Shown here piece after piece: positions 1-63,618 of a stretch of DNA of 63,618 nt. How positions within the stretch are numbered: position 1 is the stretch's first letter; the number at the start of each line of letters is the position of its first letter. The position numbers were made by a program, and so were the translations under genes. This DNA comes from an uncultured bacterium (GTDB lineage Bacteria; Bacillota; Clostridia; Lachnospirales; Lachnospiraceae): assembly GCA_947063875.1 (NCBI GenBank), contig CAMSTY010000013.1, positions 1 to 63,618 on the forward strand. Reading direction: 5' to 3'. The notes below the pieces were generated by a model, which had not been told where the DNA came from, ran no database searches, and was given only the letters and a program-made list of their open reading frames with translations.

Positions 1-91
1 GCCGGTTGTAAACGTCATAAGGAAGCGCCGCCACTTTTGACGCCACTTCCTTATTCGGACGGATACACCGAAATGGTCTTATCTCCGCCAT
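1..91 (-). CDS. DUF1015 family protein, N-terminal fragment
   Basis: Only the first 30 codons lie in the window; the gene runs off the left edge. The start ATG at 91-89 has a GAGGAG ribosome site a few bases upstream. The visible start reads MAEIRPFRCIRPNKEVASKV and continues to AALPYDVYNR, which matches the usual opening of DUF1015 proteins (proline- and arginine-rich start, then an AALPYDV motif). It begins just 18 bases after the serA stop, so it is the last visible gene of the serC-serA operon. The molecular function of DUF1015 is unknown to me; its repeated position next to serCA in clostridia suggests a link to serine metabolism (inference). Confidence 0.8.
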   Translation of the reverse strand, partial: MAEIRPFRCIRPNKEVASKVAALPYDVYNR

Positions 92-109
92 ATTGTTCTC
101 CTCTTCATT

Positions 110-1273
110 CTACTGGATCACCCGCACACGCAGAATTCCGTCAATTCCAGACAGCTTCTGGATCGTCTCTTCATCCGGCTGCTTATCCAGATCCATCATC
201 GTATAAGCATATTTCTCCCGGCTCTTGTTGGTCATGTCGGAAATGTTGATTCCGCAGGAAGCCATCATACCCGTTACCTGGCCGATCATATTCGGCACAT
301 TCAGGTGCATGACTGCCACACGGCTGGCGGTCTTGCACAGTCCCATATCACAGGCCGGATAATTGACAGAATTCCGGATATTGCCATTCTCCAGGTAATC
401 CATGATCTCCATCACTGCCATCTTGGCGCAATTGTCCTCTGACTCCTCGGTAGAAGCGCCCAGATGGGGGATAACGATCACATTCTTCATGTTGACTGCC
501 TTGGGATTCGGGAAATCCGTCACATATTTCTTCACCTTGCCGGACTCCAGGGCGGCCGCCATATCATCGTCATTTACCAGCAGATCCCTTGCAAAGTTCA
601 GAACCACAACCCCATCCTTCATCTTGGCGATGGTTTCTGCATTGATCATGCCTCTGGTTCCGTCTAGCAAAGGCACATGCACGGTGATAAAATCACACTC
701 TTCATAAATGGTGTCCACGCTGGTGATGTGCTTTACATCCCGGGAAAGCATCCAGGCCGCATTGACTGAGATATAAGGGTCATAGCCATAGACCTCCATG
801 CCCAGGGAAGCCGCCGCATTGGCAACCTCCGCGCCGATGGCGCCCAGGCCGATGACACCCAGCTTCTTGCCTTTGATCTCACCGCCGGCAAAAGCCTTCT
901 TGCTCTTCTCCACAGTCTTGGAAATATTGGCGTCCCCTTTATTATCCTGACACCATGCAATGCCTCCGATAATGTCGCGGCTTGCCAGCAGCATGCCGGC
1001 CAGCACCAGTTCTTTTACGCCGTTAGCATTTGCGCCCGGAGTATTAAACACCACAATCCCTTTTTTGGCACAATCTTCCAGGGGGATATTGTTGACCCCT
1101 GCCCCGGCTCTGGCAATAGCCAGCAAAGAATCCGAAAACTCCGTCTCGTGCAGAGAAGCGCTTCTTACCAGAATCCCCTGCGCCTCCTGGATATCCTCAG
1201 TCAGTTTATAATCTTCGGTCAGAAAACCCAGACCATATTTGGAAATCGCGTTTAAACAATGAATTGTCTTCAT
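110..1273 (-). CDS. serA: D-3-phosphoglycerate dehydrogenase
   Basis: A cytoplasmic enzyme of 387 residues that oxidises 3-phosphoglycerate to 3-phosphohydroxypyruvate, the first step of serine synthesis. A D-2-hydroxyacid dehydrogenase catalytic domain is interrupted by a Rossmann domain (GLGAIGAEVANAA near residue 142) and contains the family HLGAST stretch near 270. A C-terminal ACT domain occupies about residues 317-387 (RVAVMHLNVPNMIGQVTGMM), the usual serine-sensing module. It is the short form, without the extra intervening domain of long SerA. The start ATG overlaps the serC stop (ATGA) and has a GGAGG site inside the end of serC, so the two are translationally coupled. Confidence 0.96.
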   Translation of the reverse strand: MKTIHCLNAISKYGLGFLTEDYKLTEDIQEAQGILVRSASLHETEFSDSLLAIARAGAGVNNIPLEDCAKKGIVVFNTPGANANGVKELVLAGMLLASRDIIGGIAWCQDNKGDANISKTVEKSKKAFAGGEIKGKKLGVIGLGAIGAEVANAAASLGMEVYGYDPYISVNAAWMLSRDVKHITSVDTIYEECDFITVHVPLLDGTRGMINAETIAKMKDGVVVLNFARDLLVNDDDMAAALESGKVKKYVTDFPNPKAVNMKNVIVIPHLGASTEESEDNCAKMAVMEIMDYLENGNIRNSVNYPACDMGLCKTASRVAVMHLNVPNMIGQVTGMMASCGINISDMTNKSREKYAYTMMDLDKQPDEETIQKLSGIDGILRVRVIQ

Positions 1274-2355
1274 GCCTGATGTGCCTCCTCAAATTTCTTC
1301 ATAAACTGCACCAGCTTCTCCACACCCTCTATCGGCATGGCGTTGTAAATGCTCGCCCGCATACCGCCTACGCTTCTATGGCCCTTCAGGTTCACAAAGC
1401 CTGCGGCAGCGGCTTCTTTGATAAACAGGGCATCCAGATCTGCATCCCCGGTGACAAAGGGGGCGTTCATCAGAGAACGGTCTTCTTTCTCCACAGTTCC
1501 TTTGAAGAGTTTGCTCTCGTCCAGAAAATCATAAAGAACCTTTGCCTTCTTCTCGTTGTACTCCTTCATCGCCTCAAGGCCGCCCTTTGCCTTCAGCCAC
1601 TTAAATACCTTTCCGCAGATGTAAATGCCGTATGCCGGAGGTGTATTATACAGAGACTTGGCATCTGCATGGGTCTTATACTGGCACATGGTCGGAGTCC
1701 CTTCCAGAACATCCTCTGTGATCAGATCCTCGCGGATAATCACAATCACCACACCGGCCGGCCCGATATTCTTCTGCACGCCGCCGTAGATCACGCCGTA
1801 TTTGGTCACATCCACCGGCTCAGAAAGGAAGCAGGAGGAAACATCCGCCACCAGAGTCTTGCCCTTGGTATTGGGCAGAGTCTTGAATTTAGTGCCGTAA
1901 ATGGTATTGTTTTCACAGATATATACATAATCCGCATCATCATCGATAGGCAGATCGGAACAGTCCGGAATATAGCTGAAGGTCTTATCTTCGCTGGACG
2001 CCACCGCCACTGCCTTGCCATACTTCTGAGCTTCCTTAAATGCCTTTTTTGCCCACTGTCCGGTAATGATATAATCCGCCACCTTGTTTTTCATCAGATT
2101 CTGGGGAATCATAGAAAACTGCAGATGGGCGCCGCCCTGTAAAAACAGCACCTTATAATTATCCGGAATGTTCATCAGTTCCCGAAGGTCCGCCTCCGCT
2201 TCCTGAATGATTGTCTCAAAAGCTTTGGAACGATGGCTCATCTCCATCACCGACATACCTGTGCCCTTGTAGTCCAGCATCTCCTCCGCCGCTTCTCTCA
2301 GAACCTCCTCCGGCAATACCGCCGGACCTGCCGAAAAGTTATACACTCTTCCCAT
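1270..2355 (-). CDS. serC: Phosphoserine aminotransferase
   Basis: A PLP enzyme of 361 residues that makes O-phosphoserine from 3-phosphohydroxypyruvate and glutamate, the step after SerA. The start MGRVYNFSAGPAVLPEEVL is the family's hallmark N terminus. The PLP lysine lies in the GGVQKNIGPAG segment. The open frame extends 47 codons further upstream, but that stretch is the tandem repeat described separately, and an AGGAGG site sits 10 bases before the ATG at 2355, so the shorter start is chosen. It overlaps serA by 4 bases. A 181-base gap to ilvB holds the repeats and no obvious terminator, so transcription may continue from the ilv genes. Confidence 0.96.
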   Translation of the reverse strand: MGRVYNFSAGPAVLPEEVLREAAEEMLDYKGTGMSVMEMSHRSKAFETIIQEAEADLRELMNIPDNYKVLFLQGGAHLQFSMIPQNLMKNKVADYIITGQWAKKAFKEAQKYGKAVAVASSEDKTFSYIPDCSDLPIDDDADYVYICENNTIYGTKFKTLPNTKGKTLVADVSSCFLSEPVDVTKYGVIYGGVQKNIGPAGVVIVIIREDLITEDVLEGTPTMCQYKTHADAKSLYNTPPAYGIYICGKVFKWLKAKGGLEAMKEYNEKKAKVLYDFLDESKLFKGTVEKEDRSLMNAPFVTGDADLDALFIKEAAAAGFVNLKGHRSVGGMRASIYNAMPIEGVEKLVQFMKKFEEAHQA

Positions 2356-2363
2356 GAATTTGT

Positions 2364-2480
2364 TTCCTCCTTTTTTGTCCATGCTTTTTGGACATTCTGG
2401 TACACCCGCAGGGTGCTTCCTCCTTTTTTGTCCATGCTTTTTGGACATCCTGGTACACCCGCAGGGTGTTTCCTCCTTTG
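2364..2480 (-). repeat. 53-bp tandem duplication in the serC leader
   Basis: Two adjacent 53-bp units (2364-2416 and 2417-2469) differ at only two positions. The first 11 bases of a third unit follow at 2470-2480. On the serC strand each unit carries an AGGAGG Shine-Dalgarno block, a small inverted repeat CACCCTGCGGGTG and another, GTCCAAAAAGCATGGAC. The copy nearest serC supplies its actual ribosome site; the others are decoys or spares. Because 53 is not a multiple of three, the copies are read in different frames, which argues against a coding repeat. Confidence 0.95.
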
Positions 2481-2536
2481 CCCTATTCAGAGGCATTCCA
2501 ATCTCTCTGAAGGGGTCTCCTCATTGTTCTGCTGCC

Positions 2537-4276
2537 TTACTTTATCTTCAGGTCCGTATCGTCAAACGCATCCTGAATCGGAGCGCCCGGCGAGACCATC
2601 GGATATACCTTATCATCGCAGTTGATCTGGCAATCGATGACTACCGGAGTTCCCAGAGCCATGGCCTCTTCCAGCACCGGGCGGAATTCGTCCCGGCTGC
2701 TGACCCGGAATGCCTTCGCACCCATGGCCTCTGCCAGCTTCACAAAATCCACTGCATCATTTAACACCGTATGCGAATATCGCTTGCCGTAGAACAGAGT
2801 CTGCCACTGGCGCACCATTCCCAGCACGTGGTTGTTAATCACCACCTGAATAATCGGAATATTGTAGCGCACTGCCGTAGCGATCTCATTCATATTCATA
2901 CGGAAACAGCCATCTCCCGCAATATTGATTACCGTCTTATCCGGCTGCCCCATATCCCGGCATCCCAGCTTTGCCCCCATAGCGGCGCCCAGGCCATAAC
3001 CCATCGTTCCCAAGCCGCCTGAAGTCAGAAGCGTTCTCGGCTTTTTATACTTATAATACTGAGCCGCCCACATCTGATGCTGCCCTACTTCCGTGACAAT
3101 AACAGCATCCCCCTTTGTCATATCATAGAGCGTCTCCATAATATAGGGGCCTGTCAGCACACTCTTATCATACCGCAGAGGATACATATCCTTCATCCGC
3201 TCCACATGGTTTACCCACTCATCATGATTGATCGGGTCCAGACGGGCATTCAGCCTGCGCAGCACCACCTTCAGGTCGCCGATAATACTTGCATGGGTGC
3301 GGATATTTTTGTTGATCTCCGCAGGGTCCACGTCGATCTGCAGGATCTTGGCATCTTTCGCAAACTTCGACGCATTTCCCGTAACCCGGTCACTGAAACG
3401 TGCTCCGGCTACAATCAGCAGATCACACTCGGTAATACCGTAATTGGAAGTCTTGGTTCCATGCATTCCTACCATGCCGGTATACATTTCATCCGTACCG
3501 TCAAAAGCACCTTTCCCCATAAGAGAATCCGCTACCGGCGCCTGAATCCGGTGCGCCAGGGTCCTGAGTTCTTCCGAAGCATTGGCAAGCACCGCCCCAC
3601 CGCCTACGAAGATAAACGGCTTATTGGCATTACGGATCATCTCCAGCGCAGTCTCCAGATCCTCCTCCCGAATCGTGTCGGACTGACGCTCCACCGGCTC
3701 GGGAACCTCCGGAATATATTCACAGGTTCCCGCCGTCACGTCTTTTGTAATATCGATCAACACCGGACCCGGCCGCCCGCTCTGGGCAATCGTGAAGGCC
3801 CGCCGGACTACGGAAGCCAGCTTCTTAATATCCTTGATAATAAAATTATATTTCGTAATAGGCATGGTCACGCCCAGAATATCAATCTCCTGAAAGCTGT
3901 CTTTCCCCAACAAATTGACCCCTACGTTGCAGGTAATGGCAACAATCGGAATCGAATCCATGTATGCCGTGGCAATACCGGTTACCAGGTTGGTTGCTCC
4001 CGGTCCGGAGGTGGCAAGGCAGACACCTACCTTTCCGGTTGCCCGTGCATACCCGTCCGCCGCGTGAGCCGCCCCCTGCTCGTGGGATGTCAGCACATGG
4101 GTGATCTCTCCCTGGTGCTTATAAAGGGCATCATAAATGTTCAAAATCGCACCGCCCGGATATCCGAAGACGGTTTTCACACCCTGTTCCTTCAGACACT
4201 CGATCAGGATCTCAGAGCCATTCAGAACCACCGGCTCCGAAGAGGGCTGGGTTTGTGAGGTGTTCATTTCTGACAT
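2537..4276 (-). CDS. ilvB: Acetolactate synthase, large catalytic subunit
   Basis: A ThDP enzyme of 579 residues that condenses two pyruvates to acetolactate, or pyruvate with 2-ketobutyrate, in valine/leucine and isoleucine synthesis. The N-terminal Pyr domain has FGYPGGAILNIYDALY and the catalytic glutamate in SHEQGAAHAADGYAR. The central domain binds FAD in biosynthetic members. The C-terminal PP domain has the ThDP motif GDGCFRMNMNEIATA. The start at 4276 has AAGGAG eight bases upstream. No small regulatory subunit (ilvN/ilvH) is adjacent; it could be elsewhere. It lies 26 bases after ilvD in the same operon. The biosynthetic type is favoured over catabolic AlsS because of the ilvD and leuB neighbours. 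Confidence 0.95.
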   Translation of the reverse strand: MSEMNTSQTQPSSEPVVLNGSEILIECLKEQGVKTVFGYPGGAILNIYDALYKHQGEITHVLTSHEQGAAHAADGYARATGKVGVCLATSGPGATNLVTGIATAYMDSIPIVAITCNVGVNLLGKDSFQEIDILGVTMPITKYNFIIKDIKKLASVVRRAFTIAQSGRPGPVLIDITKDVTAGTCEYIPEVPEPVERQSDTIREEDLETALEMIRNANKPFIFVGGGAVLANASEELRTLAHRIQAPVADSLMGKGAFDGTDEMYTGMVGMHGTKTSNYGITECDLLIVAGARFSDRVTGNASKFAKDAKILQIDVDPAEINKNIRTHASIIGDLKVVLRRLNARLDPINHDEWVNHVERMKDMYPLRYDKSVLTGPYIMETLYDMTKGDAVIVTEVGQHQMWAAQYYKYKKPRTLLTSGGLGTMGYGLGAAMGAKLGCRDMGQPDKTVINIAGDGCFRMNMNEIATAVRYNIPIIQVVINNHVLGMVRQWQTLFYGKRYSHTVLNDAVDFVKLAEAMGAKAFRVSSRDEFRPVLEEAMALGTPVVIDCQINCDDKVYPMVSPGAPIQDAFDDTDLKIK

Positions 4277-4302
4277 CAGCTAAACTCCTTTTCTATTATC
4301 TT

Positions 4303-5964
4303 CTAATTTCCTTTTAATACCGCACCCTTGTCGGCGCTGGTCACCTGAGCCGCATAGCGCTTCAGATATCCGGAAGCCTCTTTCTTCTTGGGAACCCAGT
4401 TTTCTCTGCGCTTTGCCAGTTCCTCATCCGAAACTTTCATATTGATGGTATTGGCATTGATATCAATGGAAATAATATCCCCTTCCTGAACCAGCCCGAT
4501 AGGACCGCCGGCAGCCGCCTCCGGACATACATGGCCGATGGAAGCGCCACGGGACGCGCCGCTGAAACGGCCGTCCGTAATCAATGCCACCGAAGCACCA
4601 AGTCCCATACCGGCGATGGCGGAAGTGGGATTTAGCATTTCTCTCATACCCGGGCCGCCCTTGGGTCCCTCATAGCGTATGACAACCACATCTCCGGCCA
4701 CAATCCTGCCGCCCTTGATCGCGGCGATCGCATCCTCTTCACTGTCAAATACCCTCGCCGGCCCTTCATGCTGAAGCATCTCCGGCACGACGGCGGAACG
4801 TTTCACCACGCAGGAATCCGGGGCCAGGTTCCCTCTCAGCACGGCAATCCCGCCGGTGGCAGAATAAGGATTCTCCACAGTGCGGATAACCTCCGGATTC
4901 CGGTTCTCACATCCCTTAATGTTCTCGCCCACGGTCTTTCCGGTTACGGTTATGCAATCCAGATTCAGCAGTCCCAGCTTGCTGATCTCATTCATCACCG
5001 CATACACGCCGCCGGCCTCATTCAGATCTTCCATATAAGTAGGGCCAGCCGGCGCCAGATGGCACAGATTCGGTGTCTTGGCGCTGATCTCATTGGCAAT
5101 ATCCACATTTAACTCCACCCCCGCCTCATGAGCAATGGCCGGCAGATGCAGCATGCTGTTGGTGCTGCAGCCCAGCGCCATATCCATGGTCAGCGCATTA
5201 CGGAAGGCCGCCTCTGTCATAATATCCTTCGGGCAGATGTTTTTCTCCACCATCTCCATCACAGCCATACCTGCATGCTTGGCCAGACGAATCCTCTCGG
5301 AATAAACGGCAGGAATGGTGCCATTCCCCTTCAGGCCCATCCCCAGCACCTCCGTCAGACAGTTCATGCTGTTGGCCGTGTACATACCGGAACAAGAGCC
5401 GCAGGTCGGACATACCCTGTCGGCAAAATCCTCTACCTCTTCCTCCGTCATAGTGCCTGCCGCATAGGCGCCCACTGCCTCAAACATACTGGAAAGGCTT
5501 TTCTTCTCCCCCTTCACGCGGCCTGCCAGCATGGGGCCGCCGCTGACAAACACGGTAGGAATATTCAGACGCGCCGCCGCCATCAGAAGTCCCGGCACGT
5601 TCTTGTCACAGTTAGGCACCATCACCAATCCGTCAAACTGATGAGCCAGCGCCATGCACTCGGTTGAATCCGCAATCAGGTCACGGGTCACCAGGGAATA
5701 CTTCATTCCAATGTGGCCCATGGCAATTCCGTCACAGACTGCGATGGCCGGGAACACGATAGGGGTCCCCCCCGCCATAGCCACCCCCTGCTTAACAGCC
5801 TCTACCACCTTATCCAGGTTCATATGGCCCGGTACAATCTCATTGTAAGAACTGACCACACCGATCAGTGGCCTTGCCAGTTCCTCCTCCGTATAACCCA
5901 ATGCCCGGAACAAAGATCTTGCCGGAGCCTGCTGCATTCCTGACTTTGCATTATCACTTCTCAT
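4303..5964 (-). CDS. ilvD: Dihydroxy-acid dehydratase
   Basis: An iron-sulfur enzyme of 553 residues that dehydrates 2,3-dihydroxy-isovalerate and 2,3-dihydroxy-3-methylvalerate to the matching 2-keto acids. Cluster-binding cysteines are visible in NCDKNVPG and in [19 protein letters not shown]. The C-terminal half has the family [20 protein letters not shown] motif. The open frame begins 20 codons earlier, but the ATG at 5964 starts [20 protein letters not shown], the usual family start, and follows an AGGAGG site; the upstream part is rejected. Its place between leuB and ilvB marks a branched-chain amino-acid operon. Confidence 0.96.
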
Positions 5965-6080
5965 CACTGTTTTTCCTCCTCTGTCTTTCTGGAAAAGACC
6001 CTTTCTGAAAATATCCCATCTCAAATATCACTCAACACAAAAACTTCCATTCAACTGCTTCCCGGACCCTTTTGCCTCCC

Positions 6081-7163
6081 TCAGATCCGCTCCGCAATCA
6101 AATCCCCCATCCGGGCCGTCCCTACCTCTGTGCAGCCCTCCGACATAATATCGGCAGTGCGGTAACCCTCCGTCAGCACCTTCTGTACCGCCGCCTCGAT
6201 GGCATCCGCCTCCTTATCCAAATCAAAGGAATATCGAAGCATCATAGCCGCCGAAAGAATCGTGGCGATCGGGTTCGCCAGGTCCTTGCCTGCAATATCC
6301 GGGGCCGAACCATGGCTTGGCTCATACATGCCAAATTTGCTCTCATTGAGGCTGGCCGATGACAGCATTCCGATAGAGCCGGTAATCATACTGGCCTCAT
6401 CCGACAGAATATCGCCAAACATATTTTCCGTCAGCACCACATCAAACTGCCCCGGGTTCATCACCAGCTGCATGGCACAGTTGTCTACCAGCATATGCTC
6501 CAGCTTCACCTCCGGGTACTCCCTGGCCACCTCTTCCACCACCTTGCGCCACAGCCGTGAGGAATCCAGCACGTTGGCCTTATCCACGCTGATCACGCTC
6601 TTTCTTCTCTTCATGGCAATGTCAAACGCTTTGATGGCAATCCGGCGGATCTCATTCTCATTGTATGTAAGAGTGTCTGTCGCCTGAAGCAGGCCATCCA
6701 CCTCTTCGGTGTGCCGCTCTCCAAAGTAAAGGCCGCCGGTCAGCTCCCGCATAATTACCATATCGAAGCCATCCCCGATGATCTCCTTTTTCAGCGGACA
6801 TGCCTCCGCCAGTTCCTTGTACAGATATGCCGGGCGGATATTGGCAAACAAGTTGAGGCCCTTGCGGATCGCCAGCAGTCCGGCTTCCGGCCTCAGATTC
6901 GGCGCCACATCATACCAGCGTGAATTCCCCACATTGCCCCCCACGGCTCCCAGCAGGACCGCATCGCTCTGCCTGGCCGTCTCCAGGGCCTCCTCCGTCA
7001 GCGGCACTCCATAAGCATCGATGGAACAGCCTCCCATCAGTATCTCATTATAATGGAAAGAATGTCCATACACCTGCGCTACCTTATCTAATACCTTACA
7101 CGCTTCCCGGACAATCTCCGGCCCGATACCGTCCCCGGGAATGGTCACTACCTTACAATCCAT
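6081..7163 (-). CDS. leuB: 3-isopropylmalate dehydrogenase
   Basis: An enzyme of 360 residues that oxidatively decarboxylates 3-isopropylmalate to 2-ketoisocaproate in leucine synthesis. It starts [18 protein letters not shown] and contains the substrate-binding [11 protein letters not shown], the acidic catalytic stretch [15 protein letters not shown] and the NAD-binding [18 protein letters not shown]. It is the first gene after a strong promoter at 7244-7272 and is 116 bases ahead of ilvD. leuA, leuC and leuD are not in the window, which is unusual since leuCD often precede leuB in related genomes (recalled, not checked). Confidence 0.96.
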
Positions 7164-7169
7164 TGTCTG

Positions 7170-7220
7170 TCACCTCTTGCTTTTTCTGCTTTTTATCTGT
7201 TGAACGGACATGCCAAACAT
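7170..7220 (-). other. Possible 16-codon upstream ORF in the leuB leader
   Basis: Between the inferred transcription start and leuB, an ATG at 7220 preceded by AAAAGGG opens a 16-codon frame (MFGMSVQQIKSRKSKR) that stops at 7170, six bases before the leuB ATG. It is not enriched in Leu, Val or Ile, so a classical attenuation peptide is unlikely. It may be accidental. Confidence 0.2.
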
Positions 7221-7243
7221 CCCTTTTCAGCGTGTTTCCTTTC

Positions 7244-7272
7244 ATATTATCGCATTTGCCTTCATTTTTCAA
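7244..7272 (-). promoter_or_regulatory. Promoter of the leuB-ilvD-ilvB-serCA operon
   Basis: On the minus strand, TTGAAA (7272-7267) and TAATAT (7249-7244) are separated by exactly 17 bases. Transcription would start near 7237, giving a leader of about 74 bases before leuB, too short for a T-box. Confidence 0.7.
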
Positions 7273-7554
7273 CATTTGATTGGGAATTTATTTAGAAAGT
7301 ATATACAAGATTGGAATTAGGTGTATAACCTGGGGTTATCTTGATGAATTTCTCCGTTCATTTTTCGTTCACAAATCATTCAAAAACCTTTTACATAAAC
7401 AACATGATTTCTTCACGATTCCTGTTTATACTATGTCTTGTAAGCAACCATCAATGCCGTATATGTGATATGCTTATAATTTTTTTCATAATACTCGGGC
7501 TGATAGACAATATCAGCTCTCCTCCCTTTTTAACCTCTTATAAAACTGTAGTAG
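7273..7554. other. AT-rich intergenic stretch without a gene
   Basis: This lies between the leuB promoter and the terminator of the antiporter gene. It is AT-rich, and the short open frames in it have no convincing ribosome site or recognisable protein. I see no RNA element in it. Confidence 0.5.
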
Positions 7555-7582
7555 AAAAACCCCTCTGAAAAGAGGGGTTTTT
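7555..7582 (-). terminator. Terminator of the Ca/Na antiporter gene
   Basis: AAAAACCCCTCT and AGAGGGGTTTTT form a perfect 12-base inverted repeat around a GAAA loop. It is symmetric, so it could act on both strands; on the minus strand it follows the antiporter stop by about 13 bases. Confidence 0.9.
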
Positions 7583-7595
7583 CATGTATCATCGC

Positions 7596-8519
7596 CTATC
7601 GAAGACAGATATATATCAGATACCCGGCATACATTCCCAGCATAATCAGCCCTTCCACGCGGCTTAAACGTTCCCTGCTGCGGCACAAAATCAGTGTGAT
7701 CACACTGAACGCCACCAGGCATACCGCATCAATAACGGCAAACATATTCACCGGGATCGGCTTTACTGCCGCTGACAGGGCCAGGACCACCAGGATATTC
7801 ATGATATTGGAACCGATCACATTTCCCAGAGCCAGTCCGTTTTCCCCTTTTCTGGAGGCTACTACTGACGTCACCAGTTCCGGCAGTGAAGTTCCAAGCG
7901 CCACCACCGTCAGGCCCACCAGTGTCTGGCTCAACCCAAAATTCAAGGCAATCTCGCTGGCAGAATCCACCACCAGATCCCCGCCCCAGACGATCGCTGC
8001 CAGGCCGCCGACAATATAAACCACGCACCGAAGCGGCGGCAATACCGCAGCCTCTTCCTCTGCCTCTACCCGGTTTATCAGGGCATCTCTTATTGTCAAG
8101 GTCAGAAACACGGCAAACAAGCCAAGCAGAATAAATGCCTCCAGCCGGCTTAAAAACATATCCCTGAAAATCATCACAAGCAAAATGGCCCCCGCCAAAA
8201 TCGATGCGATAAAGTCCCATCTCAGCCGAACCTTCACCGCATGAATCGCTCCGCACGCCCCCAGGACTACCAGCAGATTGAAAATGTTGGAACCGATGAC
8301 GTTCCCCACCGCAATCTCATTATTGCCTGCCAAAGATGCCGTCGTGCTGACTGCCAGTTCCGGCGCACTCGTGCCGAAAGCCACGATCGTCAGCCCGATA
8401 ATAATACTTGGTACACGCAGCATCCTTGCTACCGAGGAACTGGCTTCCACAAAGAAATCAGCCCCTTTTATCAAAAGCACAAACCCCAAAACCAACAGTA
8501 CGTATACCATAATCCTCAT
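7596..8519 (-). CDS. Calcium/sodium antiporter, CaCA family (YrbG type)
   Basis: A membrane protein of 307 residues with about ten transmembrane segments. The two characteristic alpha-repeats are visible as GLTIVAFGTSAPELAVST (near residue 43) and GLTVVALGTSLPELVTSV (near 199), each followed by a GNVIGSNI motif. CaCA exchangers move Ca2+ (sometimes Mn2+) out of the cell in exchange for Na+ or H+. The gene follows a yybP-ykoY riboswitch with its own promoter, so it is probably switched on by high Mn2+; Mn2+ export is therefore a reasonable role (inference). It starts MRIMVYVLLVLGF with a purine-rich GAGAGGG site. Confidence 0.9.
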   Translation of the reverse strand: MRIMVYVLLVLGFVLLIKGADFFVEASSSVARMLRVPSIIIGLTIVAFGTSAPELAVSTTASLAGNNEIAVGNVIGSNIFNLLVVLGACGAIHAVKVRLRWDFIASILAGAILLVMIFRDMFLSRLEAFILLGLFAVFLTLTIRDALINRVEAEEEAAVLPPLRCVVYIVGGLAAIVWGGDLVVDSASEIALNFGLSQTLVGLTVVALGTSLPELVTSVVASRKGENGLALGNVIGSNIMNILVVLALSAAVKPIPVNMFAVIDAVCLVAFSVITLILCRSRERLSRVEGLIMLGMYAGYLIYICLR

Positions 8520-8603
8520 CTTTCCCTCTCTTCCTGCCGTATCCTCTTTTTACGACTCTTTGTTAAATCCCCATAGCTTCCGGCGACATTGTACACAGAA
8601 AAA

Positions 8604-8648
8604 AGCGAGACCTCTGCTGCATCTGAAAGACACAACAAAAGTCTCGCT
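8604..8648 (-). terminator. Riboswitch expression-platform terminator
   Basis: On the minus strand AGCGAGAC (8648-8641) pairs with GTCTCGCT (8611-8604). The inner sequence pairs further with G-U wobbles to a stem of about 20 base pairs, and a run of six Ts follows. Its 5' arm overlaps the 3' side of the riboswitch closing helix, so ligand-bound and terminated folds exclude each other. Confidence 0.85.
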
Positions 8649-8778
8649 TATTATATGCGTACCGGGCTGCCCTTACTCGCTTTCTGACTGCTTTCTTCTG
8701 TGATACAAATTCAGGCGGCATGCCGTGATGACGATAGCGCATAACATCCGTGAGGATGCAAGCTACTCCCTCTTATTA
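8641..8778 (-). ncRNA. yybP-ykoY manganese riboswitch aptamer
   Basis: The transcript between the promoter at 8784-8812 and the antiporter carries the yybP-ykoY hallmarks: AGAGGGAGTAGCTT at its 5' end, a short CATCC/GGATG hairpin, the CTATCGTCATCACGG element, and a 3' AAGCGAGACTTTT that can close the first helix against AAGAG. The terminator at 8604-8648 gives a transcription-attenuation platform. Known members sense Mn2+ and control Mn exporters, including CaCA antiporters. The exact limits are approximate, because the fold was done by eye. Confidence 0.82.
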
Positions 8779-10175
8779 ATTTTAGTATATTCGTTTTTGC
8801 GGTACTTGTCAAGCAAGAATCCCCGAGGGAAACAAACTTTTCCTGACAGGCAAAAAACCGCCAGCAGATTGGGATATGCCATCAGCCCGTTCCACAAATC
8901 AGAAATCAGCCACACTGCCTCCAGCCGCGATATCCCTCCTCCGTATACAGCCAGGAGATAACAGATCAGATACAGATTTCCCCACTGCTTCTCGGAAAAC
9001 CCCCACTTTCCCAGCCGTTCCAGCAGATATCCGAATGACTGCCGCCCCAGATAATACCACGCAACAATTGTCGCAAAGGCAAATACTACCATAGCCCCTG
9101 AAACCAGGACTTCGCCAAACAGCCCCAGACGGACAGAAAAGCAAAACGCTGTCAAAGCCGCCCCGTCTCTTCCGCTCTGTTTTCCCGCGCACAGAATGAC
9201 CAAAGCCGTCAGGGTACACACTACAATCGTGTCAAAAAACACCTCAAACATCGCCCACATCCCTTGTTGCTCAGGCGTGGTATCTTCCGCCGCTCCATGA
9301 AGCACGGCCAGGCTTCCCAGTCCCGCCTCATTGGAAAACACCCCTCGCGACAGGCCATAGCGCACGCTGCGGCTCAACAGAACCCCTGACAATCCGCCCC
9401 CGACCGCTCTCAATTGAAACGCTTCCCGAAACACGGTTCTTAAAATCCCTGGCAGCAATTCCCAGTCAGAAAGTATCACAATCATGGAAAACATCACATA
9501 AATTCCCGCCGATACCGGCATCAGGCATTCAGACACCCGGGAAATTCTCCGGATTCCTCCAAAGACCACCGCACCGGTCATCCCCGTAACCAGTATGGCG
9601 CTGAACGAAGGGGGAATACCTGCGCCAAACTGCAGTGTGCCGCTGATGGAATTGGACTGTACCATGCTTCCCATCCCCAGAGAAGATAAAACGGCAAGCA
9701 GCGCATACAGATTCCCCAATGCCGGACATGCAAGCCCCCGGTCCATGTAAACCATAGGCCCGCACATCCATTCCCCGTTTTTCTTCCGGTACCGGTAGAT
9801 CTGTCCCAGATAGGTCTCCGCATAGGCTGTCATCATTCCGATTGCCGCAGACACCCACATCCAAAACAGCGCCCCCGGCCCTCCGGCTGTCAATGCTGTG
9901 GCCACCCCTACGATATTTCCTGTACCGATTGTAGCCGCAAGCGCTGTACAGGCCGACTGAAAACGGGTGATCTGACCTGGCTTTCTGCCTTCCTTGCGCT
10001 CCTTGCCCTCCTCATGGCTCCACAAGCTTCCAACTGTTTCCCGCCACCAGCACCGCAGGCCAAAAAACTGAAAAAAACCAGACCGGATTGTAAACCACAT
10101 CCCCATTCCCAGAAACAGGACTAACGTCCATGGTCCCCATACCAGGAAATGCAGCATTTCCACAACAGCACGCAT
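8763..10175 (-). CDS. Alanine/glycine:cation symporter (AGCS family)
   Basis: An integral membrane protein of 470 residues that imports alanine or glycine with Na+ or H+. Family motifs include TIRSGFFQFFG near the N terminus, AATIGTGNIVGVATAL near residue 80 and NEAGLGSLAVLHGAAED near 290. The start at 10175 has only a weak GGCGG site, so a nearby alternative is possible. The last codons contain the promoter for the riboswitch and antiporter downstream, and no terminator separates the two genes except the riboswitch one. It is divergent from the zinc phospholipase-like gene. Confidence 0.92.
   Translation of the reverse strand: MRAVVEMLHFLVWGPWTLVLFLGMGMWFTIRSGFFQFFGLRCWWRETVGSLWSHEEGKERKEGRKPGQITRFQSACTALAATIGTGNIVGVATALTAGGPGALFWMWVSAAIGMMTAYAETYLGQIYRYRKKNGEWMCGPMVYMDRGLACPALGNLYALLAVLSSLGMGSMVQSNSISGTLQFGAGIPPSFSAILVTGMTGAVVFGGIRRISRVSECLMPVSAGIYVMFSMIVILSDWELLPGILRTVFREAFQLRAVGGGLSGVLLSRSVRYGLSRGVFSNEAGLGSLAVLHGAAEDTTPEQQGMWAMFEVFFDTIVVCTLTALVILCAGKQSGRDGAALTAFCFSVRLGLFGEVLVSGAMVVFAFATIVAWYYLGRQSFGYLLERLGKWGFSEKQWGNLYLICYLLAVYGGGISRLEAVWLISDLWNGLMAYPNLLAVFCLSGKVCFPRGFLLDKYRKNEYTKINKRE
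8784..8812 (-). promoter_or_regulatory. Promoter of the riboswitch-antiporter unit
   Basis: TTGACA (8812-8807) and TATACT (8789-8784) on the minus strand are separated by 17 bases, near-consensus for the housekeeping sigma factor. It lies inside the last codons of the upstream symporter gene. Confidence 0.75.
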
Positions 10176-10271
10176 TTTGTAACCGCCATTTTTCTTTTCG
10201 TCCCTATTCTATGTATCTTTAGCATACTTCTATGAAACAAGAAATTCCCCTCTCGCATTTTTCTCCTGCCT

Positions 10272-10286
10272 ATGTTATGATAACAT
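10272..10286. promoter_or_regulatory. 15-bp palindrome in the divergent promoter region
   Basis: ATGTTATGATAACAT is a perfect palindrome with 7-base arms around one base. It lies about 30 bases before the zinc phospholipase-like gene, where the -10 region of that gene would be. It resembles a dimeric repressor site; the regulator is unknown. Confidence 0.4.
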
Positions 10287-10317
10287 CATCAAAATTCAGA
10301 AGAAAGAAGGCATTGCC

Positions 10318-11298
10318 ATGCCAGGTTTTACCACCCACTATATTCTGGGCATGAAAGCGTTTAATGACTTGCCCAACAATCGGTTAAAATATATCATCGC
10401 CAAACACCGCTGGCTTTATCAGCTCGGCCTGCAGGGACCGGATATCTTTTTTTATAATATTCCGATCCTCCGCCACCGGGATTACCGGAATGTCGGTTCT
10501 TATATGCATGAACACCATATCCAGGACTTTTTTTCCTGTTATCTGCGTAATCTGGAAAAAATCCCCTCCCGGCAGCAGCGGGTGGAAGGACTTGCCTATT
10601 TTTGCGGTTATCTATGCCACTATATCGGGGATTCCATCTGTCACCCATATATATATGGAAGAATCGGCTATGACGCCAAAGCTCCCACCGCTCAGGCGCA
10701 CGGCATGCATGCCGCACTGGAGAATGATATCGATGCCCTGCTTCTTCTAAAATATAAAAAGAAAAAGCCATCCCAGTTTAACCAGGCGGCCACAATCTGT
10801 CTGAATGGCATGGAGATGCAGTTTATCTCCCATTTCCTTTCCCGCTGTATTAATGATGCCTATTACCCGATTACCGTTCACAACAATTTCCAGGTATCCC
10901 CCCGGATGGTCCATCGGTCAATTCTGGCGATCCGCTTTGGCTGCCGCACCCTGGCAGATCCATCCGGAAAAAAGCGCAACGGCATCGCTTTTGTGGAAAG
11001 CCTCTTTCTGAAAAGTCCTCTGGCCTCCACCAAGCTGGTCACAGACCATGTTTCCAACCCGCGCGCCTGCCTGAATCTGGATCATGAAATCTGGTGCAAC
11101 CCCTGGGACCGCCGCCTTGCCTCCAAGGCTTCCTTCCCGGAGCTGTTTCAGCAATCTCTGTTAAAATGCTGCAATGTCTATGCAATTCTCAATACCGCAC
11201 TGAACCACGCTCAGATTTCTCAGGAAAAAGACATTGCCCGTCTGTTGGACGAGTTAGGAAGCTATTCGTATCACAGCGGCCTGCTGGTTACGGACTGA
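10318..11298 (+). CDS. Zinc-dependent phospholipase C family protein
   Basis: A protein of 326 residues. It starts MPGFTTHYILGMKAF and carries the pattern of the Zn_dep_PLPC family: GPDIFFYNIP near residue 40, HRDYRNVGSYMHEHH near 58, CGYLCHYIGDSICHPYIY near 98 and HGMHAALENDIDALL near 127. The spaced His and Asp residues are candidate zinc ligands. No signal peptide is seen, so it is probably cytoplasmic or membrane-associated rather than a secreted toxin. An AGAAGG site lies seven bases before the ATG. Clostridial homologues are common and mostly uncharacterised, so no substrate is claimed. Confidence 0.82.
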   Translation: MPGFTTHYILGMKAFNDLPNNRLKYIIAKHRWLYQLGLQGPDIFFYNIPILRHRDYRNVGSYMHEHHIQDFFSCYLRNLEKIPSRQQRVEGLAYFCGYLCHYIGDSICHPYIYGRIGYDAKAPTAQAHGMHAALENDIDALLLLKYKKKKPSQFNQAATICLNGMEMQFISHFLSRCINDAYYPITVHNNFQVSPRMVHRSILAIRFGCRTLADPSGKKRNGIAFVESLFLKSPLASTKLVTDHVSNPRACLNLDHEIWCNPWDRRLASKASFPELFQQSLLKCCNVYAILNTALNHAQISQEKDIARLLDELGSYSYHSGLLVTD

Positions 11299-11315
11299 CT
11301 GCAGCGAATCTGAAA

Positions 11316-11345
11316 GAAGCGGTATCCCCTCAAAGATACCGTTTC
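11316..11345. terminator. Shared bidirectional terminator
   Basis: GAAGCGGTATC and GATACCGTTTC form an 11-pair stem with one wobble around CCCTCAAA. It lies between the convergent phospholipase-like gene and the XRE gene, overlapping the end of the latter. T-rich sequence is short on both sides. Confidence 0.55.
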
Positions 11346-11674
11346 AACGCTGCCAATGTCTGCCAGAGCGCCTTCCTCTGCACCTGGTCCATCCGCTCCA
11401 AATTTTCAATAATCGCTACTACCTCCTCACTGGTGGCACTCTGCATCTTCAATGCCAGTTCTGCAGAATTGTCATCCTCCTCCGCGCAATAGCCCAACAC
11501 GCAATCCGTAGATACATGGAAATACTTCGCCAGATTAATCAGTACATCTACCTGGATTTTGCTTCTGTCCCGCTCCATCCGGCTGACTACCTGTTGAGAA
11601 AGCCCAATCTCTTCGCCTAATGTCTTCTGGGAGATATTTCTTTGCTTTCGCAACTGTCTGATATTACTTCTCAT
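11330..11674 (-). CDS. XRE-family helix-turn-helix regulator
   Basis: A small protein of 114 residues. Residues 4-60 form a Cro/C1-type HTH (IRQLRKQRNISQKTLGEEIG, then LSQQVVSRMERDRSKIQVDVL), followed by a helical tail of about 50 residues that may mediate dimerisation. The start has a GGAGGAG stretch upstream. Its promoter is covered by two tandem 21-bp repeats, a likely autoregulatory operator. Neighbours give no clear target. Confidence 0.85.
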   Translation of the reverse strand: MRSNIRQLRKQRNISQKTLGEEIGLSQQVVSRMERDRSKIQVDVLINLAKYFHVSTDCVLGYCAEEDDNSAELALKMQSATSEEVVAIIENLERMDQVQRKALWQTLAALKRYL

Positions 11675-11729
11675 AACCGTAAATCTCCTCCATCTACTTC
11701 CATTTTAACAAAGTAAACGCAGAGATTAA

Positions 11730-11771
11730 CTCATATATCAAGTATTTAAACTCATATCAATTGTATTTAAA
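11730..11771 (-). promoter_or_regulatory. XRE promoter with two tandem 21-bp operator repeats
   Basis: Units 11730-11750 and 11751-11771 share CTCATAT at one end and GTATTTAAA at the other. On the minus strand TTGATA (11760-11755) and TATATG (11737-11732) form a promoter with 17-base spacing, so one repeat covers the -35 and the other the -10. The 21-bp period equals two helical turns. Confidence 0.6.
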
Positions 11772-11835
11772 GAACTTATCCTTCTTGTTTTATTAACCGT
11801 ATAAAATATCGCCCTTTCGCACATGTTAACAACGC

Positions 11836-11877
11836 AAAAACCCAGAGGCAGACTGCAAGAGCATCCCCTTGCCTCTG
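11836..11877 (-). terminator. Terminator of the metallo-beta-lactamase-fold gene
   Basis: On the minus strand CAGAGGCA (11877-11870) pairs with TGCCTCTG (11850-11843), and GG plus five Ts follow. It lies 33 bases beyond the stop codon. Confidence 0.8.
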
Positions 11878-11909
11878 CCTCCAGGCTTTCCGTCCTCCGT
11901 CTATCCGGT

Positions 11910-13193
11910 TCAGCGAATCGTCTGATCCCCGTCCTTTGTACAGTAATGTTTTTGTACATTCAAATGTGTCATCCACCCTTTTGTCTCGGATGTGCGGTAC
12001 CGGCTTCCCACACTGTCCCACAGCCACTGAGGAGTCGGCCACAGGCAGATGGAAGGATTCGCCGCTTTATAGAACTCCTCATCCACTCCGTTCTGGCCAT
12101 GATGCGCCATCTGAACAATATCCGACTTCAGGGCCTCTGCGCCAACCTCTGAAAGCAGGCGTCTTCCGCCCTCCTCAGCCATATCCCCGAGAAAAAGGAT
12201 CGACTTTCCGTTCACCCAGACTTTGTAGACAATTCCTGCATTATTTCCCTTGTCACTGCTTGTCTCATAGCGATCATTCATCACCTGGACCGTCACATCG
12301 TCCACCTGGATTGTCTGTCCCCGGCTCACGGTATTCAGCATCGTCTCCGGCAGGCCGGAAAAGCTCCCGATAATCGCATGAGCCATGGTCTGTTCCGTCG
12401 GATCATTGACCGTATACCACTCCGGATCGGCAAAAGAATAATAGATACCGTCAATCTGAATCCCTGACTGTATCCCTGCCGCTTCATCCTGTAAAATCCG
12501 GTAAAGGGCCCCTGCATGGTCTCCATGGGGATGCGTGATCAGCCAGGCTGCCACGTGGCTCCCTCTTGCCTGAATCTGGCTGCGCAGGTAATCCCCGTCC
12601 GCCCCCAGGCCACCGTCTACCACAATCAGGTTTCCCTGGCTTGTCTGCAAAATCGCCGACAGCATCTGGCTGTCGCTCTGCGAACGCAGCAGCGTCAGCG
12701 TTGCGCCTCCTAAGATCGCATCCTGCGGCTGTACTTCCTTTTCCCCTTCCGTTACAATCGTTCCATATATGGAAGGTCCTGTACTCCCGCGGGAACCGCC
12801 CTGGCCTGCCACAACCGTATTGCTCCCTGTACCCTGAGACGCCGGGCCTGCCTGGTTTGTCGAATTCCCCTGCGCCGACGGCGTTCCCTGGCCTGCGGGG
12901 TTTCCCTGGCCCGTCGCCTCCAACGGACTTACTGTATTGCTATCCGTCCCGTTAGGAGATTGCAGCCGCGCCACCTCATTTGCCAAATATTCCGTGAAGA
13001 AAAAGCCGCTCTTTTTTATCGGAAGCTGTCCTGCCCCCACAGCAGATATCTCTTCCGGATTATGGGTTTTTATCCCGTTTGCCCCTGCATTCGCACTGCC
13101 TGATTCTACTCCCGGCGCATGCATCATCGCCGCCGCAAAAAGCCCGGTCACCAGCATTCCGCTGAACCAGCGCCTCTGTCTTCTCTGTCTCAT
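11910..13193 (-). CDS. Secreted ComEC/Rec2-like metallo-beta-lactamase-fold hydrolase
   Basis: A protein of 427 residues. A basic start plus a hydrophobic stretch (residues 9-25) forms a signal peptide or anchor. A low-complexity linker rich in Gly, Gln, Ser and Asn spans about residues 88-140. From about 150 onward is a metallo-beta-lactamase fold: VVDGGLGADGDYL, the metal-binding THPHGDHAGAL, SILFLGDMAEEGG and DIVQMAHHGQNG. This is the form found as the free-standing or C-terminal domain of ComEC-like proteins. A phosphodiesterase or nuclease activity on the cell surface is possible but not shown. The start has AGAGG nine bases upstream. It is monocistronic. Confidence 0.8.
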   Translation of the reverse strand: MRQRRQRRWFSGMLVTGLFAAAMMHAPGVESGSANAGANGIKTHNPEEISAVGAGQLPIKKSGFFFTEYLANEVARLQSPNGTDSNTVSPLEATGQGNPAGQGTPSAQGNSTNQAGPASQGTGSNTVVAGQGGSRGSTGPSIYGTIVTEGEKEVQPQDAILGGATLTLLRSQSDSQMLSAILQTSQGNLIVVDGGLGADGDYLRSQIQARGSHVAAWLITHPHGDHAGALYRILQDEAAGIQSGIQIDGIYYSFADPEWYTVNDPTEQTMAHAIIGSFSGLPETMLNTVSRGQTIQVDDVTVQVMNDRYETSSDKGNNAGIVYKVWVNGKSILFLGDMAEEGGRRLLSEVGAEALKSDIVQMAHHGQNGVDEEFYKAANPSICLWPTPQWLWDSVGSRYRTSETKGWMTHLNVQKHYCTKDGDQTIR

Positions 13194-13323
13194 AGCTATC
13201 TGCCTCTCTCTCCTAATTAATACAATCGTTATTTTACCAGAGACCGGAATTTTTGAATAGCACTTTTATAGAATCGTCAGAAAATCGTCATATTTATTAT
13301 CAATATCTTTTTTATTTTTCCTC

Positions 13324-13352
13324 TTGCAATTTCCCTTTATTCATGCTATCAT
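13324..13352 (+). promoter_or_regulatory. Promoter of the BCCT transporter gene
   Basis: TTGCAA (13324-13329) and TATCAT (13347-13352) are separated by 17 bases, 75 bases ahead of the ATG. Confidence 0.6.
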
Positions 13353-13426
13353 CTGTTCAATAGTTATTTACTTTTACTTTTTTTGAACAAAGTCGGCATT
13401 ATTATTTTATCCGGAGGCTTATTGAC

Positions 13427-14977
13427 ATGACCAAAAAAACATCATCCTCAGAATCTCTGTTGCGACAGCTGGATCTTTTTACTACCCTGTTTCCTTTTAT
13501 CTGTATTGCCGTTTTATGCGCCTCTTTTGTGCGGTTTCCAGACGCTTCTTCCCTGCTTCTGGAATCTGTCCGCGCTTTTTTGGGCGATGAGATGGGCAGC
13601 TACTATCTGATTATCGGACTGGGAGTATTTCTCTGCTCCTTGTACCTTGCCTTTTCTAAATATGGCAATATCCGTCTTGGCAATCATGGCGTCCCTCTTT
13701 ATTCTCCCTTTCGCTGGGGTTCCATGATGTTTACCGCCGGCCTTGCCGCAGACATCCTTTTTTACTCCTGCTGCGAATGGCTCATCTATGCCTCAGATCC
13801 CCATGTGGCGGAAATGGGAACCCTCCAGGATTGGGCCTCTACTTATCCACTATTTCACTGGGGGCCGATTCCCTGGGGTTTTTATCTGGTGCTTGCCGTG
13901 GCGTTCGGCTTCATGCTTCATGTCCGCAAACGCCACAAGCAAAAATATTCGGAAGCCTGCAGGGCCCTGCTGGGCAATCGGGTTGACGGCTGGGCCGGCC
14001 GTCTGATCGACCTGATTGCCGTATTTGCCCTGCTGGCCGGAACCGCCACCACCTTCTCTCTGGCAACTCCGCTCCTGGCTATGGCTATCAGCCATGTGAC
14101 CGGCATTGCCGCCAGCACTACGCTGACGATTACGATTCTCATTGTTGTCTGCTGTATATACACCTGCTCTGTGTATTTCGGCATGAAGGGCATCCAGCGT
14201 TCCGCCGCCTGCTGCAGCTATCTGTTCTTTCTGCTGCTGACGTATGTATTTTTCTTTGGCGGAGAAAGCCGTTTTATCGTGGAGACCGGGATCACCTCCC
14301 TGGGACTTTTAGTTCAGAATTTTATTGAACTTGCTACCTGGACAGACTCCATGCGAACCTCCTCTTTTCCGCAGGCCATGACCATTTTCTATTGGGCTTA
14401 TTGGATGGTATGGTGTGTGGCTGCGCCCTTTTTCATCGGCTCCATCAGCAAGGGACGCACCATCCGGCAGACCATTTTAGGCGGTTATTTCTGGGGACTG
14501 GCTGGAACCTTTACCTCCTTTATCATTTTAGGCAATTATGGACTGGGACTTCAGATGCACGGCCGTCTGGACTCCCTGACCGCCTATCTCCTGGCGGATG
14601 GTTCCAACAATGCTCTCTATACGGCAATCATTACGATCCTGAATCAGCTTCCTCTATCTGGTCCGGTAATGATCCTGCTGGTGCTGTGTATGATTACCTT
14701 TTACTCTACCTCCTTTGACTCCATCACCCTGGTAGCTGCTTCCTACTCCTACCGGGAACTGAAACATGATCAGGAACCCGATCGCCGTATTAAGCTGTTT
14801 TGGGCCATATTTCTGATCCTGCTGCCGGTTGCCTTGATTTTCTCCGAAAAATCCATGGCAAACCTTCAGTCTGTGTCCATCATCGCCGCATTTCCGGTAG
14901 GGATCATCATGATTCTGATTATTGCCAGCTTTTTTAAGGATGCCAATGCCTATCTGGCGGAAAAAGGCAGGGAGTGA
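13427..14977 (+). CDS. BCCT-family betaine/carnitine/choline transporter
   Basis: A membrane protein of 516 residues with about twelve transmembrane segments. The family signature appears as FYWAYWMVWCVAAPFFIGSI followed by SKGRTIRQTI (around residues 322-352), a slightly divergent version of the usual WxxWxPFxGxFIARISxGRTIR. Such carriers take up glycine betaine, carnitine, choline or gamma-butyrobetaine; CaiT-type members act as antiporters. The aromatic-rich signature supports a quaternary-amine substrate, but the exact one cannot be told. The ATG has GGAGG nine bases upstream. The gene stands alone; no betaine reductase or choline lyase gene is nearby. Confidence 0.9.
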   Translation: MTKKTSSSESLLRQLDLFTTLFPFICIAVLCASFVRFPDASSLLLESVRAFLGDEMGSYYLIIGLGVFLCSLYLAFSKYGNIRLGNHGVPLYSPFRWGSMMFTAGLAADILFYSCCEWLIYASDPHVAEMGTLQDWASTYPLFHWGPIPWGFYLVLAVAFGFMLHVRKRHKQKYSEACRALLGNRVDGWAGRLIDLIAVFALLAGTATTFSLATPLLAMAISHVTGIAASTTLTITILIVVCCIYTCSVYFGMKGIQRSAACCSYLFFLLLTYVFFFGGESRFIVETGITSLGLLVQNFIELATWTDSMRTSSFPQAMTIFYWAYWMVWCVAAPFFIGSISKGRTIRQTILGGYFWGLAGTFTSFIILGNYGLGLQMHGRLDSLTAYLLADGSNNALYTAIITILNQLPLSGPVMILLVLCMITFYSTSFDSITLVAASYSYRELKHDQEPDRRIKLFWAIFLILLPVALIFSEKSMANLQSVSIIAAFPVGIIMILIIASFFKDANAYLAEKGRE

Positions 14978-15040
14978 TTATGGAAAACCACATTGAAGAT
15001 ATCCACAAATTGAGAGAGTGTCATTATTCCACTTTCCTTA

Positions 15041-15071
15041 AATGCCGGGCAGCAATCCACTGCCCGGCATT
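15041..15071. terminator. Bidirectional hairpin between convergent genes
   Basis: AATGCCGGGCAG and CTGCCCGGCATT form a perfect 12-pair stem with a 7-base loop, between the BCCT gene and the CcdA/TlpA gene. The T-tracts are short, but position and strength suit a shared terminator. Confidence 0.75.
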
Positions 15072-15075
15072 ATTC

Positions 15076-16419
15076 CTACTGTTTTCTCTTTCCTTCCATT
15101 GTCTGGCTGATAATGCTCTCCATCATTTCCATCGTCAGCTGGCCGCTGATATAACCAAATATATTGCCGTCGCGGTCAATCATAAAGGTAGTCGGAAATG
15201 CCTGAATGCCGTATTGATAAAACAGTTCTCCTGACAAATCCATCAAAACCGGATAGGTATATCCATTCTCCTCCAAAAAGGCTTTGATCTCCTCTTCGCT
15301 CTTCTCCTGCCCCATCTCGGGGGCCGCAACCCCAAGGACAATCAGCGCCTCATCCCCCTCCCGGCTATAATTCTCATAAAGCTTCTGGATATCCGGCATC
15401 TCTGCCCGGCAGGGCGGGCACCAGGTCGCCCAGAAGTTCAAAAAAATCGTCTTCCCCTCATAATCTTTCAAGGTATGGAGATTGCCAAATTGGTCCTGCA
15501 GTTCAAAATCCACGGCAGGGGGAAGCATATTCTCTGCCTTTGTTTCATTCTCTTCCTCTTTTTCCCCCTGCTCCTCTGCCATCGTCGATTCTGCGTCCGT
15601 TGCCTTTGGCACCTCTCCCTCTTCCCCGCCAGTTGTCTCCGAAGCCTCCGGCTTTGTGGCATTTCCCTTTTCGGTTCCGGATATCGAAGAAATTCCTGAC
15701 AGGTATCTGCTCATATCATTCATCTTCCCGGTTACCATCAAAAGGCCCATAAAAACCATCAGAACGCCTCCGATTTTCACCGTATACCGCACCACATTCC
15801 GATACCTTTTAAATAGTTCCAGCAAAGAAGTCGTGAAACATCCCACTGCCAGAAACGGTAGCACAAAACCCAGGGTATATACCCCGATCAATACAAATCC
15901 TGCCGCCTTCGTCCCGGCGGAAGCCGCCATCAGCAGCACGCTTGTCAGCGTTGGGCCTACACAAGGCGTCCAGGCAAAGCTGAAAGTAAATCCCATTGCC
16001 AGTGCCGTCAACGGCGACATTACCAGCGTATCAACCCGAAACGGCAGGCGACGCTCCTGCCCCAGGATTCGGGATGTCCCGAAAATTTCCATCTGGTAAA
16101 GTCCGAACAATATTACCAATACGCCTCCTGCCCGGGCCAGTATCATCTGACCGGAACCGAAGAATGTCCCGATCGCTGTCATCCCAAATCCCAGCAGAAA
16201 AAATGCAAAACTGACTCCCACCACAAAACACAAGGTATGGATAACCACTTTTCCCTGCTGGTAATGCATCCGCCCATCCTCTCCCCGCACTCCCGTTCCT
16301 CCGGACAGATATCCGATATATAACGGAAGCAACGGAAGGACACACGGAGAAAAGAAGCTGAGAAGCCCCTGGAAAAATACCGTGATCGCCGGAACTCCGG
16401 CTTCCAATGAAAATCCCAT
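15076..16419 (-). CDS. CcdA-like thiol transporter fused to a TlpA-like thioredoxin
   Basis: A protein of 447 residues. Residues 1-240 are a CcdA/DsbD-type membrane domain with the cysteine pair in SFFSPCVLPLLPLYIGYLSG and in WTPCVGPTLTS. A charged Glu/Thr/Lys linker follows. The last 150 residues or so are an extracytoplasmic redoxin with the active site FWATWCPPCRAEMP and the cis-proline loop FPTTFMIDRDG. The design passes electrons from cytosolic thioredoxin to extracytoplasmic disulfides within one chain. The ATG at 16419 is chosen over an ATG seven codons earlier because AAGGAG lies 11 bases before it. It follows larE by 8 bases, so it probably belongs to that operon. Confidence 0.9.
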   Translation of the reverse strand: MGFSLEAGVPAITVFFQGLLSFFSPCVLPLLPLYIGYLSGGTGVRGEDGRMHYQQGKVVIHTLCFVVGVSFAFFLLGFGMTAIGTFFGSGQMILARAGGVLVILFGLYQMEIFGTSRILGQERRLPFRVDTLVMSPLTALAMGFTFSFAWTPCVGPTLTSVLLMAASAGTKAAGFVLIGVYTLGFVLPFLAVGCFTTSLLELFKRYRNVVRYTVKIGGVLMVFMGLLMVTGKMNDMSRYLSGISSISGTEKGNATKPEASETTGGEEGEVPKATDAESTMAEEQGEKEEENETKAENMLPPAVDFELQDQFGNLHTLKDYEGKTIFLNFWATWCPPCRAEMPDIQKLYENYSREGDEALIVLGVAAPEMGQEKSEEEIKAFLEENGYTYPVLMDLSGELFYQYGIQAFPTTFMIDRDGNIFGYISGQLTMEMMESIISQTMEGKRKQ

Positions 16420-16427
16420 AATACCCC

Positions 16428-17279
16428 TTACTCCTTCCATCCATTCTGATGATCATTCTGCAAATGAATATCCATACTTCCTGAGCGAAACCCTTCCAAA
16501 TCCAAAGTAAGATAATCAAATCCCAAAGTTTTTAAATGTTCCACAATCTCCCTGCGCCTTTCCACAACCTGCAAAAACTCTGTCTCATCGGTCTCCAGGC
16601 GCACTACATCTCCATGCAGGCGCAGACGCACATTGCCAGAAAGCCGTTCCCGCAAATATGCTTCCCCCGCTGCAATCCTCTCCAGCACATCATATTCGAT
16701 TCTTTGCCCGTAAGGAATCCGGGTGGCCATACAGGGGGTGGAAGGCCGGGAGGCCACCGATATCCCACAGATGGCTGCCATCTCTTTCACCTGTGCCTTG
16801 GTAATATGCAGGCGGGCCAGAGGACTGTCAATTCCCAATTCCTTTAACGCACGAATCCCCGGACGGTACACATGCATGTCATCCTCGTTGGTCCCCTCCA
16901 CAATAATCCGAGCATTCCTGGCCGCCGCAAAATTCTTCAGACTCTGAAACAGATGACGTTTACACAGGTAGCACCGGTCCACCGGATTGTTGCGGATCTC
17001 CTTCTGCTCCAGTTCATCTACCAGGATAACCTCATGAATCCCCCCCAGTTCTCCTGCCACCCTCCTGGCAATCTCCAAATCACAGGATGGATGGAGGCGG
17101 CTGTCAAAAGTCACGGCATACACCTGTCCTCCCAGACAACTTGCCGTATCGGCCGCCACTTTCAGCAGCAGGCTGGAGTCCACACCGCCAGAAAATGCCA
17201 GGCAAATCCCCTCCGGGGCCATCCGGGCAAAATATTGTTCCAGTTCCGACAGTTTTTGTTTGATTTGATCTGCACCCAT
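16428..17279 (-). CDS. larE: LarE, ATP-dependent sulfur transferase for the nickel-pincer cofactor
   Basis: A protein of 283 residues that installs sulfur on the pyridinium biscarboxylate precursor of the nickel-pincer nucleotide of lactate racemase-type enzymes. The PP-loop SGGVDSS is at residues 30-36. Cysteines are at 103 and 106 (DRCYLCKR) and 183 (STPCMATRIPYG); the last matches the sacrificial cysteine of single-turnover LarE. The extra CxxC pair is consistent with the iron-sulfur-cluster class of LarE, which can turn over (inference from recalled literature). GGAGG lies seven bases before the ATG, and larC ends 27 bases upstream. Confidence 0.93.
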   Translation of the reverse strand: MGADQIKQKLSELEQYFARMAPEGICLAFSGGVDSSLLLKVAADTASCLGGQVYAVTFDSRLHPSCDLEIARRVAGELGGIHEVILVDELEQKEIRNNPVDRCYLCKRHLFQSLKNFAAARNARIIVEGTNEDDMHVYRPGIRALKELGIDSPLARLHITKAQVKEMAAICGISVASRPSTPCMATRIPYGQRIEYDVLERIAAGEAYLRERLSGNVRLRLHGDVVRLETDETEFLQVVERRREIVEHLKTLGFDYLTLDLEGFRSGSMDIHLQNDHQNGWKE

Positions 17280-17306
17280 CCGATGCCCTCCGCTTTCTGC
17301 CCGTTT

Positions 17307-18548
17307 TTATTTTCCGAATTCGGATATTGCCTTTTCTCTTGCCACATAATAAACGCTTTGCAAATCCGCCCCTGCTTCTTTACAGATCCGGCGTACGCTT
17401 TCATATTCCGGGTAGCAGAAAATCTGGTCTTTATGACGGCATACCTTAACCTCTACATCTCCATATGGGGTCTTTACCGTCCTCAATTCCCTCTGTAATA
17501 CGGTTCTTTCCACCGGATAGCGGCGTATCCCGATCGTAGTCGTCTGTGTGAACAATATGTCTTCCAGCCTCTCCCTTTGCGGCTCGTTGCAAAGCACGGA
17601 AAGCTGATAAGCCGGGCGATTTTTTTTCATAAATATCGGGGTATACCAGATATCTGCCGCTCCTGCCTCCAACAGCATCTCCATGACAAGTCCCAACATT
17701 TCCCCGCTTCCATCGTCCACATTCGTCTCCAGCACCCACTTTTGCGTCCCGGTATTCTCCTCCTCCGTTTCCAGAAGCATCGCACGCAGTACATTTGCCT
17801 GACGAAACTCTTTATTGCCGGCCCCCATACCGATCTTTAGCAGACGGCAATTGGCCGGAAGTTCTTTTCTGGTACGCAAGGCCGCCGCAATTGCCGCTCC
17901 GGTCGGCGTCACCATCTCTCCTTCATTATCCGTAAACCGCATATCCAACCCACAGGCAGATATAATATTTGCCGTGGCCGGCACCGGCACCGGGAGAAGT
18001 CCATGCTGACAATGCACATGGCCGCGGCCTTCCGAAAGCGGAGACACCGCAACCTCTTCAATCCCCAGATTATCCACGCACACCGCCACACTCACAATAT
18101 CAATAATGGAATCAATCGCTCCCACTTCATGAAAATGCACCTGATCTATAGGCAGCCCGTGGGCCTTTGATTCTGCTTCCGCTACGATCGCAAACATCTT
18201 TTTCGCCAGCTTTCTGACATGCTCCCCCGCATCCAACCGGTCGATCAGCGCATAAACATCATAAAGATTCCTGTGAACATGGCTGTGGCCGTGTTCATGG
18301 CTGTGGCCCTGCTCATGGCTGTGGCCCTGCCCATGGCTGTGTTCCCCGTTCTCCAGATGGACATCAAAATTAAACGCGTCCAATCCGCACATCTCTTTCC
18401 GCCCGAAATGCAGATGATAGCCTTCCAACCCCATACTGTCCAAGGCCTTTTCCAGCGTTTCTCGGTCTGCGCCCAAATCCAGAAGCGCCCCGACCGTCAT
18501 ATCCCCGCTGATCCCTGAATTACACTCCAGATAAAGAATCCTTTTCAT
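17307..18548 (-). CDS. larC: LarC, nickel-insertion protein for the nickel-pincer cofactor
   Basis: A protein of 413 residues that inserts Ni into the pincer ligand using CTP (family knowledge). It starts MKRILYLECNSGISGDMTVG, the usual N terminus, with GGAGG just upstream of the ATG at 18548; a 52-codon upstream extension of the frame is rejected. A histidine-rich segment at about residues 70-92 (repeats of HSHEHGHSH type) probably stores or delivers nickel. Unlike Lactobacillus larC, which is split by a frameshift, this gene is one uninterrupted frame. It sits between larB and larE. Confidence 0.93.
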   Translation of the reverse strand: MKRILYLECNSGISGDMTVGALLDLGADRETLEKALDSMGLEGYHLHFGRKEMCGLDAFNFDVHLENGEHSHGQGHSHEQGHSHEHGHSHVHRNLYDVYALIDRLDAGEHVRKLAKKMFAIVAEAESKAHGLPIDQVHFHEVGAIDSIIDIVSVAVCVDNLGIEEVAVSPLSEGRGHVHCQHGLLPVPVPATANIISACGLDMRFTDNEGEMVTPTGAAIAAALRTRKELPANCRLLKIGMGAGNKEFRQANVLRAMLLETEEENTGTQKWVLETNVDDGSGEMLGLVMEMLLEAGAADIWYTPIFMKKNRPAYQLSVLCNEPQRERLEDILFTQTTTIGIRRYPVERTVLQRELRTVKTPYGDVEVKVCRHKDQIFCYPEYESVRRICKEAGADLQSVYYVAREKAISEFGK

Positions 18549-18610
18549 TTTTTCCTCCATTTTGTGTACGTTTACAGGGTTCATGCCCGCCTTATCGGGT
18601 GCAGGCATCC

Positions 18611-19357
18611 TCACCTGTTCACCGCTAACCTGTTTATTTGCGTCGCCACATATCCGGCTCCATATCCATTGTCGATATTCACTACCGAGATCCCGTTTGC
18701 ACAAGAATTAATCATAGTCAGCAATGCCGAGAGGCCATGGAACGAAGCGCCATATCCTACCGACGTCGGAACAGCAATCACCGGACATTCCACCAGTCCT
18801 GCCACAACAGTCCCAAGTGCGCCCTCCATACCAGCCACCGCCACAATACAATTTGCACCTGCCAGGCGGTCCCTTTTGGAAAGCAGCCGGTGAATGCCCG
18901 CCACCCCCACATCATAGATACGATCCACCCGGCTTCCAAAATATTCTGCTGTCTGCGCCGCCTCTTCCGCTACCGGAATGTCTGCTGTCCCCCCGGTGCA
19001 GACCGCCACATTCCCTACTCTCTCCTTATCTTCCCGTTCTATCTTCAAAATCCGGGAAATCGGATCATAAGCCACCTGCGGAATTTCTTTTTTCACCAGT
19101 TCATACTGCTCTTTGCTGGCTCGGGTTCCCAATACTTCCTTATCCCGTTCATAGATTCGCTGATAGATGTCTACCAGATATTGGTCTGGTTTCCCCTGGC
19201 AGAAAACAGTCTCTCCAAATCCGGTCCTCAGACGTCGGTGAAAGTCCAGTTTCGCATGCCCCAAATCCTCATAAGGCAGATTTTTCAGAATCTCTTCTGC
19301 CTTTTCAATCTCCAGTTTCCCTTCCTTTACCTGCTTCAGCAGTTCTCCTACGTCCAT
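18611..19357 (-). CDS. larB: LarB, pyridinium-3,5-biscarboxylate mononucleotide synthase
   Basis: A protein of 248 residues that carboxylates nicotinic acid adenine dinucleotide and releases AMP, the first step of nickel-pincer cofactor synthesis. The PurE-like domain has CTGGTADIPVAEEAA, VAGMEGALGTVVAGLVECPV and IAVPTSVGYGASFHG. Cys219 in NSCANGISVVNIDNGYGAG matches the catalytic cysteine of the family. The ATG at 19357 has GGAGG seven bases upstream and lies inside the end of the GLUG surface-protein gene, a 53-base overlap, so the two genes share a transcript. No larA (the racemase apoenzyme) is in the window. Confidence 0.93.
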   Translation of the reverse strand: MDVGELLKQVKEGKLEIEKAEEILKNLPYEDLGHAKLDFHRRLRTGFGETVFCQGKPDQYLVDIYQRIYERDKEVLGTRASKEQYELVKKEIPQVAYDPISRILKIEREDKERVGNVAVCTGGTADIPVAEEAAQTAEYFGSRVDRIYDVGVAGIHRLLSKRDRLAGANCIVAVAGMEGALGTVVAGLVECPVIAVPTSVGYGASFHGLSALLTMINSCANGISVVNIDNGYGAGYVATQINRLAVNR

Positions 19358-22355
19358 CCGTATCCCTCCTCTTTCCCATCACCAATGCCAGTACCAGGCA
19401 AACAGCGACTGCAGCAAGAAAAATCTGCCAGACCGGGGTCTTCCTGACCAGTACGAATTCCCCTGACGTTCCCGCTTCAAAAATCAGGTATTCGCCGTCT
19501 CTCTGCCCGGCCGCCCTCTCTGTCACACCATCTTTTACAAACGCCACCCTATCTGCATCCCCAGCCAGCACATGAAGCGTCACGGATGCAGACGCTCCGG
19601 AATCCCCAGTATCCGCGATCTCATAACGGAACACATTTCCTTCCAGTTCCTGTACCAGAAGCCGGGCTTCCGAATGAAATACTCCCTCTGCCAGCAAGAA
19701 CGGTTTGGGATCGTCGGAGTCTGCGATGGTTGTAGTCCATGGCTGATAAACAGCATGAACCTTGTAGTTTTTACGGATATCCGATAAATCCACCGTTTCC
19801 CATTGTTCAAAAAATCCTTCCTTTTTTGGCGCCTGCGGCATATTCTCTTCAGCCAGCGCTTCGCCGTACCGGCAGACAATCTGCTCCACGGCCTGGCCGT
19901 CTGCTAAAAATGTCACGGTCAGGCTCTCAAACTCTTCCGGAATCCCCTCCCTCTGCAGCAACTCCTCATAAGAAATCCCTTCGGCTTCCCCGCGAAAGGT
20001 CACTCCATCCACAGCTCCCAGACCGTCATCCACATAAAGATTGCCACTGGCAACGCCTTCTTCATCCCGGTCACCAGCAATGCTGCCCCTCCACTCGCCG
20101 CTGGCCGTCACTACATTCACCATAGCACAGTTTTCCCGTAAATTTTTGCCCAGGCCGGCAATTCCGCCGGTATAGTCATTTCCGCTGACCTCGCACATCG
20201 TATAGCTGTCCAGAATCAGGGACTGGCTGCTGCCCGCGATTCCGCCGGCATATTTGCCATCCTCCACACGGATATCCCCATAATTCTGATTAGCGGCCAG
20301 CACACCGATTCTTGCCGCCCCTGCAATCCCGCCGGCACAGTCCTGCTGCACCAGGATATCTCCGTCATTTCGGCATCCCCGCACGGCCGCCTGTGCATAA
20401 CGGCTCATATACAGCGATTCCTCACCATAAGTCTCAATATCGGCTTCGGGGTCCAGATCCAGTTCAATCCCTATCGTTCCCACAATCCCGCCGGCCTGAA
20501 AATCGGAACGAATATTTCCTTGATTTGCACACCCGACAATCATACCGTTGCTTAAGTCTGTCGCCGCCTCTGAGACATCCTCAAACAGAGGCTCATCGTC
20601 CTCTACCCGGTTTCGTTCAGACTGCACCCGGTCCATGCCTTCCGAGAGGATATCATGCATTCCTTCCAGCTGATCATCCAACTGCTTCTTCTCTGTACGC
20701 AGCTGGTCTTTGCCGGACTTCAGGTTCTCAGACAGAACATCCAGTTCATCATACAGCTGGTCCAGCTGCCCGGTCAGATCCCCGTCCAGGTCATCCACAT
20801 CATCCACCAGCTGGTCCTTATAATCCCGGGTCAGATCCAAAAACTCCTTTGAAGCCACACGCAGGGAATCCAGGTCATTCTCAAAATCCCTCACTCCGTC
20901 AACGACTCCTTCGACCCGTTTCTCAACCAGAATTTCCGTATCATCGACAATATTCCCGGCACAATCCTGCAATTCCTTCATTACTCCGTAAAGATATTCC
21001 AGTTCTCCCAGGACACCGGCATCTTCATCCGGGATATAATCGTCCGGCAAAACATCTCCCCCTCCGGCGCCGCCGCTTAGCTGTGCCAGAAGTTCCCTGG
21101 CCCGCCGGACATTCCCCTGCACGCGGCTCCCGGCCTGATCTGCCGCACGGCTTCCCATATCAAGTTCCATCTCCGCCAGAGTCTCATCAATCAAGTCCAG
21201 CTGTTTCTTCGCTTTTTCATCATAATCGTCTCTTTTGGCCCGCCGTTCATCCTTTTTCCCCCGGGTAATATCCCGGATAGACTTTACGATCTCATCCACC
21301 CGGTCCAGATTGCCGATCGAGGCGTCTGTCGTAGTATGGATGCTATCCGTCATGGCATCCGTCGTATCTGAAATCTGATCAATCTGGTCTCCCACCTGGT
21401 CAAGGGTGTCTTTGTTATACTGAATCATCAAAAACGGTTCCATTTGCCCTGCAATGCCGCCGACATCCTTGCGCCCCTTTACCTCTCCGGTATTTTCACA
21501 TAAAACCATCAACCCGCTCTGACGCCCTGCGATCCCTCCGATATTATAACCGGTATGATCGTAACCAACCGCCCCGGAATTATCACACTGGCGGATGGTC
21601 CCGGAAGAAAGGCCGGCGATTCCGCCTACATCGTTTACCCTTTCCACCACAATCGTGGTCATAAAGCTTTCCTTATCCACGGAGATACTGTTCTTGCTGT
21701 CAGAAGACTCCTCAAGCCCCTCCGATGCGGCATTAATGCCTCCTTCATTCACCGAATCCCGTATGATCCCCAGGTTCTCTCCGGCAATTCCGCCGACTCT
21801 GCGGTTTCCTGTCAGTTCCGCCTGATTCCGGCAATTTTCAATCACACCGGTCTCCTCATTGATACCGGCAATTCCGCCCAGGTTTTCCAGCGCCTCCCCC
21901 GTTCCAAAAAACGTGCAGTTACGGATTGTCCCTCTGTTGGCGCCGGCAATCCCGCCGATTCTTTTCCGGCTTCCTTCTGGTTTTAGCTCTCCGCCCACAT
22001 TCAGATTCTGTATGATCGCTTCCTCCTCCAGATAACGGAAAAGGCCCAGGCCGGAACCCGGCTGTCGGATAGAGATTCCGCTGATCGTGTGATTATTGCC
22101 CTCAAAAGTGCCGCAAAACACCGGAATCGGGACGAATTGCCTGCCGCTCAGATCAAGATCTGCCTCCAGAACCACCGTTTTGCCCTCGGAATAGGTTTCC
22201 GAAATGCACAGTCTGGCCAGATCCAGCCATTCCTCTGCCGTGCGAATCGTAATGACAGACTCTTCCGCCTTCGTCTCCAAAGGAAGTACGGGCACAGACG
22301 CCGCCAGAACTGCTGCCATCAAAAGCGCTGCCGCTTTCCTGATCTTTTTCATCAT
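19305..22355 (-). CDS. Giant surface protein with GLUG repeats and a central coiled coil
   Basis: A protein of 1016 residues. Layout: signal peptide (1-30); beta-rich GLUG-type repeats, about 50-305, with recurring GGIAG motifs; a long charged helical stretch, about 315-620, including an acidic/basic KKQLDDQLEGMHDILSEG-like coiled coil; a second GLUG block, about 625-790; a short InlB-like module (VTFLADGQAVEQIVCRYGEA onward); and a C-terminal membrane helix (FLAAVAVCLVLALVMG) with a basic tail. No LPXTG motif is seen. The ATG at 22355 shares a base with the MMPL gene stop (TGATG) and follows AGGAGG. Coupling to an MMPL transporter suggests a partner or adaptor role outside the membrane (inference). 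Confidence 0.82.
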   Translation of the reverse strand: MMKKIRKAAALLMAAVLAASVPVLPLETKAEESVITIRTAEEWLDLARLCISETYSEGKTVVLEADLDLSGRQFVPIPVFCGTFEGNNHTISGISIRQPGSGLGLFRYLEEEAIIQNLNVGGELKPEGSRKRIGGIAGANRGTIRNCTFFGTGEALENLGGIAGINEETGVIENCRNQAELTGNRRVGGIAGENLGIIRDSVNEGGINAASEGLEESSDSKNSISVDKESFMTTIVVERVNDVGGIAGLSSGTIRQCDNSGAVGYDHTGYNIGGIAGRQSGLMVLCENTGEVKGRKDVGGIAGQMEPFLMIQYNKDTLDQVGDQIDQISDTTDAMTDSIHTTTDASIGNLDRVDEIVKSIRDITRGKKDERRAKRDDYDEKAKKQLDLIDETLAEMELDMGSRAADQAGSRVQGNVRRARELLAQLSGGAGGGDVLPDDYIPDEDAGVLGELEYLYGVMKELQDCAGNIVDDTEILVEKRVEGVVDGVRDFENDLDSLRVASKEFLDLTRDYKDQLVDDVDDLDGDLTGQLDQLYDELDVLSENLKSGKDQLRTEKKQLDDQLEGMHDILSEGMDRVQSERNRVEDDEPLFEDVSEAATDLSNGMIVGCANQGNIRSDFQAGGIVGTIGIELDLDPEADIETYGEESLYMSRYAQAAVRGCRNDGDILVQQDCAGGIAGAARIGVLAANQNYGDIRVEDGKYAGGIAGSSQSLILDSYTMCEVSGNDYTGGIAGLGKNLRENCAMVNVVTASGEWRGSIAGDRDEEGVASGNLYVDDGLGAVDGVTFRGEAEGISYEELLQREGIPEEFESLTVTFLADGQAVEQIVCRYGEALAEENMPQAPKKEGFFEQWETVDLSDIRKNYKVHAVYQPWTTTIADSDDPKPFLLAEGVFHSEARLLVQELEGNVFRYEIADTGDSGASASVTLHVLAGDADRVAFVKDGVTERAAGQRDGEYLIFEAGTSGEFVLVRKTPVWQIFLAAVAVCLVLALVMGKRRDTDGRRRTAEAGKGRETGD

Positions 22356-24724
22356 CAGCACCCTCCTTTCTCACTGGTCCTGTCCTTTTTTCCGTCGTTT
22401 TCATCATATTTTACTGCTCCGCGGTTGAATTCCGTCCGGTCAATGACGCCGTCAAACACCAGAAGAATCTGCGGCAGCACAGTCATTACGAGAATGATGG
22501 AAACCAGAGTTCCCGCTCCCAATGCCTTTCCCAGGGAAGCAATAATTGCATTGGAAGTCAGCCTTCCCACGGCAAAACCGGCACAGGTAAGAATCGTACC
22601 CGAGGTGGCTACTGTCGGAAATGCTTGGTTCAGGGCCTCCACCACCACCTGCTTTCTGTCTGATATCTGGCTTCTAAGATCCATATACCGGCTGGTAATC
22701 ACGATCGCATAGTCAATGGTCGCTCCCATCTGGATTGCGCTGACGATCAGATAGCTCAGAAAGAACATGGTTCCTCCCTTCAGAGGCGGTATGGAAAAAT
22801 TAATCCAGATACTGCTCTGAATCGTAAGCACCAGCATAATCGGAAGTCCTGCCGACTGAAACGTAAACAATAGAATGATTCCTACAAACAACGCCGTCAG
22901 CACGCTGATCTTTACATTATCCGTGCGAAAAGACTTGCTCAGGTCATAGTCGCTGGTAGAATCACCCACCACATAGACCTCATCATAATAGGTGCTGGCA
23001 ATGTCCCGTATCTGATCAATGACCGCAAACGTTTCCTCCCCTTCGATCGGCCCCGTCATGGTAAATACAATCCGGGAATATTCTTCTCCCTCCAGCTGCT
23101 GCCTGGCGTCGCGGAGGGCCTCATGCAAATCATCCACATCCTCGGACAAGTCGTCATCCAGATCAATGGCGCCTTTCTCCTTCTGATCATAAATAAAGTC
23201 TACCATATCAATAATCGGAATCCGGTACTCATCGAGATTTTTCATAAATGCGCCATACTGTTCCCGGTCAATTGCATAAAACTGATACAAAAGACGCACC
23301 AAATCCAGATCCACATCCGCCACTTCTGCAAATTCCCGCGGATTTAGTTCATTGACCAGAATATATTTTCCGTCGTCATCCACTTCGATGTTGCTGAGGC
23401 CCAGCACCGTATCCACCCGGTCCACCTGTTCCAATCCCCTGATAATTTGCGCCTCTTTCTGATAATCTCCCTTTGGCACCACCAGCGCCATGGTATTTGT
23501 CACCTCAAAAGTCTTCTCAATCCGTACCTTGGAAGTCATGAATTCATTCATCTTATCCGCTTCGATGGAACTGTGGTCATACACATATTCGCACTGATTG
23601 GACAAAACGCACCCTGCAGCCATTGCCACCACAAAAACCGGCAATACCACATACCGGGTTCTCACCACCAGACGGCCCCACCCCCGGATCGACGGCACAA
23701 AGCTGCGATGTACCGTCTTCTCAATCCATTTCGATGACATCACGATCATGGCAGGCATCAGGAAAAATACCGTAATCAGGCTGAAAATAATCGCTTTCGT
23801 CAAAACGCGGCCCAGATCCATTCCGATTCCAAACTGCATCAGCATCAACGCCACCATACCGGATACGGTAGTAAGGCTGCTGGAGGAAATCTCCGGAATT
23901 GCCTTGCTGAGCGCCACGGTTACCGCCTCAATCGTCTCTTTCGTCTCATGCTCCTCCATAAACCGGTGAAACAAAATAATCGCATAGTCAATCGAGAGCG
24001 CCAGCTGCAGCACGGCCGCCACCGCGTTCGTCACAAAAGAAATCTCCCCGAACCAGAAGTTCGTTCCTGTGTTCAGCACAATCGCCACGATAAAAGTCAT
24101 CATGAAAATGACGATTTCCATATATGTCCCGGAAGTAAAAAGCAGCACCAGCAAAATAATGGCTGCCGCCACTGCCAGAATCCCCTTCATATCCTCTTTC
24201 AAGGCGGCGCTGTCGTCTTTATCAACCGTAGTATAAAAGTACGTCTGATAATCTTTCAAATGCTCCCTCACATTGGCGATTGCCCTCTGCGACAGTTCCG
24301 TGTCCTCTTCCTCCTCGAAGGTCAGCGTATAAAGAGCACAGGCATCCTTGTAATAATCCGTAATCTCATCATCTGCATAAGTATCTTCCGCGTCCTCCCA
24401 GTCAAAAAAGCTGACGGAAGAAATCCCGCGAATCTCCTCCAGCGCCTTTGCCTCCTGCAACGCCTTTTCGTATGTAATATTGGTTACCAGAATCTTTGCC
24501 GACCCAAAAGTCGTAAACTGCTCTTCCATAATATCCAGACCCTGTCTGGTCTCTGTGGAATCCGGCAGATAATCTGTCAGTTCCGTATTCACCTTTGCCC
24601 GATTGAGAGTAGTCAGACAATAAATACACGCAATCGCAAACAGCACGACAAATGCGTTCCGCTTATTTACCACAAAAGCCGCAAGCTGCATCATAAAATT
24701 ATTGCGATCAATCTTATGTTCCAT
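22355..24724 (-). CDS. MMPL/RND-family transporter
   Basis: A membrane protein of 789 residues with the two-fold RND layout: a helix, a large extracytoplasmic loop, five helices, then the same again. Family sequences include VTNAVAAVLQLALSIDYAII and the matching IVSAIQMGATIDYAIVITSR, with the buried Asp-Tyr pair used for proton coupling. MMPL proteins export lipids or other hydrophobic molecules; the substrate here is unknown. The frame is open for 85 codons further upstream, but MEHKIDRNNF at 24724 is where the protein-like sequence begins; an AAGGAG site is present though 14 bases away. It is the first gene of the run ending with the lar genes. Confidence 0.88.
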   Translation of the reverse strand: MEHKIDRNNFMMQLAAFVVNKRNAFVVLFAIACIYCLTTLNRAKVNTELTDYLPDSTETRQGLDIMEEQFTTFGSAKILVTNITYEKALQEAKALEEIRGISSVSFFDWEDAEDTYADDEITDYYKDACALYTLTFEEEEDTELSQRAIANVREHLKDYQTYFYTTVDKDDSAALKEDMKGILAVAAAIILLVLLFTSGTYMEIVIFMMTFIVAIVLNTGTNFWFGEISFVTNAVAAVLQLALSIDYAIILFHRFMEEHETKETIEAVTVALSKAIPEISSSSLTTVSGMVALMLMQFGIGMDLGRVLTKAIIFSLITVFFLMPAMIVMSSKWIEKTVHRSFVPSIRGWGRLVVRTRYVVLPVFVVAMAAGCVLSNQCEYVYDHSSIEADKMNEFMTSKVRIEKTFEVTNTMALVVPKGDYQKEAQIIRGLEQVDRVDTVLGLSNIEVDDDGKYILVNELNPREFAEVADVDLDLVRLLYQFYAIDREQYGAFMKNLDEYRIPIIDMVDFIYDQKEKGAIDLDDDLSEDVDDLHEALRDARQQLEGEEYSRIVFTMTGPIEGEETFAVIDQIRDIASTYYDEVYVVGDSTSDYDLSKSFRTDNVKISVLTALFVGIILLFTFQSAGLPIMLVLTIQSSIWINFSIPPLKGGTMFFLSYLIVSAIQMGATIDYAIVITSRYMDLRSQISDRKQVVVEALNQAFPTVATSGTILTCAGFAVGRLTSNAIIASLGKALGAGTLVSIILVMTVLPQILLVFDGVIDRTEFNRGAVKYDENDGKKDRTSEKGGC

Positions 24725-24775
24725 ATTGCTTGTTTCTGCTCCTTTCCCTCCGCTTCTTCCATCCGGATATGCTAT

Positions 24776-24804
24776 ATCATACTTCCCAATCCCAAAATTA
24801 TCAA
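24776..24804 (-). promoter_or_regulatory. Promoter of the MMPL-GLUG-lar run
   Basis: TTGATA (24804-24799) and TATGAT (24781-24776) on the minus strand are 17 bases apart, about 50 bases before the MMPL start. The rest of the 311-base gap up to the DUF1292 stop holds two small hairpins and no gene. Confidence 0.6.
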
Positions 24805-25035
24805 TCCTTATTTTATGCCGGGAATCCGGCTTTTTCTCACAAAATAAAACACCAGAAAGATAACAGGTATTCCTTGGGAATATCAGCCACCTTCCTGGTA
24901 CCGCTCCGAAACCTTTCCCTGCCTTCCCTGAATGGCTGCATATCCTCTCATCCACGGAAGGAAACTGCTCCTGACGCACACTGCAGCCACTTTCTGATCA
25001 CCCCGAATCCTTCAGGATTCAACGGGCAAAACACA

Positions 25036-25362
25036 TCAGGCCTCATCCTCGCCTACTAATTCATCATACTCCTGCTCATCCAGCAACTCGTCAAAAGCGT
25101 CTGCCACGATGTCATATTCGTCATCATCCTCAATATTCTCCAGGCTGGGATTCCCGTCCTCATCCTCCGAATAGCGGTACAGGTACACCTCTCCCTCTTC
25201 TGCCATTTCTCCTTCCATGGGAAGCAATGCGATATATTCTCTCTCCCCTGCGTCAAATATGGTCAGCACCACACACTCCAGCTGGCTCCCGTCATCCAGT
25301 GTCAGGGTAACTGTTACTTCCTCCTGATCCAGTTCCTCATTTACATTCCTATTCTGATTCAT
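25036..25362 (-). CDS. DUF1292 family protein
   Basis: A small, very acidic protein of 108 residues. The core VTLTLDDGSQLECVVLTIFD, then YIALLPMEG and VYLYRYSEDEDG, is typical of DUF1292 (YrzB-like) proteins of Firmicutes. The C terminus is rich in Asp and Glu. The function is unknown; homologues are often near RNA- or replication-related genes, but here the neighbours give no clue. It has its own promoter at 25423-25451. Confidence 0.9.
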   Translation of the reverse strand: MNQNRNVNEELDQEEVTVTLTLDDGSQLECVVLTIFDAGEREYIALLPMEGEMAEEGEVYLYRYSEDEDGNPSLENIEDDDEYDIVADAFDELLDEQEYDELVGEDEA

Positions 25363-25422
25363 GCCATTAATCTCCTTTATCCGGCTTTCTCCCGATGTTT
25401 TGTAACTTTCCGATACAGTTCC

Positions 25423-25451
25423 ACTTTATCAGAATACAGGGACAAAATCAA
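25423..25451 (-). promoter_or_regulatory. Promoter of the DUF1292 gene
   Basis: TTGATT (25451-25446) and TAAAGT (25428-25423) on the minus strand, with 17-base spacing. Confidence 0.5.
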
Positions 25452-25478
25452 GAGATATTTGTTATATTCCTCAATCCC

Positions 25479-26000
25479 TTAATACTCAATCCCTTCCCGC
25501 GCCGGAATCCCCCTCTCAAAAGGGTGTTTCCTCATCCGGATCTCTGACACATAATCTGCCAAATCCAGAAGCCTGCCGGATGGCTCCCGCCCGGTCAACA
25601 CCACTTCCAGCCTTTGGGGGCGGTCCTTTAGGAACGCTGTCAAGTCCGCTTCCGGAACCATCTCATAATTACAGGCCGCCATAATCTCATCCAGAATCAG
25701 AATATCGTACTCTCCTTCCTCCGCTTCCCGGCACGCCTGCTCAAACATCTGTCTGTAATAAGATGCCGCCTCTGCCCTCTTTTCTTCATTCATCCGGAAT
25801 ACAAAACCAAATTCACGGTCACAGGGCGTCACGGTAATGCCTGGGATCTTTCGCAAGGCCGGCACCTCCCCGGAATTCTCATTTTTCAGGAAACGCACAA
25901 TCAACACCTTCTTCCCCCGGCCGGCAGCCCGTACCGCCAATCCAAGCGCCGCCGAAGTCTTGCCTTTCCCGTCTCCGCAGTAAATATGGATATACCCCAT
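25479..26000 (-). CDS. cobO: Cob(I)yrinic acid a,c-diamide adenosyltransferase
   Basis: A P-loop enzyme of 173 residues that transfers the adenosyl group of ATP to cob(I)alamin or corrinoids (CobA/CobO/BtuR family). It starts MGYIHIYCGDGKGKTSAALG, where GDGKGKTS is the unusual P-loop of this family. EYDILILDEIMAACNYE, VVLTGREP and ADYVSEIRM follow. Of several in-frame ATGs, the one at 26000 is chosen because GGGAGG lies about eight bases upstream. No cobalamin riboswitch or other cob gene is in the window, so a salvage role is as likely as synthesis. It follows the helicase gene. Confidence 0.9.
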   Translation of the reverse strand: MGYIHIYCGDGKGKTSAALGLAVRAAGRGKKVLIVRFLKNENSGEVPALRKIPGITVTPCDREFGFVFRMNEEKRAEAASYYRQMFEQACREAEEGEYDILILDEIMAACNYEMVPEADLTAFLKDRPQRLEVVLTGREPSGRLLDLADYVSEIRMRKHPFERGIPAREGIEY

Positions 26001-26072
26001 TTTCATGTCCTCCCAATCCTGCATATTGTTGCCGTCCTTTGCGGTATCATGCCCCTCTGCCAATCACAGTCC

Positions 26073-27950
26073 TTAGCGCTTTTGGGAACCTGCCCGAGGC
26101 GGTACATTTCCCAAATACTCATCCACAAACCGGGACCTCTCCTGTTCCTTTCCATATCGTTCCTTTGCATAGCACACATGAAGCCGGTCCTTTGCCCGTG
26201 TCATGGCCACATAGAACATCCGCCGTTCTTCTTCCAGGTCCGCATCCAGCACGGCCTTGTGATGCGGCGTCACCCGCTCACTGGCATCCAGGATATACAC
26301 CACCGGAAATTCCAGTCCCTTGGAACTGTGCATGGTCATCAATGATACACAATTTGCGTCCTGCTCCAGTCCCTTTGCCTGTTCCTTCAGCTGCTCTCCA
26401 TACTCTTTCATATGGGCAAACCACTCCTGCGCAGTCTGAAAACCGGCGGCGCTTTCCTGAAGCTGGTCTGCCACCTCCAGAAGTTCCCCCGGCTTCATCC
26501 GCCGGTAATCCGCATATTCCCGCAGATACTCGTCATATCCCACTCCCTTGCGGATATAGTTCACTGCCGCCACCGGCGCCATCTTACTGATCATTCTCAG
26601 GTCGTATTCCAGCTGCTCAATCCGCTCTACCATCCAACCCTTATCCTGATACCAGGACTTCATTTTATTCCAGGATATTTCCTGCCCCTCCAACGCCTCC
26701 CGGTTTACATAACGCTTCGGCCGGTTGATAATCCGCACCACGTCCGCCCGTTTTGCAAATCCCTGCTTTGTCTGTTCATCTCCTGCAATCCGGATATAAG
26801 CGCATAGGTCCAGCGCAATCCAGTGTTCATACAGATTGGGCAGCGTATCCCGCATCCGGAAAGGGATATTATATTCCATCAGCCGTTCCATCAAAAGCCT
26901 GGGTTCCAGACTGGTCCGGTAAAGCACTGCCAGATCAGACCATTGATATCCCATCCGCACGTAATCCAGAAGTTCCTCCACGATCCCTTTCGTCTCCTCC
27001 CGGGCATTTTCCCACACGGCTGTCACCACCGGACGGCCCTGTCCCCGGTGAGCGCGGATCTCCTTCTCGTAGCGTGTCTTATTATGTTCGATCAGCCGCT
27101 TCGCCGCCTCCACAATCTCGGTCGTGGACCGGTAATTAACCCCCAGAAGCGTCTGCTTTGCCTGGGGATAATCTCTGGTAAATCCCAGCATAATCTCCGG
27201 CTTTGCCCCCCGGAAACGGTAGATGGACTGATCGTCATCCCCTACAATAAACAGATTGTTTTCCGGCGCCGCCAGCATCCGCACAATCTCATACTGGACC
27301 CGGTTGATATCCTGGAACTCATCCACCAGAATATATTGATATTTCTGCTGCCACGCCGCCAGAATGTCCTTTCTCTGCGTAAACAGCTCATAGCACATTA
27401 CCAGCATATCGTCAAAATCCAGCAAGCGCTGCCTCGTCAGGGCATCCATATATCCTTGATACATCTTTTTAAATAACTCTTCCGGGCAATTTTTCGAGTA
27501 ATAGTGGTCCAGACTGAGCATTTCCCCCTTCACTGCGCTGATCTCCGACAAAATACTGCCGGCAAACTCCGCCTCGTCCTCCACTTCCACATGATGCCTC
27601 TCCATCAGTTCCCGGATAATCTTGATTCTCTGCTCTTCCCTGACAATATGAGAGGCATCATACCGGTAAGCATGCTTTAAAATGCTGAAAAACACCGCAT
27701 GAAAGGTTCCGAAACCGACCGGAAGCCGACGTCCCTTCATCAATGTCCCAAAACGCTGTTTCATCTCCTGGGCAGCCGCTTTGGTAAAGGTAATAACCAG
27801 AATGCTCCCCGGATTTACCTGATGCTTCTCAACCAGATACTGAATCCGATGGGTAATCACTGTCGTTTTGCCAGACCCCGGGCCTGCCAGCACCAGCATG
27901 GGACCATCCTTATGACGGATCGCCTCCAGCTGCGATTCATGAAATGCCAT
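26073..27950 (-). CDS. UvrD/PcrA-like SF1 DNA helicase
   Basis: A helicase of 625 residues, shorter than typical PcrA/UvrD (about 720). Visible motifs: Walker A LAGPGSGKTTVI (near residue 22), motif Ia ITFTKAAAQEM, motif II VDEFQDINRVQ, motif III GDDDQSIYRFRGA, motif IV LGVNYRST, motif V TMHSSKGLEFPVVYI and motif VI EEERRMFYVAMTRAK. It therefore appears catalytically complete. The small size comes mostly from a short 2B region and no C-terminal extension. A role in DNA repair is likely; the genome may hold the main PcrA elsewhere. GGAG lies seven bases before the ATG. Confidence 0.92.
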   Translation of the reverse strand: MAFHESQLEAIRHKDGPMLVLAGPGSGKTTVITHRIQYLVEKHQVNPGSILVITFTKAAAQEMKQRFGTLMKGRRLPVGFGTFHAVFFSILKHAYRYDASHIVREEQRIKIIRELMERHHVEVEDEAEFAGSILSEISAVKGEMLSLDHYYSKNCPEELFKKMYQGYMDALTRQRLLDFDDMLVMCYELFTQRKDILAAWQQKYQYILVDEFQDINRVQYEIVRMLAAPENNLFIVGDDDQSIYRFRGAKPEIMLGFTRDYPQAKQTLLGVNYRSTTEIVEAAKRLIEHNKTRYEKEIRAHRGQGRPVVTAVWENAREETKGIVEELLDYVRMGYQWSDLAVLYRTSLEPRLLMERLMEYNIPFRMRDTLPNLYEHWIALDLCAYIRIAGDEQTKQGFAKRADVVRIINRPKRYVNREALEGQEISWNKMKSWYQDKGWMVERIEQLEYDLRMISKMAPVAAVNYIRKGVGYDEYLREYADYRRMKPGELLEVADQLQESAAGFQTAQEWFAHMKEYGEQLKEQAKGLEQDANCVSLMTMHSSKGLEFPVVYILDASERVTPHHKAVLDADLEEERRMFYVAMTRAKDRLHVCYAKERYGKEQERSRFVDEYLGNVPPRAGSQKR

Positions 27951-27988
27951 TCATCTTCTCCTTTTTGATTCTCTCTTTCCAGTCTCCT

Positions 27989-28480
27989 TTATTCCGGATT
28001 ATCCTGCTGTTTTGAATATCCCTTTCCCACATCCACCCAGTCCGCAAAGCCAGAGTACCTCTCCAGTTCCTCCATAGACAATTCAATGGCGCTGTTGCTG
28101 CTTCCGCAGGCCGGAAATACCGTCTCAAACCGCTTCAGGGAATCGTCAAGATAGATCTCCACTCCCTGGTTGACTGCAAAGGGGCACACTCCCCCCACTC
28201 CATGTCCCACCAGGGTTTCCACCTCGTCATGACCGATCATCTTAGCCTTTGTCTTAAACCTGGCCTTAAACTTTGCATTGTCAATCTTTGCGTCGCCAGC
28301 CATGACAATCAGCACCGGGCGGCCGTCTGCCAGAAAAGAAAGTGTCTTCGCAATCCGGCATGGCTCGCAGTGCAATGCCTGGGCGGCCAGTTCCACCGTT
28401 GCACTGGACACGTCAAATTCCTGTATCCTTTCTTCCATATGATATTGACGGAAATATTCCTTTACCTTTTCAATTGCCAT
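27989..28480 (-). CDS. YbaK/EbsC-family aminoacyl-tRNA deacylase-like protein
   Basis: A protein of 163 residues with the YbaK/prolyl-tRNA editing domain (CRIAKTLSFLADGRPVLIVM, GDAKIDNAKFKARF, GVGGVCPFAV and a C-terminal ACGSSNSAIELSMEELE). Relatives clear mischarged tRNAs such as Cys-tRNA(Pro). Start ATG 28480 has GGAGG upstream; a longer frame that overlaps the regulator upstream is rejected. It sits between the helicase gene and the cupin regulator and is likely co-transcribed with both. Confidence 0.9.
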   Translation of the reverse strand: MAIEKVKEYFRQYHMEERIQEFDVSSATVELAAQALHCEPCRIAKTLSFLADGRPVLIVMAGDAKIDNAKFKARFKTKAKMIGHDEVETLVGHGVGGVCPFAVNQGVEIYLDDSLKRFETVFPACGSSNSAIELSMEELERYSGFADWVDVGKGYSKQQDNPE

Positions 28481-28515
28481 GATTTTTGTCCTCCTTTTTT
28501 CCTGCTTCTGTATTC

Positions 28516-29094
28516 TCAGATGAACCATCCGCCATAGGCGGCATCCGGATAAAAAATAGTATTATAAACCGCACATTCCCCATCCGAAATGTTGTGATAG
28601 GCATGAGGGAGATCCGCCCGGAAACGAATCGCCTGCTTTTCCTGAACCGTCACCCGATGTTCGCCAAAAATAAGCAGCAGCGACCCCCTCAAAACAAACA
28701 CATGTTCTTCCACTCCGTCGTTGTGCCTGTCCGACCGATGGCAGCATCCTTCATCAAACTCAATATAAAAAGTCTCCACACTCCGCACCGGGTCATAAGT
28801 AAACATAGGATACGCCCTCATCCTTCCCTCATCTCCCAATATCACCTGGGACTCCTCCATCGTAGCCAGCGCATACTCTGCCGGAATCTCCTCCAGAAAG
28901 GAAGACAAAGGCGTCTTCAGTCCGGTGGCAATCTTCCACAATGTAGTAACTGTCGGAACCGACTGCCCTCTCTCAATCTGCCCCAGCATAGGCTTGCTGA
29001 CTCCCGTAATCCCGGAGACCTCATCCAAAGTCATCTGACGGGCAATACGTATCTTCTTCAGTTTCTCCCCGATTTTTAAATTCAGCTGTTCCAT
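28516..29094 (-). CDS. XRE-family regulator with C-terminal cupin domain
   Basis: A protein of 192 residues. An HTH occupies about residues 10-64 (GEKLKKIRIARQMTLDEVSG, then SKPMLGQIERGQSVPTVTTLW). A cupin sensor domain is at about 110-185 (EEHVFVLRGSLLLIFGEHRV, then FRADLPHAYHN). This layout is common in repressors of polyamine, amino-acid or antibiotic-response genes. It is the first gene before ybaK, with its stop 35 bases ahead of the ybaK start. The inducer is unknown. The 258 bases upstream, before the TRAP operon end, hold its promoter region and a weak terminator. Confidence 0.9.
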   Translation of the reverse strand: MEQLNLKIGEKLKKIRIARQMTLDEVSGITGVSKPMLGQIERGQSVPTVTTLWKIATGLKTPLSSFLEEIPAEYALATMEESQVILGDEGRMRAYPMFTYDPVRSVETFYIEFDEGCCHRSDRHNDGVEEHVFVLRGSLLLIFGEHRVTVQEKQAIRFRADLPHAYHNISDGECAVYNTIFYPDAAYGGWFI

Positions 29095-29272
29095 ACCTGC
29101 CTGTCCACCCCTTATCTGTTTTCCCAGGTTCCTATATTTACCCCATCCATCATTCCACCTTTGTATGTTTTTACAAATTATTGGAATAGTATAGCATATA
29201 TCATCTGAAAAGAAAAGTCCTACTTCAGCAAGAACAAAAAGTCACCGCACTGATTCCCCCTAATGAAACAAA

Positions 29273-29314
29273 AAGATACCGCCCCCGGCGCAGAATCAGC
29301 AAATTCCGCGCCGG
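29273..29314 (-). terminator. Probable terminator of the TRAP operon
   Basis: On the minus strand CCGGCGC and GCGCCGG (29314-29308 and 29291-29285) form a GC-rich stem. A run of five Ts follows, but about ten bases away, so efficiency is uncertain. Confidence 0.4.
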
Positions 29315-29352
29315 AAAACAGCACCTTAAATTAAGATAAATGAAAAAGACGC

Positions 29353-30642
29353 CTAAGCCGCCGCACCATAAATCAGATTCGGCAAGAACAGCACCATCTT
29401 CGGGAAGAAGACACACAAAGCTACTGTAATCAGAATAGCCACAAACAAAGGAACCGAATACCGCGTCGTCTCCTCCACCGAACATCCCATAATATTCGAG
29501 CAGGTGTAAAGAGCCACCCCCACCGGCGGAGTCGAACAACCCATGGTCACGATGGTCATCATAATAATGCCAAAATGCACCGGATCAATCCCATATTGGG
29601 TGATAATCGGTATCAAAATCGGGGTTACAATCAAAGTAATGACCGTAGTCTCCATAAACATGCCAAACGCCGTAAGCATAACTAAAATCAGCAAAAGCAG
29701 AACATACTTATTGCTGGTCAGTCCCACCAGCATAGTGGTCAGCGTCTTCGGCAGCTGGTCAAACACGACGCCGTAGCTGAAGATTCCGGAAAAAGCCAGA
29801 ATCATGGTAATCACAGACAAATCTTTCACGCTGTCAACCACACACTCTTTGAATTTCTCAAGAGTCAGTTCCTTATAAATAAAAGCGCCCACGACCAAAG
29901 CATAAAATACGGCAAAAGCGCCGGACTCCGAGGGAGTCATCACGCCGAAACGGATCAGTACAATCAGAAGGATCGGGAATAAAAGCGCCCAGATACTCTC
30001 AATACACGCCTTCAGAATCACACCTGGCGGCGAGGGTTTGTCATGGTCCGGCTTATAGCCATGGTGCCTGGCTGACCAAGACGTGGCAACCATCATCAGA
30101 ATACACATAATAATACCAGGAAGAAAACCAGCCACAAACAGGCGGCCGATGGATACCTCTCCCACAGTACCATAGAGAATCAATCCCATGGAAGGCGGAA
30201 TGGTGGCCACAATCAGGCCGGACAGGCAGTTTACCGCGGCCGCCCACCCGGGAGCATAACCCCTCTTTGTCATCTCCGGCCCCAGTATCCGGCATTCCAT
30301 GGCCGCGTCTGCCACCGCAGAACCGGACACGCCGCCCATCAGGGTCGAAAGCACTACCGACACCTGGCCAATAGAGCCATACATATGGCCGGTCATAACA
30401 TTGGCCAGCTTCACCAACCGGGAGGTAATACCGGTCTTATTCATCAGATTGCCCGCAAAAATAAACAGCGGAATAGCCAGCATAGTAAAGGACTGGGTGG
30501 TCGAGAGCGACTTCTGAACCAGAATGGTCCAGGGAATCTCCGGTCTCATCAGGAAAAAAGCAAATCCCGACACCGCAATGGCAAATGCCACTGGCATCCC
30601 CAGAAACAAAAGCACCAGAAATAATCCTACCGCGCTTAACAT
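29353..30642 (-). CDS. dctM: TRAP transporter large permease (DctM)
   Basis: A membrane protein of 429 residues with about twelve helices, the translocation subunit of a tripartite ATP-independent transporter driven by Na+ or H+. It starts MLSAVGLFLVLLFLGMPVAF. Family segments include LAIPLFIFAGNLMNKTGIT, GGVSGSAVADAAMECRILGP and ATIPPSMGLILYG. Its ATG shares bases with the DctQ stop (TAATG), a classic coupling. Substrates of the family are acids such as C4-dicarboxylates, sialic acid or sugar acids; the LacI regulator points to a sugar-derived acid (inference). Confidence 0.93.
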   Translation of the reverse strand: MLSAVGLFLVLLFLGMPVAFAIAVSGFAFFLMRPEIPWTILVQKSLSTTQSFTMLAIPLFIFAGNLMNKTGITSRLVKLANVMTGHMYGSIGQVSVVLSTLMGGVSGSAVADAAMECRILGPEMTKRGYAPGWAAAVNCLSGLIVATIPPSMGLILYGTVGEVSIGRLFVAGFLPGIIMCILMMVATSWSARHHGYKPDHDKPSPPGVILKACIESIWALLFPILLIVLIRFGVMTPSESGAFAVFYALVVGAFIYKELTLEKFKECVVDSVKDLSVITMILAFSGIFSYGVVFDQLPKTLTTMLVGLTSNKYVLLLLILVMLTAFGMFMETTVITLIVTPILIPIITQYGIDPVHFGIIMMTIVTMGCSTPPVGVALYTCSNIMGCSVEETTRYSVPLFVAILITVALCVFFPKMVLFLPNLIYGAAA

Positions 30643-31124
30643 TATGCGTCCCCCCCTTCTTTGGAAGGCTTCTTAATATCGCCTATAGTTTTGCCTATGG
30701 CACTGAAAAACATCAGCAGAGACCCCACCGGAACCGCCAGTGTGCACCAGGCATAACTCATCTTCATGGTGTTGAAGGTCCTGTTCCAGCTTTGCGACAC
30801 CAGCATAAACCCATAGACAATCAAAATCAGCAAAAACAACAGCATCATGATATCGAAAACAATCGTCAGAAGCTTCTGAACCACCTTGGGAAACTTATTC
30901 ACCAGCATATCGATCCGAATCAGGCCGCCCCCCTTGATAATAATATCCGAACCGATAAAAGTCAGCCACGCAAATGCCAGGAGGGACACGTCCTGCGCCC
31001 AGTTCACCGGCATTCCGACGGTTCTGGCCACCGCGGACCAGAACACCAGAACAGCAATCATGCACAGCATGATACCGGCGAGAATTTCTTCAATCTTTAA
31101 TATGGAATCTGAAATTTTTTTCAT
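30642..31124 (-). CDS. dctQ: TRAP transporter small permease (DctQ)
   Basis: A membrane protein of 160 residues with four helices. The pattern VARTVGMPVNWAQDVSLLAFAWLTFIG is split across helix 2 and is typical of DctQ. It forms the membrane complex with DctM, with which it overlaps, and follows the binding-protein gene by 49 bases. The binding partner is the DctP at 31174-32235 rather than the orphan SBP downstream of the kinase. Confidence 0.9.
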   Translation of the reverse strand: MKKISDSILKIEEILAGIMLCMIAVLVFWSAVARTVGMPVNWAQDVSLLAFAWLTFIGSDIIIKGGGLIRIDMLVNKFPKVVQKLLTIVFDIMMLLFLLILIVYGFMLVSQSWNRTFNTMKMSYAWCTLAVPVGSLLMFFSAIGKTIGDIKKPSKEGGDA

Positions 31125-31173
31125 ATGAAAGCTTCCTTTCCATCTCGAAAATCCCGAAGCAAAACATCCATTA

Positions 31174-32235
31174 TCAGTTGGTTTTTCCGATCTCCTTATA
31201 CAGCTGCTCTCTCAGTTCAGAGTAACCCAGCTTATCGTATACCGGGTCCACCAGGGCCTTGAACGGCTCCACATCCGGCTCCACAATGGTCATGCCGGCT
31301 TCCACCATCTTTTTCTCCGCATCCTCCACCTCGCTCATCACATCCGCAGCAGTGGTCTTGCCGATCTCAACGGAGGTTTCCACCAGCAAGGTCTGCAGAT
31401 CTTCCGGCAGGCTGTCAAACCAGCTCTGTCCGCATACCAGGCCCTGCATCAGCTGGAAATGACCGGTCTTGGACTGATACTCACAAACCTCATAGATGCG
31501 GGAAGGATAGCTGGATGTATTCTGAACCTCACAACCCTCCAGAGCCTTGGACTGAATTCCGTTGTAAACCTCTCCCCAGGACATGGAAATCGGAGTTGCG
31601 CCCATGGCCTGAATGGTCTCCGTACATACCTCCTGGCCGATGGTACGGATACGCAGTCCCTTTAAATCTTCCGGGGCATTGATGGGCTTATTGGTCATAA
31701 ACTGCCGGGGTCCGTCATAGAAGGTGAAAGACAAAATCTTGATTCCGTGGTCATTGGACAGGGTATCGCACCAGCCGTTAAAGGTATCTGTCTGAGTAAC
31801 CTGATAACACTCATCATAATCATCCGCAAAATATCCCATCATCAAAATGGAAAAATCCTTCACATACTGTCCCATGCGGGAAGCATCCGTGTTCACCGCC
31901 ACATTGGCTCCCTGGATCGCCTGCTCCAGCACATCCTCATCGCTTCCCAGCTGGCCTGCCGGAAATACGGATACCTTCAGCCTCCCGCCGGATTTCTCAT
32001 TCAATTCATCTGCCAGTTTCTGATAGTTTCTGGTAATCAACGCCTGTTCCGTCTGAGAGGTGGAAATCTTCAATTCATATACCTTATCTGTGTCCGCACT
32101 TGCGCCGGCTCCTCCCTCGGCCTTTGCCTCCGGCGCCGCCGGCTGGGCATTCCCCATCCCCGGCATGCCGCTGCATGCGCTCATAGTAGCCATCATCGCT
32201 GCCAATACACCTGCCACCAGTATTCTTTTTTTCAT
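31174..32235 (-). CDS. dctP: TRAP transporter substrate-binding lipoprotein (DctP)
   Basis: A protein of 353 residues. A signal peptide ends in a lipobox-like MSAC (Cys about residue 20), so it is probably a lipoprotein. The mature part shows DctP motifs: YELKISTSQTEQALITRNYQ, FPAGQLGSDEDVLEQAIQG, LKGLRIRTIGQEV (the arginine that binds the substrate carboxylate) and MSWGEVYNGIQSKALEGCEV. Of two in-frame ATGs the second (32235) is preferred because AAGGGG lies seven bases before it. It is the first gene of the TRAP operon, behind a promoter carrying LacI-type operators. Confidence 0.93.
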   Translation of the reverse strand: MKKRILVAGVLAAMMATMSACSGMPGMGNAQPAAPEAKAEGGAGASADTDKVYELKISTSQTEQALITRNYQKLADELNEKSGGRLKVSVFPAGQLGSDEDVLEQAIQGANVAVNTDASRMGQYVKDFSILMMGYFADDYDECYQVTQTDTFNGWCDTLSNDHGIKILSFTFYDGPRQFMTNKPINAPEDLKGLRIRTIGQEVCTETIQAMGATPISMSWGEVYNGIQSKALEGCEVQNTSSYPSRIYEVCEYQSKTGHFQLMQGLVCGQSWFDSLPEDLQTLLVETSVEIGKTTAADVMSEVEDAEKKMVEAGMTIVEPDVEPFKALVDPVYDKLGYSELREQLYKEIGKTN

Positions 32236-32282
32236 GTTCATTCCCCTTTTCTTAGTAATTGTGCCCAGCGATTCCCAATCGC

Positions 32283-32292
32283 TAAACGTTTA
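32283..32292. promoter_or_regulatory. LacI-type operator O1 of the TRAP operon
   Basis: TAAACGTTTA is a perfect 10-bp palindrome with the central CG typical of LacI/GalR operators. It lies just downstream of the dctP transcription start, 31 bp centre to centre (three helical turns) from O2. Confidence 0.65.
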
Positions 32293-32309
32293 TATGTCTA
32301 ACAATTATA

Positions 32310-32338
32310 AATATAAACGATTACACAAAAGAAAGCAA
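32310..32338 (-). promoter_or_regulatory. dctP promoter with overlapping operator O2
   Basis: TTGCTT (32338-32333) and TATATT (32315-32310) on the minus strand have 17-base spacing. The operator-like TAAACGATTA (32314-32323) covers the -10 and part of the spacer, so a bound repressor would block polymerase. Confidence 0.65.
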
Positions 32339-32398
32339 GCGATTTTTTTACATTTTATTCATTTTTCGCCCTTCCCTTCCCTGCCTGTGAAATTTACT

Positions 32399-32427
32399 TT
32401 GACATCAGCCTTTTAAGCTGATAAAAT
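32399..32427 (+). promoter_or_regulatory. Promoter of the LacI regulator, with an inverted repeat in the spacer
   Basis: TTGACA (32399-32404) and TAAAAT (32422-32427) have 17-base spacing. The spacer holds ATCAGC and GCTGAT as a 6-bp inverted repeat around seven bases, a possible second kind of operator. Confidence 0.7.
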
Positions 32428-32531
32428 GATTTTATGTATCGCAGGAATTCCTGGTATCTCGGTATTTCCTGCCTGTTTTATAAATTGAGAGAATCCAACG
32501 GATTAAAAATATTCGGAAGGAGTATCCGGCC

Positions 32532-33554
32532 ATGGTGACAATTAAGGATGTTGCAAAAAAATGCGGCTTTTCCGTGTGCACCGTTTCCCGCGCCCTCTCC
32601 GGGAAAGGCTACTTAAAAGAGGAAACCAGACAAAAGATCATGGAAGCTGTGGCGGAACTGAATTACCGTCCCAACACACTGGCCGTCAACTTAAAAACCG
32701 GACGCCGTCAGACCCTGGCCCTGATTCTGCCTTCTCTGACCAACATTTTCTATGCAAAGCTGGAACAGTACATGGAAGCCTTCGCCTCGGAGAAAGGTTA
32801 TCTTCTCTACCTGAGCAACACCGAGTACAGCCTGGAAAAAGAAAAACAGATTATCGAGAACCTGGCCGGCATGGATATTGTCGGCGTGATTATCTTTACC
32901 GCCTCCGGCGAACACGAGCACATCAAAAAGCTTTCCGGCTTCGGAATCCCTTATGTTTATATGAACCGCTATTTTGAAGATGACCTGGAGCACTGCCTGC
33001 GGTTAGACAACAAAAAAGCCGCCTTCGAAGCGGTCAATTATATGATTCAGCTTGGCCACCGGAATATCGGCGGCATTTTCCAGAGTTTTGCCAACAGTTC
33101 CTATCAGGAACGTTATGAAGGCATGATGGAAGCATTGGCCGCCCATGGCCTGACCTGCCATCCGGACAATCTTCTGCTTGATGTCAATCCGGAAGACATG
33201 GGTACCACCCCGGCCCGGATTCTGCAAATGCTTCAGCAGCCGGAGCGGCCCATGGCGATCTTTGCCTGCAACGATATGATGGCTTTCAATGTGTACCGGG
33301 CCGCCTATATTTTGGGACTGCAGATTCCGGAACACCTGTCCGTATTTGGCTATGATAACTGTATTATGGCCAATTTTGTGACTCCGCCCCTGTCCACGGT
33401 CTCCGCTCCTGCCAAGCAGCTGTCCTCTATTGCCGTGGATTTTATTGACCACCATATCCAGACCGGAGACATCAAAAAGCTGCCGGTTCTCAACGCCTCC
33501 CTGGTTATCCGCAACTCCGTAAAGAATCTGAAGGACTATAAGGAAGGGCAATAG
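32532..33554 (+). CDS. LacI-family transcriptional regulator
   Basis: A protein of 340 residues. The N-terminal HTH and hinge read MVTIKDVAKKCGFSVCTVSR and NYRPNTLAVNLKTGR. The periplasmic-binding-protein-like sensor follows (LALILPSLTNIFYAKL, GIPYVYMNRYF, GHRNIGGIFQ, AIFACNDMMAFNVYRAA, SVFGYDN). It is divergent from the TRAP operon, and TAAACG-type palindromes lie in that operon's promoter, so it is the likely repressor. A similar site precedes the histidine-kinase operon. The ligand is unknown. AAGGAG lies nine bases before the ATG. Confidence 0.92.
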   Translation: MVTIKDVAKKCGFSVCTVSRALSGKGYLKEETRQKIMEAVAELNYRPNTLAVNLKTGRRQTLALILPSLTNIFYAKLEQYMEAFASEKGYLLYLSNTEYSLEKEKQIIENLAGMDIVGVIIFTASGEHEHIKKLSGFGIPYVYMNRYFEDDLEHCLRLDNKKAAFEAVNYMIQLGHRNIGGIFQSFANSSYQERYEGMMEALAAHGLTCHPDNLLLDVNPEDMGTTPARILQMLQQPERPMAIFACNDMMAFNVYRAAYILGLQIPEHLSVFGYDNCIMANFVTPPLSTVSAPAKQLSSIAVDFIDHHIQTGDIKKLPVLNASLVIRNSVKNLKDYKEGQ

Positions 33555-33570
33555 CCGCCCTTCCCCTTTT
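33542..33570 (+). terminator. Terminator of the LacI gene
   Basis: GGAAGGGC and GCCCTTCC form an 8-pair stem overlapping the stop codon, followed by CC and four Ts. Confidence 0.75.
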
Positions 33571-33571
33571 C

Positions 33572-34678
33572 TTATTGCTCCATATCCTTTCCAGGATATA
33601 TCAACGCCAGTTCCACGGTCCCCTCCGGCACAATTCGATACGCTCCTGCCGCTGCCGCAATCAAAAAGCTGTCGCCCGCCCGAAGGCACAGCCTCTCATC
33701 CGGCCTCCCGGAAAATCCCTCTTCCAATTCCATCCTGCAGCTGCCGCTGCACACCACCCCAAGAGTAAACCTTTCATTATGGGAAACCACCGCCTCCTCC
33801 CACACCTGCAAAGTCTCCACAAAAAAGCAGGGAGTGAGTCCTTCCCCCACCAGGCGCCGCCGTTCCAAAGCACCTGTCCGTTCCAGCACCTGAGGCGTAA
33901 TCCGGCACTTTTCTATAATCTGCTCCCGGGAATACTCCGTATAGTCAAACACATCCAGACAGAACTCCAGTCCCTTCCCCATAAACCGGGCTTCCTCAGG
34001 GACCACCACACCCTCCCGCTCAAACTCACAGCGCACCACCAGATCCGACGGTTCCATGATCTCCAGCATAGTAATCCCCTCGCCGATGGCATGGGGCATC
34101 CCCCCAGGTATGTACCACACCTCGCCAGGTTTTACCGGTATCTTCTCAAAGCACCCATCCATCTCCTCCCGGTTCTGGGTCTTTATTATCTGTCCCCACT
34201 TCTCCCGCCCCGGAGTATGCTGAAATCCCAGCCGGATATAAGGCTCAATCCCCTGCCGGACACCCAGAATATAATAACATTCCAGCTTTCCGTAGGGTTT
34301 TCCCATCACCTGGTTGGCAAACCGGGTCGACGGATGGGCCTGCACATGAAGACGCATGGCAGAATCCAGGATTTTCAGGAGGAAGCTAAGCTGCCAGGTT
34401 CCATCCTTATGAATGCTGTCCCCCAGATAAAAGCTTTGTTCTTCCTCCACCACCTCCCGCAGGCTGCGTATACCCGCCTCGGTTTCCACCATGGCCAGTC
34501 CCTCCTGCTTCACCGGCTCCATTCCCGGATTCACCGCCTCCACCATGGAGCCAATCCATTCCTCCGGCTGGTCATTGTCCACGCATACCTCTTCCCCATG
34601 AAGCCGGTCAATCCCGGCTCCCCCCAGATAGTTGCGGCGGACACGGTTTCTCGGCAGCTTCATCAATCCCTTTCTCAT
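33572..34678 (-). CDS. manA: Class I mannose-6-phosphate isomerase-like protein
   Basis: A protein of 368 residues, zinc-dependent, of the family that interconverts mannose-6-phosphate and fructose-6-phosphate. Likely zinc ligands are the Gln and His in LHVQAHPSTRFANQ, the Glu in GKLECYYIL and the His in GGMPHAIGEGITML. The N terminus (RNYLGGAGIDRLHG, PEEWIGSMVEA) is of the longer clostridial type, so another sugar phosphate is possible. The start is uncertain: 34678 has AAGGTGAGG nearby, but an ATG five codons later and a longer frame also exist. It is the last gene of the kinase/regulator/SBP operon, which suggests the sensed compound is an aldose or a sugar acid derived from one. Confidence 0.78.
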   Translation of the reverse strand: MRKGLMKLPRNRVRRNYLGGAGIDRLHGEEVCVDNDQPEEWIGSMVEAVNPGMEPVKQEGLAMVETEAGIRSLREVVEEEQSFYLGDSIHKDGTWQLSFLLKILDSAMRLHVQAHPSTRFANQVMGKPYGKLECYYILGVRQGIEPYIRLGFQHTPGREKWGQIIKTQNREEMDGCFEKIPVKPGEVWYIPGGMPHAIGEGITMLEIMEPSDLVVRCEFEREGVVVPEEARFMGKGLEFCLDVFDYTEYSREQIIEKCRITPQVLERTGALERRRLVGEGLTPCFFVETLQVWEEAVVSHNERFTLGVVCSGSCRMELEEGFSGRPDERLCLRAGDSFLIAAAAGAYRIVPEGTVELALIYPGKDMEQ

Positions 34679-34746
34679 ATTCCTCACCTTTCCCTTCATC
34701 AAGTACCTGTAAATCTTACCGGATCTGTTATTTCTCAAATCTTCCC

Positions 34747-35799
34747 TCAACGCATCCCATGAATCTCCTCAATCAAATCCAGAAACTGAATGCCATACTT
34801 TTTATACACCGGTTCCATGGCGTCGCTCCATGCCTCCGGGTCCTCCGGCTCCAGGATCTCTACCCCTGCCCTCTCCAACGCCCGATACGCCTGATCATCC
34901 GCCTTCTCGATCTCTACCCGGTTATAATCCTGAGTCAGGCGGGCCGCTTCCAGAAGCGCCTGCTGATCCTCCTCCGACAGCGTATTCCAGGTCATTTCAC
35001 TGACCAGAATCACTCCCGGGGCATAGGTATGCCCATCCTTTACATAATAAGGAGCCACCTCATAAAACTTATTATAGTAATAGCTAAGGGGAGGGTTCTC
35101 CGCCCCGTCCACGCTTCCCGACTGAAGGGCCGTATACAGTTCCACATAAGCAATGGGAACTGCGTCTGCCCCCAGCGCCGCCACCGTGTCCTCCATCATT
35201 TCCGACAGCTGTATCCGGATCTTCAAATTCCTCATATCCTCAACCCGGGTAATTGGCCGCTCCCTGGCAAAAAAATTCCTCGCCCCTTCATCCAGATAGG
35301 CAATCCCCTTAATGCCACCGGATTTCACCTGGATATCGTCAAGGATCTCCTGCCCCAGCCGGCTCTCGCACACCTTCCAGAAATGCTCCCGGTCCCGAAA
35401 TATGTAAGGCAGGGCCAGCACCGAAACCATAGGCTCGCCAAATTCCGCTAAAGAAGCACAGTTTCCCCGGTACAAATCCAGAGACCCGATCTGCATGGCC
35501 CGATAACACTGGGCATCGTCCCCCATCTGTCCCGACGGATAAATCTCCACCGCAATCCGCCCCTCGCTGAGCCGTTCCACCTGCTCTGCAAAGAACTTTG
35601 CGGATTCTGTCATAATATGCCCTTCCGGATTCACCTCTCCATAACAAAGCACCAGTTCCGGTTCTCCTGCCCGGATCTCCTTTTGGGAAGCCTCCATGTT
35701 GCCCCAGCCTGCCAGATACCCTCCTGCCAGCAGCACAACTATTCCCAGCAGCGCAATATGCAAAAGATTTCCTGCCGCGTTCCCCTTTTCTTCTTTCAT
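34747..35799 (-). CDS. Orphan membrane-anchored TRAP-type substrate-binding protein
   Basis: A protein of 350 residues with the DctP fold: LVLCYGEVNPEGHIMTESAK, YPSGQMGDDAQCYRAM, DMRNLKIRIQLSE (carboxylate-binding arginine) and VELYTALQSGSVDGAENPP. Instead of a lipobox it has an uncleaved-looking N-terminal helix, HIALLGIVVLLAGGYLAGW (about residues 14-32). No TRAP permease is next to it. Its ATG overlaps the stop of the response-regulator gene (ATGA), so it is made together with the two-component system. The likely job is to present a ligand to the kinase as an extracytoplasmic co-sensor (inference). Confidence 0.85.
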   Translation of the reverse strand: MKEEKGNAAGNLLHIALLGIVVLLAGGYLAGWGNMEASQKEIRAGEPELVLCYGEVNPEGHIMTESAKFFAEQVERLSEGRIAVEIYPSGQMGDDAQCYRAMQIGSLDLYRGNCASLAEFGEPMVSVLALPYIFRDREHFWKVCESRLGQEILDDIQVKSGGIKGIAYLDEGARNFFARERPITRVEDMRNLKIRIQLSEMMEDTVAALGADAVPIAYVELYTALQSGSVDGAENPPLSYYYNKFYEVAPYYVKDGHTYAPGVILVSEMTWNTLSEEDQQALLEAARLTQDYNRVEIEKADDQAYRALERAGVEILEPEDPEAWSDAMEPVYKKYGIQFLDLIEEIHGMR

Positions 35800-37019
35800 T
35801 CCCTGCAAACCTCAATTTCAGAAAAACATTCCATATGATACTTCAGATTATCTCCGTTAAAATTCAGCTGGCCCAGTTTTTCAAACAGGGCGGCGGCCGT
35901 AGAAGTTTTTACCCGGATTCCCGGCATCTGATTCACTTCCCGGAGAATCGTCATCAGGCTCCGCCCAAAATTCAGCTTTACGGACATGTCCTGATACATC
36001 AGACGCCGCTCCAGTTCCTCCACCAATTCGATCATTTTTCGCTGACAGGCGTCCCGGTTTCCCTCTGTCAGCAGACGGCTGACGTTTTCCTCCAGACCGC
36101 ATATTTTTTTCATGCTTTTAGTCATTTCCACAAATTCCCTGCCGGTCTCCCCTCCCGAATATCCGCTGATATAAGAGGCCGCCTCCTCATAAGCGTCCGG
36201 CAGCATTTCCACGCTGTCGCAGGTTCCGCTGACCCCACAGGCAACCGGGATCTGGCTCTCTCTGGCCAAATAATCTCTGGCTCTGCGAATACAGCCGGTC
36301 AGTTCCGTAAACGCATCCTCCTGATCCGAGTACAGGCAGACAGCCATCTGATCCATCCAGATACTGTTGATCCCCCTTACTTCCGGCAGACAGAAATAGT
36401 TTTTAAGGACCTCCTGGGAAAATGTCCCCATGGAAATCAGCGCCGGACTGGAGATCAGCGCCACCTTCATCCACCCGTTCCCAATCCCCCACAAATCGAG
36501 CTGCGTTTTCAACCCCTCCACCGGCTTTCTTCTAAAAAACAGGTTCCAGAGAAAATCCTTCTCCAAATCCTGGCAGAAATCAAAAGACGTTTCCCGGTCC
36601 GCCCCATGAGAATATGACAAAAGCGCCAGCGAATCCTCCCGCTCCCTCGCCCTTGCAATCACCTTGTCCAGAGTCTCCCGCAATTCCGAATCCAGATAGG
36701 GTTTTAACAGATAATCCGTCACCCCCAGCTTCATCGCCTGCTTGGCATAGGAAAAATCACTGTAGGCAGATATAATAATCATCTGAATGTCCGGATACCG
36801 TTTCCGAATCTCCTGTGCCGCCGCCAACCCGTCCATCCGAGGCATCTTAACATCCAGCAGCACCATATGAGGCTTGCATTCCTGCAGATTTTCCATCAAG
36901 TCCATTCCGTCTACTGCCTGATAAACAATCTCAAGAAGATTCGGATAGCTTTCATGGATGATCTTTTCCAAATATTCCCGTTCATATTGTTCGTCATCCG
37001 CCAACATCAGCCGCAACAT
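35796..37019 (-). CDS. YesN-like response regulator lacking the AraC DNA-binding domain
   Basis: A protein of 407 residues. The receiver domain (1-120) is complete: Asp8-Asp9, phospho-acceptor Asp56 in VLLDVKMPRMDG, Ser84 and Lys106. Residues about 130-300 match the middle region of YesN-type regulators, including a GGDEF_2-like VACGVSGTCDSVEMLPDAYEEAA stretch seen in pieces. A helical segment follows (about 310-400). The usual C-terminal AraC double HTH is absent: the frame ends at EIEVCRE exactly where that domain should begin, and the next gene starts there. No HTH is encoded in other frames. GGAGG lies eight bases before the ATG at 37019. Confidence 0.85.
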   Translation of the reverse strand: MLRLMLADDEQYEREYLEKIIHESYPNLLEIVYQAVDGMDLMENLQECKPHMVLLDVKMPRMDGLAAAQEIRKRYPDIQMIIISAYSDFSYAKQAMKLGVTDYLLKPYLDSELRETLDKVIARAREREDSLALLSYSHGADRETSFDFCQDLEKDFLWNLFFRRKPVEGLKTQLDLWGIGNGWMKVALISSPALISMGTFSQEVLKNYFCLPEVRGINSIWMDQMAVCLYSDQEDAFTELTGCIRRARDYLARESQIPVACGVSGTCDSVEMLPDAYEEAASYISGYSGGETGREFVEMTKSMKKICGLEENVSRLLTEGNRDACQRKMIELVEELERRLMYQDMSVKLNFGRSLMTILREVNQMPGIRVKTSTAAALFEKLGQLNFNGDNLKYHMECFSEIEVCRE

Positions 37020-38454
37020 GTTTCTGTCCTCCTTTTTCAGCCAGAGTTGTTTTTTCTTCATTTTTATAAAGCTTCAGGATAATTCTTGTAATTCCTGCAG
37101 CACGTTCAATCTGAAGCACATCCTTTTTCCCATAATAAAATTCCAAACGCTCCCTCACATTATTCAGGCCGATCGACGTCCGGGGAACCGGCAGCCTTTC
37201 CGGTGAATCCTTCTTCTCCTGCTTGTCAGGAAATCCCACCCCATTGTCCGCCACCACAATCTCCATATAATCCGGCTTCTCCGTAACCAGAATCTCCACC
37301 TTGCCGCCGCTTGTCCGGTCCTTCAGGCCATGCTGAATGCTGTTCTCTACCAGGGGCTGAATCGTCAGAGGAGGGATCATAAAGGAGACATCCCGAAAGG
37401 ACTTCCTCACATCCAGGCGGAACCGGATGCGGCCCTTTAAGTGCAGCTTCTGAATATACAAATATGCCTGCAGAAGTTCAATCTCATCATCCAGAGGAAT
37501 CACCGCCGTCTTGATTTCAATACTGCTGCGCAAAATTTTTGAGATCGATTTTACCAGCTGAATGGCTATGTCCCCCTCCCCCAGCTGTATGCTGCGGATC
37601 ACTAGGCTTAAGGTATTAAACAGGAAATGCGGATTCATCTGCATCTGAAGTTCCCGGATCTTCGCTTCTGCCAGACGTTCTTTCATCTGATAGGTCTCAT
37701 TCAGTTCCGTGATCATATTACAGATCGTATGCTTCATCTGGTCAAACGTCCCCGAAACCTGGTTCAGTTCTTCAAATGCCGTCTCCTCAATGTCTTCCAC
37801 CTCAAAATTCTTATTGGTGATCTCCTTAGCCGCACAGGTAATCCTTCCTATAAATTTTAAAACGACATGGTTCATCCGGTAGTTGACAAACCCGGTATAC
37901 ATACAGCCGGCCACCAGCACAAGATTCATCAGGAAATTAACCATATTCAGCTGGCGGCTATGATCCTCAAAAGATTTATTCAGATACTCCAGATATTGGC
38001 TCACAAGCTGGTTCAGGCACCGCTCAATCTCCAGTTCCACCTCATCAAGGCTGCTCATATCCCCTGGACTGTACAATCCCGCAGGCTGAATATAAGATTG
38101 AGCCAGCTGCTGATGATGTTTCACCACCTGGCAGACAATCCGGTACATCATCTTACACTGCCGGTCATACCGCATCTTTTCCGACAGCGCGGAAAGCCCG
38201 TTATTTAAACGGCTGCAATTCTCATAATATTTCTCAAGATCCACATATTCACGGCTTTTGCAGTATAATTTAAAACTGGTTTTACGGCCATTGTTCATCA
38301 CCGAAACTTCGTTGACCTGGCGGTAATCCTGCAGCAGCCGGTGGTATCTGCCGGAAGCGACCGTGTTAACCAGAATATTGGCCACAATAAAAACACAGGT
38401 AAATATAATCAGCTGGAGATGACTGTGCCGTATCTCATTTTGGATTGACTTCAT
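36994..38454 (-). CDS. YesM-type sensor histidine kinase
   Basis: A protein of 486 residues. Transmembrane helices at about 13-33 and 171-192 enclose a helical extracytoplasmic domain of about 135 residues. A HAMP-like linker (200-260) follows, then the HisK_6 domain with the phospho-acceptor His276 in MQMNPHFLFNTLS and an ATPase domain (PLVENSIQHGLK, ADNGVGFPD, GIGLNNVRERL-like SIGLNNVRERLEFYYG). It overlaps the response-regulator gene by 26 bases. The sensor domain is not a known small-molecule-binding fold by eye, which fits ligand detection through the SBP encoded in the same operon. Confidence 0.92.
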   Translation of the reverse strand: MKSIQNEIRHSHLQLIIFTCVFIVANILVNTVASGRYHRLLQDYRQVNEVSVMNNGRKTSFKLYCKSREYVDLEKYYENCSRLNNGLSALSEKMRYDRQCKMMYRIVCQVVKHHQQLAQSYIQPAGLYSPGDMSSLDEVELEIERCLNQLVSQYLEYLNKSFEDHSRQLNMVNFLMNLVLVAGCMYTGFVNYRMNHVVLKFIGRITCAAKEITNKNFEVEDIEETAFEELNQVSGTFDQMKHTICNMITELNETYQMKERLAEAKIRELQMQMNPHFLFNTLSLVIRSIQLGEGDIAIQLVKSISKILRSSIEIKTAVIPLDDEIELLQAYLYIQKLHLKGRIRFRLDVRKSFRDVSFMIPPLTIQPLVENSIQHGLKDRTSGGKVEILVTEKPDYMEIVVADNGVGFPDKQEKKDSPERLPVPRTSIGLNNVRERLEFYYGKKDVLQIERAAGITRIILKLYKNEEKTTLAEKGGQKHVAADVGG

Positions 38455-38491
38455 ACACTTTTCTCCCCCCAGAGAATCTCTCTCAAAATTT

Positions 38492-38543
38492 ATTTTACAC
38501 TACTTTTGCAGATTTTGAAAGCACATATATATACGTTTACACA
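38492..38543 (-). promoter_or_regulatory. Promoter and LacI-like site of the kinase operon
   Basis: TTTCAA (38520-38515) and TAAAAT (38497-38492) on the minus strand have 17-base spacing. About 15 bases upstream of the -35 is TGTGTAAACGTATA (38543-38530), with the same TAAACG core as the TRAP operators. A position upstream of -35 would suit an activator or a looping repressor, or a CcpA-like site. Confidence 0.5.
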
Positions 38544-38569
38544 AAATAGGGAGAGGCGGGGCACAAACC

Positions 38570-40249
38570 TCAAACCACCCCGGCCACTACCTGCAGCGCC
38601 CTTAAGACCAATCCTTTCTCATAGACCTCCACCTGCCCGTCATTACTCAGCAGCACGCGGAATTTCCCTTTCTCTACCCCGTCAATCTCCAGCTTCCGTT
38701 CCTCCTGTCCAAAATTCCCGGCAACCAGAATCCTCTGGCCCTCTCCCTGCCGGAAATAAGCCATAATCCCGGATTCCCCCTCCAGGACAGGCACCGTTTT
38801 CCCGTACACAATGGTCTCCCGGTATTCCGGATTCTTCCTCAGCCTAATCAGCTTCTGATAAAAGGCAAAAACACTGTCCGGGTCCTGCCTCTGCCGTTCC
38901 AGGTTAATCTCCCGGTAATTTGGATTTACCTTAATCCACGGCTCTCCCACGGTAAATCCGGCATGCTCCCTTCCATTCCATTGAAACGGCGTCCGGGCAT
39001 TGTCACGGGAATACCGGCTCACCACCGCCATCGCCTCCTCTGGAGAAAGTCCGGCCTCCAGACATACCTGATACTCATCCCGGCTGCTGATATCGTCCAC
39101 CTCGTCGATCGAGCCATAGTTCCCGTTCTCCATTCCCAGTTCCTGGCCCTGGTAGATAAAGGGCAGTCCCTTCAGCAAAAAATACAATGCCGCCAGAAGC
39201 TTTTTCCCTTTCGTATTCCTGGCCTCCTCCGGCAGATAATAGCTGACGCCCCGGGGTTCATCATGATTCTCAATAATATTAGAATAGAATCCGATTCCCT
39301 CCATCTCCCTCTGGCTCTCAAAGCAGCATCTTTTATAGTCATCCGGTGACGGAATCCTGGCCTTGTACCAGCCATTGACCGACTTTCCCTCCACCGTCTG
39401 CCTGAAATCGAAAATGGAAGAAAAGTATCCGTCCTCCCCTGCAAAATCTGCCAGCTCCCCATCCTTGGCATTAAATACCTCGCCAACCGAAAATGCCCCG
39501 TGGGGCCGGAAGGTCTTGTCCCGCATTTCCCGGAGAAATTCTCCGATTCCCGACGCATCCGCCAACACGACTCCCATATCGCAAAGTCCGTCTTCCCGGT
39601 CCGCCGGGTAATCCTTAAACATCTGAGGCTTTTTGATATTGATGATCGCGTCAATCCGAAATCCGGCCAGCCCCTTGTCCAGCCACCAGTTGATCATCTC
39701 ATAAATCCGTTCCCGGAGCGCAGGGTTCTCCCAGTTCAAATCCGGCTGCTTTTTGTGGAATACATGAAGATAATGCCAGTCGCTCCCAGGCACCGGTTCC
39801 CACACCGGACCGCCGAAATAAGACCGCCAGTTGCAAGGCAGCTTTCCGTTTCTCTTTTTCTCAAAATAAAAGTACCTTCCATACTCCCCCTCCGGGTCCG
39901 CGCAGGCTTTCCTAAACCACTCATGTTCATCGGAGCAATGGTTGACCACCAAATCCATCACCACCCCGATATCCCGCTTTTTCGCCTCCTCCAGCAGACG
40001 GTCCATATCCTCCATGGTCCCAAACACCGGATCAATCCGATAATAATCGGCAATATCATACCCCTGATCCGCACAAGGCGACAGATAGACCGGGGAAATC
40101 CAGACCAAATCAACTCCCAGTTCCTTCAGATAATCCAGCTTGCCGGTAATCCCCGGAATATCGCCGATTCCGTCACCGTTGGAATCGCAAAAACTTTTGG
40201 GGTAAATCTGATACGCCGTTTTTCCATGCCACCATTCTTTTTTCATCAT
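38570..40249 (-). CDS. GH13 alpha-glucosidase (oligo-1,6-glucosidase type)
   Basis: A cytoplasmic enzyme of 559 residues that releases glucose from short alpha-glucosides. The catalytic set is visible: MDLVVNHCSDEHEWF, the nucleophile Asp in GFRIDAIINIKK, the acid/base Glu in SVGEVFNAKDG and the transition-state Asp in IIENHDEPRG. The N terminus KTAYQIYPKSFCDSNGDGIG is typical. The residue after the nucleophile is Ala, where isomaltases usually have Val, so alpha-1,4 activity should be considered. The start is 40249 or the adjacent ATG; a longer frame is rejected. malQ and a glucose-type PTS follow on the same strand upstream, forming an alpha-glucan locus. Confidence 0.92.
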   Translation of the reverse strand: MMKKEWWHGKTAYQIYPKSFCDSNGDGIGDIPGITGKLDYLKELGVDLVWISPVYLSPCADQGYDIADYYRIDPVFGTMEDMDRLLEEAKKRDIGVVMDLVVNHCSDEHEWFRKACADPEGEYGRYFYFEKKRNGKLPCNWRSYFGGPVWEPVPGSDWHYLHVFHKKQPDLNWENPALRERIYEMINWWLDKGLAGFRIDAIINIKKPQMFKDYPADREDGLCDMGVVLADASGIGEFLREMRDKTFRPHGAFSVGEVFNAKDGELADFAGEDGYFSSIFDFRQTVEGKSVNGWYKARIPSPDDYKRCCFESQREMEGIGFYSNIIENHDEPRGVSYYLPEEARNTKGKKLLAALYFLLKGLPFIYQGQELGMENGNYGSIDEVDDISSRDEYQVCLEAGLSPEEAMAVVSRYSRDNARTPFQWNGREHAGFTVGEPWIKVNPNYREINLERQRQDPDSVFAFYQKLIRLRKNPEYRETIVYGKTVPVLEGESGIMAYFRQGEGQRILVAGNFGQEERKLEIDGVEKGKFRVLLSNDGQVEVYEKGLVLRALQVVAGVV

Positions 40250-40302
40250 CTTCTCTTTTCCTTCCTTTTTGTTCCTTTTTCTTCCTCTGCCCGGGAAACG
40301 AC

Positions 40303-40334
40303 AAAAAAGCATTGTCATAAACTCTAACAATGCT
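40303..40334 (-). terminator. Terminator between malQ and the GH13 gene
   Basis: On the minus strand AGCATTGT (40334-40327, read in reverse) pairs with ACAATGCT, followed by six Ts. It may reduce transcription from malQ into the glucosidase gene. Confidence 0.75.
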
Positions 40335-40350
40335 CTTTTCCCTTGCACAT

Positions 40351-41850
40351 CTACCTGGCAAGCCGCCCATACCGCCTTACCATATCATAAAGCTTCTTTT
40401 TCAGTTCCTCCGTCAATTCTCCATCCACCAGCCGCCACTTCCAGTTCATTCCCACCGTAGAAGGCTTATTCATCCGGCACTCATTTCCATATCCCAGGTA
40501 ATCCTGCATGGGAATGATACAAACCTTGGCCGCACTGCGCATAATCAAACTGATAAACACCCAGTTCAGATCCTCCTTCGGCGTCCGGCTGTCCCACAGA
40601 TACTCCCGTGCCATCTTCTGCTCCTCTTCGGTAATACTGTCAAACCAGCCGCAAATGGTCTCATTGTCATGGGTTCCCGTATAAGCCACACAGTTCTGCT
40701 CATAATTATGAGGCAGATAATCATTGGCACATCCCGAATCCCGGGAATCAAAGGCAAATTCCAGCACCTTCATCCCCGGAAAGCCGCTGTCCCTCACCAG
40801 TTTGCGAACCGAATCCGTCACATAACCCAGATCCTCCGCAATCACCTCCCGGCGTCCCAGGGCCTCCTCCATCCGGGCAAACAGATCTATCCCCGGCCCC
40901 TTCTCCCAGTGCCCGTTTACCGCAGACGCTGCTCCATAAGGAATCGAGTAATACTCATCAAAACCCCGGAAATGATCAATCCGCACCACGTCATACAGCC
41001 GGAAGCAATACTCCAGCCGGGAAATCCACCACTCATAACCCATCTCCCGGTGATAATCCCACCGGTACAGAGGATTCCCCCAAAGCTGTCCCGTAGCCGA
41101 AAATCCATCCGGCGGACAGCCTGCCACTGCCAACGGCACGTTATTCTCATCCAGCTGGAACAGCTCCGGATGGGCCCATGTATCCGCACTGTCCATGGCC
41201 ACATAGATCGGGATATCCCCAATCAGCCGGATTCCCTTTTCATTGGCATAATTTTTCAGCTTCATCCACTGCATATAAAAGGTATATTGCAGATACTGCT
41301 GGAATTCAATGTCGAAATACAGTTCCCTGCGGTAATAATCCATGGCATTTTGCTGCCGCAGACGGATATCCTCGGCCCACTCCGTCCAAGGCGCCCCGTC
41401 AAACCGGTCCTTCACCGCCATAAACAAGGCATAGTCTCCCAGCCACCAGCCATTGTCCGCCACAAACCGCTGATAATCCTCATTTTCACTGACCCTGCTG
41501 CGCTCATAAGCCTTCCTCAGCAGCGGATAGCGGGCCAGATACATTTTCTCATAATCCACGCTCTCCGGCTTCTTCCCAAAATCCGCCGCCTCACATTCCT
41601 CCCGGGTCAGCGCCCCCTCCTCCACCAGCGCCTCCAGGCTGATGAAGTAAGGATTCCCGGCAAAGGTGGAAAAGGACTGATACGGCGAATCCCCGTAGCT
41701 GGTAGGTCCCAGCGGCAAAATCTGCCAATAAGTCTGTCCCGCCTCCTTCAGCCAGTCCACAAAATCATAAGCGCTTTTAGAAAAACAACCGATTCCATAC
41801 TTAGACGGCAGACTGGTAACCGACAGCAATACCCCTCCGGCTCTGTTCAT
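40351..41850 (-). CDS. malQ: 4-alpha-glucanotransferase (amylomaltase)
   Basis: An enzyme of 499 residues that transfers glucan chains between maltodextrins and releases glucose. It starts MNRAGGVLLSVTSLPSKYGI. The nucleophile Asp is in VVRIDHFRGFDEYYSI, the acid/base Glu in VIAEDLGYVTDSV and the third carboxylate in YTGTHDNETICGW. The C terminus holds the MQDYLGYGNECRMNKPSTVG motif. It follows the phosphodiesterase-fold gene by 26 bases and a terminator separates it from the glucosidase gene. Together they degrade maltodextrins taken up or stored. Confidence 0.96.
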   Translation of the reverse strand: MNRAGGVLLSVTSLPSKYGIGCFSKSAYDFVDWLKEAGQTYWQILPLGPTSYGDSPYQSFSTFAGNPYFISLEALVEEGALTREECEAADFGKKPESVDYEKMYLARYPLLRKAYERSRVSENEDYQRFVADNGWWLGDYALFMAVKDRFDGAPWTEWAEDIRLRQQNAMDYYRRELYFDIEFQQYLQYTFYMQWMKLKNYANEKGIRLIGDIPIYVAMDSADTWAHPELFQLDENNVPLAVAGCPPDGFSATGQLWGNPLYRWDYHREMGYEWWISRLEYCFRLYDVVRIDHFRGFDEYYSIPYGAASAVNGHWEKGPGIDLFARMEEALGRREVIAEDLGYVTDSVRKLVRDSGFPGMKVLEFAFDSRDSGCANDYLPHNYEQNCVAYTGTHDNETICGWFDSITEEEQKMAREYLWDSRTPKEDLNWVFISLIMRSAAKVCIIPMQDYLGYGNECRMNKPSTVGMNWKWRLVDGELTEELKKKLYDMVRRYGRLAR

Positions 41851-41876
41851 ATATTACATTCTCCCCTGTTCTTTCA

Positions 41877-42776
41877 TTAAAAATGAAGTTCCTGCTCAGC
41901 CACAATCATCACGCCATAATGATCCGACACCACCGGATAATTCCTCCCGTTGCAGATCACCTGGGAACTGAGAATCGGAACCTTACGGCTGCACCAGATA
42001 TAATCAATCCGCATCCCTTCCAGGAGCTGGCCCTGGCCGCCCAAAATGCCCTCCTCATCTGCCTGATCTGACAACCGCTCCTTCCAGCCGTCAATCACCT
42101 TGCCCACCGTAATGCCGCAATCCCTTTCTTTGGCCAGACAGTAAGTATCCTGCCATCCGCTTTCACTCACTAAATCATACCCCTGTCCGGAAATCTTGTC
42201 AAGGCTGTTAAAATCTCCCATCAGCCACACCGGCCGGTCGCTTTCTTCTCCTGCCGCCCGGTGAATATGCCCTTTTAGCCTTTCCCACTGCTCCCAAAAA
42301 GGTTCCTCTTCATCATCCCACCAGCCCATATGCACCGTGTAAAACCAGCCCTTTTCGGTTCTCACTCCTAAAATCCGGCGGGTTTTCCAGTTCTTATAAT
42401 CATCACATCGGCTGATTCTAAAAGAATCCACCTCCAGAATCGGCTGACGGCTGAAAATGGCCAGGCCCTCGTCGTACTTCCCGTATCCCAGTTTCGCCGG
42501 TACCCAAGTCCAGAAATACCGCGCCCCTTCCTCCAGCAAAAGTCCGGAAAGCCTGGCGCCATGATTATCCTGCCGGATTTCTCCCTCAAAATCCTGGCAT
42601 TTCACATATCCGGACAATTTTGACGGCTCCAGCTTCTCTGCCGCTGCGGACTGATTGACCTCCTGCATGGCAAAAATATCCGGCTGCTCCGCCAATACCA
42701 CATCTGCAAACCGGTGCAGTTTCCTCTCATAATCCGGCTCCTCCAGACTGTGAATGTTAATGGTGATCATCTTCAT
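41877..42776 (-). CDS. Endonuclease/exonuclease/phosphatase-fold protein
   Basis: A protein of 299 residues of the DNase I-like superfamily. Visible motifs are the metal-binding Glu in DIFAMQEVNQS, WFYTVHMGWWDDEEE (catalytic His), WLMGDFNSLDKI (Asp and Asn) and the C-terminal VSDHYGVMIV. There is no signal peptide, so a cytoplasmic phosphodiesterase or phosphatase is expected. Its substrate is not evident. Position between the PTS and malQ genes, with a GGAAGG site, suggests a role linked to sugar metabolism, for instance on a sugar phosphodiester (weak inference). Confidence 0.85.
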   Translation of the reverse strand: MKMITINIHSLEEPDYERKLHRFADVVLAEQPDIFAMQEVNQSAAAEKLEPSKLSGYVKCQDFEGEIRQDNHGARLSGLLLEEGARYFWTWVPAKLGYGKYDEGLAIFSRQPILEVDSFRISRCDDYKNWKTRRILGVRTEKGWFYTVHMGWWDDEEEPFWEQWERLKGHIHRAAGEESDRPVWLMGDFNSLDKISGQGYDLVSESGWQDTYCLAKERDCGITVGKVIDGWKERLSDQADEEGILGGQGQLLEGMRIDYIWCSRKVPILSSQVICNGRNYPVVSDHYGVMIVAEQELHF

Positions 42777-42905
42777 GGCGCATGCCTTCCTTTTCCCTGT
42801 TATTTTACCCGTATCGCCCGATGCCGATATGCCGGTACAACCCTTTATGCAAACCGGCTTACGGCAAGATTGCCTTGACAGGCCGGCTTACGGATTTGCC
42901 TGGTA

Positions 42906-45173
42906 TCACAAAATGTCGTTGATATCTGATTTTAACACATCCGCCTTGGGGCCGTACACAGCCTGGATTCCGTTATCCTTCTTCAGCAGTCCCAAAGCGC
43001 CCTCTGCCTTCCATGCAGGCAATTCCGCCACCTTGGAGGCATCCTTCACGGTCACTCTCAGACGTGTCATGCAGGCATCCACCAGGGTGATATTCTCTCT
43101 GCCGCCCAGCAGCGCAATAATCCGCTCCGCCTGGCTGTCGCCGCCCTTGCCAGAACCTGCGCCGCCGGCATGAGACGAAGCCCCGCCATCCTCATCCGCA
43201 TTTTCATCCGTATAGTTGCCCAGACGTCCCGGTGTTGCGAAATGCAGTTTATCAATCATCACATAGGCAACCACATATCCAATGGCAAAGAACGCCAACA
43301 CGCAAACGACAAAGTTAATCAGGTCGCCCGCCAGACCGGCCTTCATGGACATGGGCACCCGGGTGATAAACTCCAGATTGCCAAAGGAATGAAGCCGCAA
43401 ATGCACAATCCCCGCCATGGCAAAAGCACATCCCTGCAAAACGGCATATACCGCGTACAAGGGCAGCGCACAGAACATAAACATAAACTCCAAAGGCTCA
43501 GTAACACCTGTCAGAAACACTGCCAGCACCGTAGAGACAAACATGGAGCGGTAAGATTTTTTCTTGTCCGCATCCACCCGGCGGTACATGGCCAGAGCGA
43601 TTCCCAGCAAAAGCCCGGTGGCGCCGATCATCTGCCCTACCTTAAACCGGGCGGGTGTCACCGTTGCCATCAGATCGGTATAAGCCGCCATATCCCCGGC
43701 GTCCTTAAAGTTGATCAAATCCGTCACCCACGCCAGCCAAAGGGGGTCCTGCCCAAACACCTGAGAACCGGCATTGATTCCTGTCTGAATCGTATAAGTG
43801 CCTCCGAAAGAAGTGTAGTTCATAGGAATCGTCAGCATATGATGCAGGCCGAAGGGCAGCAGCAGACGTTCCAGGGTCCCATAAATAAAGGGCGCCAGAA
43901 CCGGTGATGTGGAAGAAGAATTGGCAATCCACACACCAAAAGCATTGATTCCTGTCTGTACCACCGGCCATATCACTGCCAGCACCAGCGAAATAATCAC
44001 GGACCAGGCAATCACCACCATGGGCACAAACCGTTTGCCGTTGAAAAATGCCAGCGCATCCGGAAGCTTCCGAAAATTATAATACTTATTATAAATCATA
44101 CCTCCCGTAAATCCGGCTATAATTCCCACAAACACACCCATATTCAGCGCAGGGGCCCCCAATACGGAGGTAAAATATCCATTCACCAGGATCTCCTGCC
44201 CGAACAGAGTATGGGTTACCGCCGCCGGGTCATTGAGCATATCCGCCGTCACACCGAAAATCGCGCCTGTGATACAGTTGATCAGAATAAAAGCAATCAC
44301 TGCCGCAAATGCACCACCGGCCCGTTCCTTGGCCCAGGAGCCGCCGATAGCCACTGCAAAGAGAATATGCAGATTGTTAATCACGGCCCAGCCGATATTT
44401 TCCATGGTGCTGCCAATCATAAAGATCATGTGGATATCCACGCCTGCCATCTGCACCAGCTTGCCCAGACTGATCATCAGGCCTGCTGCCGGCATAACGG
44501 CGATTACCACCATCAGTACCTTGCCCAGCTTCTGCAAAAAATCAAAGTTGATAGCCATCTTCTTTTTCTCCGGCTTTCCGTCCGAAGCAGCCATTCCGCT
44601 TCCGGAGCCATTTCCGCCTGCATTTCCTGCTGCCTGGCCGCTGCCCGTACTGCCCCCGGCGACGTTGCCGGCCCCATCGGCGCCGCTCTGAGCCTCATCT
44701 GAAACCTGCGCCAGCACATCCTTTCCGCCAATCACCGGGCCTTCCTGCCCCTTTAACGACTTCCCCTCCATGCCGCCGCATATCAGAACCGGCGTAATGG
44801 GATTCATCTGCCGCTCCTTAAGAAACTCCAAATCCACCTCTGCCACCAGATCACCGGCCTGAATCCGGTCGCCGGCCTTCACATAAACCTTAAAGCACTC
44901 CCCCTTCAAGGCCACCGTTTCCAGTCCCACATGAACCAGCAGTTCCAGTCCGTCATCCGAACGGAAGCCAATAGCATGAAGCGTATCCGCCACCGACGCC
45001 ACTTCTCCGGTCACCGGACTCACAATCCTTCCGTCCTCCGGAATCACCGCCATGCCGTCACCGATAATCTTTTGGGAAAACACCGGGTCCGGAACCTGTT
45101 CTAATGCAACCGCTTTCCCTGTTGCCGGCGACAAAATAGCAATGGCATTTTCACCGTTTTTCCTGTCAATCAT
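42906..45173 (-). CDS. Glucose-type PTS transporter, fused IIA-IIC-IIB
   Basis: A protein of 755 residues in the order IIA (about 1-140), a Gly/Ser/Ala-rich linker (about 150-205), IIC membrane domain (about 210-640) and IIB (about 675-755). The IIA phospho-acceptor is His81 in LELLVHVGLETVALKG. The IIB phospho-acceptor is Cys701 in TLVDACMTRLRVTV. The IIC segment MNYTSFGGTYTIQTG resembles glucose/maltose members. The usual order is C-B-A; the A-C-B layout is less common. Neighbours malQ and GH13 make glucose, maltose or isomaltose-type substrates likely. AGGAGG lies seven bases before the ATG. Confidence 0.92.
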   Translation of the reverse strand: MIDRKNGENAIAILSPATGKAVALEQVPDPVFSQKIIGDGMAVIPEDGRIVSPVTGEVASVADTLHAIGFRSDDGLELLVHVGLETVALKGECFKVYVKAGDRIQAGDLVAEVDLEFLKERQMNPITPVLICGGMEGKSLKGQEGPVIGGKDVLAQVSDEAQSGADGAGNVAGGSTGSGQAAGNAGGNGSGSGMAASDGKPEKKKMAINFDFLQKLGKVLMVVIAVMPAAGLMISLGKLVQMAGVDIHMIFMIGSTMENIGWAVINNLHILFAVAIGGSWAKERAGGAFAAVIAFILINCITGAIFGVTADMLNDPAAVTHTLFGQEILVNGYFTSVLGAPALNMGVFVGIIAGFTGGMIYNKYYNFRKLPDALAFFNGKRFVPMVVIAWSVIISLVLAVIWPVVQTGINAFGVWIANSSSTSPVLAPFIYGTLERLLLPFGLHHMLTIPMNYTSFGGTYTIQTGINAGSQVFGQDPLWLAWVTDLINFKDAGDMAAYTDLMATVTPARFKVGQMIGATGLLLGIALAMYRRVDADKKKSYRSMFVSTVLAVFLTGVTEPLEFMFMFCALPLYAVYAVLQGCAFAMAGIVHLRLHSFGNLEFITRVPMSMKAGLAGDLINFVVCVLAFFAIGYVVAYVMIDKLHFATPGRLGNYTDENADEDGGASSHAGGAGSGKGGDSQAERIIALLGGRENITLVDACMTRLRVTVKDASKVAELPAWKAEGALGLLKKDNGIQAVYGPKADVLKSDINDIL

Positions 45174-45229
45174 CGCTCTTCCTCCTCATATTCATTTTAT
45201 TAACCCTGCATTTATTTGCGCTATTTTAA

Positions 45230-45280
45230 CGCAACCGCTTGCATTAAATATATATCGTTTGCACAGATTTTGCAACCGCA
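45230..45280 (-). promoter_or_regulatory. PTS promoter with three LacI/CcpA-like sites
   Basis: TTGCAA (45275-45270) and TATATT (45252-45247) on the minus strand have 17-base spacing. Sites with a central CG surround it: TGCAAGCGGTTGCG (45243-45230, cre-like), TGTGCAAACGATA (45265-45253, between -35 and -10) and TGCGGTTGCAA (45280-45270, on the -35). They suit catabolite or LacI-type repression. Confidence 0.6.
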
Positions 45281-45457
45281 TTTTTTCAGTACTTTCCTGT
45301 TTCTCCATTTTTCATAAAACTTTCCTTCAAATATTATGCACTTTTACCTGTGTTTTTATAAAAACGTATGCGTTCCCACGCACACTCTCACTGAAATGCG
45401 GCTGCAACCATTTTCACACGTTCAAAGCAAGCCGGTACCTTCCCTGCCTTTCAGGCA
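45281..45457. other. Intergenic stretch without a gene
   Basis: Between the PTS promoter and the terminator of the iron-sulfur gene. It is T-rich on the plus strand, with no recognisable gene or RNA. Confidence 0.5.
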
Positions 45458-45503
45458 CAAAAAAAGAATGCCCCCATCGAAACATACGATGGACAGACAT
45501 TCT
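45458..45503 (-). terminator. Terminator of the 4Fe-4S protein gene
   Basis: On the minus strand AGAATG...CATTCT and the inner CCATCG...CGATGG form a long stem, followed by seven Ts. It starts 36 bases after the stop codon. Confidence 0.9.
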
Positions 45504-45538
45504 CATTCTGCAACATTTTTCTTACTTCCGTCATATTT

Positions 45539-46855
45539 TTAAAAATCGTTCTCTGCCTTAGCCTTAATCCCCGTATTTCTCTTCTTCTGCATCGCCAGCA
45601 GCCTGTCCAGATACACCGACTTAAACTGCCTGCTGGCCAAAGCCTGCTTTATCGGCGGCAGTTCCAGAATGGTTCCAAACACCGCCGCCATGGCACGATG
45701 GCTGGCAAATGCCTGATTATCAAATATCAGGTTCTGCAGCGTCCCCTTCTCGATCGCCTGCAGAACAAAGCGGTGAGTGCTGTTCACCGGCGTAATCACC
45801 TGGATCGGGCGCCGTTTCAGTTCAATAGCCTTAGCAGGACAATTCCTGGCACAGACACCACACCCCAGGCAAATCTCGGTATCGATTTCGGCGTGCTTGT
45901 TCCGCTTCCCGCCCTCCCTCATGGAAATCGCCAACACCGGGCAAACCCTTGCACATTTCCCACAGCCGACGCACTTCTCCAGGGACACCTCAGGGATATA
46001 ATTGGTGGTGGCCACCGGCTGCATAGGACTGAATTTCCGGGCCGCCTGCAAAGCCTCACAGCAGCATCCGCAGCAGTTGCAGATAAAAGCCGGATGCTCC
46101 CGCACATTCTCTCCGATCTGCACCAGATTGCTGGCATAGGAACGCTCCAGGGCATCCATGGCCTCCTCCTTGGAAATCAGCCTTGCATACTCCCCATGCT
46201 CCGCCAACGACCGGGCCACATTGTCAAAAGTCAGGCACACATCCCAAGGGGCATCGATCTCACAAGGCTGTCCCGCATGATACATCTTATGGCGGCAATA
46301 GCAGGTCCCCAGGCCGATATACCGGGCCTCCTCCACAATATGAGTGGCACGTTCATAATCCAGAATATGATTCATCTTTTCATTGGTCAGCACCGGCTCC
46401 TGGACATAGACCCTCCCCAGCTTCGTCTCCGTGGCATAGAACAAATCCTTAACAAAATCCTCCTCCACGTTCATGTACTGATAATACAGTTCACTCAAAT
46501 ACTTCTGATCAATATCCCCCCGGGTCCGCATCAAGGCAAACTCAATAAACCCAGCCATAGGCGGCGGCATCACAAACTGCCGCTCCCCATGGTACTCCGA
46601 ATCCACCAGCAAAGCCTTCTCACAGAGATGATCCAAAAGCCTCTCCGCCTTCGCCTCCGTAGTCCCCCATACCCTTGCCGCCCGCTTCAAAGTAAAAGGC
46701 CTGACCGGCAGCAACGCCACCCACTTCGCCTCCTTCTCCGTATACAGCACCTGCAGAATCTTATACAAAGTCTCTGACGGCGGCGCCCCCTGAGTAAACC
46801 AATTGATCCGCTCCTCCAGATTCCTGTAAGCATCCCTCGTCGTCAAATGCCCCAT
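45539..46855 (-). CDS. Cysteine-rich 4Fe-4S protein with N-terminal winged-helix-like region
   Basis: A protein of 438 residues. Residues 27-85 look like a winged helix (PSETLYKILQVLYTEKEAKW, TLKRAARVWGTTEAKAERLL). Cys185, 187, 198 and 207 and a dense CNCCGCCC cluster (259-266) precede two ferredoxin-type motifs, CVGCGKCARVCP (295-306) and CLGCGVCARNCP (329-340). This makes at least two 4Fe-4S clusters plus one or two further metal or cluster sites. Homologues of this type occur in many anaerobes as predicted electron-transfer or redox-regulatory proteins without known function. AGGAGG lies just before the ATG. It is monocistronic. Confidence 0.85.
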   Translation of the reverse strand: MGHLTTRDAYRNLEERINWFTQGAPPSETLYKILQVLYTEKEAKWVALLPVRPFTLKRAARVWGTTEAKAERLLDHLCEKALLVDSEYHGERQFVMPPPMAGFIEFALMRTRGDIDQKYLSELYYQYMNVEEDFVKDLFYATETKLGRVYVQEPVLTNEKMNHILDYERATHIVEEARYIGLGTCYCRHKMYHAGQPCEIDAPWDVCLTFDNVARSLAEHGEYARLISKEEAMDALERSYASNLVQIGENVREHPAFICNCCGCCCEALQAARKFSPMQPVATTNYIPEVSLEKCVGCGKCARVCPVLAISMREGGKRNKHAEIDTEICLGCGVCARNCPAKAIELKRRPIQVITPVNSTHRFVLQAIEKGTLQNLIFDNQAFASHRAMAAVFGTILELPPIKQALASRQFKSVYLDRLLAMQKKRNTGIKAKAENDF

Positions 46856-46869
46856 AATACCCCTCCTGT

Positions 46870-47340
46870 TCTACCCAGCACCACATTATTTCCACCCATA
46901 AATAACACTATATCCACATTACTCCATCTTCTCCTCTCTCTATTTTGCTCCCAATCACCAATAATATCAATATGTTTCACACTATTTTTTTCAAATCCCT
47001 TCCAAAATTATAACACTTTTCCGACAGGCAAGGAACCCCTCCGATTCTTTCCAAACGGTTATTTCGCTTTTACTAATAAAAAATATATAAATAAGATTAC
47101 TGCATCCCACAATACTGCCGCAAAGCCAGCAACCCGCAACCCGAAAAAACCTCGCCGGAAGAGTCGGGGCCTCCCCCCGCTGTCCTCCCCCCAACAAATC
47201 TAAAGAAGGCCTCCGTCCGGCCCCGATTCCGCCTCTCCGGAACCGCAGCCAGCCAAAGACCTCCCCTTAACCCTATTTATACTCCCCAAAATCCCCAAAA
47301 GGCCCCCTCATCACCCATTCAGGGAATAAGCACCCTTTCC
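46870..47340. other. Non-coding stretch upstream of the 4Fe-4S gene
   Basis: About 470 bases. A TATAAT on the minus strand (47012-47007), with a weak TTCCTT 17 bases upstream, may be the promoter of the iron-sulfur gene. The part at 47120-47330 is C-rich on the plus strand and shows no gene, terminator or RNA I recognise. Confidence 0.4.
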
Positions 47341-47347
47341 TCCCTTA

Positions 47348-49210
47348 TCAGGAAAGCTGCTCCAGCACCCAGTCCACATCATCCGTAGTTTTCAGTGTCT
47401 CCAAACGCGCCGGGTCCTCCAACAAAGTACAAAGCTTGCTCAACAAATCCAGATGCTCGTCTCCAATTCCCGCGATACCAAAAACCAGCTGCGCCTTCTC
47501 CGCTCCGAAATCCACACCCTCCGGATACTGGAAGAACACGATCCCCGTCTTCTTGACCGTACCCTTGGCCTGGGTAGTTCCATGAGGAATCGCCACGCCC
47601 ATGCCGATGTAGGTGGAAACCAGCTTTTCTCTCTCCTGCATGGCATCAATGTAAGTCTCATCCACGTATCCCAGTTTCGCCAGCATTTCTCCGGCCGCCT
47701 GAATGGCTTCTTCCTTGCTCACCGGCTTCCGCCCCAGATGCACGCCGTCGGCAATAATAACCTGCTTTTTCACCGGGACATCCGGAATTACGATATCCGT
47801 ATTCTCTCCTGCAGGGGCTGCCGGAGCGTCACCGGTAGTCAGCTGCACATACAGGGCATCCAGTGCCGGGTCAGCCAGGAAATTACCGATGGTAATCAGC
47901 TGTGCCTGAGGCGCCGATTTCCGCGCCCGGTCAGCCAGGGTGGTTTGAACTACTGCAATATCACAATCTGCGGGAATATTGTCCACAGAGGTATTGGTTA
48001 CCGTAATATCCGGCCGGTTCGCCTTGATACGGTTGCGGAATTTGGTGGCTCCCATGGCAGAGGAACCCATACCTGCGTCACAGGCAAAGATGATCTTCTT
48101 AATCTCGGAGGACTTTTCAATGGTACCCGGCACCACAGTCTCCCCCTTGGCCTGCGCCTTCATAGCTGCCATCTCGCTCTGAGCCTCCTCGAGACTCTTG
48201 CCGCCAGCCATTTTCACCAATACGGAAGCAATGGCAAAGGACACTCCCGCAGAAAGGATTACTCCCACAATCACCTTCAGCATATCCGGTCCTGGCGTCA
48301 TCATCATATAGGCAATAATGGAACCTGGTGACGCCGGGCCCACCAGGCCGCAGCCGGTCATGTTGAACCAGAAAATTCCCACAATGCTTCCCACAATCGG
48401 AGCCACGATCACCAGGGGATTCATCAAAATATACGGGAAATAAATCTCATGAATTCCGCCCAGCAGATGAATAATCACCGCACCGGGAGCAGAATCTTTG
48501 GTGGTTTTGTCCTTACAGAAGAACATATAGGCCAGCAGCACCCCAAGACCCGGACCTGGGTTCGGCTCCAACATATACATAATGGACTTGCCGGCCTCAG
48601 CCGCCTGTGCTGTAGCAATCGGAGTAAAGATACCGTGGTTAATGGCATTATTAAGGAACAGCACCTTCGCCGGCTCGATAAACACCGCCACCAGAGGAAG
48701 CAGTTCCCTCTCCACCAGCACATTGACGCCTGCGGACATGATGCCCAGGATTCCGCTCATCACCGGGCCAATTACCAAATAGCCCAGCATGGCCAGCAGC
48801 ATACCGATAATGCCTGCTGAAAAGTTGTTAATCAGCATCTCAAAACCGGCAGGCATATGGCCCTCCATGGCCTCGTCAAATTTCTTGATGCAAAAGCCGG
48901 CCAATGGTCCGATTACCATAGCTGCCATCAGCATGGTAATCGAGGTATTGCTCATAATCGCACCGATCACGGCGATGGCTCCTACCACCCGCCCCCGGTC
49001 GCCGCCGATCATCCGGCCTCCGGTAGAAGCAATCAGCACCGGAATCAGATAAGTAAGCATGGGGCCAACCATACTGTTGAAGCCTTCGTTGGGTATCCAC
49101 CCGGTATCAATAAACAGGGCGGCCAGAAAACCAAAGGCGATCAAAGCGCCAATATTCGGCATTACCATTGCCGATAAAAATTTACCAAATTTCTGTACAC
49201 TATTTTTCAA
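47348..49210 (-). CDS. mtlA: Mannitol-type PTS transporter IICBA
   Basis: A protein of 620 residues in the order IIC-IIB-IIA, the same size and layout as E. coli MtlA. The IIC signature GGIHEIYFPYILM is at about 251-263 and NNAINHG at about 187-193. The IIB phospho-acceptor is Cys377 in IIFACDAGMGSSAMGA; the IIA one is His543 in MGVAIPHGTTQAK. It starts with TTG at 49210, seven bases after GTAGGAGG; the longer ATG frame overlaps deoR and lacks a ribosome site. No mannitol-1-phosphate 5-dehydrogenase is nearby; a SorE-like dehydrogenase and a FruK-like kinase take its place in the operon. Confidence 0.92.
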   Translation of the reverse strand: MKNSVQKFGKFLSAMVMPNIGALIAFGFLAALFIDTGWIPNEGFNSMVGPMLTYLIPVLIASTGGRMIGGDRGRVVGAIAVIGAIMSNTSITMLMAAMVIGPLAGFCIKKFDEAMEGHMPAGFEMLINNFSAGIIGMLLAMLGYLVIGPVMSGILGIMSAGVNVLVERELLPLVAVFIEPAKVLFLNNAINHGIFTPIATAQAAEAGKSIMYMLEPNPGPGLGVLLAYMFFCKDKTTKDSAPGAVIIHLLGGIHEIYFPYILMNPLVIVAPIVGSIVGIFWFNMTGCGLVGPASPGSIIAYMMMTPGPDMLKVIVGVILSAGVSFAIASVLVKMAGGKSLEEAQSEMAAMKAQAKGETVVPGTIEKSSEIKKIIFACDAGMGSSAMGATKFRNRIKANRPDITVTNTSVDNIPADCDIAVVQTTLADRARKSAPQAQLITIGNFLADPALDALYVQLTTGDAPAAPAGENTDIVIPDVPVKKQVIIADGVHLGRKPVSKEEAIQAAGEMLAKLGYVDETYIDAMQEREKLVSTYIGMGVAIPHGTTQAKGTVKKTGIVFFQYPEGVDFGAEKAQLVFGIAGIGDEHLDLLSKLCTLLEDPARLETLKTTDDVDWVLEQLS

Positions 49211-49287
49211 GATATTTCCTCCTACATTGCTACATTCCAATGCAGAACTGATCTCTTGACCATTTTTAAAGGAACCCGGAAACGAGG

Positions 49288-50049
49288 CTATAAAACCGGA
49301 ATCTTCTGCCTGCTGCACTCTTCCAGAAACCTTTCCGGCAAGCCGCCATCCGAGACTACGATATCAATCTCCGATAAATCGCAAATATGAAACGTACTTA
49401 TCATCCCAAATTTTGAAGAATCCATCAGCACAATCGTCTGCTCCGACTGATGGATCGCTGTCTGTTTTAAAAAAGCCTCCTCATTGCTCCCGCAGGTAAA
49501 GCCTGTATCCGGACTGTAGCTGGTCACCCCCAGAAAGGTCTGGCTGAAATTCACTCGTTCCAGTTCCCTGACTGCGGAGATTCCATACACACTCTGGCTG
49601 TAGCGATTCAGCCTGCCCCCGGGAAGCATCACTGTCGGCCGGGAAAGATTGGAAAGTTCCGTAGCGCAGCTTAAGCCTGTAGTATAGATCAGATTTGACT
49701 GATCCGGAAACAGACGGGCCAGCAAAGTAGCGGTGCTTCCCGAATCCAGAAAGATTGTGGTATCCGGCCGCAGCAGAGAAAGGGTTTTTTCTGCAATTCT
49801 CTGCTTTTCCGGAATATTGCGGATGGCACGTTTGCTTAAGTAATCATCCGTTCCCACGACCACCTGGACAGACTTTGCCCCTCCGTGGATACGCACAATC
49901 CTCTTGGCCTCATCCAGGACCTTCAGATCCGTACGCAGGGTCATCTCCGATACCTGGGAAAAAACTTCCTTGATTTGAGAAAAGCTGACGGTTCCATGCT
50001 CATTGATCAGTTCAACAATCGCATTTCTGCGTGTTTCCATTGAATCCAA
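49288..50049 (-). CDS. DeoR-family regulator of the hexitol operon
   Basis: A protein of 253 residues. The N-terminal HTH has NAIVELINEHGTVSFSQIKE and SEMTLRTDLKVLDEAKRIVR. The C-terminal sugar-phosphate sensor domain has FLDSGSTATLLARLF, LPGGRLN and SSKFG. The start is probably TTG 50049, six bases after GGGAGG (an ATG three codons later is the alternative). The upstream hairpin at 50059-50087 covers part of that ribosome site. The palindromic TTGTTG-CAACAA sites before pfkB and before the dehydrogenase gene are its likely operators, and sugar phosphate the likely inducer. Confidence 0.88.
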   Translation of the reverse strand: MDSMETRRNAIVELINEHGTVSFSQIKEVFSQVSEMTLRTDLKVLDEAKRIVRIHGGAKSVQVVVGTDDYLSKRAIRNIPEKQRIAEKTLSLLRPDTTIFLDSGSTATLLARLFPDQSNLIYTTGLSCATELSNLSRPTVMLPGGRLNRYSQSVYGISAVRELERVNFSQTFLGVTSYSPDTGFTCGSNEEAFLKQTAIHQSEQTIVLMDSSKFGMISTFHICDLSEIDIVVSDGGLPERFLEECSRQKIPVL

Positions 50050-50058
50050 AAGATACCT

Positions 50059-50087
50059 CCCATCTGTGCCGGAAAGCCACAGATGGG
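50059..50087 (-). promoter_or_regulatory. Perfect 10-bp intercistronic hairpin before deoR
   Basis: On the minus strand CCCATCTGTG and CACAGATGGG are a perfect inverted repeat with a 9-base loop. Its 3' arm ends in GGG that is also the start of the GGGAGG ribosome site of deoR (50061-50056). No T-tract follows, so masking of the site or RNA protection is more likely than termination. Confidence 0.7.
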
Positions 50088-50100
50088 ATTCCGACATCTA

Positions 50101-51369
50101 TTATTCTGTAATAAAATTCGCCAGTAAATATTCCTCTGCTTCCGGGCACCACAGACCCTGATGGGCATCCACGATATCCGCCAGTGCAATCAGGCGGGAG
50201 TCTCCCTTCTCCTCACCTCTGGCCCGCAGATCTGTCAGCGCTGTCAACGGCATGGAAAGCCAGGTGTAGATCAGCTTCTTGCCCCCCGGAATCTTCGGCA
50301 GATTCAAAGTAGTGTCTGCCACTGCATCCAATCCCCCAATATGAGTCACCATCACTGCCGGATTGATTCTCTTTGCTGCTGTCAATTCCAACGATTCAAT
50401 CATATCCGCAGTATTTCCGCCGGTTGTACCCATAACATGAGTAGAATTGTAATGTACATCATAAAAGTTCATGGCAGCGCTGAACTGATTGTCCGTAGGG
50501 CCGGCAAAGAAATTCAGACAGCCATCGCGGCCCAAAATAGCGCTGGACTGGGTCACCACCGCAGCCACCGGCGCGTAGCAGAGTACGTCATCATACCCGG
50601 TGCCGCCGGAAATCCGCATCAGTTCTGCCACCGGGTCCTCAAACTTTCCGGTATTGACAAAGTGTACCTCAATACCTTCCTTCGCATACTCCTCCGGCGG
50701 GAACAGCTGTGCCGCCCGGTCCAGACGATCCTGAGCCAGATCCGTCACCACCACCATAGAAGGGCGCACATCCCGGTGCAGCGCGTAGGTCAGGGCCCCC
50801 AGGCCCATGGGTCCTGCGCCGGCCATAATCGCCAGCTTGCCATTCTCCTTGATACCCATCTCATGAGTATATACACCCATCTGAGTGTGATAAGCAGCGT
50901 TGAAAGCGCCAATGCTGCAAGACATGGGTTCAGCCAGAGACGCCTCGTAATACGCACGGCCTTTGTACTCCAGCAAACATCCCAGTTCCATCACCTCCGC
51001 CGGAATCACGCAGTAGGTGGTATCTCCCCCGAAAAACTCATAAGAATAACCCGGGCTCCACATGGTTCCCTTGTAGTTCAATGCCGGCTGCAGCGTGAAC
51101 TTCATACCCGGCTTAAAGGTATCCTGGTGATTCTTGCCCACCTTGACAATATCCCCGGCAAACTCATGGCCCATGATAGCCGGATGCTCCGCCACGTCAT
51201 CGTGAACACGTTTGTGATTCTCGCCAAGAATGGCACATTTGTAGGTGGACATACAGATACTGTCCGATACCACCTTTACCAGAATCTCATCATCCGTAAT
51301 CTCCGGCAATTCAAACTCTTCCAATCTCAGGTCATTTGCTCCATGCAGTCTAACGCCTCTTGCTTTCAT
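50101..51369 (-). CDS. Zinc-dependent hexitol-phosphate dehydrogenase, SorE-like
   Basis: A medium-chain zinc dehydrogenase of 422 residues. Catalytic zinc ligands are likely Cys39 (DSICMSTYK), His68 and Glu69 (MGHEFAGD). The Rossmann motif is MAGAGPMGLGALTYAL. Long stretches such as GCLNFFAGPTDNQFSAAMNF and YDVHYNSTHVMGTTGGNT are close to E. coli/Klebsiella L-sorbose-1-phosphate reductase (SorE) as I recall it. SorE acts on the carbon next to the phosphate-bearing one. On mannitol-1-phosphate the same chemistry would give fructose-1-phosphate, the substrate of the kinase encoded upstream (inference). It has its own promoter and operator. Confidence 0.85.
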   Translation of the reverse strand: MKARGVRLHGANDLRLEEFELPEITDDEILVKVVSDSICMSTYKCAILGENHKRVHDDVAEHPAIMGHEFAGDIVKVGKNHQDTFKPGMKFTLQPALNYKGTMWSPGYSYEFFGGDTTYCVIPAEVMELGCLLEYKGRAYYEASLAEPMSCSIGAFNAAYHTQMGVYTHEMGIKENGKLAIMAGAGPMGLGALTYALHRDVRPSMVVVTDLAQDRLDRAAQLFPPEEYAKEGIEVHFVNTGKFEDPVAELMRISGGTGYDDVLCYAPVAAVVTQSSAILGRDGCLNFFAGPTDNQFSAAMNFYDVHYNSTHVMGTTGGNTADMIESLELTAAKRINPAVMVTHIGGLDAVADTTLNLPKIPGGKKLIYTWLSMPLTALTDLRARGEEKGDSRLIALADIVDAHQGLWCPEAEEYLLANFITE

Positions 51370-51386
51370 AATAAAACTCCTTTCTT

Positions 51387-51415
51387 ATAATAACGGAAAA
51401 TCTTTGTTGTTACAA
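51387..51415 (-). promoter_or_regulatory. Internal promoter before the dehydrogenase gene
   Basis: TTGTAA (51415-51410) and TATTAT (51392-51387) on the minus strand have 17-base spacing. The -35 lies inside the operator at 51403-51419. Confidence 0.6.
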
Positions 51416-51419
51416 CAAA
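51403..51419. promoter_or_regulatory. DeoR operator 2
   Basis: TTTGTTGTTACAACAAA is a palindrome with 7-base arms around TTA and overlaps the -35 of the dehydrogenase promoter. Same TTGTTG-N3-CAACAA plan as operator 1. Confidence 0.75.
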
Positions 51420-51468
51420 AAATATCTTATCTATCCTTAACTCCCGCTCTTTTTTGATCCCTTTCTTC

Positions 51469-52401
51469 CTACAAGCTGCAAAATACTACCTTCGGAATCA
51501 ATCCCTCAATCACGTCATACTCCGCCGCCTGGGTTCCGCTGCACATCACATTGGCCGCACCAGTGGCTGTAGACAGGCGAACCGTCTCTTCCATGCTCAT
51601 TCCTGCCTCTTCTGCTACCGCCAGCGCTGCCACCACACTGTCTCCGGCTCCCACGGTGCTCCCCACCGGTACCTTCAGACCCTCGGCATAGACCGTAGCA
51701 TCCTTTGTCACATACAAGGCCCCTTCTCCCCCCATGGATACCACAATCTTGGCAATGCCGTACTTTTCCATCAGCCTCCTGGCTGCCTGTTCCAGTTCCT
51801 TTGGCGTCTCCAGCTTCTCCCCTAACAGGCTGGATAATTCATGATTATTCGGCTTAATCAGATACGGCGCCGCCTCCAGGCCTGCTTCCAGCAATTCTCC
51901 ATCCGCATCCAAGATTACCTTGGCCCCTGTCTCCCGGCAAGCCTTTACCCATGTATAGTAGGTATTCTTCGGCGCCCCTTTCGGCAGGCTTCCCGAAAGA
52001 ACCACAATATCCTCTTTGCCAAGCTTTGCCAGCAGCTCCTGCAAAAGACCATCCAAAAGATCCTCAGAAACGGTAATCCCCGGCTCATTGATATCGGTAT
52101 TGGTATGACCGACCCGGTCTACCACTTTCAGATTCGTGCGGGTCTCCCCTTGCGCAAAATGAAAACCGGATTCCAGTCCCATATCCGCCAGCGCCGACTG
52201 AATCGCTTTCCCGGTAGCTCCGCCGAGAATGCCGGTGGCAATGCTTTTGCTGCCCAGCTTATCGATCACCTTGGAAACATTGATTCCCTTCCCTCCCGGA
52301 TCTGTGCGCATCTTAGTGATCCGGTTCACGCTGTCAATGGCAAAGGACGGGATCTCCACCGTCTTATCCAGAGCCGGATTAAGGGTCACTGTGTAAATCA
52401 T
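51469..52401 (-). CDS. fruK: 1-phosphofructokinase-type PfkB kinase
   Basis: A PfkB-family kinase of 310 residues. It starts MIYTVTLNPALDKTVEIPSF. The substrate-binding DPGGKGINVSKVIDKLG (near residue 36), SGSLPKGAP and the catalytic VGSTVGAGDSVVAALA (near 250) are of the FruK/LacC branch. It would phosphorylate a ketose-1-phosphate (fructose-1-phosphate or tagatose-1-phosphate) or tagatose-6-phosphate to the bisphosphate. As first gene of the operon with the SorE-like dehydrogenase and MtlA-type PTS, fructose-1-phosphate is favoured. ATG 52401 has AGGAGG nearby; the longer frame is rejected because it runs through the operator. Confidence 0.88.
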   Translation of the reverse strand: MIYTVTLNPALDKTVEIPSFAIDSVNRITKMRTDPGGKGINVSKVIDKLGSKSIATGILGGATGKAIQSALADMGLESGFHFAQGETRTNLKVVDRVGHTNTDINEPGITVSEDLLDGLLQELLAKLGKEDIVVLSGSLPKGAPKNTYYTWVKACRETGAKVILDADGELLEAGLEAAPYLIKPNNHELSSLLGEKLETPKELEQAARRLMEKYGIAKIVVSMGGEGALYVTKDATVYAEGLKVPVGSTVGAGDSVVAALAVAEEAGMSMEETVRLSTATGAANVMCSGTQAAEYDVIEGLIPKVVFCSL

Positions 52402-52425
52402 AATACCTTCTCCTCCTTTTCTTTT

Positions 52426-52440
52426 TTGTTGAATCAACAA
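52426..52440. promoter_or_regulatory. DeoR operator 1
   Basis: TTGTTGAATCAACAA is a perfect 15-bp palindrome about 30 bases downstream of the -10 of the fruK promoter. It matches operator 2 in arm sequence and spacing. Confidence 0.75.
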
Positions 52441-52470
52441 TTTATATTTTCGTTTCAACAGTGTAAACTT

Positions 52471-52499
52471 ATAATAACAACAATTTTCTTATTTGTCAA
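52471..52499 (-). promoter_or_regulatory. Promoter of the hexitol operon (fruK)
   Basis: TTGACA (52499-52494) and TATTAT (52476-52471) on the minus strand have 17-base spacing. A TTGTTGT half-site sits in the spacer. Confidence 0.75.
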
Positions 52500-52561
52500 C
52501 TGTTATTTCAAAAGTTTTCAAATTAATATTGACCGTGGATCAAACGTGTCTTTTCTCAATC

Positions 52562-52610
52562 AAAAACAGACATGGCAAAATCCTAATGATATCCCGTCAT
52601 GTCTGTTTTT
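52562..52610. terminator. Bidirectional terminator after the ABC operon
   Basis: AAAAACAGACATG and CATGTCTGTTTTT are perfect 13-base inverted repeats. On the minus strand it follows the ABC permease stop by about 60 bases. Confidence 0.85.
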
Positions 52611-52668
52611 TAATCTGTTTTTATTCTTTTTCGTTTCCTGCCAGGCCGCAGATCCCCTGTAGTGATTC

Positions 52669-53571
52669 TTACCAGGCCTTCTTCCCCGGCCTCACTGCCC
52701 AGACCGCCACGCGAATCAAAATCACCGCCATCACGATCTGAATCACCACACTGCAGCCCACCCAGTTTTGACTGACAAAATTCTCCCCATGGTTCCCAAA
52801 CCATTGGGTTATATTTCCGCTTGCGGCCTCACGCCCTGACAGGCGCAGCATCGTCATCACAAAAGTTACCGTCGGATTCATCAGCAGAAGATACAAAAAG
52901 CCGCCCGAACTGCCATCTCCCGTCCCGGCGCTGGCGGCAGTAAAATATCCTCCGCCAGGCATCCTGTTAAAAAACAAGGCCAACTGATTGATCCCATAAG
53001 TCCCGATTACCACACCCCCCATAATACCGTAGGCCACTACCGTGGACAAGGTCGATTTCCTGAACAATGCCGAACAGCAAACCCCCAGGCTTCCGACAAA
53101 CAATGCCGCCGCCCCGTAACAGGCCAAAAGCATCACGATATCTTTTATCGTCACCCCTCCATAGACAAACACCAGGGCCAGAATCGGAAAGCTGGAAATA
53201 ATCAGCAGTACCATGGTGCTTAAAGAGGCGGCCAGCTTCCCCAAAATAATCTGGATCGGAGCCATCTTTGTGGAAAGCATCAAATCCAATGTCTGACGCT
53301 CCCGCTCCCCGCTGATACTGCCCGCCGTAATGGCCGGCATGATAAACACCAGCATAACAAATTCCAAGACAGCCATAAACAGGTACAGATCCAGAAAACT
53401 GCTGTACTGAATCTCCGCTGTCACCCGGATCTGCGCCAGCATCGAATACATATTGAGAAGCGCCACCAATGCCAAAATCCCATTAAACACCAAAAGCACC
53501 AGCGCCAAGCGGAAACTGCGTGCGCTGACCCGCATCTCCCGCTTATAAACCGGATTCTTGATCATGTTCAT
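52669..53571 (-). CDS. ABC-2 type transporter permease
   Basis: A membrane protein of 300 residues with about six helices. It starts MNMIKNPVYKREMRVSARSF, the pattern of ABC-2 permeases that follow a NatA-like ATPase. The SISGERERQTLDLMLSTKMA segment is the family coupling motif. It overlaps the ATPase gene by 29 bases. It is the last gene of a five-gene run with a two-component system and a Gld-like protein. The substrate is unknown; such systems often act in envelope stress or peptide resistance. Confidence 0.9.
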   Translation of the reverse strand: MNMIKNPVYKREMRVSARSFRLALVLLVFNGILALVALLNMYSMLAQIRVTAEIQYSSFLDLYLFMAVLEFVMLVFIMPAITAGSISGERERQTLDLMLSTKMAPIQIILGKLAASLSTMVLLIISSFPILALVFVYGGVTIKDIVMLLACYGAAALFVGSLGVCCSALFRKSTLSTVVAYGIMGGVVIGTYGINQLALFFNRMPGGGYFTAASAGTGDGSSGGFLYLLLMNPTVTFVMTMLRLSGREAASGNITQWFGNHGENFVSQNWVGCSVVIQIVMAVILIRVAVWAVRPGKKAW

Positions 53572-54514
53572 ATGACAGCATCACCCTTTCCTCTTCATGG
53601 TTCGTAAGCTGCATAAATACCGCCTCCAGGTTGCCCGGCTCTCTCACAAAACCTCTGATCTGAACTCCCACCTGGATCAATTCTGTCAAAAGCCCGCTCT
53701 CCTGCCGTTCACTTCCAACAAACTGCACCATAATCTCCTGATTTTTTACAGAAATCGAACGTACCAAAGGATGCTCCTTCAGCAAAGCCATTGCCGCCGG
53801 CATGTTTTTGTAAATGGAAATGATAATCGGTTTCGAGACATGGATTTTTTCCGTAATTTCCTCCATGCTCCCCGCAAGCAGCATCTTTCCTGCATCCACA
53901 ATCCCCACATCCGTGCAAAGTTCTGCCAGATCAGTCAGGAGATGGGAACTTAGCAAGATCGTCATGCCCTGTGCATTCAATTCCCGTAAAGTTTCCCGAA
54001 ACTCCAGCCTCGTGCGGGGGTCCAGTCCTGCAGAAGGTTCATCCATCACCAGTAAAACCGGATCATGGAGCAAGGCCCTGGCCAGGCAAAGCCTCTGTTT
54101 CATCCCCCTCGACAATCCGTCCACAAAGAAATCTTCCTTATCTCCCAATCCTACCTGATCCAGCAGCATCTGAGAACGTCTTCGTGCCTTCAGGCCTTCC
54201 ATTCCATAACAGGCAGCAAAAAAATCCATATATTCCGATACCTTCAGATTGTCATAAACCCCGAAGTAATCCGGCACATAGCCGATCTTTTCCTTCAGGC
54301 CGACCGGGTGTGCCAACGCATCCACACCGTCGATCTCCACACTACCTTGATCCGGCAAAAGCAATCCGCTGATAATTTTGATTGTCGTCGTCTTTCCCGC
54401 GCCGTTCGGCCCCACAAAGCCATACAGGGCACCATCCTCAATATCCATATCCAGTCCATCCAGTGCATGATAGTTCCCGTATATTTTCCGCAATCCCCGG
54501 ACCTTCAACATCAC
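53543..54514 (-). CDS. ABC transporter ATP-binding protein
   Basis: A protein of 323 residues with Walker A GPNGAGKTTTIK, signature GLSRGMKQRLCLARAL, Walker B LLVMDEPSAGLDP and the switch His in LLSSHLLTDL. A C-terminal extension of about 100 residues is typical of GldA/CcmA-like ATPases. It overlaps the Gld-like gene by four bases (ATGA) and the permease gene by 29 bases. It powers the ABC-2 permease that follows. Confidence 0.95.
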   Translation of the reverse strand: MMLKVRGLRKIYGNYHALDGLDMDIEDGALYGFVGPNGAGKTTTIKIISGLLLPDQGSVEIDGVDALAHPVGLKEKIGYVPDYFGVYDNLKVSEYMDFFAACYGMEGLKARRRSQMLLDQVGLGDKEDFFVDGLSRGMKQRLCLARALLHDPVLLVMDEPSAGLDPRTRLEFRETLRELNAQGMTILLSSHLLTDLAELCTDVGIVDAGKMLLAGSMEEITEKIHVSKPIIISIYKNMPAAMALLKEHPLVRSISVKNQEIMVQFVGSERQESGLLTELIQVGVQIRGFVREPGNLEAVFMQLTNHEEERVMLSYEHDQESGL

Positions 54515-56985
54515 CGTTCCCTCCCCGCAACCATAGGCATCGGAAGCTGAATGGCATTATAACTGCCCTGTCCGTCGTACACAAATCGTACGGTCATGGT
54601 ATTCGCCGGAGACAAATAAGGACTCAGCTGTTCAATGTTCCATGTCTGCCCATTCAGTTCCACAAGATCATAATTCCCGCTTCCGTAATTATAAAAATAG
54701 ACACTTCCGGTAAACGCCTCTATATAGCTGTCGCTGTTTTTCAAAAACTCTTCGGATACCGGCTCAAACGTCAGACTCTCCACATCAATCTCTGTTCCCA
54801 TCTGATACTCCAGAGTCAGCGGTTCGGCGCCGCTCATGGAATTGACCGAAGCATAGTAGCTCCCGCTGATCACTTTCGGCGTTTTTATCAGCACCGAACG
54901 GTACAGCAGACTATTCTGAGAGGCATTCACCTCCACCAGAGATGTCAGCATGGTATGCCCATAAGTCTCCGGATTCTCCTCCCGCAAAAACAGACTCTCA
55001 TCCTTTTCCGGCCGGAAGGCAATCACACGGGCATCCGCACTGTAAGTATTCAGGTAATTGTCCAGATAAAAGATCAGCATATTGGAACGCTCCATGGCCA
55101 GAAGATACTCCGCGTCACTGATATCCGTCCTCTGAAGCAATTCTTCCCCTATAATCCGTTCTGCCACCACATAAGAATGATTCAGAGGAAAACGGAGCAG
55201 CCGCAGCTGGTCCAGCTGCCTGCTCTCCCCAGGTTCCATCCGCCCCAGCAATACCATATTGCCATACAGCATCAGCGTGACGTCTTCCAAAGGAAACGGA
55301 AAACGATTCGTAATGCTCCCGCTCAGATTCCCCTCAAAATAATCTACATTTCCGGTGATCCCCCTATGATCTGCGTTATCCGCCTTTTTCCTCAGTTCAA
55401 AATATTGCGGAGTAAAAGCAGAGATATTCTGCCCCCGGATGGCCAGACTTTCCTCTCCTCGTTCAATCGCAACCTGATAAGGCTCTTCTCCGGTAAACTG
55501 GCCTTCCCTGATCCCTTCTGACTGATAGCTGCGGGTAATCGGCAGAACCGAATAGGAAGGATCTACCTCCACCCGGTAAGGGGAATTATAAGGATTGCGG
55601 ATATTCACATAAGTAGTATCCGTCACATAATCCTCTGTCACATCCTGAATTGTCGCATAGGTATAAAAAGCAGATTGAAAACGGGTTGTCATACCCATCA
55701 GGTAAATAATGACGGCAAACGTGACCGATAAAATAACGACTCCCCGCCGGTAAAACAATTGCAGATCCCGATTTTTAAGGAAAAGATACATCCCCGGCCC
55801 CAAAATCAGCAGATACACGGTAACTACCGCCACATACAGAGGAAGATTGGGAAGTTTTTCTACATTCCCCGTATTAATCAGGCTCTGCACCGACCAAAAT
55901 TTATCGGAATTGCCGCTGTACACCACATCAGCCAGGCGATTGATTCTGCTCTCTCCCAAAAGAGAAGTGAAGAAATGATCGACATAGGCAGGATATTTCT
56001 GACAAAATTGCCGGATATCGGTCAGATCAAAGCCAGCAACCCCGATCAGCCCCTGTTCTTTCGCCGCTACTGTCAAAAGTCCGAAACCTCCGCTTGAAAG
56101 AATCACATTCCCCCCATGAAGCGGAATATCGACGCAGACCAGTTCCATCATCCCCTCTGACGGACTGTCCAAAGCAAAATCTTCTCCCAGGTCCACCGGC
56201 CTCTCGCCAGGCGTGCCATAAGAATCATCCAAAAGTTCCGGAGCAAACCGACCCAGGGTATCTCCCACCCGCTGCCCGGTTCCCAGAAGCAATACCCCGC
56301 CACTGTAAACCCAATCCATAATGGCGGCCGTCTGCTCCTCCGATAGCTCTCTCAGCTTAAAATTGTTCACTACCAGAACATCCAGCAGATCAAGTCCTCT
56401 TTTCTCCTCCGGAAATTCTTCCGGGTCCAGAGCAAAGGTCCGGGTCCTCAGAGTGCTGTAGCTGACTCCAATCCCATCCAGATATTCCAATCCATCCAGA
56501 TCATCGGATAATATTCCGATAAACAATTCCGGCACATCCCTGCCGACATTAAGATTCACCTGACAGCCGGCCAATTCAGTCCCGCTTTTATCTTCCAGCG
56601 TCACAAACATCCGGTCTGCATTCACCCCAATCGGAATATAATGCATGCAGGCGTATCCTTCCAGAGCATCCAGCGTAATCTCATAGCTATAATGGTAGAC
56701 CGTCCCGTCTGACTCCATGGATTTAATCTTTAATGTCCCGTCCAAAACCGCATTCTCCAGATTTTTCATCGTGATATCTACGGGAATATAACGGCCCCCT
56801 TTCACAGTATTGTCATACCCGTATTCCACTGTCATCTCAACGGTATAGGGAGACGATTCCTGCGCCCATGCCTCTGGTTCACAAAAAACCAGACCGCTAA
56901 GCACCAGGACAGCCGCCGCTATCCATCTTCCCAGTGGTCCGAATTTTCTTTTTGTCCTACGGAATCTTTGAATCCATCCACTCAT
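54511..56985 (-). CDS. Gld-like auxiliary membrane protein of the ABC system
   Basis: A protein of 824 residues. A signal peptide or anchor (about 20-42, ending near AWAQ) is followed by a beta-rich extracytoplasmic domain. A Rossmann-like region comes next (about 150-250: ELFIGILSDDLDGLEYLDGI, DLLDVLVVNNFKLRELSEEQ, YSGGVLLLGTGQ), resembling the glutamine-amidotransferase-like domain of GldG/DUF4350-type proteins. Two helices (about 385-440) and a second large outer domain complete it. The ATG at 56985 has GGAG seven bases upstream. Coupled to the ATPase gene by a four-base overlap, it is probably a structural partner of the exporter. Confidence 0.75.
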   Translation of the reverse strand: MSGWIQRFRRTKRKFGPLGRWIAAAVLVLSGLVFCEPEAWAQESSPYTVEMTVEYGYDNTVKGGRYIPVDITMKNLENAVLDGTLKIKSMESDGTVYHYSYEITLDALEGYACMHYIPIGVNADRMFVTLEDKSGTELAGCQVNLNVGRDVPELFIGILSDDLDGLEYLDGIGVSYSTLRTRTFALDPEEFPEEKRGLDLLDVLVVNNFKLRELSEEQTAAIMDWVYSGGVLLLGTGQRVGDTLGRFAPELLDDSYGTPGERPVDLGEDFALDSPSEGMMELVCVDIPLHGGNVILSSGGFGLLTVAAKEQGLIGVAGFDLTDIRQFCQKYPAYVDHFFTSLLGESRINRLADVVYSGNSDKFWSVQSLINTGNVEKLPNLPLYVAVVTVYLLILGPGMYLFLKNRDLQLFYRRGVVILSVTFAVIIYLMGMTTRFQSAFYTYATIQDVTEDYVTDTTYVNIRNPYNSPYRVEVDPSYSVLPITRSYQSEGIREGQFTGEEPYQVAIERGEESLAIRGQNISAFTPQYFELRKKADNADHRGITGNVDYFEGNLSGSITNRFPFPLEDVTLMLYGNMVLLGRMEPGESRQLDQLRLLRFPLNHSYVVAERIIGEELLQRTDISDAEYLLAMERSNMLIFYLDNYLNTYSADARVIAFRPEKDESLFLREENPETYGHTMLTSLVEVNASQNSLLYRSVLIKTPKVISGSYYASVNSMSGAEPLTLEYQMGTEIDVESLTFEPVSEEFLKNSDSYIEAFTGSVYFYNYGSGNYDLVELNGQTWNIEQLSPYLSPANTMTVRFVYDGQGSYNAIQLPMPMVAGRER

Positions 56986-57020
56986 GCACTTTCTCCAAAA
57001 AAACAACTTCTGCCAGGCAA

Positions 57021-58160
57021 TCATCCGAAATTTTCCTTTTTAATGTCAAAATCCACCTTCAGCGTCACAGTAAACTCAGTCCCGTCAAGATCGCTTTTCA
57101 CTGTAATATCACCGCCATGCATGTCCACAATATTCTTCACGATCGCCAGTCCCAGACCAGTCCCTCCGGTATTGGTCGATCTCGATTGTTCCACCCGGTA
57201 AAACTTATCAAATATCATCGGCAGTTCTTCCGCCGGAATCACATATCCATAGTTCGTCACCGAAACCTGCACAACTTCTGCAGACCCATGAACCTTGACC
57301 AGCACTCTCTTGCCCTCGGCGCCGTACTTAATGGCATTGTTAATCAGATTGTCAAACAATCTTGCCAGAAGATTCCCGTCTGCCGTAATGATTTGGGAGG
57401 GCACATTGCTCTGCAGTTCATAAGACAGGTTTTTGCTGGAAAAACTAGGGTAAGATTCTTCCAAAAGCTGCCCGAGCAGCTTGATGATATCTACTTTGGA
57501 TACACGCATGGAAATCTTTCCGTAGTTTAGTTTGGTAAACCCAAACAGATCCTCAATCAGCTTTTCCAGCCGCTTTGATTTACTATAAGCAATATCAAGG
57601 TACTTCCCCTGCATCTCTGAAGGCAGCGGTGCAGATCCGCCGGAAAGGAGTTCCAGATATCCGATAATGGAAGTCAGAGGGGTCCGCAAATCATGGGCAA
57701 CATTCGTAATCAGTTCATTCTTCGTCCGCTCTGCTTCGCGTTCCTTATCAATCAAATGGCGGATATCTTTCACCATTTTATTAAGGTTTGCCGCCATCGA
57801 GGAGAATTCATCATCTCCGACCACGTCAACCGTCGTATTGAGGTCCCCTTCCGAAATCCTCTGAATCGCATCCGAAAGCTTCCCGATATAAACGGCAGAC
57901 CTCTCCTGCAAAAGCAGAAATGTCACGGAAAAAACCATAATCCCCAGCAGTACATACCCCAGCACAACCGCCACATCCGAATCATAGATCAGAGTCATTA
58001 AGGCATTATTCCACTGTGACTCCCTTGCATAGCGGGCCAGCATCCTCAGGTTCGTCACCAGAAACACTTCTACCAGGCATGCCACCAATGCGCTATATAA
58101 AATATTGGCAATCATACGGGTACGGTAACGATACTGCATATCGCTTTTTTTACTTTTCAA
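57021..58160 (-). CDS. Sensor histidine kinase of the ABC locus
   Basis: A protein of 379 residues. Two helices (about 17-35 and 67-87) enclose a short outer loop of about 30 residues. A HAMP domain (ISEGDLNTTVDVVGDDEFSS), a HisKA domain with His in ELITNVAHDLRTPLTSIIGY, and an ATPase domain (DNLINNAIKYG, GGTGLGLAIVKNIVDMHGG) follow. The tiny sensor loop is like that of intramembrane-sensing kinases that watch an ABC transporter. The start is either TTG 58160, overlapping the regulator gene by 11 bases, or ATG 58139. Confidence 0.92.
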   Translation of the reverse strand: MKSKKSDMQYRYRTRMIANILYSALVACLVEVFLVTNLRMLARYARESQWNNALMTLIYDSDVAVVLGYVLLGIMVFSVTFLLLQERSAVYIGKLSDAIQRISEGDLNTTVDVVGDDEFSSMAANLNKMVKDIRHLIDKEREAERTKNELITNVAHDLRTPLTSIIGYLELLSGGSAPLPSEMQGKYLDIAYSKSKRLEKLIEDLFGFTKLNYGKISMRVSKVDIIKLLGQLLEESYPSFSSKNLSYELQSNVPSQIITADGNLLARLFDNLINNAIKYGAEGKRVLVKVHGSAEVVQVSVTNYGYVIPAEELPMIFDKFYRVEQSRSTNTGGTGLGLAIVKNIVDMHGGDITVKSDLDGTEFTVTLKVDFDIKKENFG

Positions 58161-58854
58161 TTTTGTATCCTACCCCCCACACGGTAGTGATGATCTTATC
58201 CTGCCGCTCATCCTCCTTCATTTTCCCCCGCAGACGCCGGATATGTACCATGACCGTATTATTCGCCTCATATACCTTCTCATTCCACACCTTTTCAAAG
58301 ATCTCATCCGTGCTGAACACCTTCCCTGGGTTGGACGCCAACAGGTACAGAATATCAAACTCAATGGGGGTCAGCTTCACCTCTTCATCATAAACCGTAA
58401 CCTTATGATTATCTTTGTTAATCGTCAGCCCCCGGATGCTGATCTCATTTCTCACATTCTCATGCACATTGCTGTTGGGATTCAGCTGGGTGTAACGCCG
58501 CAGCTGGGACTTAACCCGCGCCGACACCTCAAGGGGGTTAAAGGGTTTTGCCACATAGTCATCTGCCCCCGTGCCTAATCCCAGAATCTTATCCAGATCC
58601 GTGGACTTGGCGCTGATCATAATAATCGGAATATTATTCGTCTCCCGGATCTTCTTACACATCTCCAATCCGCTCATCCCCGGCATCATAATATCCAGAA
58701 GAACCAGATGAATATCCTCCTTATCCAGAATATCCAGCCCATCCTGAGCATTGTTTGCCTTAAATACTTTATATCCATCACTGACCAGGTAGATCTCCAC
58801 CAGATCCGCAATCTCCTGTTCATCATCCACAATCAAAATATTGGTCTCTGCCAT
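58150..58854 (-). CDS. OmpR-family response regulator of the ABC locus
   Basis: A protein of 234 residues. The receiver (NILIVDDEQEIADLVEIYLV, phospho-Asp in LVLLDIMMPGMSG, Lys in YVAKPFNP) is followed by a winged helix (LTPIEFDILYLLASNPGKVF, VMVHIRRLRGKMKED). It is the first gene of the five-gene run and likely activates it. AGGAGG-rich sequence precedes the ATG. The 131 bases upstream hold its promoter region, with TACACT as a possible -10. Confidence 0.94.
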   Translation of the reverse strand: MAETNILIVDDEQEIADLVEIYLVSDGYKVFKANNAQDGLDILDKEDIHLVLLDIMMPGMSGLEMCKKIRETNNIPIIMISAKSTDLDKILGLGTGADDYVAKPFNPLEVSARVKSQLRRYTQLNPNSNVHENVRNEISIRGLTINKDNHKVTVYDEEVKLTPIEFDILYLLASNPGKVFSTDEIFEKVWNEKVYEANNTVMVHIRRLRGKMKEDERQDKIITTVWGVGYKIEK

Positions 58855-58985
58855 AGCGGTCTCCTCCTCCTGATATCTTATGATAAGTGTAGCATAAAAT
58901 GTCGGTTTGTGCCTTACTTTTTTATTACAAATGTTCTAGGATTTTCCAGGCCCTCTTCGCCAGAAAACAATGGTCAGTCTCCCCC

Positions 58986-60017
58986 TTATTTCCCGTTTCG
59001 ATAATATCCCAGCATTAAATCCACCATTCGCCCATAACTCTGCACTCCGTCGCTCTGGTCGTTTGCCTTCAGGTACACATCATTCATCTGGTTTGCCGCC
59101 TCTGCCACCTTCCCCTCATACCGATCCCAGAAAGCATTATTTTCCTGCAAATCCCTCTGCGCCTGTTCGCACAATTTTCCATGCAATTCCAGGTAAGCCT
59201 CCCGGTCTGCCCGGGCCAGTGCGTTTCCCGCATAAACCCATCCGGTCAGGTATCCGCTATACCGAAACGCCTGCCGCTCAGAACCGATACAGGCCAGATA
59301 ACCGATAAAATTCGCCTCATCCTCCCTCATAAACCCTTTCAGATGAGACAGCTCATGACACAAGGTATGCGGTATATTATAATCCGGCATATCGCCGTTA
59401 AAATTCGCCTCAATCGTAAAAGGAGAATAGATCCCGCAAAGCTGCTGCACGGAAAGAATCCAGGAAACCGCCACCTCCTTCGGCTCCGGATAAAACCCTC
59501 CCAGCGCCGGAAACAATTCTCCTGCCCTCTGCATGGCGCAAACCCCTTCTTTGCGCCACTCCCTTTTCTCATCGCGGTAAGATTCCTCCACCGCCGTTTC
59601 ATTTACCTTTTCTACCAGAAATTCACACAGTTCCTGCAATTCCTCCTTGGAATATACGCCTCGTTCCAAACCAACATATTCCGAAAATGAAGTCGCATAA
59701 TAATTCATCCCGCAATTACAGGTATACAAAAACAACAATATTCCCGCCAGCAATATCCCCCTTGCGGCCACCCGTCCCGGTTCTCTCCAATATCGCAGCG
59801 CATACACAATCAGTCCTAAAATCAGCAAATAAAGTCCTATTTCCACCACTGAGAAAGGGAAAAACCCAATAAATCTTGCAATCACTCCCACCAGTATCGG
59901 ATATATATGGTGCGCATACCAGGTCCCCACCCCATTCACATTCCTTGCCATGAGTTGCATTCCCGCCGCAGCTCCCAGCAGGCCGGCGCCTCCCATGAAA
60001 CACCCTTTATTTCCCAT
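58986..60017 (-). CDS. DUF3810 family putative membrane metallopeptidase
   Basis: A protein of 343 residues with three N-terminal helices (about 9-22, 45-75 and 85-105) and an extracytoplasmic-looking remainder. The zinc-protease-like motif HTLCHELSHLKGFMREDEANF (split here as HELSH plus EDEANF) is the DUF3810 hallmark, with HExxH and a downstream Glu. The usual region FSGVYSPFTIEAN appears as GIYSPFTIEANFNGD. The family's substrate is not known to me. It follows the ATP synthase operon terminator and stands alone. Confidence 0.88.
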   Translation of the reverse strand: MGNKGCFMGGAGLLGAAAGMQLMARNVNGVGTWYAHHIYPILVGVIARFIGFFPFSVVEIGLYLLILGLIVYALRYWREPGRVAARGILLAGILLFLYTCNCGMNYYATSFSEYVGLERGVYSKEELQELCEFLVEKVNETAVEESYRDEKREWRKEGVCAMQRAGELFPALGGFYPEPKEVAVSWILSVQQLCGIYSPFTIEANFNGDMPDYNIPHTLCHELSHLKGFMREDEANFIGYLACIGSERQAFRYSGYLTGWVYAGNALARADREAYLELHGKLCEQAQRDLQENNAFWDRYEGKVAEAANQMNDVYLKANDQSDGVQSYGRMVDLMLGYYRNGK

Positions 60018-60064
60018 GCCTTATCCTTTCTGAATTTCCAGACATTCCCATCTGCCCGCAAACG

Positions 60065-60099
60065 GAAAACTCCCGGCAGAATCATCCTCTGCCAGGAGT
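60065..60099 (-). terminator. Terminator of the ATP synthase operon
   Basis: On the minus strand ACTCCTGGCAGA (60099-60088) pairs with TCTGCCGGGAGT (60080-60069) with one mismatch, followed by four Ts. It lies 36 bases after the atpC stop. Confidence 0.85.
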
Positions 60100-60134
60100 C
60101 CCCGTATCTATTCATTCTTTCCGCTATGCCGCCG

Positions 60135-60533
60135 TCAGTGCTTCAGCCCCAACCTTACCATAGCTCTCTTCAATGACATCTCCGCACGCAACGTATCCAG
60201 TCCGGCCTCCCCGGAGGTCAGCCGCCGTTCAGCACGCACCCGTGCCTCTTCGGCACGTTTAAAGTCAATCTCATCCGGCCACTCCGCCACTTCTGCCATG
60301 ATGGTAACGCTATCCGGCAGAATCGTAATAAATCCGGAAATCAGCGAAGCCTGCTTCTTCTCGCCTTCCTCGTGGATCGTCAGTACTCCCGGCGATACCA
60401 CGGCCGTCAGCGGAATGTGGTTTGGATAAACACCGATATCTCCCTCCGTAGTCGTCAATTCTACCATCGTCACATCGCCTTCATAGAATGATTTCTCCGG
60501 AGTGATTACATTCAGTTTCATCACCTCAGCCAT
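60135..60533 (-). CDS. atpC: F-type ATP synthase epsilon subunit
   Basis: A protein of 132 residues. It has the N-terminal beta-sandwich (KLNVITPEKSFYEGDVTMVE, EGDIGVYPNHIPLTAVVSPG) and a C-terminal helical hairpin (RAEEARVRAERRL onward). It couples the central stalk to F1 and inhibits ATP hydrolysis. It follows atpD by 11 bases and is the last gene of the operon, ahead of a terminator. Confidence 0.96.
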   Translation of the reverse strand: MAEVMKLNVITPEKSFYEGDVTMVELTTTEGDIGVYPNHIPLTAVVSPGVLTIHEEGEKKQASLISGFITILPDSVTIMAEVAEWPDEIDFKRAEEARVRAERRLTSGEAGLDTLRAEMSLKRAMVRLGLKH

Positions 60534-60544
60534 AGACGTCCCCC

Positions 60545-61951
<1,407 letters not shown>

Positions 61952-62040
61952 CTATTCTTTTCTGACTCTATATCCAAAACTTTCTAAAGTTCCCTTCGTT
62001 TCTGCTGCCGCTCAGATCCCCTGACGACTGCCGCCTTCTC

Positions 62041-62910
62041 CTAATTAATCGCATTGGCTCCGGCGATAATCTCCGTCAGTTCCTGAGTGATAGAGCCCTG
62101 ACGTGCACGGTTATACTGAATCTCCAGCTTGCCTAACATCTCCTCGGCATTATTGGTCGCCGAATCCATGGCTGTCATACGGGCGCCGTTTTCACTGGCA
62201 ACCGCCTCCAGCAGCGCACCGTAAATCAGGCTGCTCATATACTTGGGAATGATCATATCCAGCACATCCTCCGCACTCGGCTCATAATTCATCAGGGCTT
62301 GTGCTTTCGGTTCCTCCTCTGCCTTCCCGGCTGCTGCATCCTGGTCAAACGGAAGCAGTTTCACCAGCTTCGGCGTGTGGACCACCGTGTTTTTAAAGGA
62401 AGTGTATGCCAAATAAATCTCACTGATTTCTCCCCGCCCGAAAGCGTCCAGAAGTTCCGCCGTCAGATCTGCGGCATCCTGATACAGAGGTTCATTGATC
62501 ACCTCCGAGTAATCAGCAGTAATCTCATAACCCTTTCTCACCAGCCCGTCCCGTCCCTTTCGGCCGATCGCATACACTTTGGTATCCGCCGCCTTAAGTT
62601 CCGGAGTCCCGGCAATCAGCTTTACAATATTGTTGTTATAACCGCCTGCCAGACCACGGTTGGAAGTAACAGCAATCACTGCCTTCTTTCCTTCCGCCCC
62701 GGCGCGAAGATATTTGTGGTCCATATTGCCGGACCGCTCCAGCATGGAAGCAATCGTCTCATACATCTGGTTGAAGTAGGGTTTGGAACTTTCGGCTTTT
62801 GTTCTGGATTTCTGCAGCTTGACCGTAGACACCAGCTTCATGGCCTTGGTAATCTGGCCAGTGCTCTGGATACTCGCTCTTCTGCGCTTAATATCTCTCA
62901 TGGATGCCAT
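62041..62910 (-). CDS. atpG: F-type ATP synthase gamma subunit
   Basis: The central-stalk subunit, 289 residues. The N-terminal helix MASMRDIKRRRASIQSTGQI and the C-terminal AMDSATNNAEEMLGKLEIQY pattern are diagnostic; VTSNRGLAGGYN is the family motif. It follows atpA by 19 bases. Confidence 0.97.
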   Translation of the reverse strand: MASMRDIKRRRASIQSTGQITKAMKLVSTVKLQKSRTKAESSKPYFNQMYETIASMLERSGNMDHKYLRAGAEGKKAVIAVTSNRGLAGGYNNNIVKLIAGTPELKAADTKVYAIGRKGRDGLVRKGYEITADYSEVINEPLYQDAADLTAELLDAFGRGEISEIYLAYTSFKNTVVHTPKLVKLLPFDQDAAAGKAEEEPKAQALMNYEPSAEDVLDMIIPKYMSSLIYGALLEAVASENGARMTAMDSATNNAEEMLGKLEIQYNRARQGSITQELTEIIAGANAIN

Positions 62911-62929
62911 GATTCACGTTCCTCCCGTC

Positions 62930-63618
62930 CTACCGCTGTGCCTTACACTCCTTGATTGCTTTCACCAGAAGTCCTTCCGCCTCTTCCGTCAGCTGCTTGG
63001 TCTCACGGATCGAAGAAAGAATTTCCGGATACTTGGTATCGATGTATTTGAACAAATCCTTTTCAAAGGTCAGAATATCCGCAACCGGAATATCCAGCAG
63101 ATACTTCTTGGTAGCAGCATAAATAATCACTACCTGATATTCTACCGGCATGGGCTGATACTGCGGCTGCTTCAATACTTCCTTGATACGTTCGCCCTGC
63201 GCCAGCTGCTCAGTGGTCGCCGCATCCAGTTCGGAACCGAACTGTGCAAAGGAAGCCAACTCACGATACTGCGCCAACTCCACACGGATCGGGGCTGCAA
63301 TCTTTTTGATTGCCTTGATCTGTGCTGCGCCACCCACACGGGATACGGACAGGCCAGCGTTGATAGCCGGACGGAAACCAGAGTTAAACATCTCAGTCTC
63401 CAGATAAATCTGGCCGTCTGTGATGGAGATTACGTTGGTCGGAATGTAAGCGGATACGTCGCCGGCCTGTGTCTCGATAATCGGCAAAGCTGTCAAAGAG
63501 CCGCCGCCCAGGTCATCCGACAACCGGGAAGCACGCTCCAGCAGTCTGGAGTGCAGATAGAAGACATCGCCCGGATAAGCCTCACGGCCCGGCGGTCTCT
63601 TCAGCAGCAGAGACAGGG
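62930..63618 (-). CDS. atpA: F-type ATP synthase alpha subunit, C-terminal part
   Basis: The last 229 codons; the gene continues past the right edge. The visible part begins in the conserved [20 protein letters not shown]-like stretch (here [14 protein letters not shown]), then [20 protein letters not shown], the arginine-finger region [15 protein letters not shown] and the C-terminal helical domain. The order A-G-D-C on one strand is the standard operon; atpB, E, F and H are expected to the right. Confidence 0.97.

Follow-up and report, generated by a model that had tools for sequence, protein, structure and literature searches.

A TRAP-associated two-component system with a YesN-like regulator lacking its DNA-binding domain, and a LacI-family gene as the probable DNA end of the circuit

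In the 63,618-nucleotide stretch of DNA analysed in this study (the window), a two-component system lies beside a TRAP transporter operon, and its YesN-like response regulator (RR) carries no AraC-type helix-turn-helix (HTH) domain. The missing HTH is not an assembly error. Judged from the aligned orthologues, the HTH has been lost across a whole clade, while the phosphorelay residues are intact and the divergence is mostly synonymous. New here, as far as gene content and motif conservation can tell, is a LacI-family gene tied to this HTH-less clade and accompanied by conserved palindromes, which points to a circuit whose DNA end has probably been handed to the LacI protein.

Results

The sensor genes form one run on the minus strand:

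36994..38454, minus strand, sensor histidine kinase (HK), LytS/YesM type (Pfam His_kinase, HATPase_c)
35796..37019, minus strand, HTH-less YesN-like response regulator (RR), 407 aa (Pfam, alignments)
34747..35799, minus strand, second DctP-family solute-binding protein (SBP), proposed co-receptor (Pfam, E = 1.5e-80; alignments)
33572..34678, minus strand, ManA-like protein closing the sensor operon (start codon set from relatives)

The kinase is composed of a first transmembrane segment, an extracellular part of about 140 residues (limits set by eye), a second transmembrane segment, a linker, and the His_kinase and HATPase_c domains; its H-, N- and G-box motifs are retained across 8 aligned proteins (by eye). 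The open frame of RR spans 35796-37061 (minus strand) with a likely start at ATG 37019, and that of the second DctP spans 34747-35808 (minus strand) with a likely start at ATG 35799. As the initial annotation had noticed, the first two gene junctions overlap (HK-RR by 26 nt, RR-SBP by 4 nt, ATGA) and manA closes the operon, its product resembling class I mannose-6-phosphate isomerase with a score under the NCBIfam cut-off. The HK-RR-SBP run, an operon predicted from gene order, is uninterrupted in all seven HTH-less genomes, and the ManA-like gene is found in the cluster of each of them.

Based on Pfam, RR consists of a receiver with its phospho-acceptor Asp (Response_reg, E = 1.2e-23) and a middle domain that matches GGDEF_2 below threshold, and the HTH typical of YesN/AraC regulators, for which an HMM check had been proposed, gave no match at E <= 1. 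The receiver had been described as intact, and residues D8, D9, D56, S84 and K106 are indeed invariant in 8/8 aligned proteins, the phospho-acceptor being Asp56 when numbered from ATG 37019. The middle domain, likewise described as intact, is conserved over about 255 residues. Median omega amounts to 0.062 for the receiver, 0.151 for the middle domain and 0.094 for the tail, values that are rough because synonymous substitutions approach saturation (median pS 0.64-0.79) and only finite pairs were used (7 to 19 of 21; the DctP1 value of genome G302 is that of the copy adjoining ManA). Mean pairwise identity is 0.665 in the approximately 255-residue middle domain and 0.713 in the 27-residue tail. 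The earlier statement that the protein stops exactly where the AraC domain should begin is nearly right, because in the alignment RR ends about 13 residues short of the conserved VVR-AK-YI helix of its relatives and 34 residues short of the Pfam HTH_18 match in genome G312. AF2 models built on three-row alignments (pLDDT 37 for the regulator and 39 for the kinase) were too poor for use.

Of the 24 genus members, seven, including the window's own genome, contain an end-to-end orthologue of RR (the other six 66-84% identical), and all seven orthologues are HTH-less (AraC HTH in 0/7, Pfam). They end at the same domain boundary, and the next gene begins at or shortly past the RR stop, so that close genomes share the truncated form beside the same SBP. 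Truncation is often an artefact, and an assembly frameshift at junction 35796 had been raised as a caveat; however, the ends are identical in 7/7 assemblies, omega is low, no HTH appears in any of them and the next gene starts at or near the stop, which refutes a frameshift or decaying gene and leaves this explanation virtually no probability. That all homologues might carry the HTH was correct for the distant relatives examined (5/5, from three families) and incorrect for the seven orthologues of the genus.

The HTH-bearing relatives comprise G312 plus four out of 392 genomes of the order, and four of the five show the gene order HK-RR-DctP-DctQ-DctM-second DctP. In these surveys, up to six or, order-wide, four first-look candidates were scored per genome, only relatives above threshold were counted, and L021 and L022, whose contigs match those of G318 and G316 in length, were counted once. 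Since the HTH-less clade is one lineage, the comparison of seven with five amounts to about one event, not twelve. As here, the modules of G312, G465, G713 and G557 combine HK, YesN-like RR, DctPQM and a second DctP in one run. Apart from their gene order, they differ as follows: their regulators have 515-548 aa with an AraC HTH, whereas RR has 407 aa without one; their second DctP has a lipobox Cys instead of the Trp found here; no LacI match occurs in the stretches examined, whereas a LacI gene lies in the cluster of the window; and none of their modules contains a site above 15.1 bits, compared to three operator-like sites here. HK-RR genes with a second DctP beside TRAP genes were also observed in 3 of 20 further neighbourhoods (L098, L111, L112) and in 1 of 8 (L137), making the kinase-regulator pair with a second DctP a recurrent companion of TRAP genes in the family of the source bacterium.

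A relocated HTH gene was not found: among the matches listed, the best to the HTH of G312 reached 38% identity in the genome of the window and 46% across the seven HTH-less genomes, compared to 60-68% for the G713 and G465 orthologues. The truncated regulator could also pair with a full-length YesN regulator from another locus to form a heterodimer, and the genome does encode a number of long receiver proteins as well as AraC-type HTH proteins, about 540-590 codons in length. However, apart from RR itself, matches to RR in the genome extend little, if at all, past the receiver, the furthest reaching residue 182 of 421; therefore, no paralogue with the middle domain is seen in the genome, and we consider such a heterodimer highly improbable.

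The second DctP had been regarded as an orphan without a permease partner. This does not hold, as a complete DctP-DctQ-DctM operon (29353-32241) lies 2.5 kb from the sensor genes and is found in the cluster in 7/7 HTH-less genomes:

31174..32241, minus strand, transport DctP, lipobox by eye (Pfam PF03480)
30642..31124, minus strand, DctQ (Pfam PF04290)
29353..30642, minus strand, DctM (Pfam PF06808)

An orphan SBP is thus rejected by a TRAP operon in the same conserved cluster. As for the membrane anchor proposed in place of a lipobox, the second DctP has a hydrophobic stretch followed by Trp (TGG) at the position of the lipobox Cys of most relatives (Cys in 5/8 and Trp behind a hydrophobic stretch in 3/8 aligned proteins, by sequence only). 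PDB sequence searches gave, among the matches listed, generic DctP and receiver matches that indicate no ligand. Most likely, the second DctP is the co-receptor of the sensor.

Between the two operons lies a LacI-family gene that converges with the sensor operon and diverges from the TRAP operon:

32532..33554, plus strand, LacI-family regulator (Pfam PF00356 and PF13377)
32399..32427, plus strand, sigma-70-like promoter of the LacI gene, TTGACA-17-TAAAAT (2 matches in the region, 1.5 in shuffles)

The initial annotation did not take this intervening gene and its operator-like sites into account. The predicted protein has a LacI HTH and a periplasmic-binding-protein-like domain; none of the other genes found to be conserved in the cluster encodes a DNA-binding protein. 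Orthologues are present in all seven HTH-less genomes (the other six 74-85% identical), and the only further genome above the LacI threshold among the 24 of the genus is G310 (47% identical). The stretches examined around the HTH-bearing modules gave no LacI match (the flanks of G465 and G713 are short on one side due to a contig end); G312, the sole HTH-bearing relative searched genome-wide, has none at E <= 1e-70. G310 encodes the LacI homologue, with the same SVCTVSR helix, and the TRAP genes and shows no sensor match; therefore, LacI does not necessarily rely on the regulator.

Three operator-like sites were identified, each scored with a matrix built without the window:

32280..32295, no strand assigned, operator-like palindrome CGCTAAACGTTTATAT in the TRAP promoter region, 21.4 bits
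32311..32326, no strand assigned, operator-like palindrome ATATAAACGATTACAC in the TRAP promoter region, 20.7 bits
38527..38542, no strand assigned, operator-like site ATATATACGTTTACAC before the HK gene, on the upstream side of a -35-like hexamer, 18.2 bits

These are the three best sites in the 63.6 kb, the next reaching 9.9 bits (11-site matrix). Fifty first-order Markov sequences of the same length contained on average 0.12 sites of at least 16 bits and 0.06 of at least 18. In a first null of 10 Markov sequences scored with the full matrix, the means were 3.5 sites of at least 10 bits and 1.1 of at least 12; therefore, site number in the window does not exceed chance, whereas the scores do. 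Across 533,938 nt from other loci, 16 bits is reached at three places and 18 bits at one of them. The two TRAP sites are conserved and lie between the LacI gene and the TRAP operon. Because the matrix was built from LacI-DctP1 intergenic regions (13 sites chosen by core pattern), only the sites at the kinase gene, in G310 and the second one in G302 are independent. The site before the kinase gene scores at least 18.4 bits in 5 of 7 genomes and is absent from the other two (best scores 9.4 bits in G302 and 6.1 bits in G315). Promoter-like hexamers precede the HK gene (38519-38492, minus strand), such matches being hardly commoner than in shuffles (7 vs 5.1). The repressor-like position of the TRAP sites was judged by eye, since the promoter scan found no minus-strand promoter there.

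The palindromes resemble the CG-centred type of CcpA cre sites, and CcpA belongs to the same family as LacI; moreover, the strong sites in the G310 LacI cluster lie inside and after a CoA-transferase gene, and none precedes its TRAP operon. The sites could thus be cre sites of a global CcpA instead of local LacI operators. Against this, just three sites exceed 10 bits in the window, the exact core pattern has only 5 matches in the 3.49-Mb genome, and the sites recur in the LacI cluster of G310. Furthermore, no site exceeds 11.1 bits in the G312 locus, whose genes are the same, or 15.5 in the other HTH-bearing loci. The reversed core pattern, used as a control, also has 5 matches in the genome, which speaks against our best explanation. 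We therefore regard the CcpA explanation as improbable, and the candidate operators are quite likely bound by LacI.

Discussion

Taken together, the cluster would encode an SBP-assisted three-component TRAP sensor with LacI as its DNA end and protein contact as its output, the contact partner being left open; we hold this combined reading tentatively, at somewhat short of even chances. In this model, a ligand would be bound by the membrane-anchored second DctP, and the loaded DctP would engage the extracellular helices of the kinase, which in turn would phosphorylate D56 of the HTH-less regulator. The phospho-regulator would act through protein contact, LacI being the likeliest partner in the cluster, and LacI would occupy both operators of the TRAP promoter region as well as that ahead of the kinase gene. 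One repressor would then receive both an external signal, from DctP and the kinase, and an internal one, from the LacI effector. The AraC domain would have been lost in a single event, in the common ancestor of one clade, with the LacI-family repressor assumed as the DNA end. A three-part sensor whose output is not the regulator's own DNA binding, as initially suggested, agrees with the missing HTH (0/7) and a likely sensory second DctP; of the three outputs then offered, a separate HTH partner is favoured, although as an adjacent LacI-type repressor and not as a protein encoded elsewhere.

A positive function of the regulator through protein contact is somewhat favoured. Response regulators reportedly can serve as phosphate sinks, and a regulator that only drains phosphate from this or another kinase, with LacI alone controlling the operons, would fit an intact receiver without DNA-binding output. 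Yet a sink needs the receiver only, while RR, with its conserved middle domain, is more than a single-domain sink regulator and also retains its tail; in addition, no second regulator for the kinase occurs among the cluster genes compared. Such buffering is unlikely. Which protein would be contacted is a separate question. That LacI is the partner is possible though doubtful, and it is more doubtful still that the phospho-regulator is a protein coeffector of LacI, with the phosphorelay reaching DNA only via a LacI-family protein; under this coeffector reading, the domain would have been lost because the DNA address was already handed over. The regulator might instead contact the kinase, the transporter, RNA polymerase or an unlinked protein, with LacI and the sensor acting in parallel, as LacI accompanies TRAP without a sensor in G310. 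This is rather unlikely, considering that LacI is the cluster's only conserved DNA-binding protein and that a matching site precedes the sensor operon in 5/7 genomes.

These results suggest that control of an uptake system was rewired during evolution in a group of gut bacteria. They make it possible to trace how a two-component system lost its DNA-binding output and kept the rest, since HTH-bearing relatives can be compared with a candidate LacI takeover. Contact between the regulator and LacI, if it occurs, would put a one-component repressor under the direct control of a phosphorelay. Among the papers listed in searches of the open-licence literature, judged by title and abstract start, we did not find an HTH-less YesN regulator, a combination of LacI, response regulator and TRAP in the family of the source bacterium, or a phosphorelay directly steering a one-component repressor.

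Several known systems share parts of this arrangement. In XylFII-LytS, the SBP attaches to the extracellular kinase domain, which resembles the engagement proposed here, whereas xylose, the ABC transporter and the HTH-bearing YesN distinguish it. DctB of Bacillus subtilis is a DctP-family protein acting with the PAS-type kinase DctS and the DNA-binding DctR, and HPr belongs to the PTS. For CuaD-CuaS-CuaR of Ruminiclostridium cellulolyticum, sensing assisted by an SBP and involving a YesN regulator has been demonstrated, in a study that also names the XylFII-LytS systems (PMC10384115). Like the present cluster, CuaDSR has a two-component system with a dedicated second SBP, and the adjoining transporter has its own; in contrast, its SBP is an ABC sugar lipoprotein and not a DctP-family protein, and CuaR (538 aa), which still has its AraC domain with the HTH, is an inducer of the transporter operon (PMC10384115, in part). 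Of the features of SBP-assisted systems, the window shows a dedicated SBP gene beside HK and RR and a separate transport SBP with permease nearby, and a response regulator that itself binds DNA is missing (HTH 0/7); on the basis of its gene content, the cluster is a new variant of these three-component systems, with a regulator without HTH. DctB-DctS-DctR also places a co-receptor protein beside the sensor kinase of an organic-acid transporter, which, unlike here, is the DctA carrier (PMC6978683, in part). Sugars are the usual ligands of LacI proteins (PMC4052901, in part), a preference that we counted against our best explanation. CcpA, a LacI-family repressor, is steered by HPr-Ser46-P and thus under phosphoprotein control, its partner being HPr and not a response regulator as here (PMC4591507, PMC4052901, each in part). 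If the coeffector reading is true, extracellular and intracellular signals would be integrated on one repressor, as with HPr-Ser46-P and CcpA.

Organization of the sensor operon and its surroundings

In line with the initial annotation, the kinase, regulator and DctP-type binding protein genes were all present, and Pfam recognized a receiver in the regulator, plus a GGDEF_2-like part below threshold, but no HTH. The proposed overlaps at the first two junctions were also confirmed, with 26 nt shared by the kinase and regulator genes and a common ATGA joining the regulator and binding protein genes. The binding protein had, however, been wrongly described as an orphan, because a complete TRAP operon (DctP, DctQ, DctM) lies beside the sensor operon, as does a LacI-family gene.

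Features of the locus (kinase, regulator, second DctP, LacI and TRAP genes by Pfam)
29353-30642, DctM
30642-31124, DctQ
31174-32241, transport DctP
32532-33554, plus strand, LacI-family gene
ending at 33572, minus strand, ManA-like gene, after the second DctP
34747-35808, minus strand, DctP-type binding protein (second DctP), likely start ATG 35799
35796-37061, minus strand, HTH-less response regulator, 407 aa from the likely start ATG 37019
36994-38454, minus strand, sensor kinase
38527-38542, third operator-like site, before the kinase gene, 18.2 bits

Elsewhere in the window, a nickel-insertion protein gene (PF01969) adjoins an AIRC-domain gene (17307-19357), a pair which we take to be LarC- and LarB-like lactate-racemase cofactor genes, and a protein of 1018 aa that weakly matches GLUG adjoins an 874-aa MMPL-type transporter (19305-24979).

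Truncation of the regulator across relatives

Regulator matches at E ≤ 1e-25 were found in 13 of 24 genomes of the genus. Seven of these, including the window's own, encode end-to-end orthologues, the six others being 66-84% identical to the window's protein. All seven end at the same place and none carries an HTH by Pfam, which supports the truncation as a real feature. A further genome, G312, has a regulator of 37% identity in a 558-codon open frame, and the remaining five genomes gave matches over approximately 130 to 320 residues (28-44% identity). At 1e-40, only the window's own genome was recovered among 299 family genomes (at most six candidates scored per genome), while a profile of eight proteins, run against 392 genomes of the order, added four relatives (G465, G713, G557 and G539; at most four candidates scored per genome). 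Homologues do not all carry the HTH: it is missing from the seven orthologues, whereas these four and G312, in which three families are represented, all encode an AraC HTH (by Pfam in four, by BLAST only in G713). In the alignment, the regulator ends about 13 residues ahead of the first AraC-domain helix of these relatives, and a single loss on the branch leading to the seven would be the simplest reading. No relocated HTH was found: with the G312 HTH as query, the best among the matches listed was 38% identical in the window's genome and 46% in the seven, compared to 60-68% for the G713 and G465 orthologues and 47% for that of G539.

The regulator shows signs of being kept functional. D8, D9, D56, S84 and K106 of the regulator are invariant in all eight aligned proteins, and the H-, N- and G-boxes of the kinase are retained (alignment, by eye). 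Median omega was 0.062 (receiver), 0.151 (middle domain) and 0.094 (tail); synonymous sites were near-saturated. The tail motif LNFNGDNLKYH is identical in six of the seven (LNLDGDNLKYH in G309) and is not present in the aligned HTH-bearing relatives.

The second DctP and gene order

The order kinase-regulator-second DctP-ManA, with LacI convergent and DctPQM divergent, is kept in six of the seven genomes; in G302, ManA and LacI are separated by an additional TRAP copy. The two copies in G302 are found at L037:2420-3564 and L091, the ManA-adjacent one with its own 23.1-bit operator-like site upstream. G312, G465, G713 and G557 show the order kinase-regulator(HTH)-DctP-DctQ-DctM-second DctP, and G539 has one protein of the second-DctP type (60%) ahead of DctQ and DctM. 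Since HTH-bearing modules have it too, the second DctP has long been associated with the sensor, whose probable target is the TRAP operon.

The lipobox Cys codon of the second DctP is TGC or TGT in G302, G301, G309, G315 (alignment offset of a few residues) and G312, and a lipobox-type Cys is also seen by eye in G465, G713, G557 and G539. The window, G316 and G318, which group together in a single clade (support 93), have TGG (Trp) instead. This distribution suggests that a lipoprotein was probably turned into a protein with an uncleaved signal anchor.

The window's genome holds a second TRAP sensor module (L098, G000:C40:10000-28000) with a 516-aa kinase, a 276-aa regulator (receiver and AraC HTH but lacking the long middle domain), DctP-DctQ-DctM and an additional DctP; similar sets occur in G033 (L112) and G285 (L111). 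In G310 (L109), a kinase and regulator adjoin a TRAP operon with a single DctP, and G465 has two adjacent sensor modules, the second (L152:9420-16000) comprising a kinase, a 542-aa HTH-bearing regulator and two DctPs.

The LacI-family gene and candidate operators

LacI orthologues (74-85% identity) occur in the other six HTH-less genomes, and beyond these the 24 genomes gave a single match at E ≤ 1e-70, a G310 homologue of 47% identity with the same SVCTVSR recognition helix. No LacI was found in the flanking stretches searched around the five HTH-bearing modules (in G465 and G713, one flank is short).

Alignment of the seven LacI-transport DctP intergenic regions revealed two conserved CG-centred palindromes. 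A matrix was built from 13 such sites, and the window was scored with 11, its own two left out. Across the whole window, the intergenic pair (21.4 and 20.7 bits) and the site before the kinase gene stood out, the next reaching 9.9; first-order Markov sequences matched to the window in length and composition (n = 50) gave on average 0.12 sites of at least 16 bits and 0.06 of at least 18. The kinase-gene site scores 18.4-19.9 bits in five of the seven genomes and is absent from G302 and G315 in the matrix scan. No site exceeded 11.1 bits at the G312 locus or 15.5 bits at those of G465, G713, G557 and G539, and 533,938 nt of other loci held three places of at least 16 bits, one of them at 18. The exact core occurs five times in the genome, twice at this locus, and its reversed control also five times; the core alone is therefore no proof, and score, position and conservation carry the candidate operators.

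By eye, one of the TRAP sites falls between hexamers resembling -35 and -10 and the second a little further downstream, a placement that would fit repression; the promoter scanner reported no minus-strand promoter there. Downstream of the kinase-gene site there is a -35-like hexamer; such matches number 7 there vs 5.1 in shuffles.

The G310 homologue lies near a TRAP operon (DctP 63%, DctM 83%) without the sensor. In this cluster (L134:7106-16904), the neighbours of the related TRAP and LacI genes are, as named by eye, CoA-transferase, enoyl-CoA hydratase-like and flavoprotein genes, which hint that the substrate is a short organic acid. Two sites (22.8 and 17.9 bits) lie between the CoA-transferase gene and the gene that follows, and a third (21.2 bits) within the former, with none ahead of the TRAP operon in the matrix scan.

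Comparison with known systems

Based on its co-occurrence and the sites at both operons, LacI would probably form the DNA end of the circuit. The HTH-less regulator may contact LacI, by analogy with CcpA and HPr-Ser46-P, where a LacI-family protein is steered by a phosphoprotein (PMC4591507; PMC4052901), or it may instead act on another partner or serve as a phosphate sink. As judged from sequence, an SBP-assisted sensor of a known kind has been rewired throughout the clade. CuaDSR is an established case of a YesN-type system that senses with the help of an SBP and has separate SBPs for sensing and transport (PMC10384115), in B. subtilis DctB serves DctS as co-receptor (PMC6978683), and BctC is a TTT-type binding protein signalling to a two-component system (PMC5812351). 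The sensor chain would run as in these systems as far as the phosphorylated regulator; up to that point the window's module resembles them, and the output that normally follows is absent.
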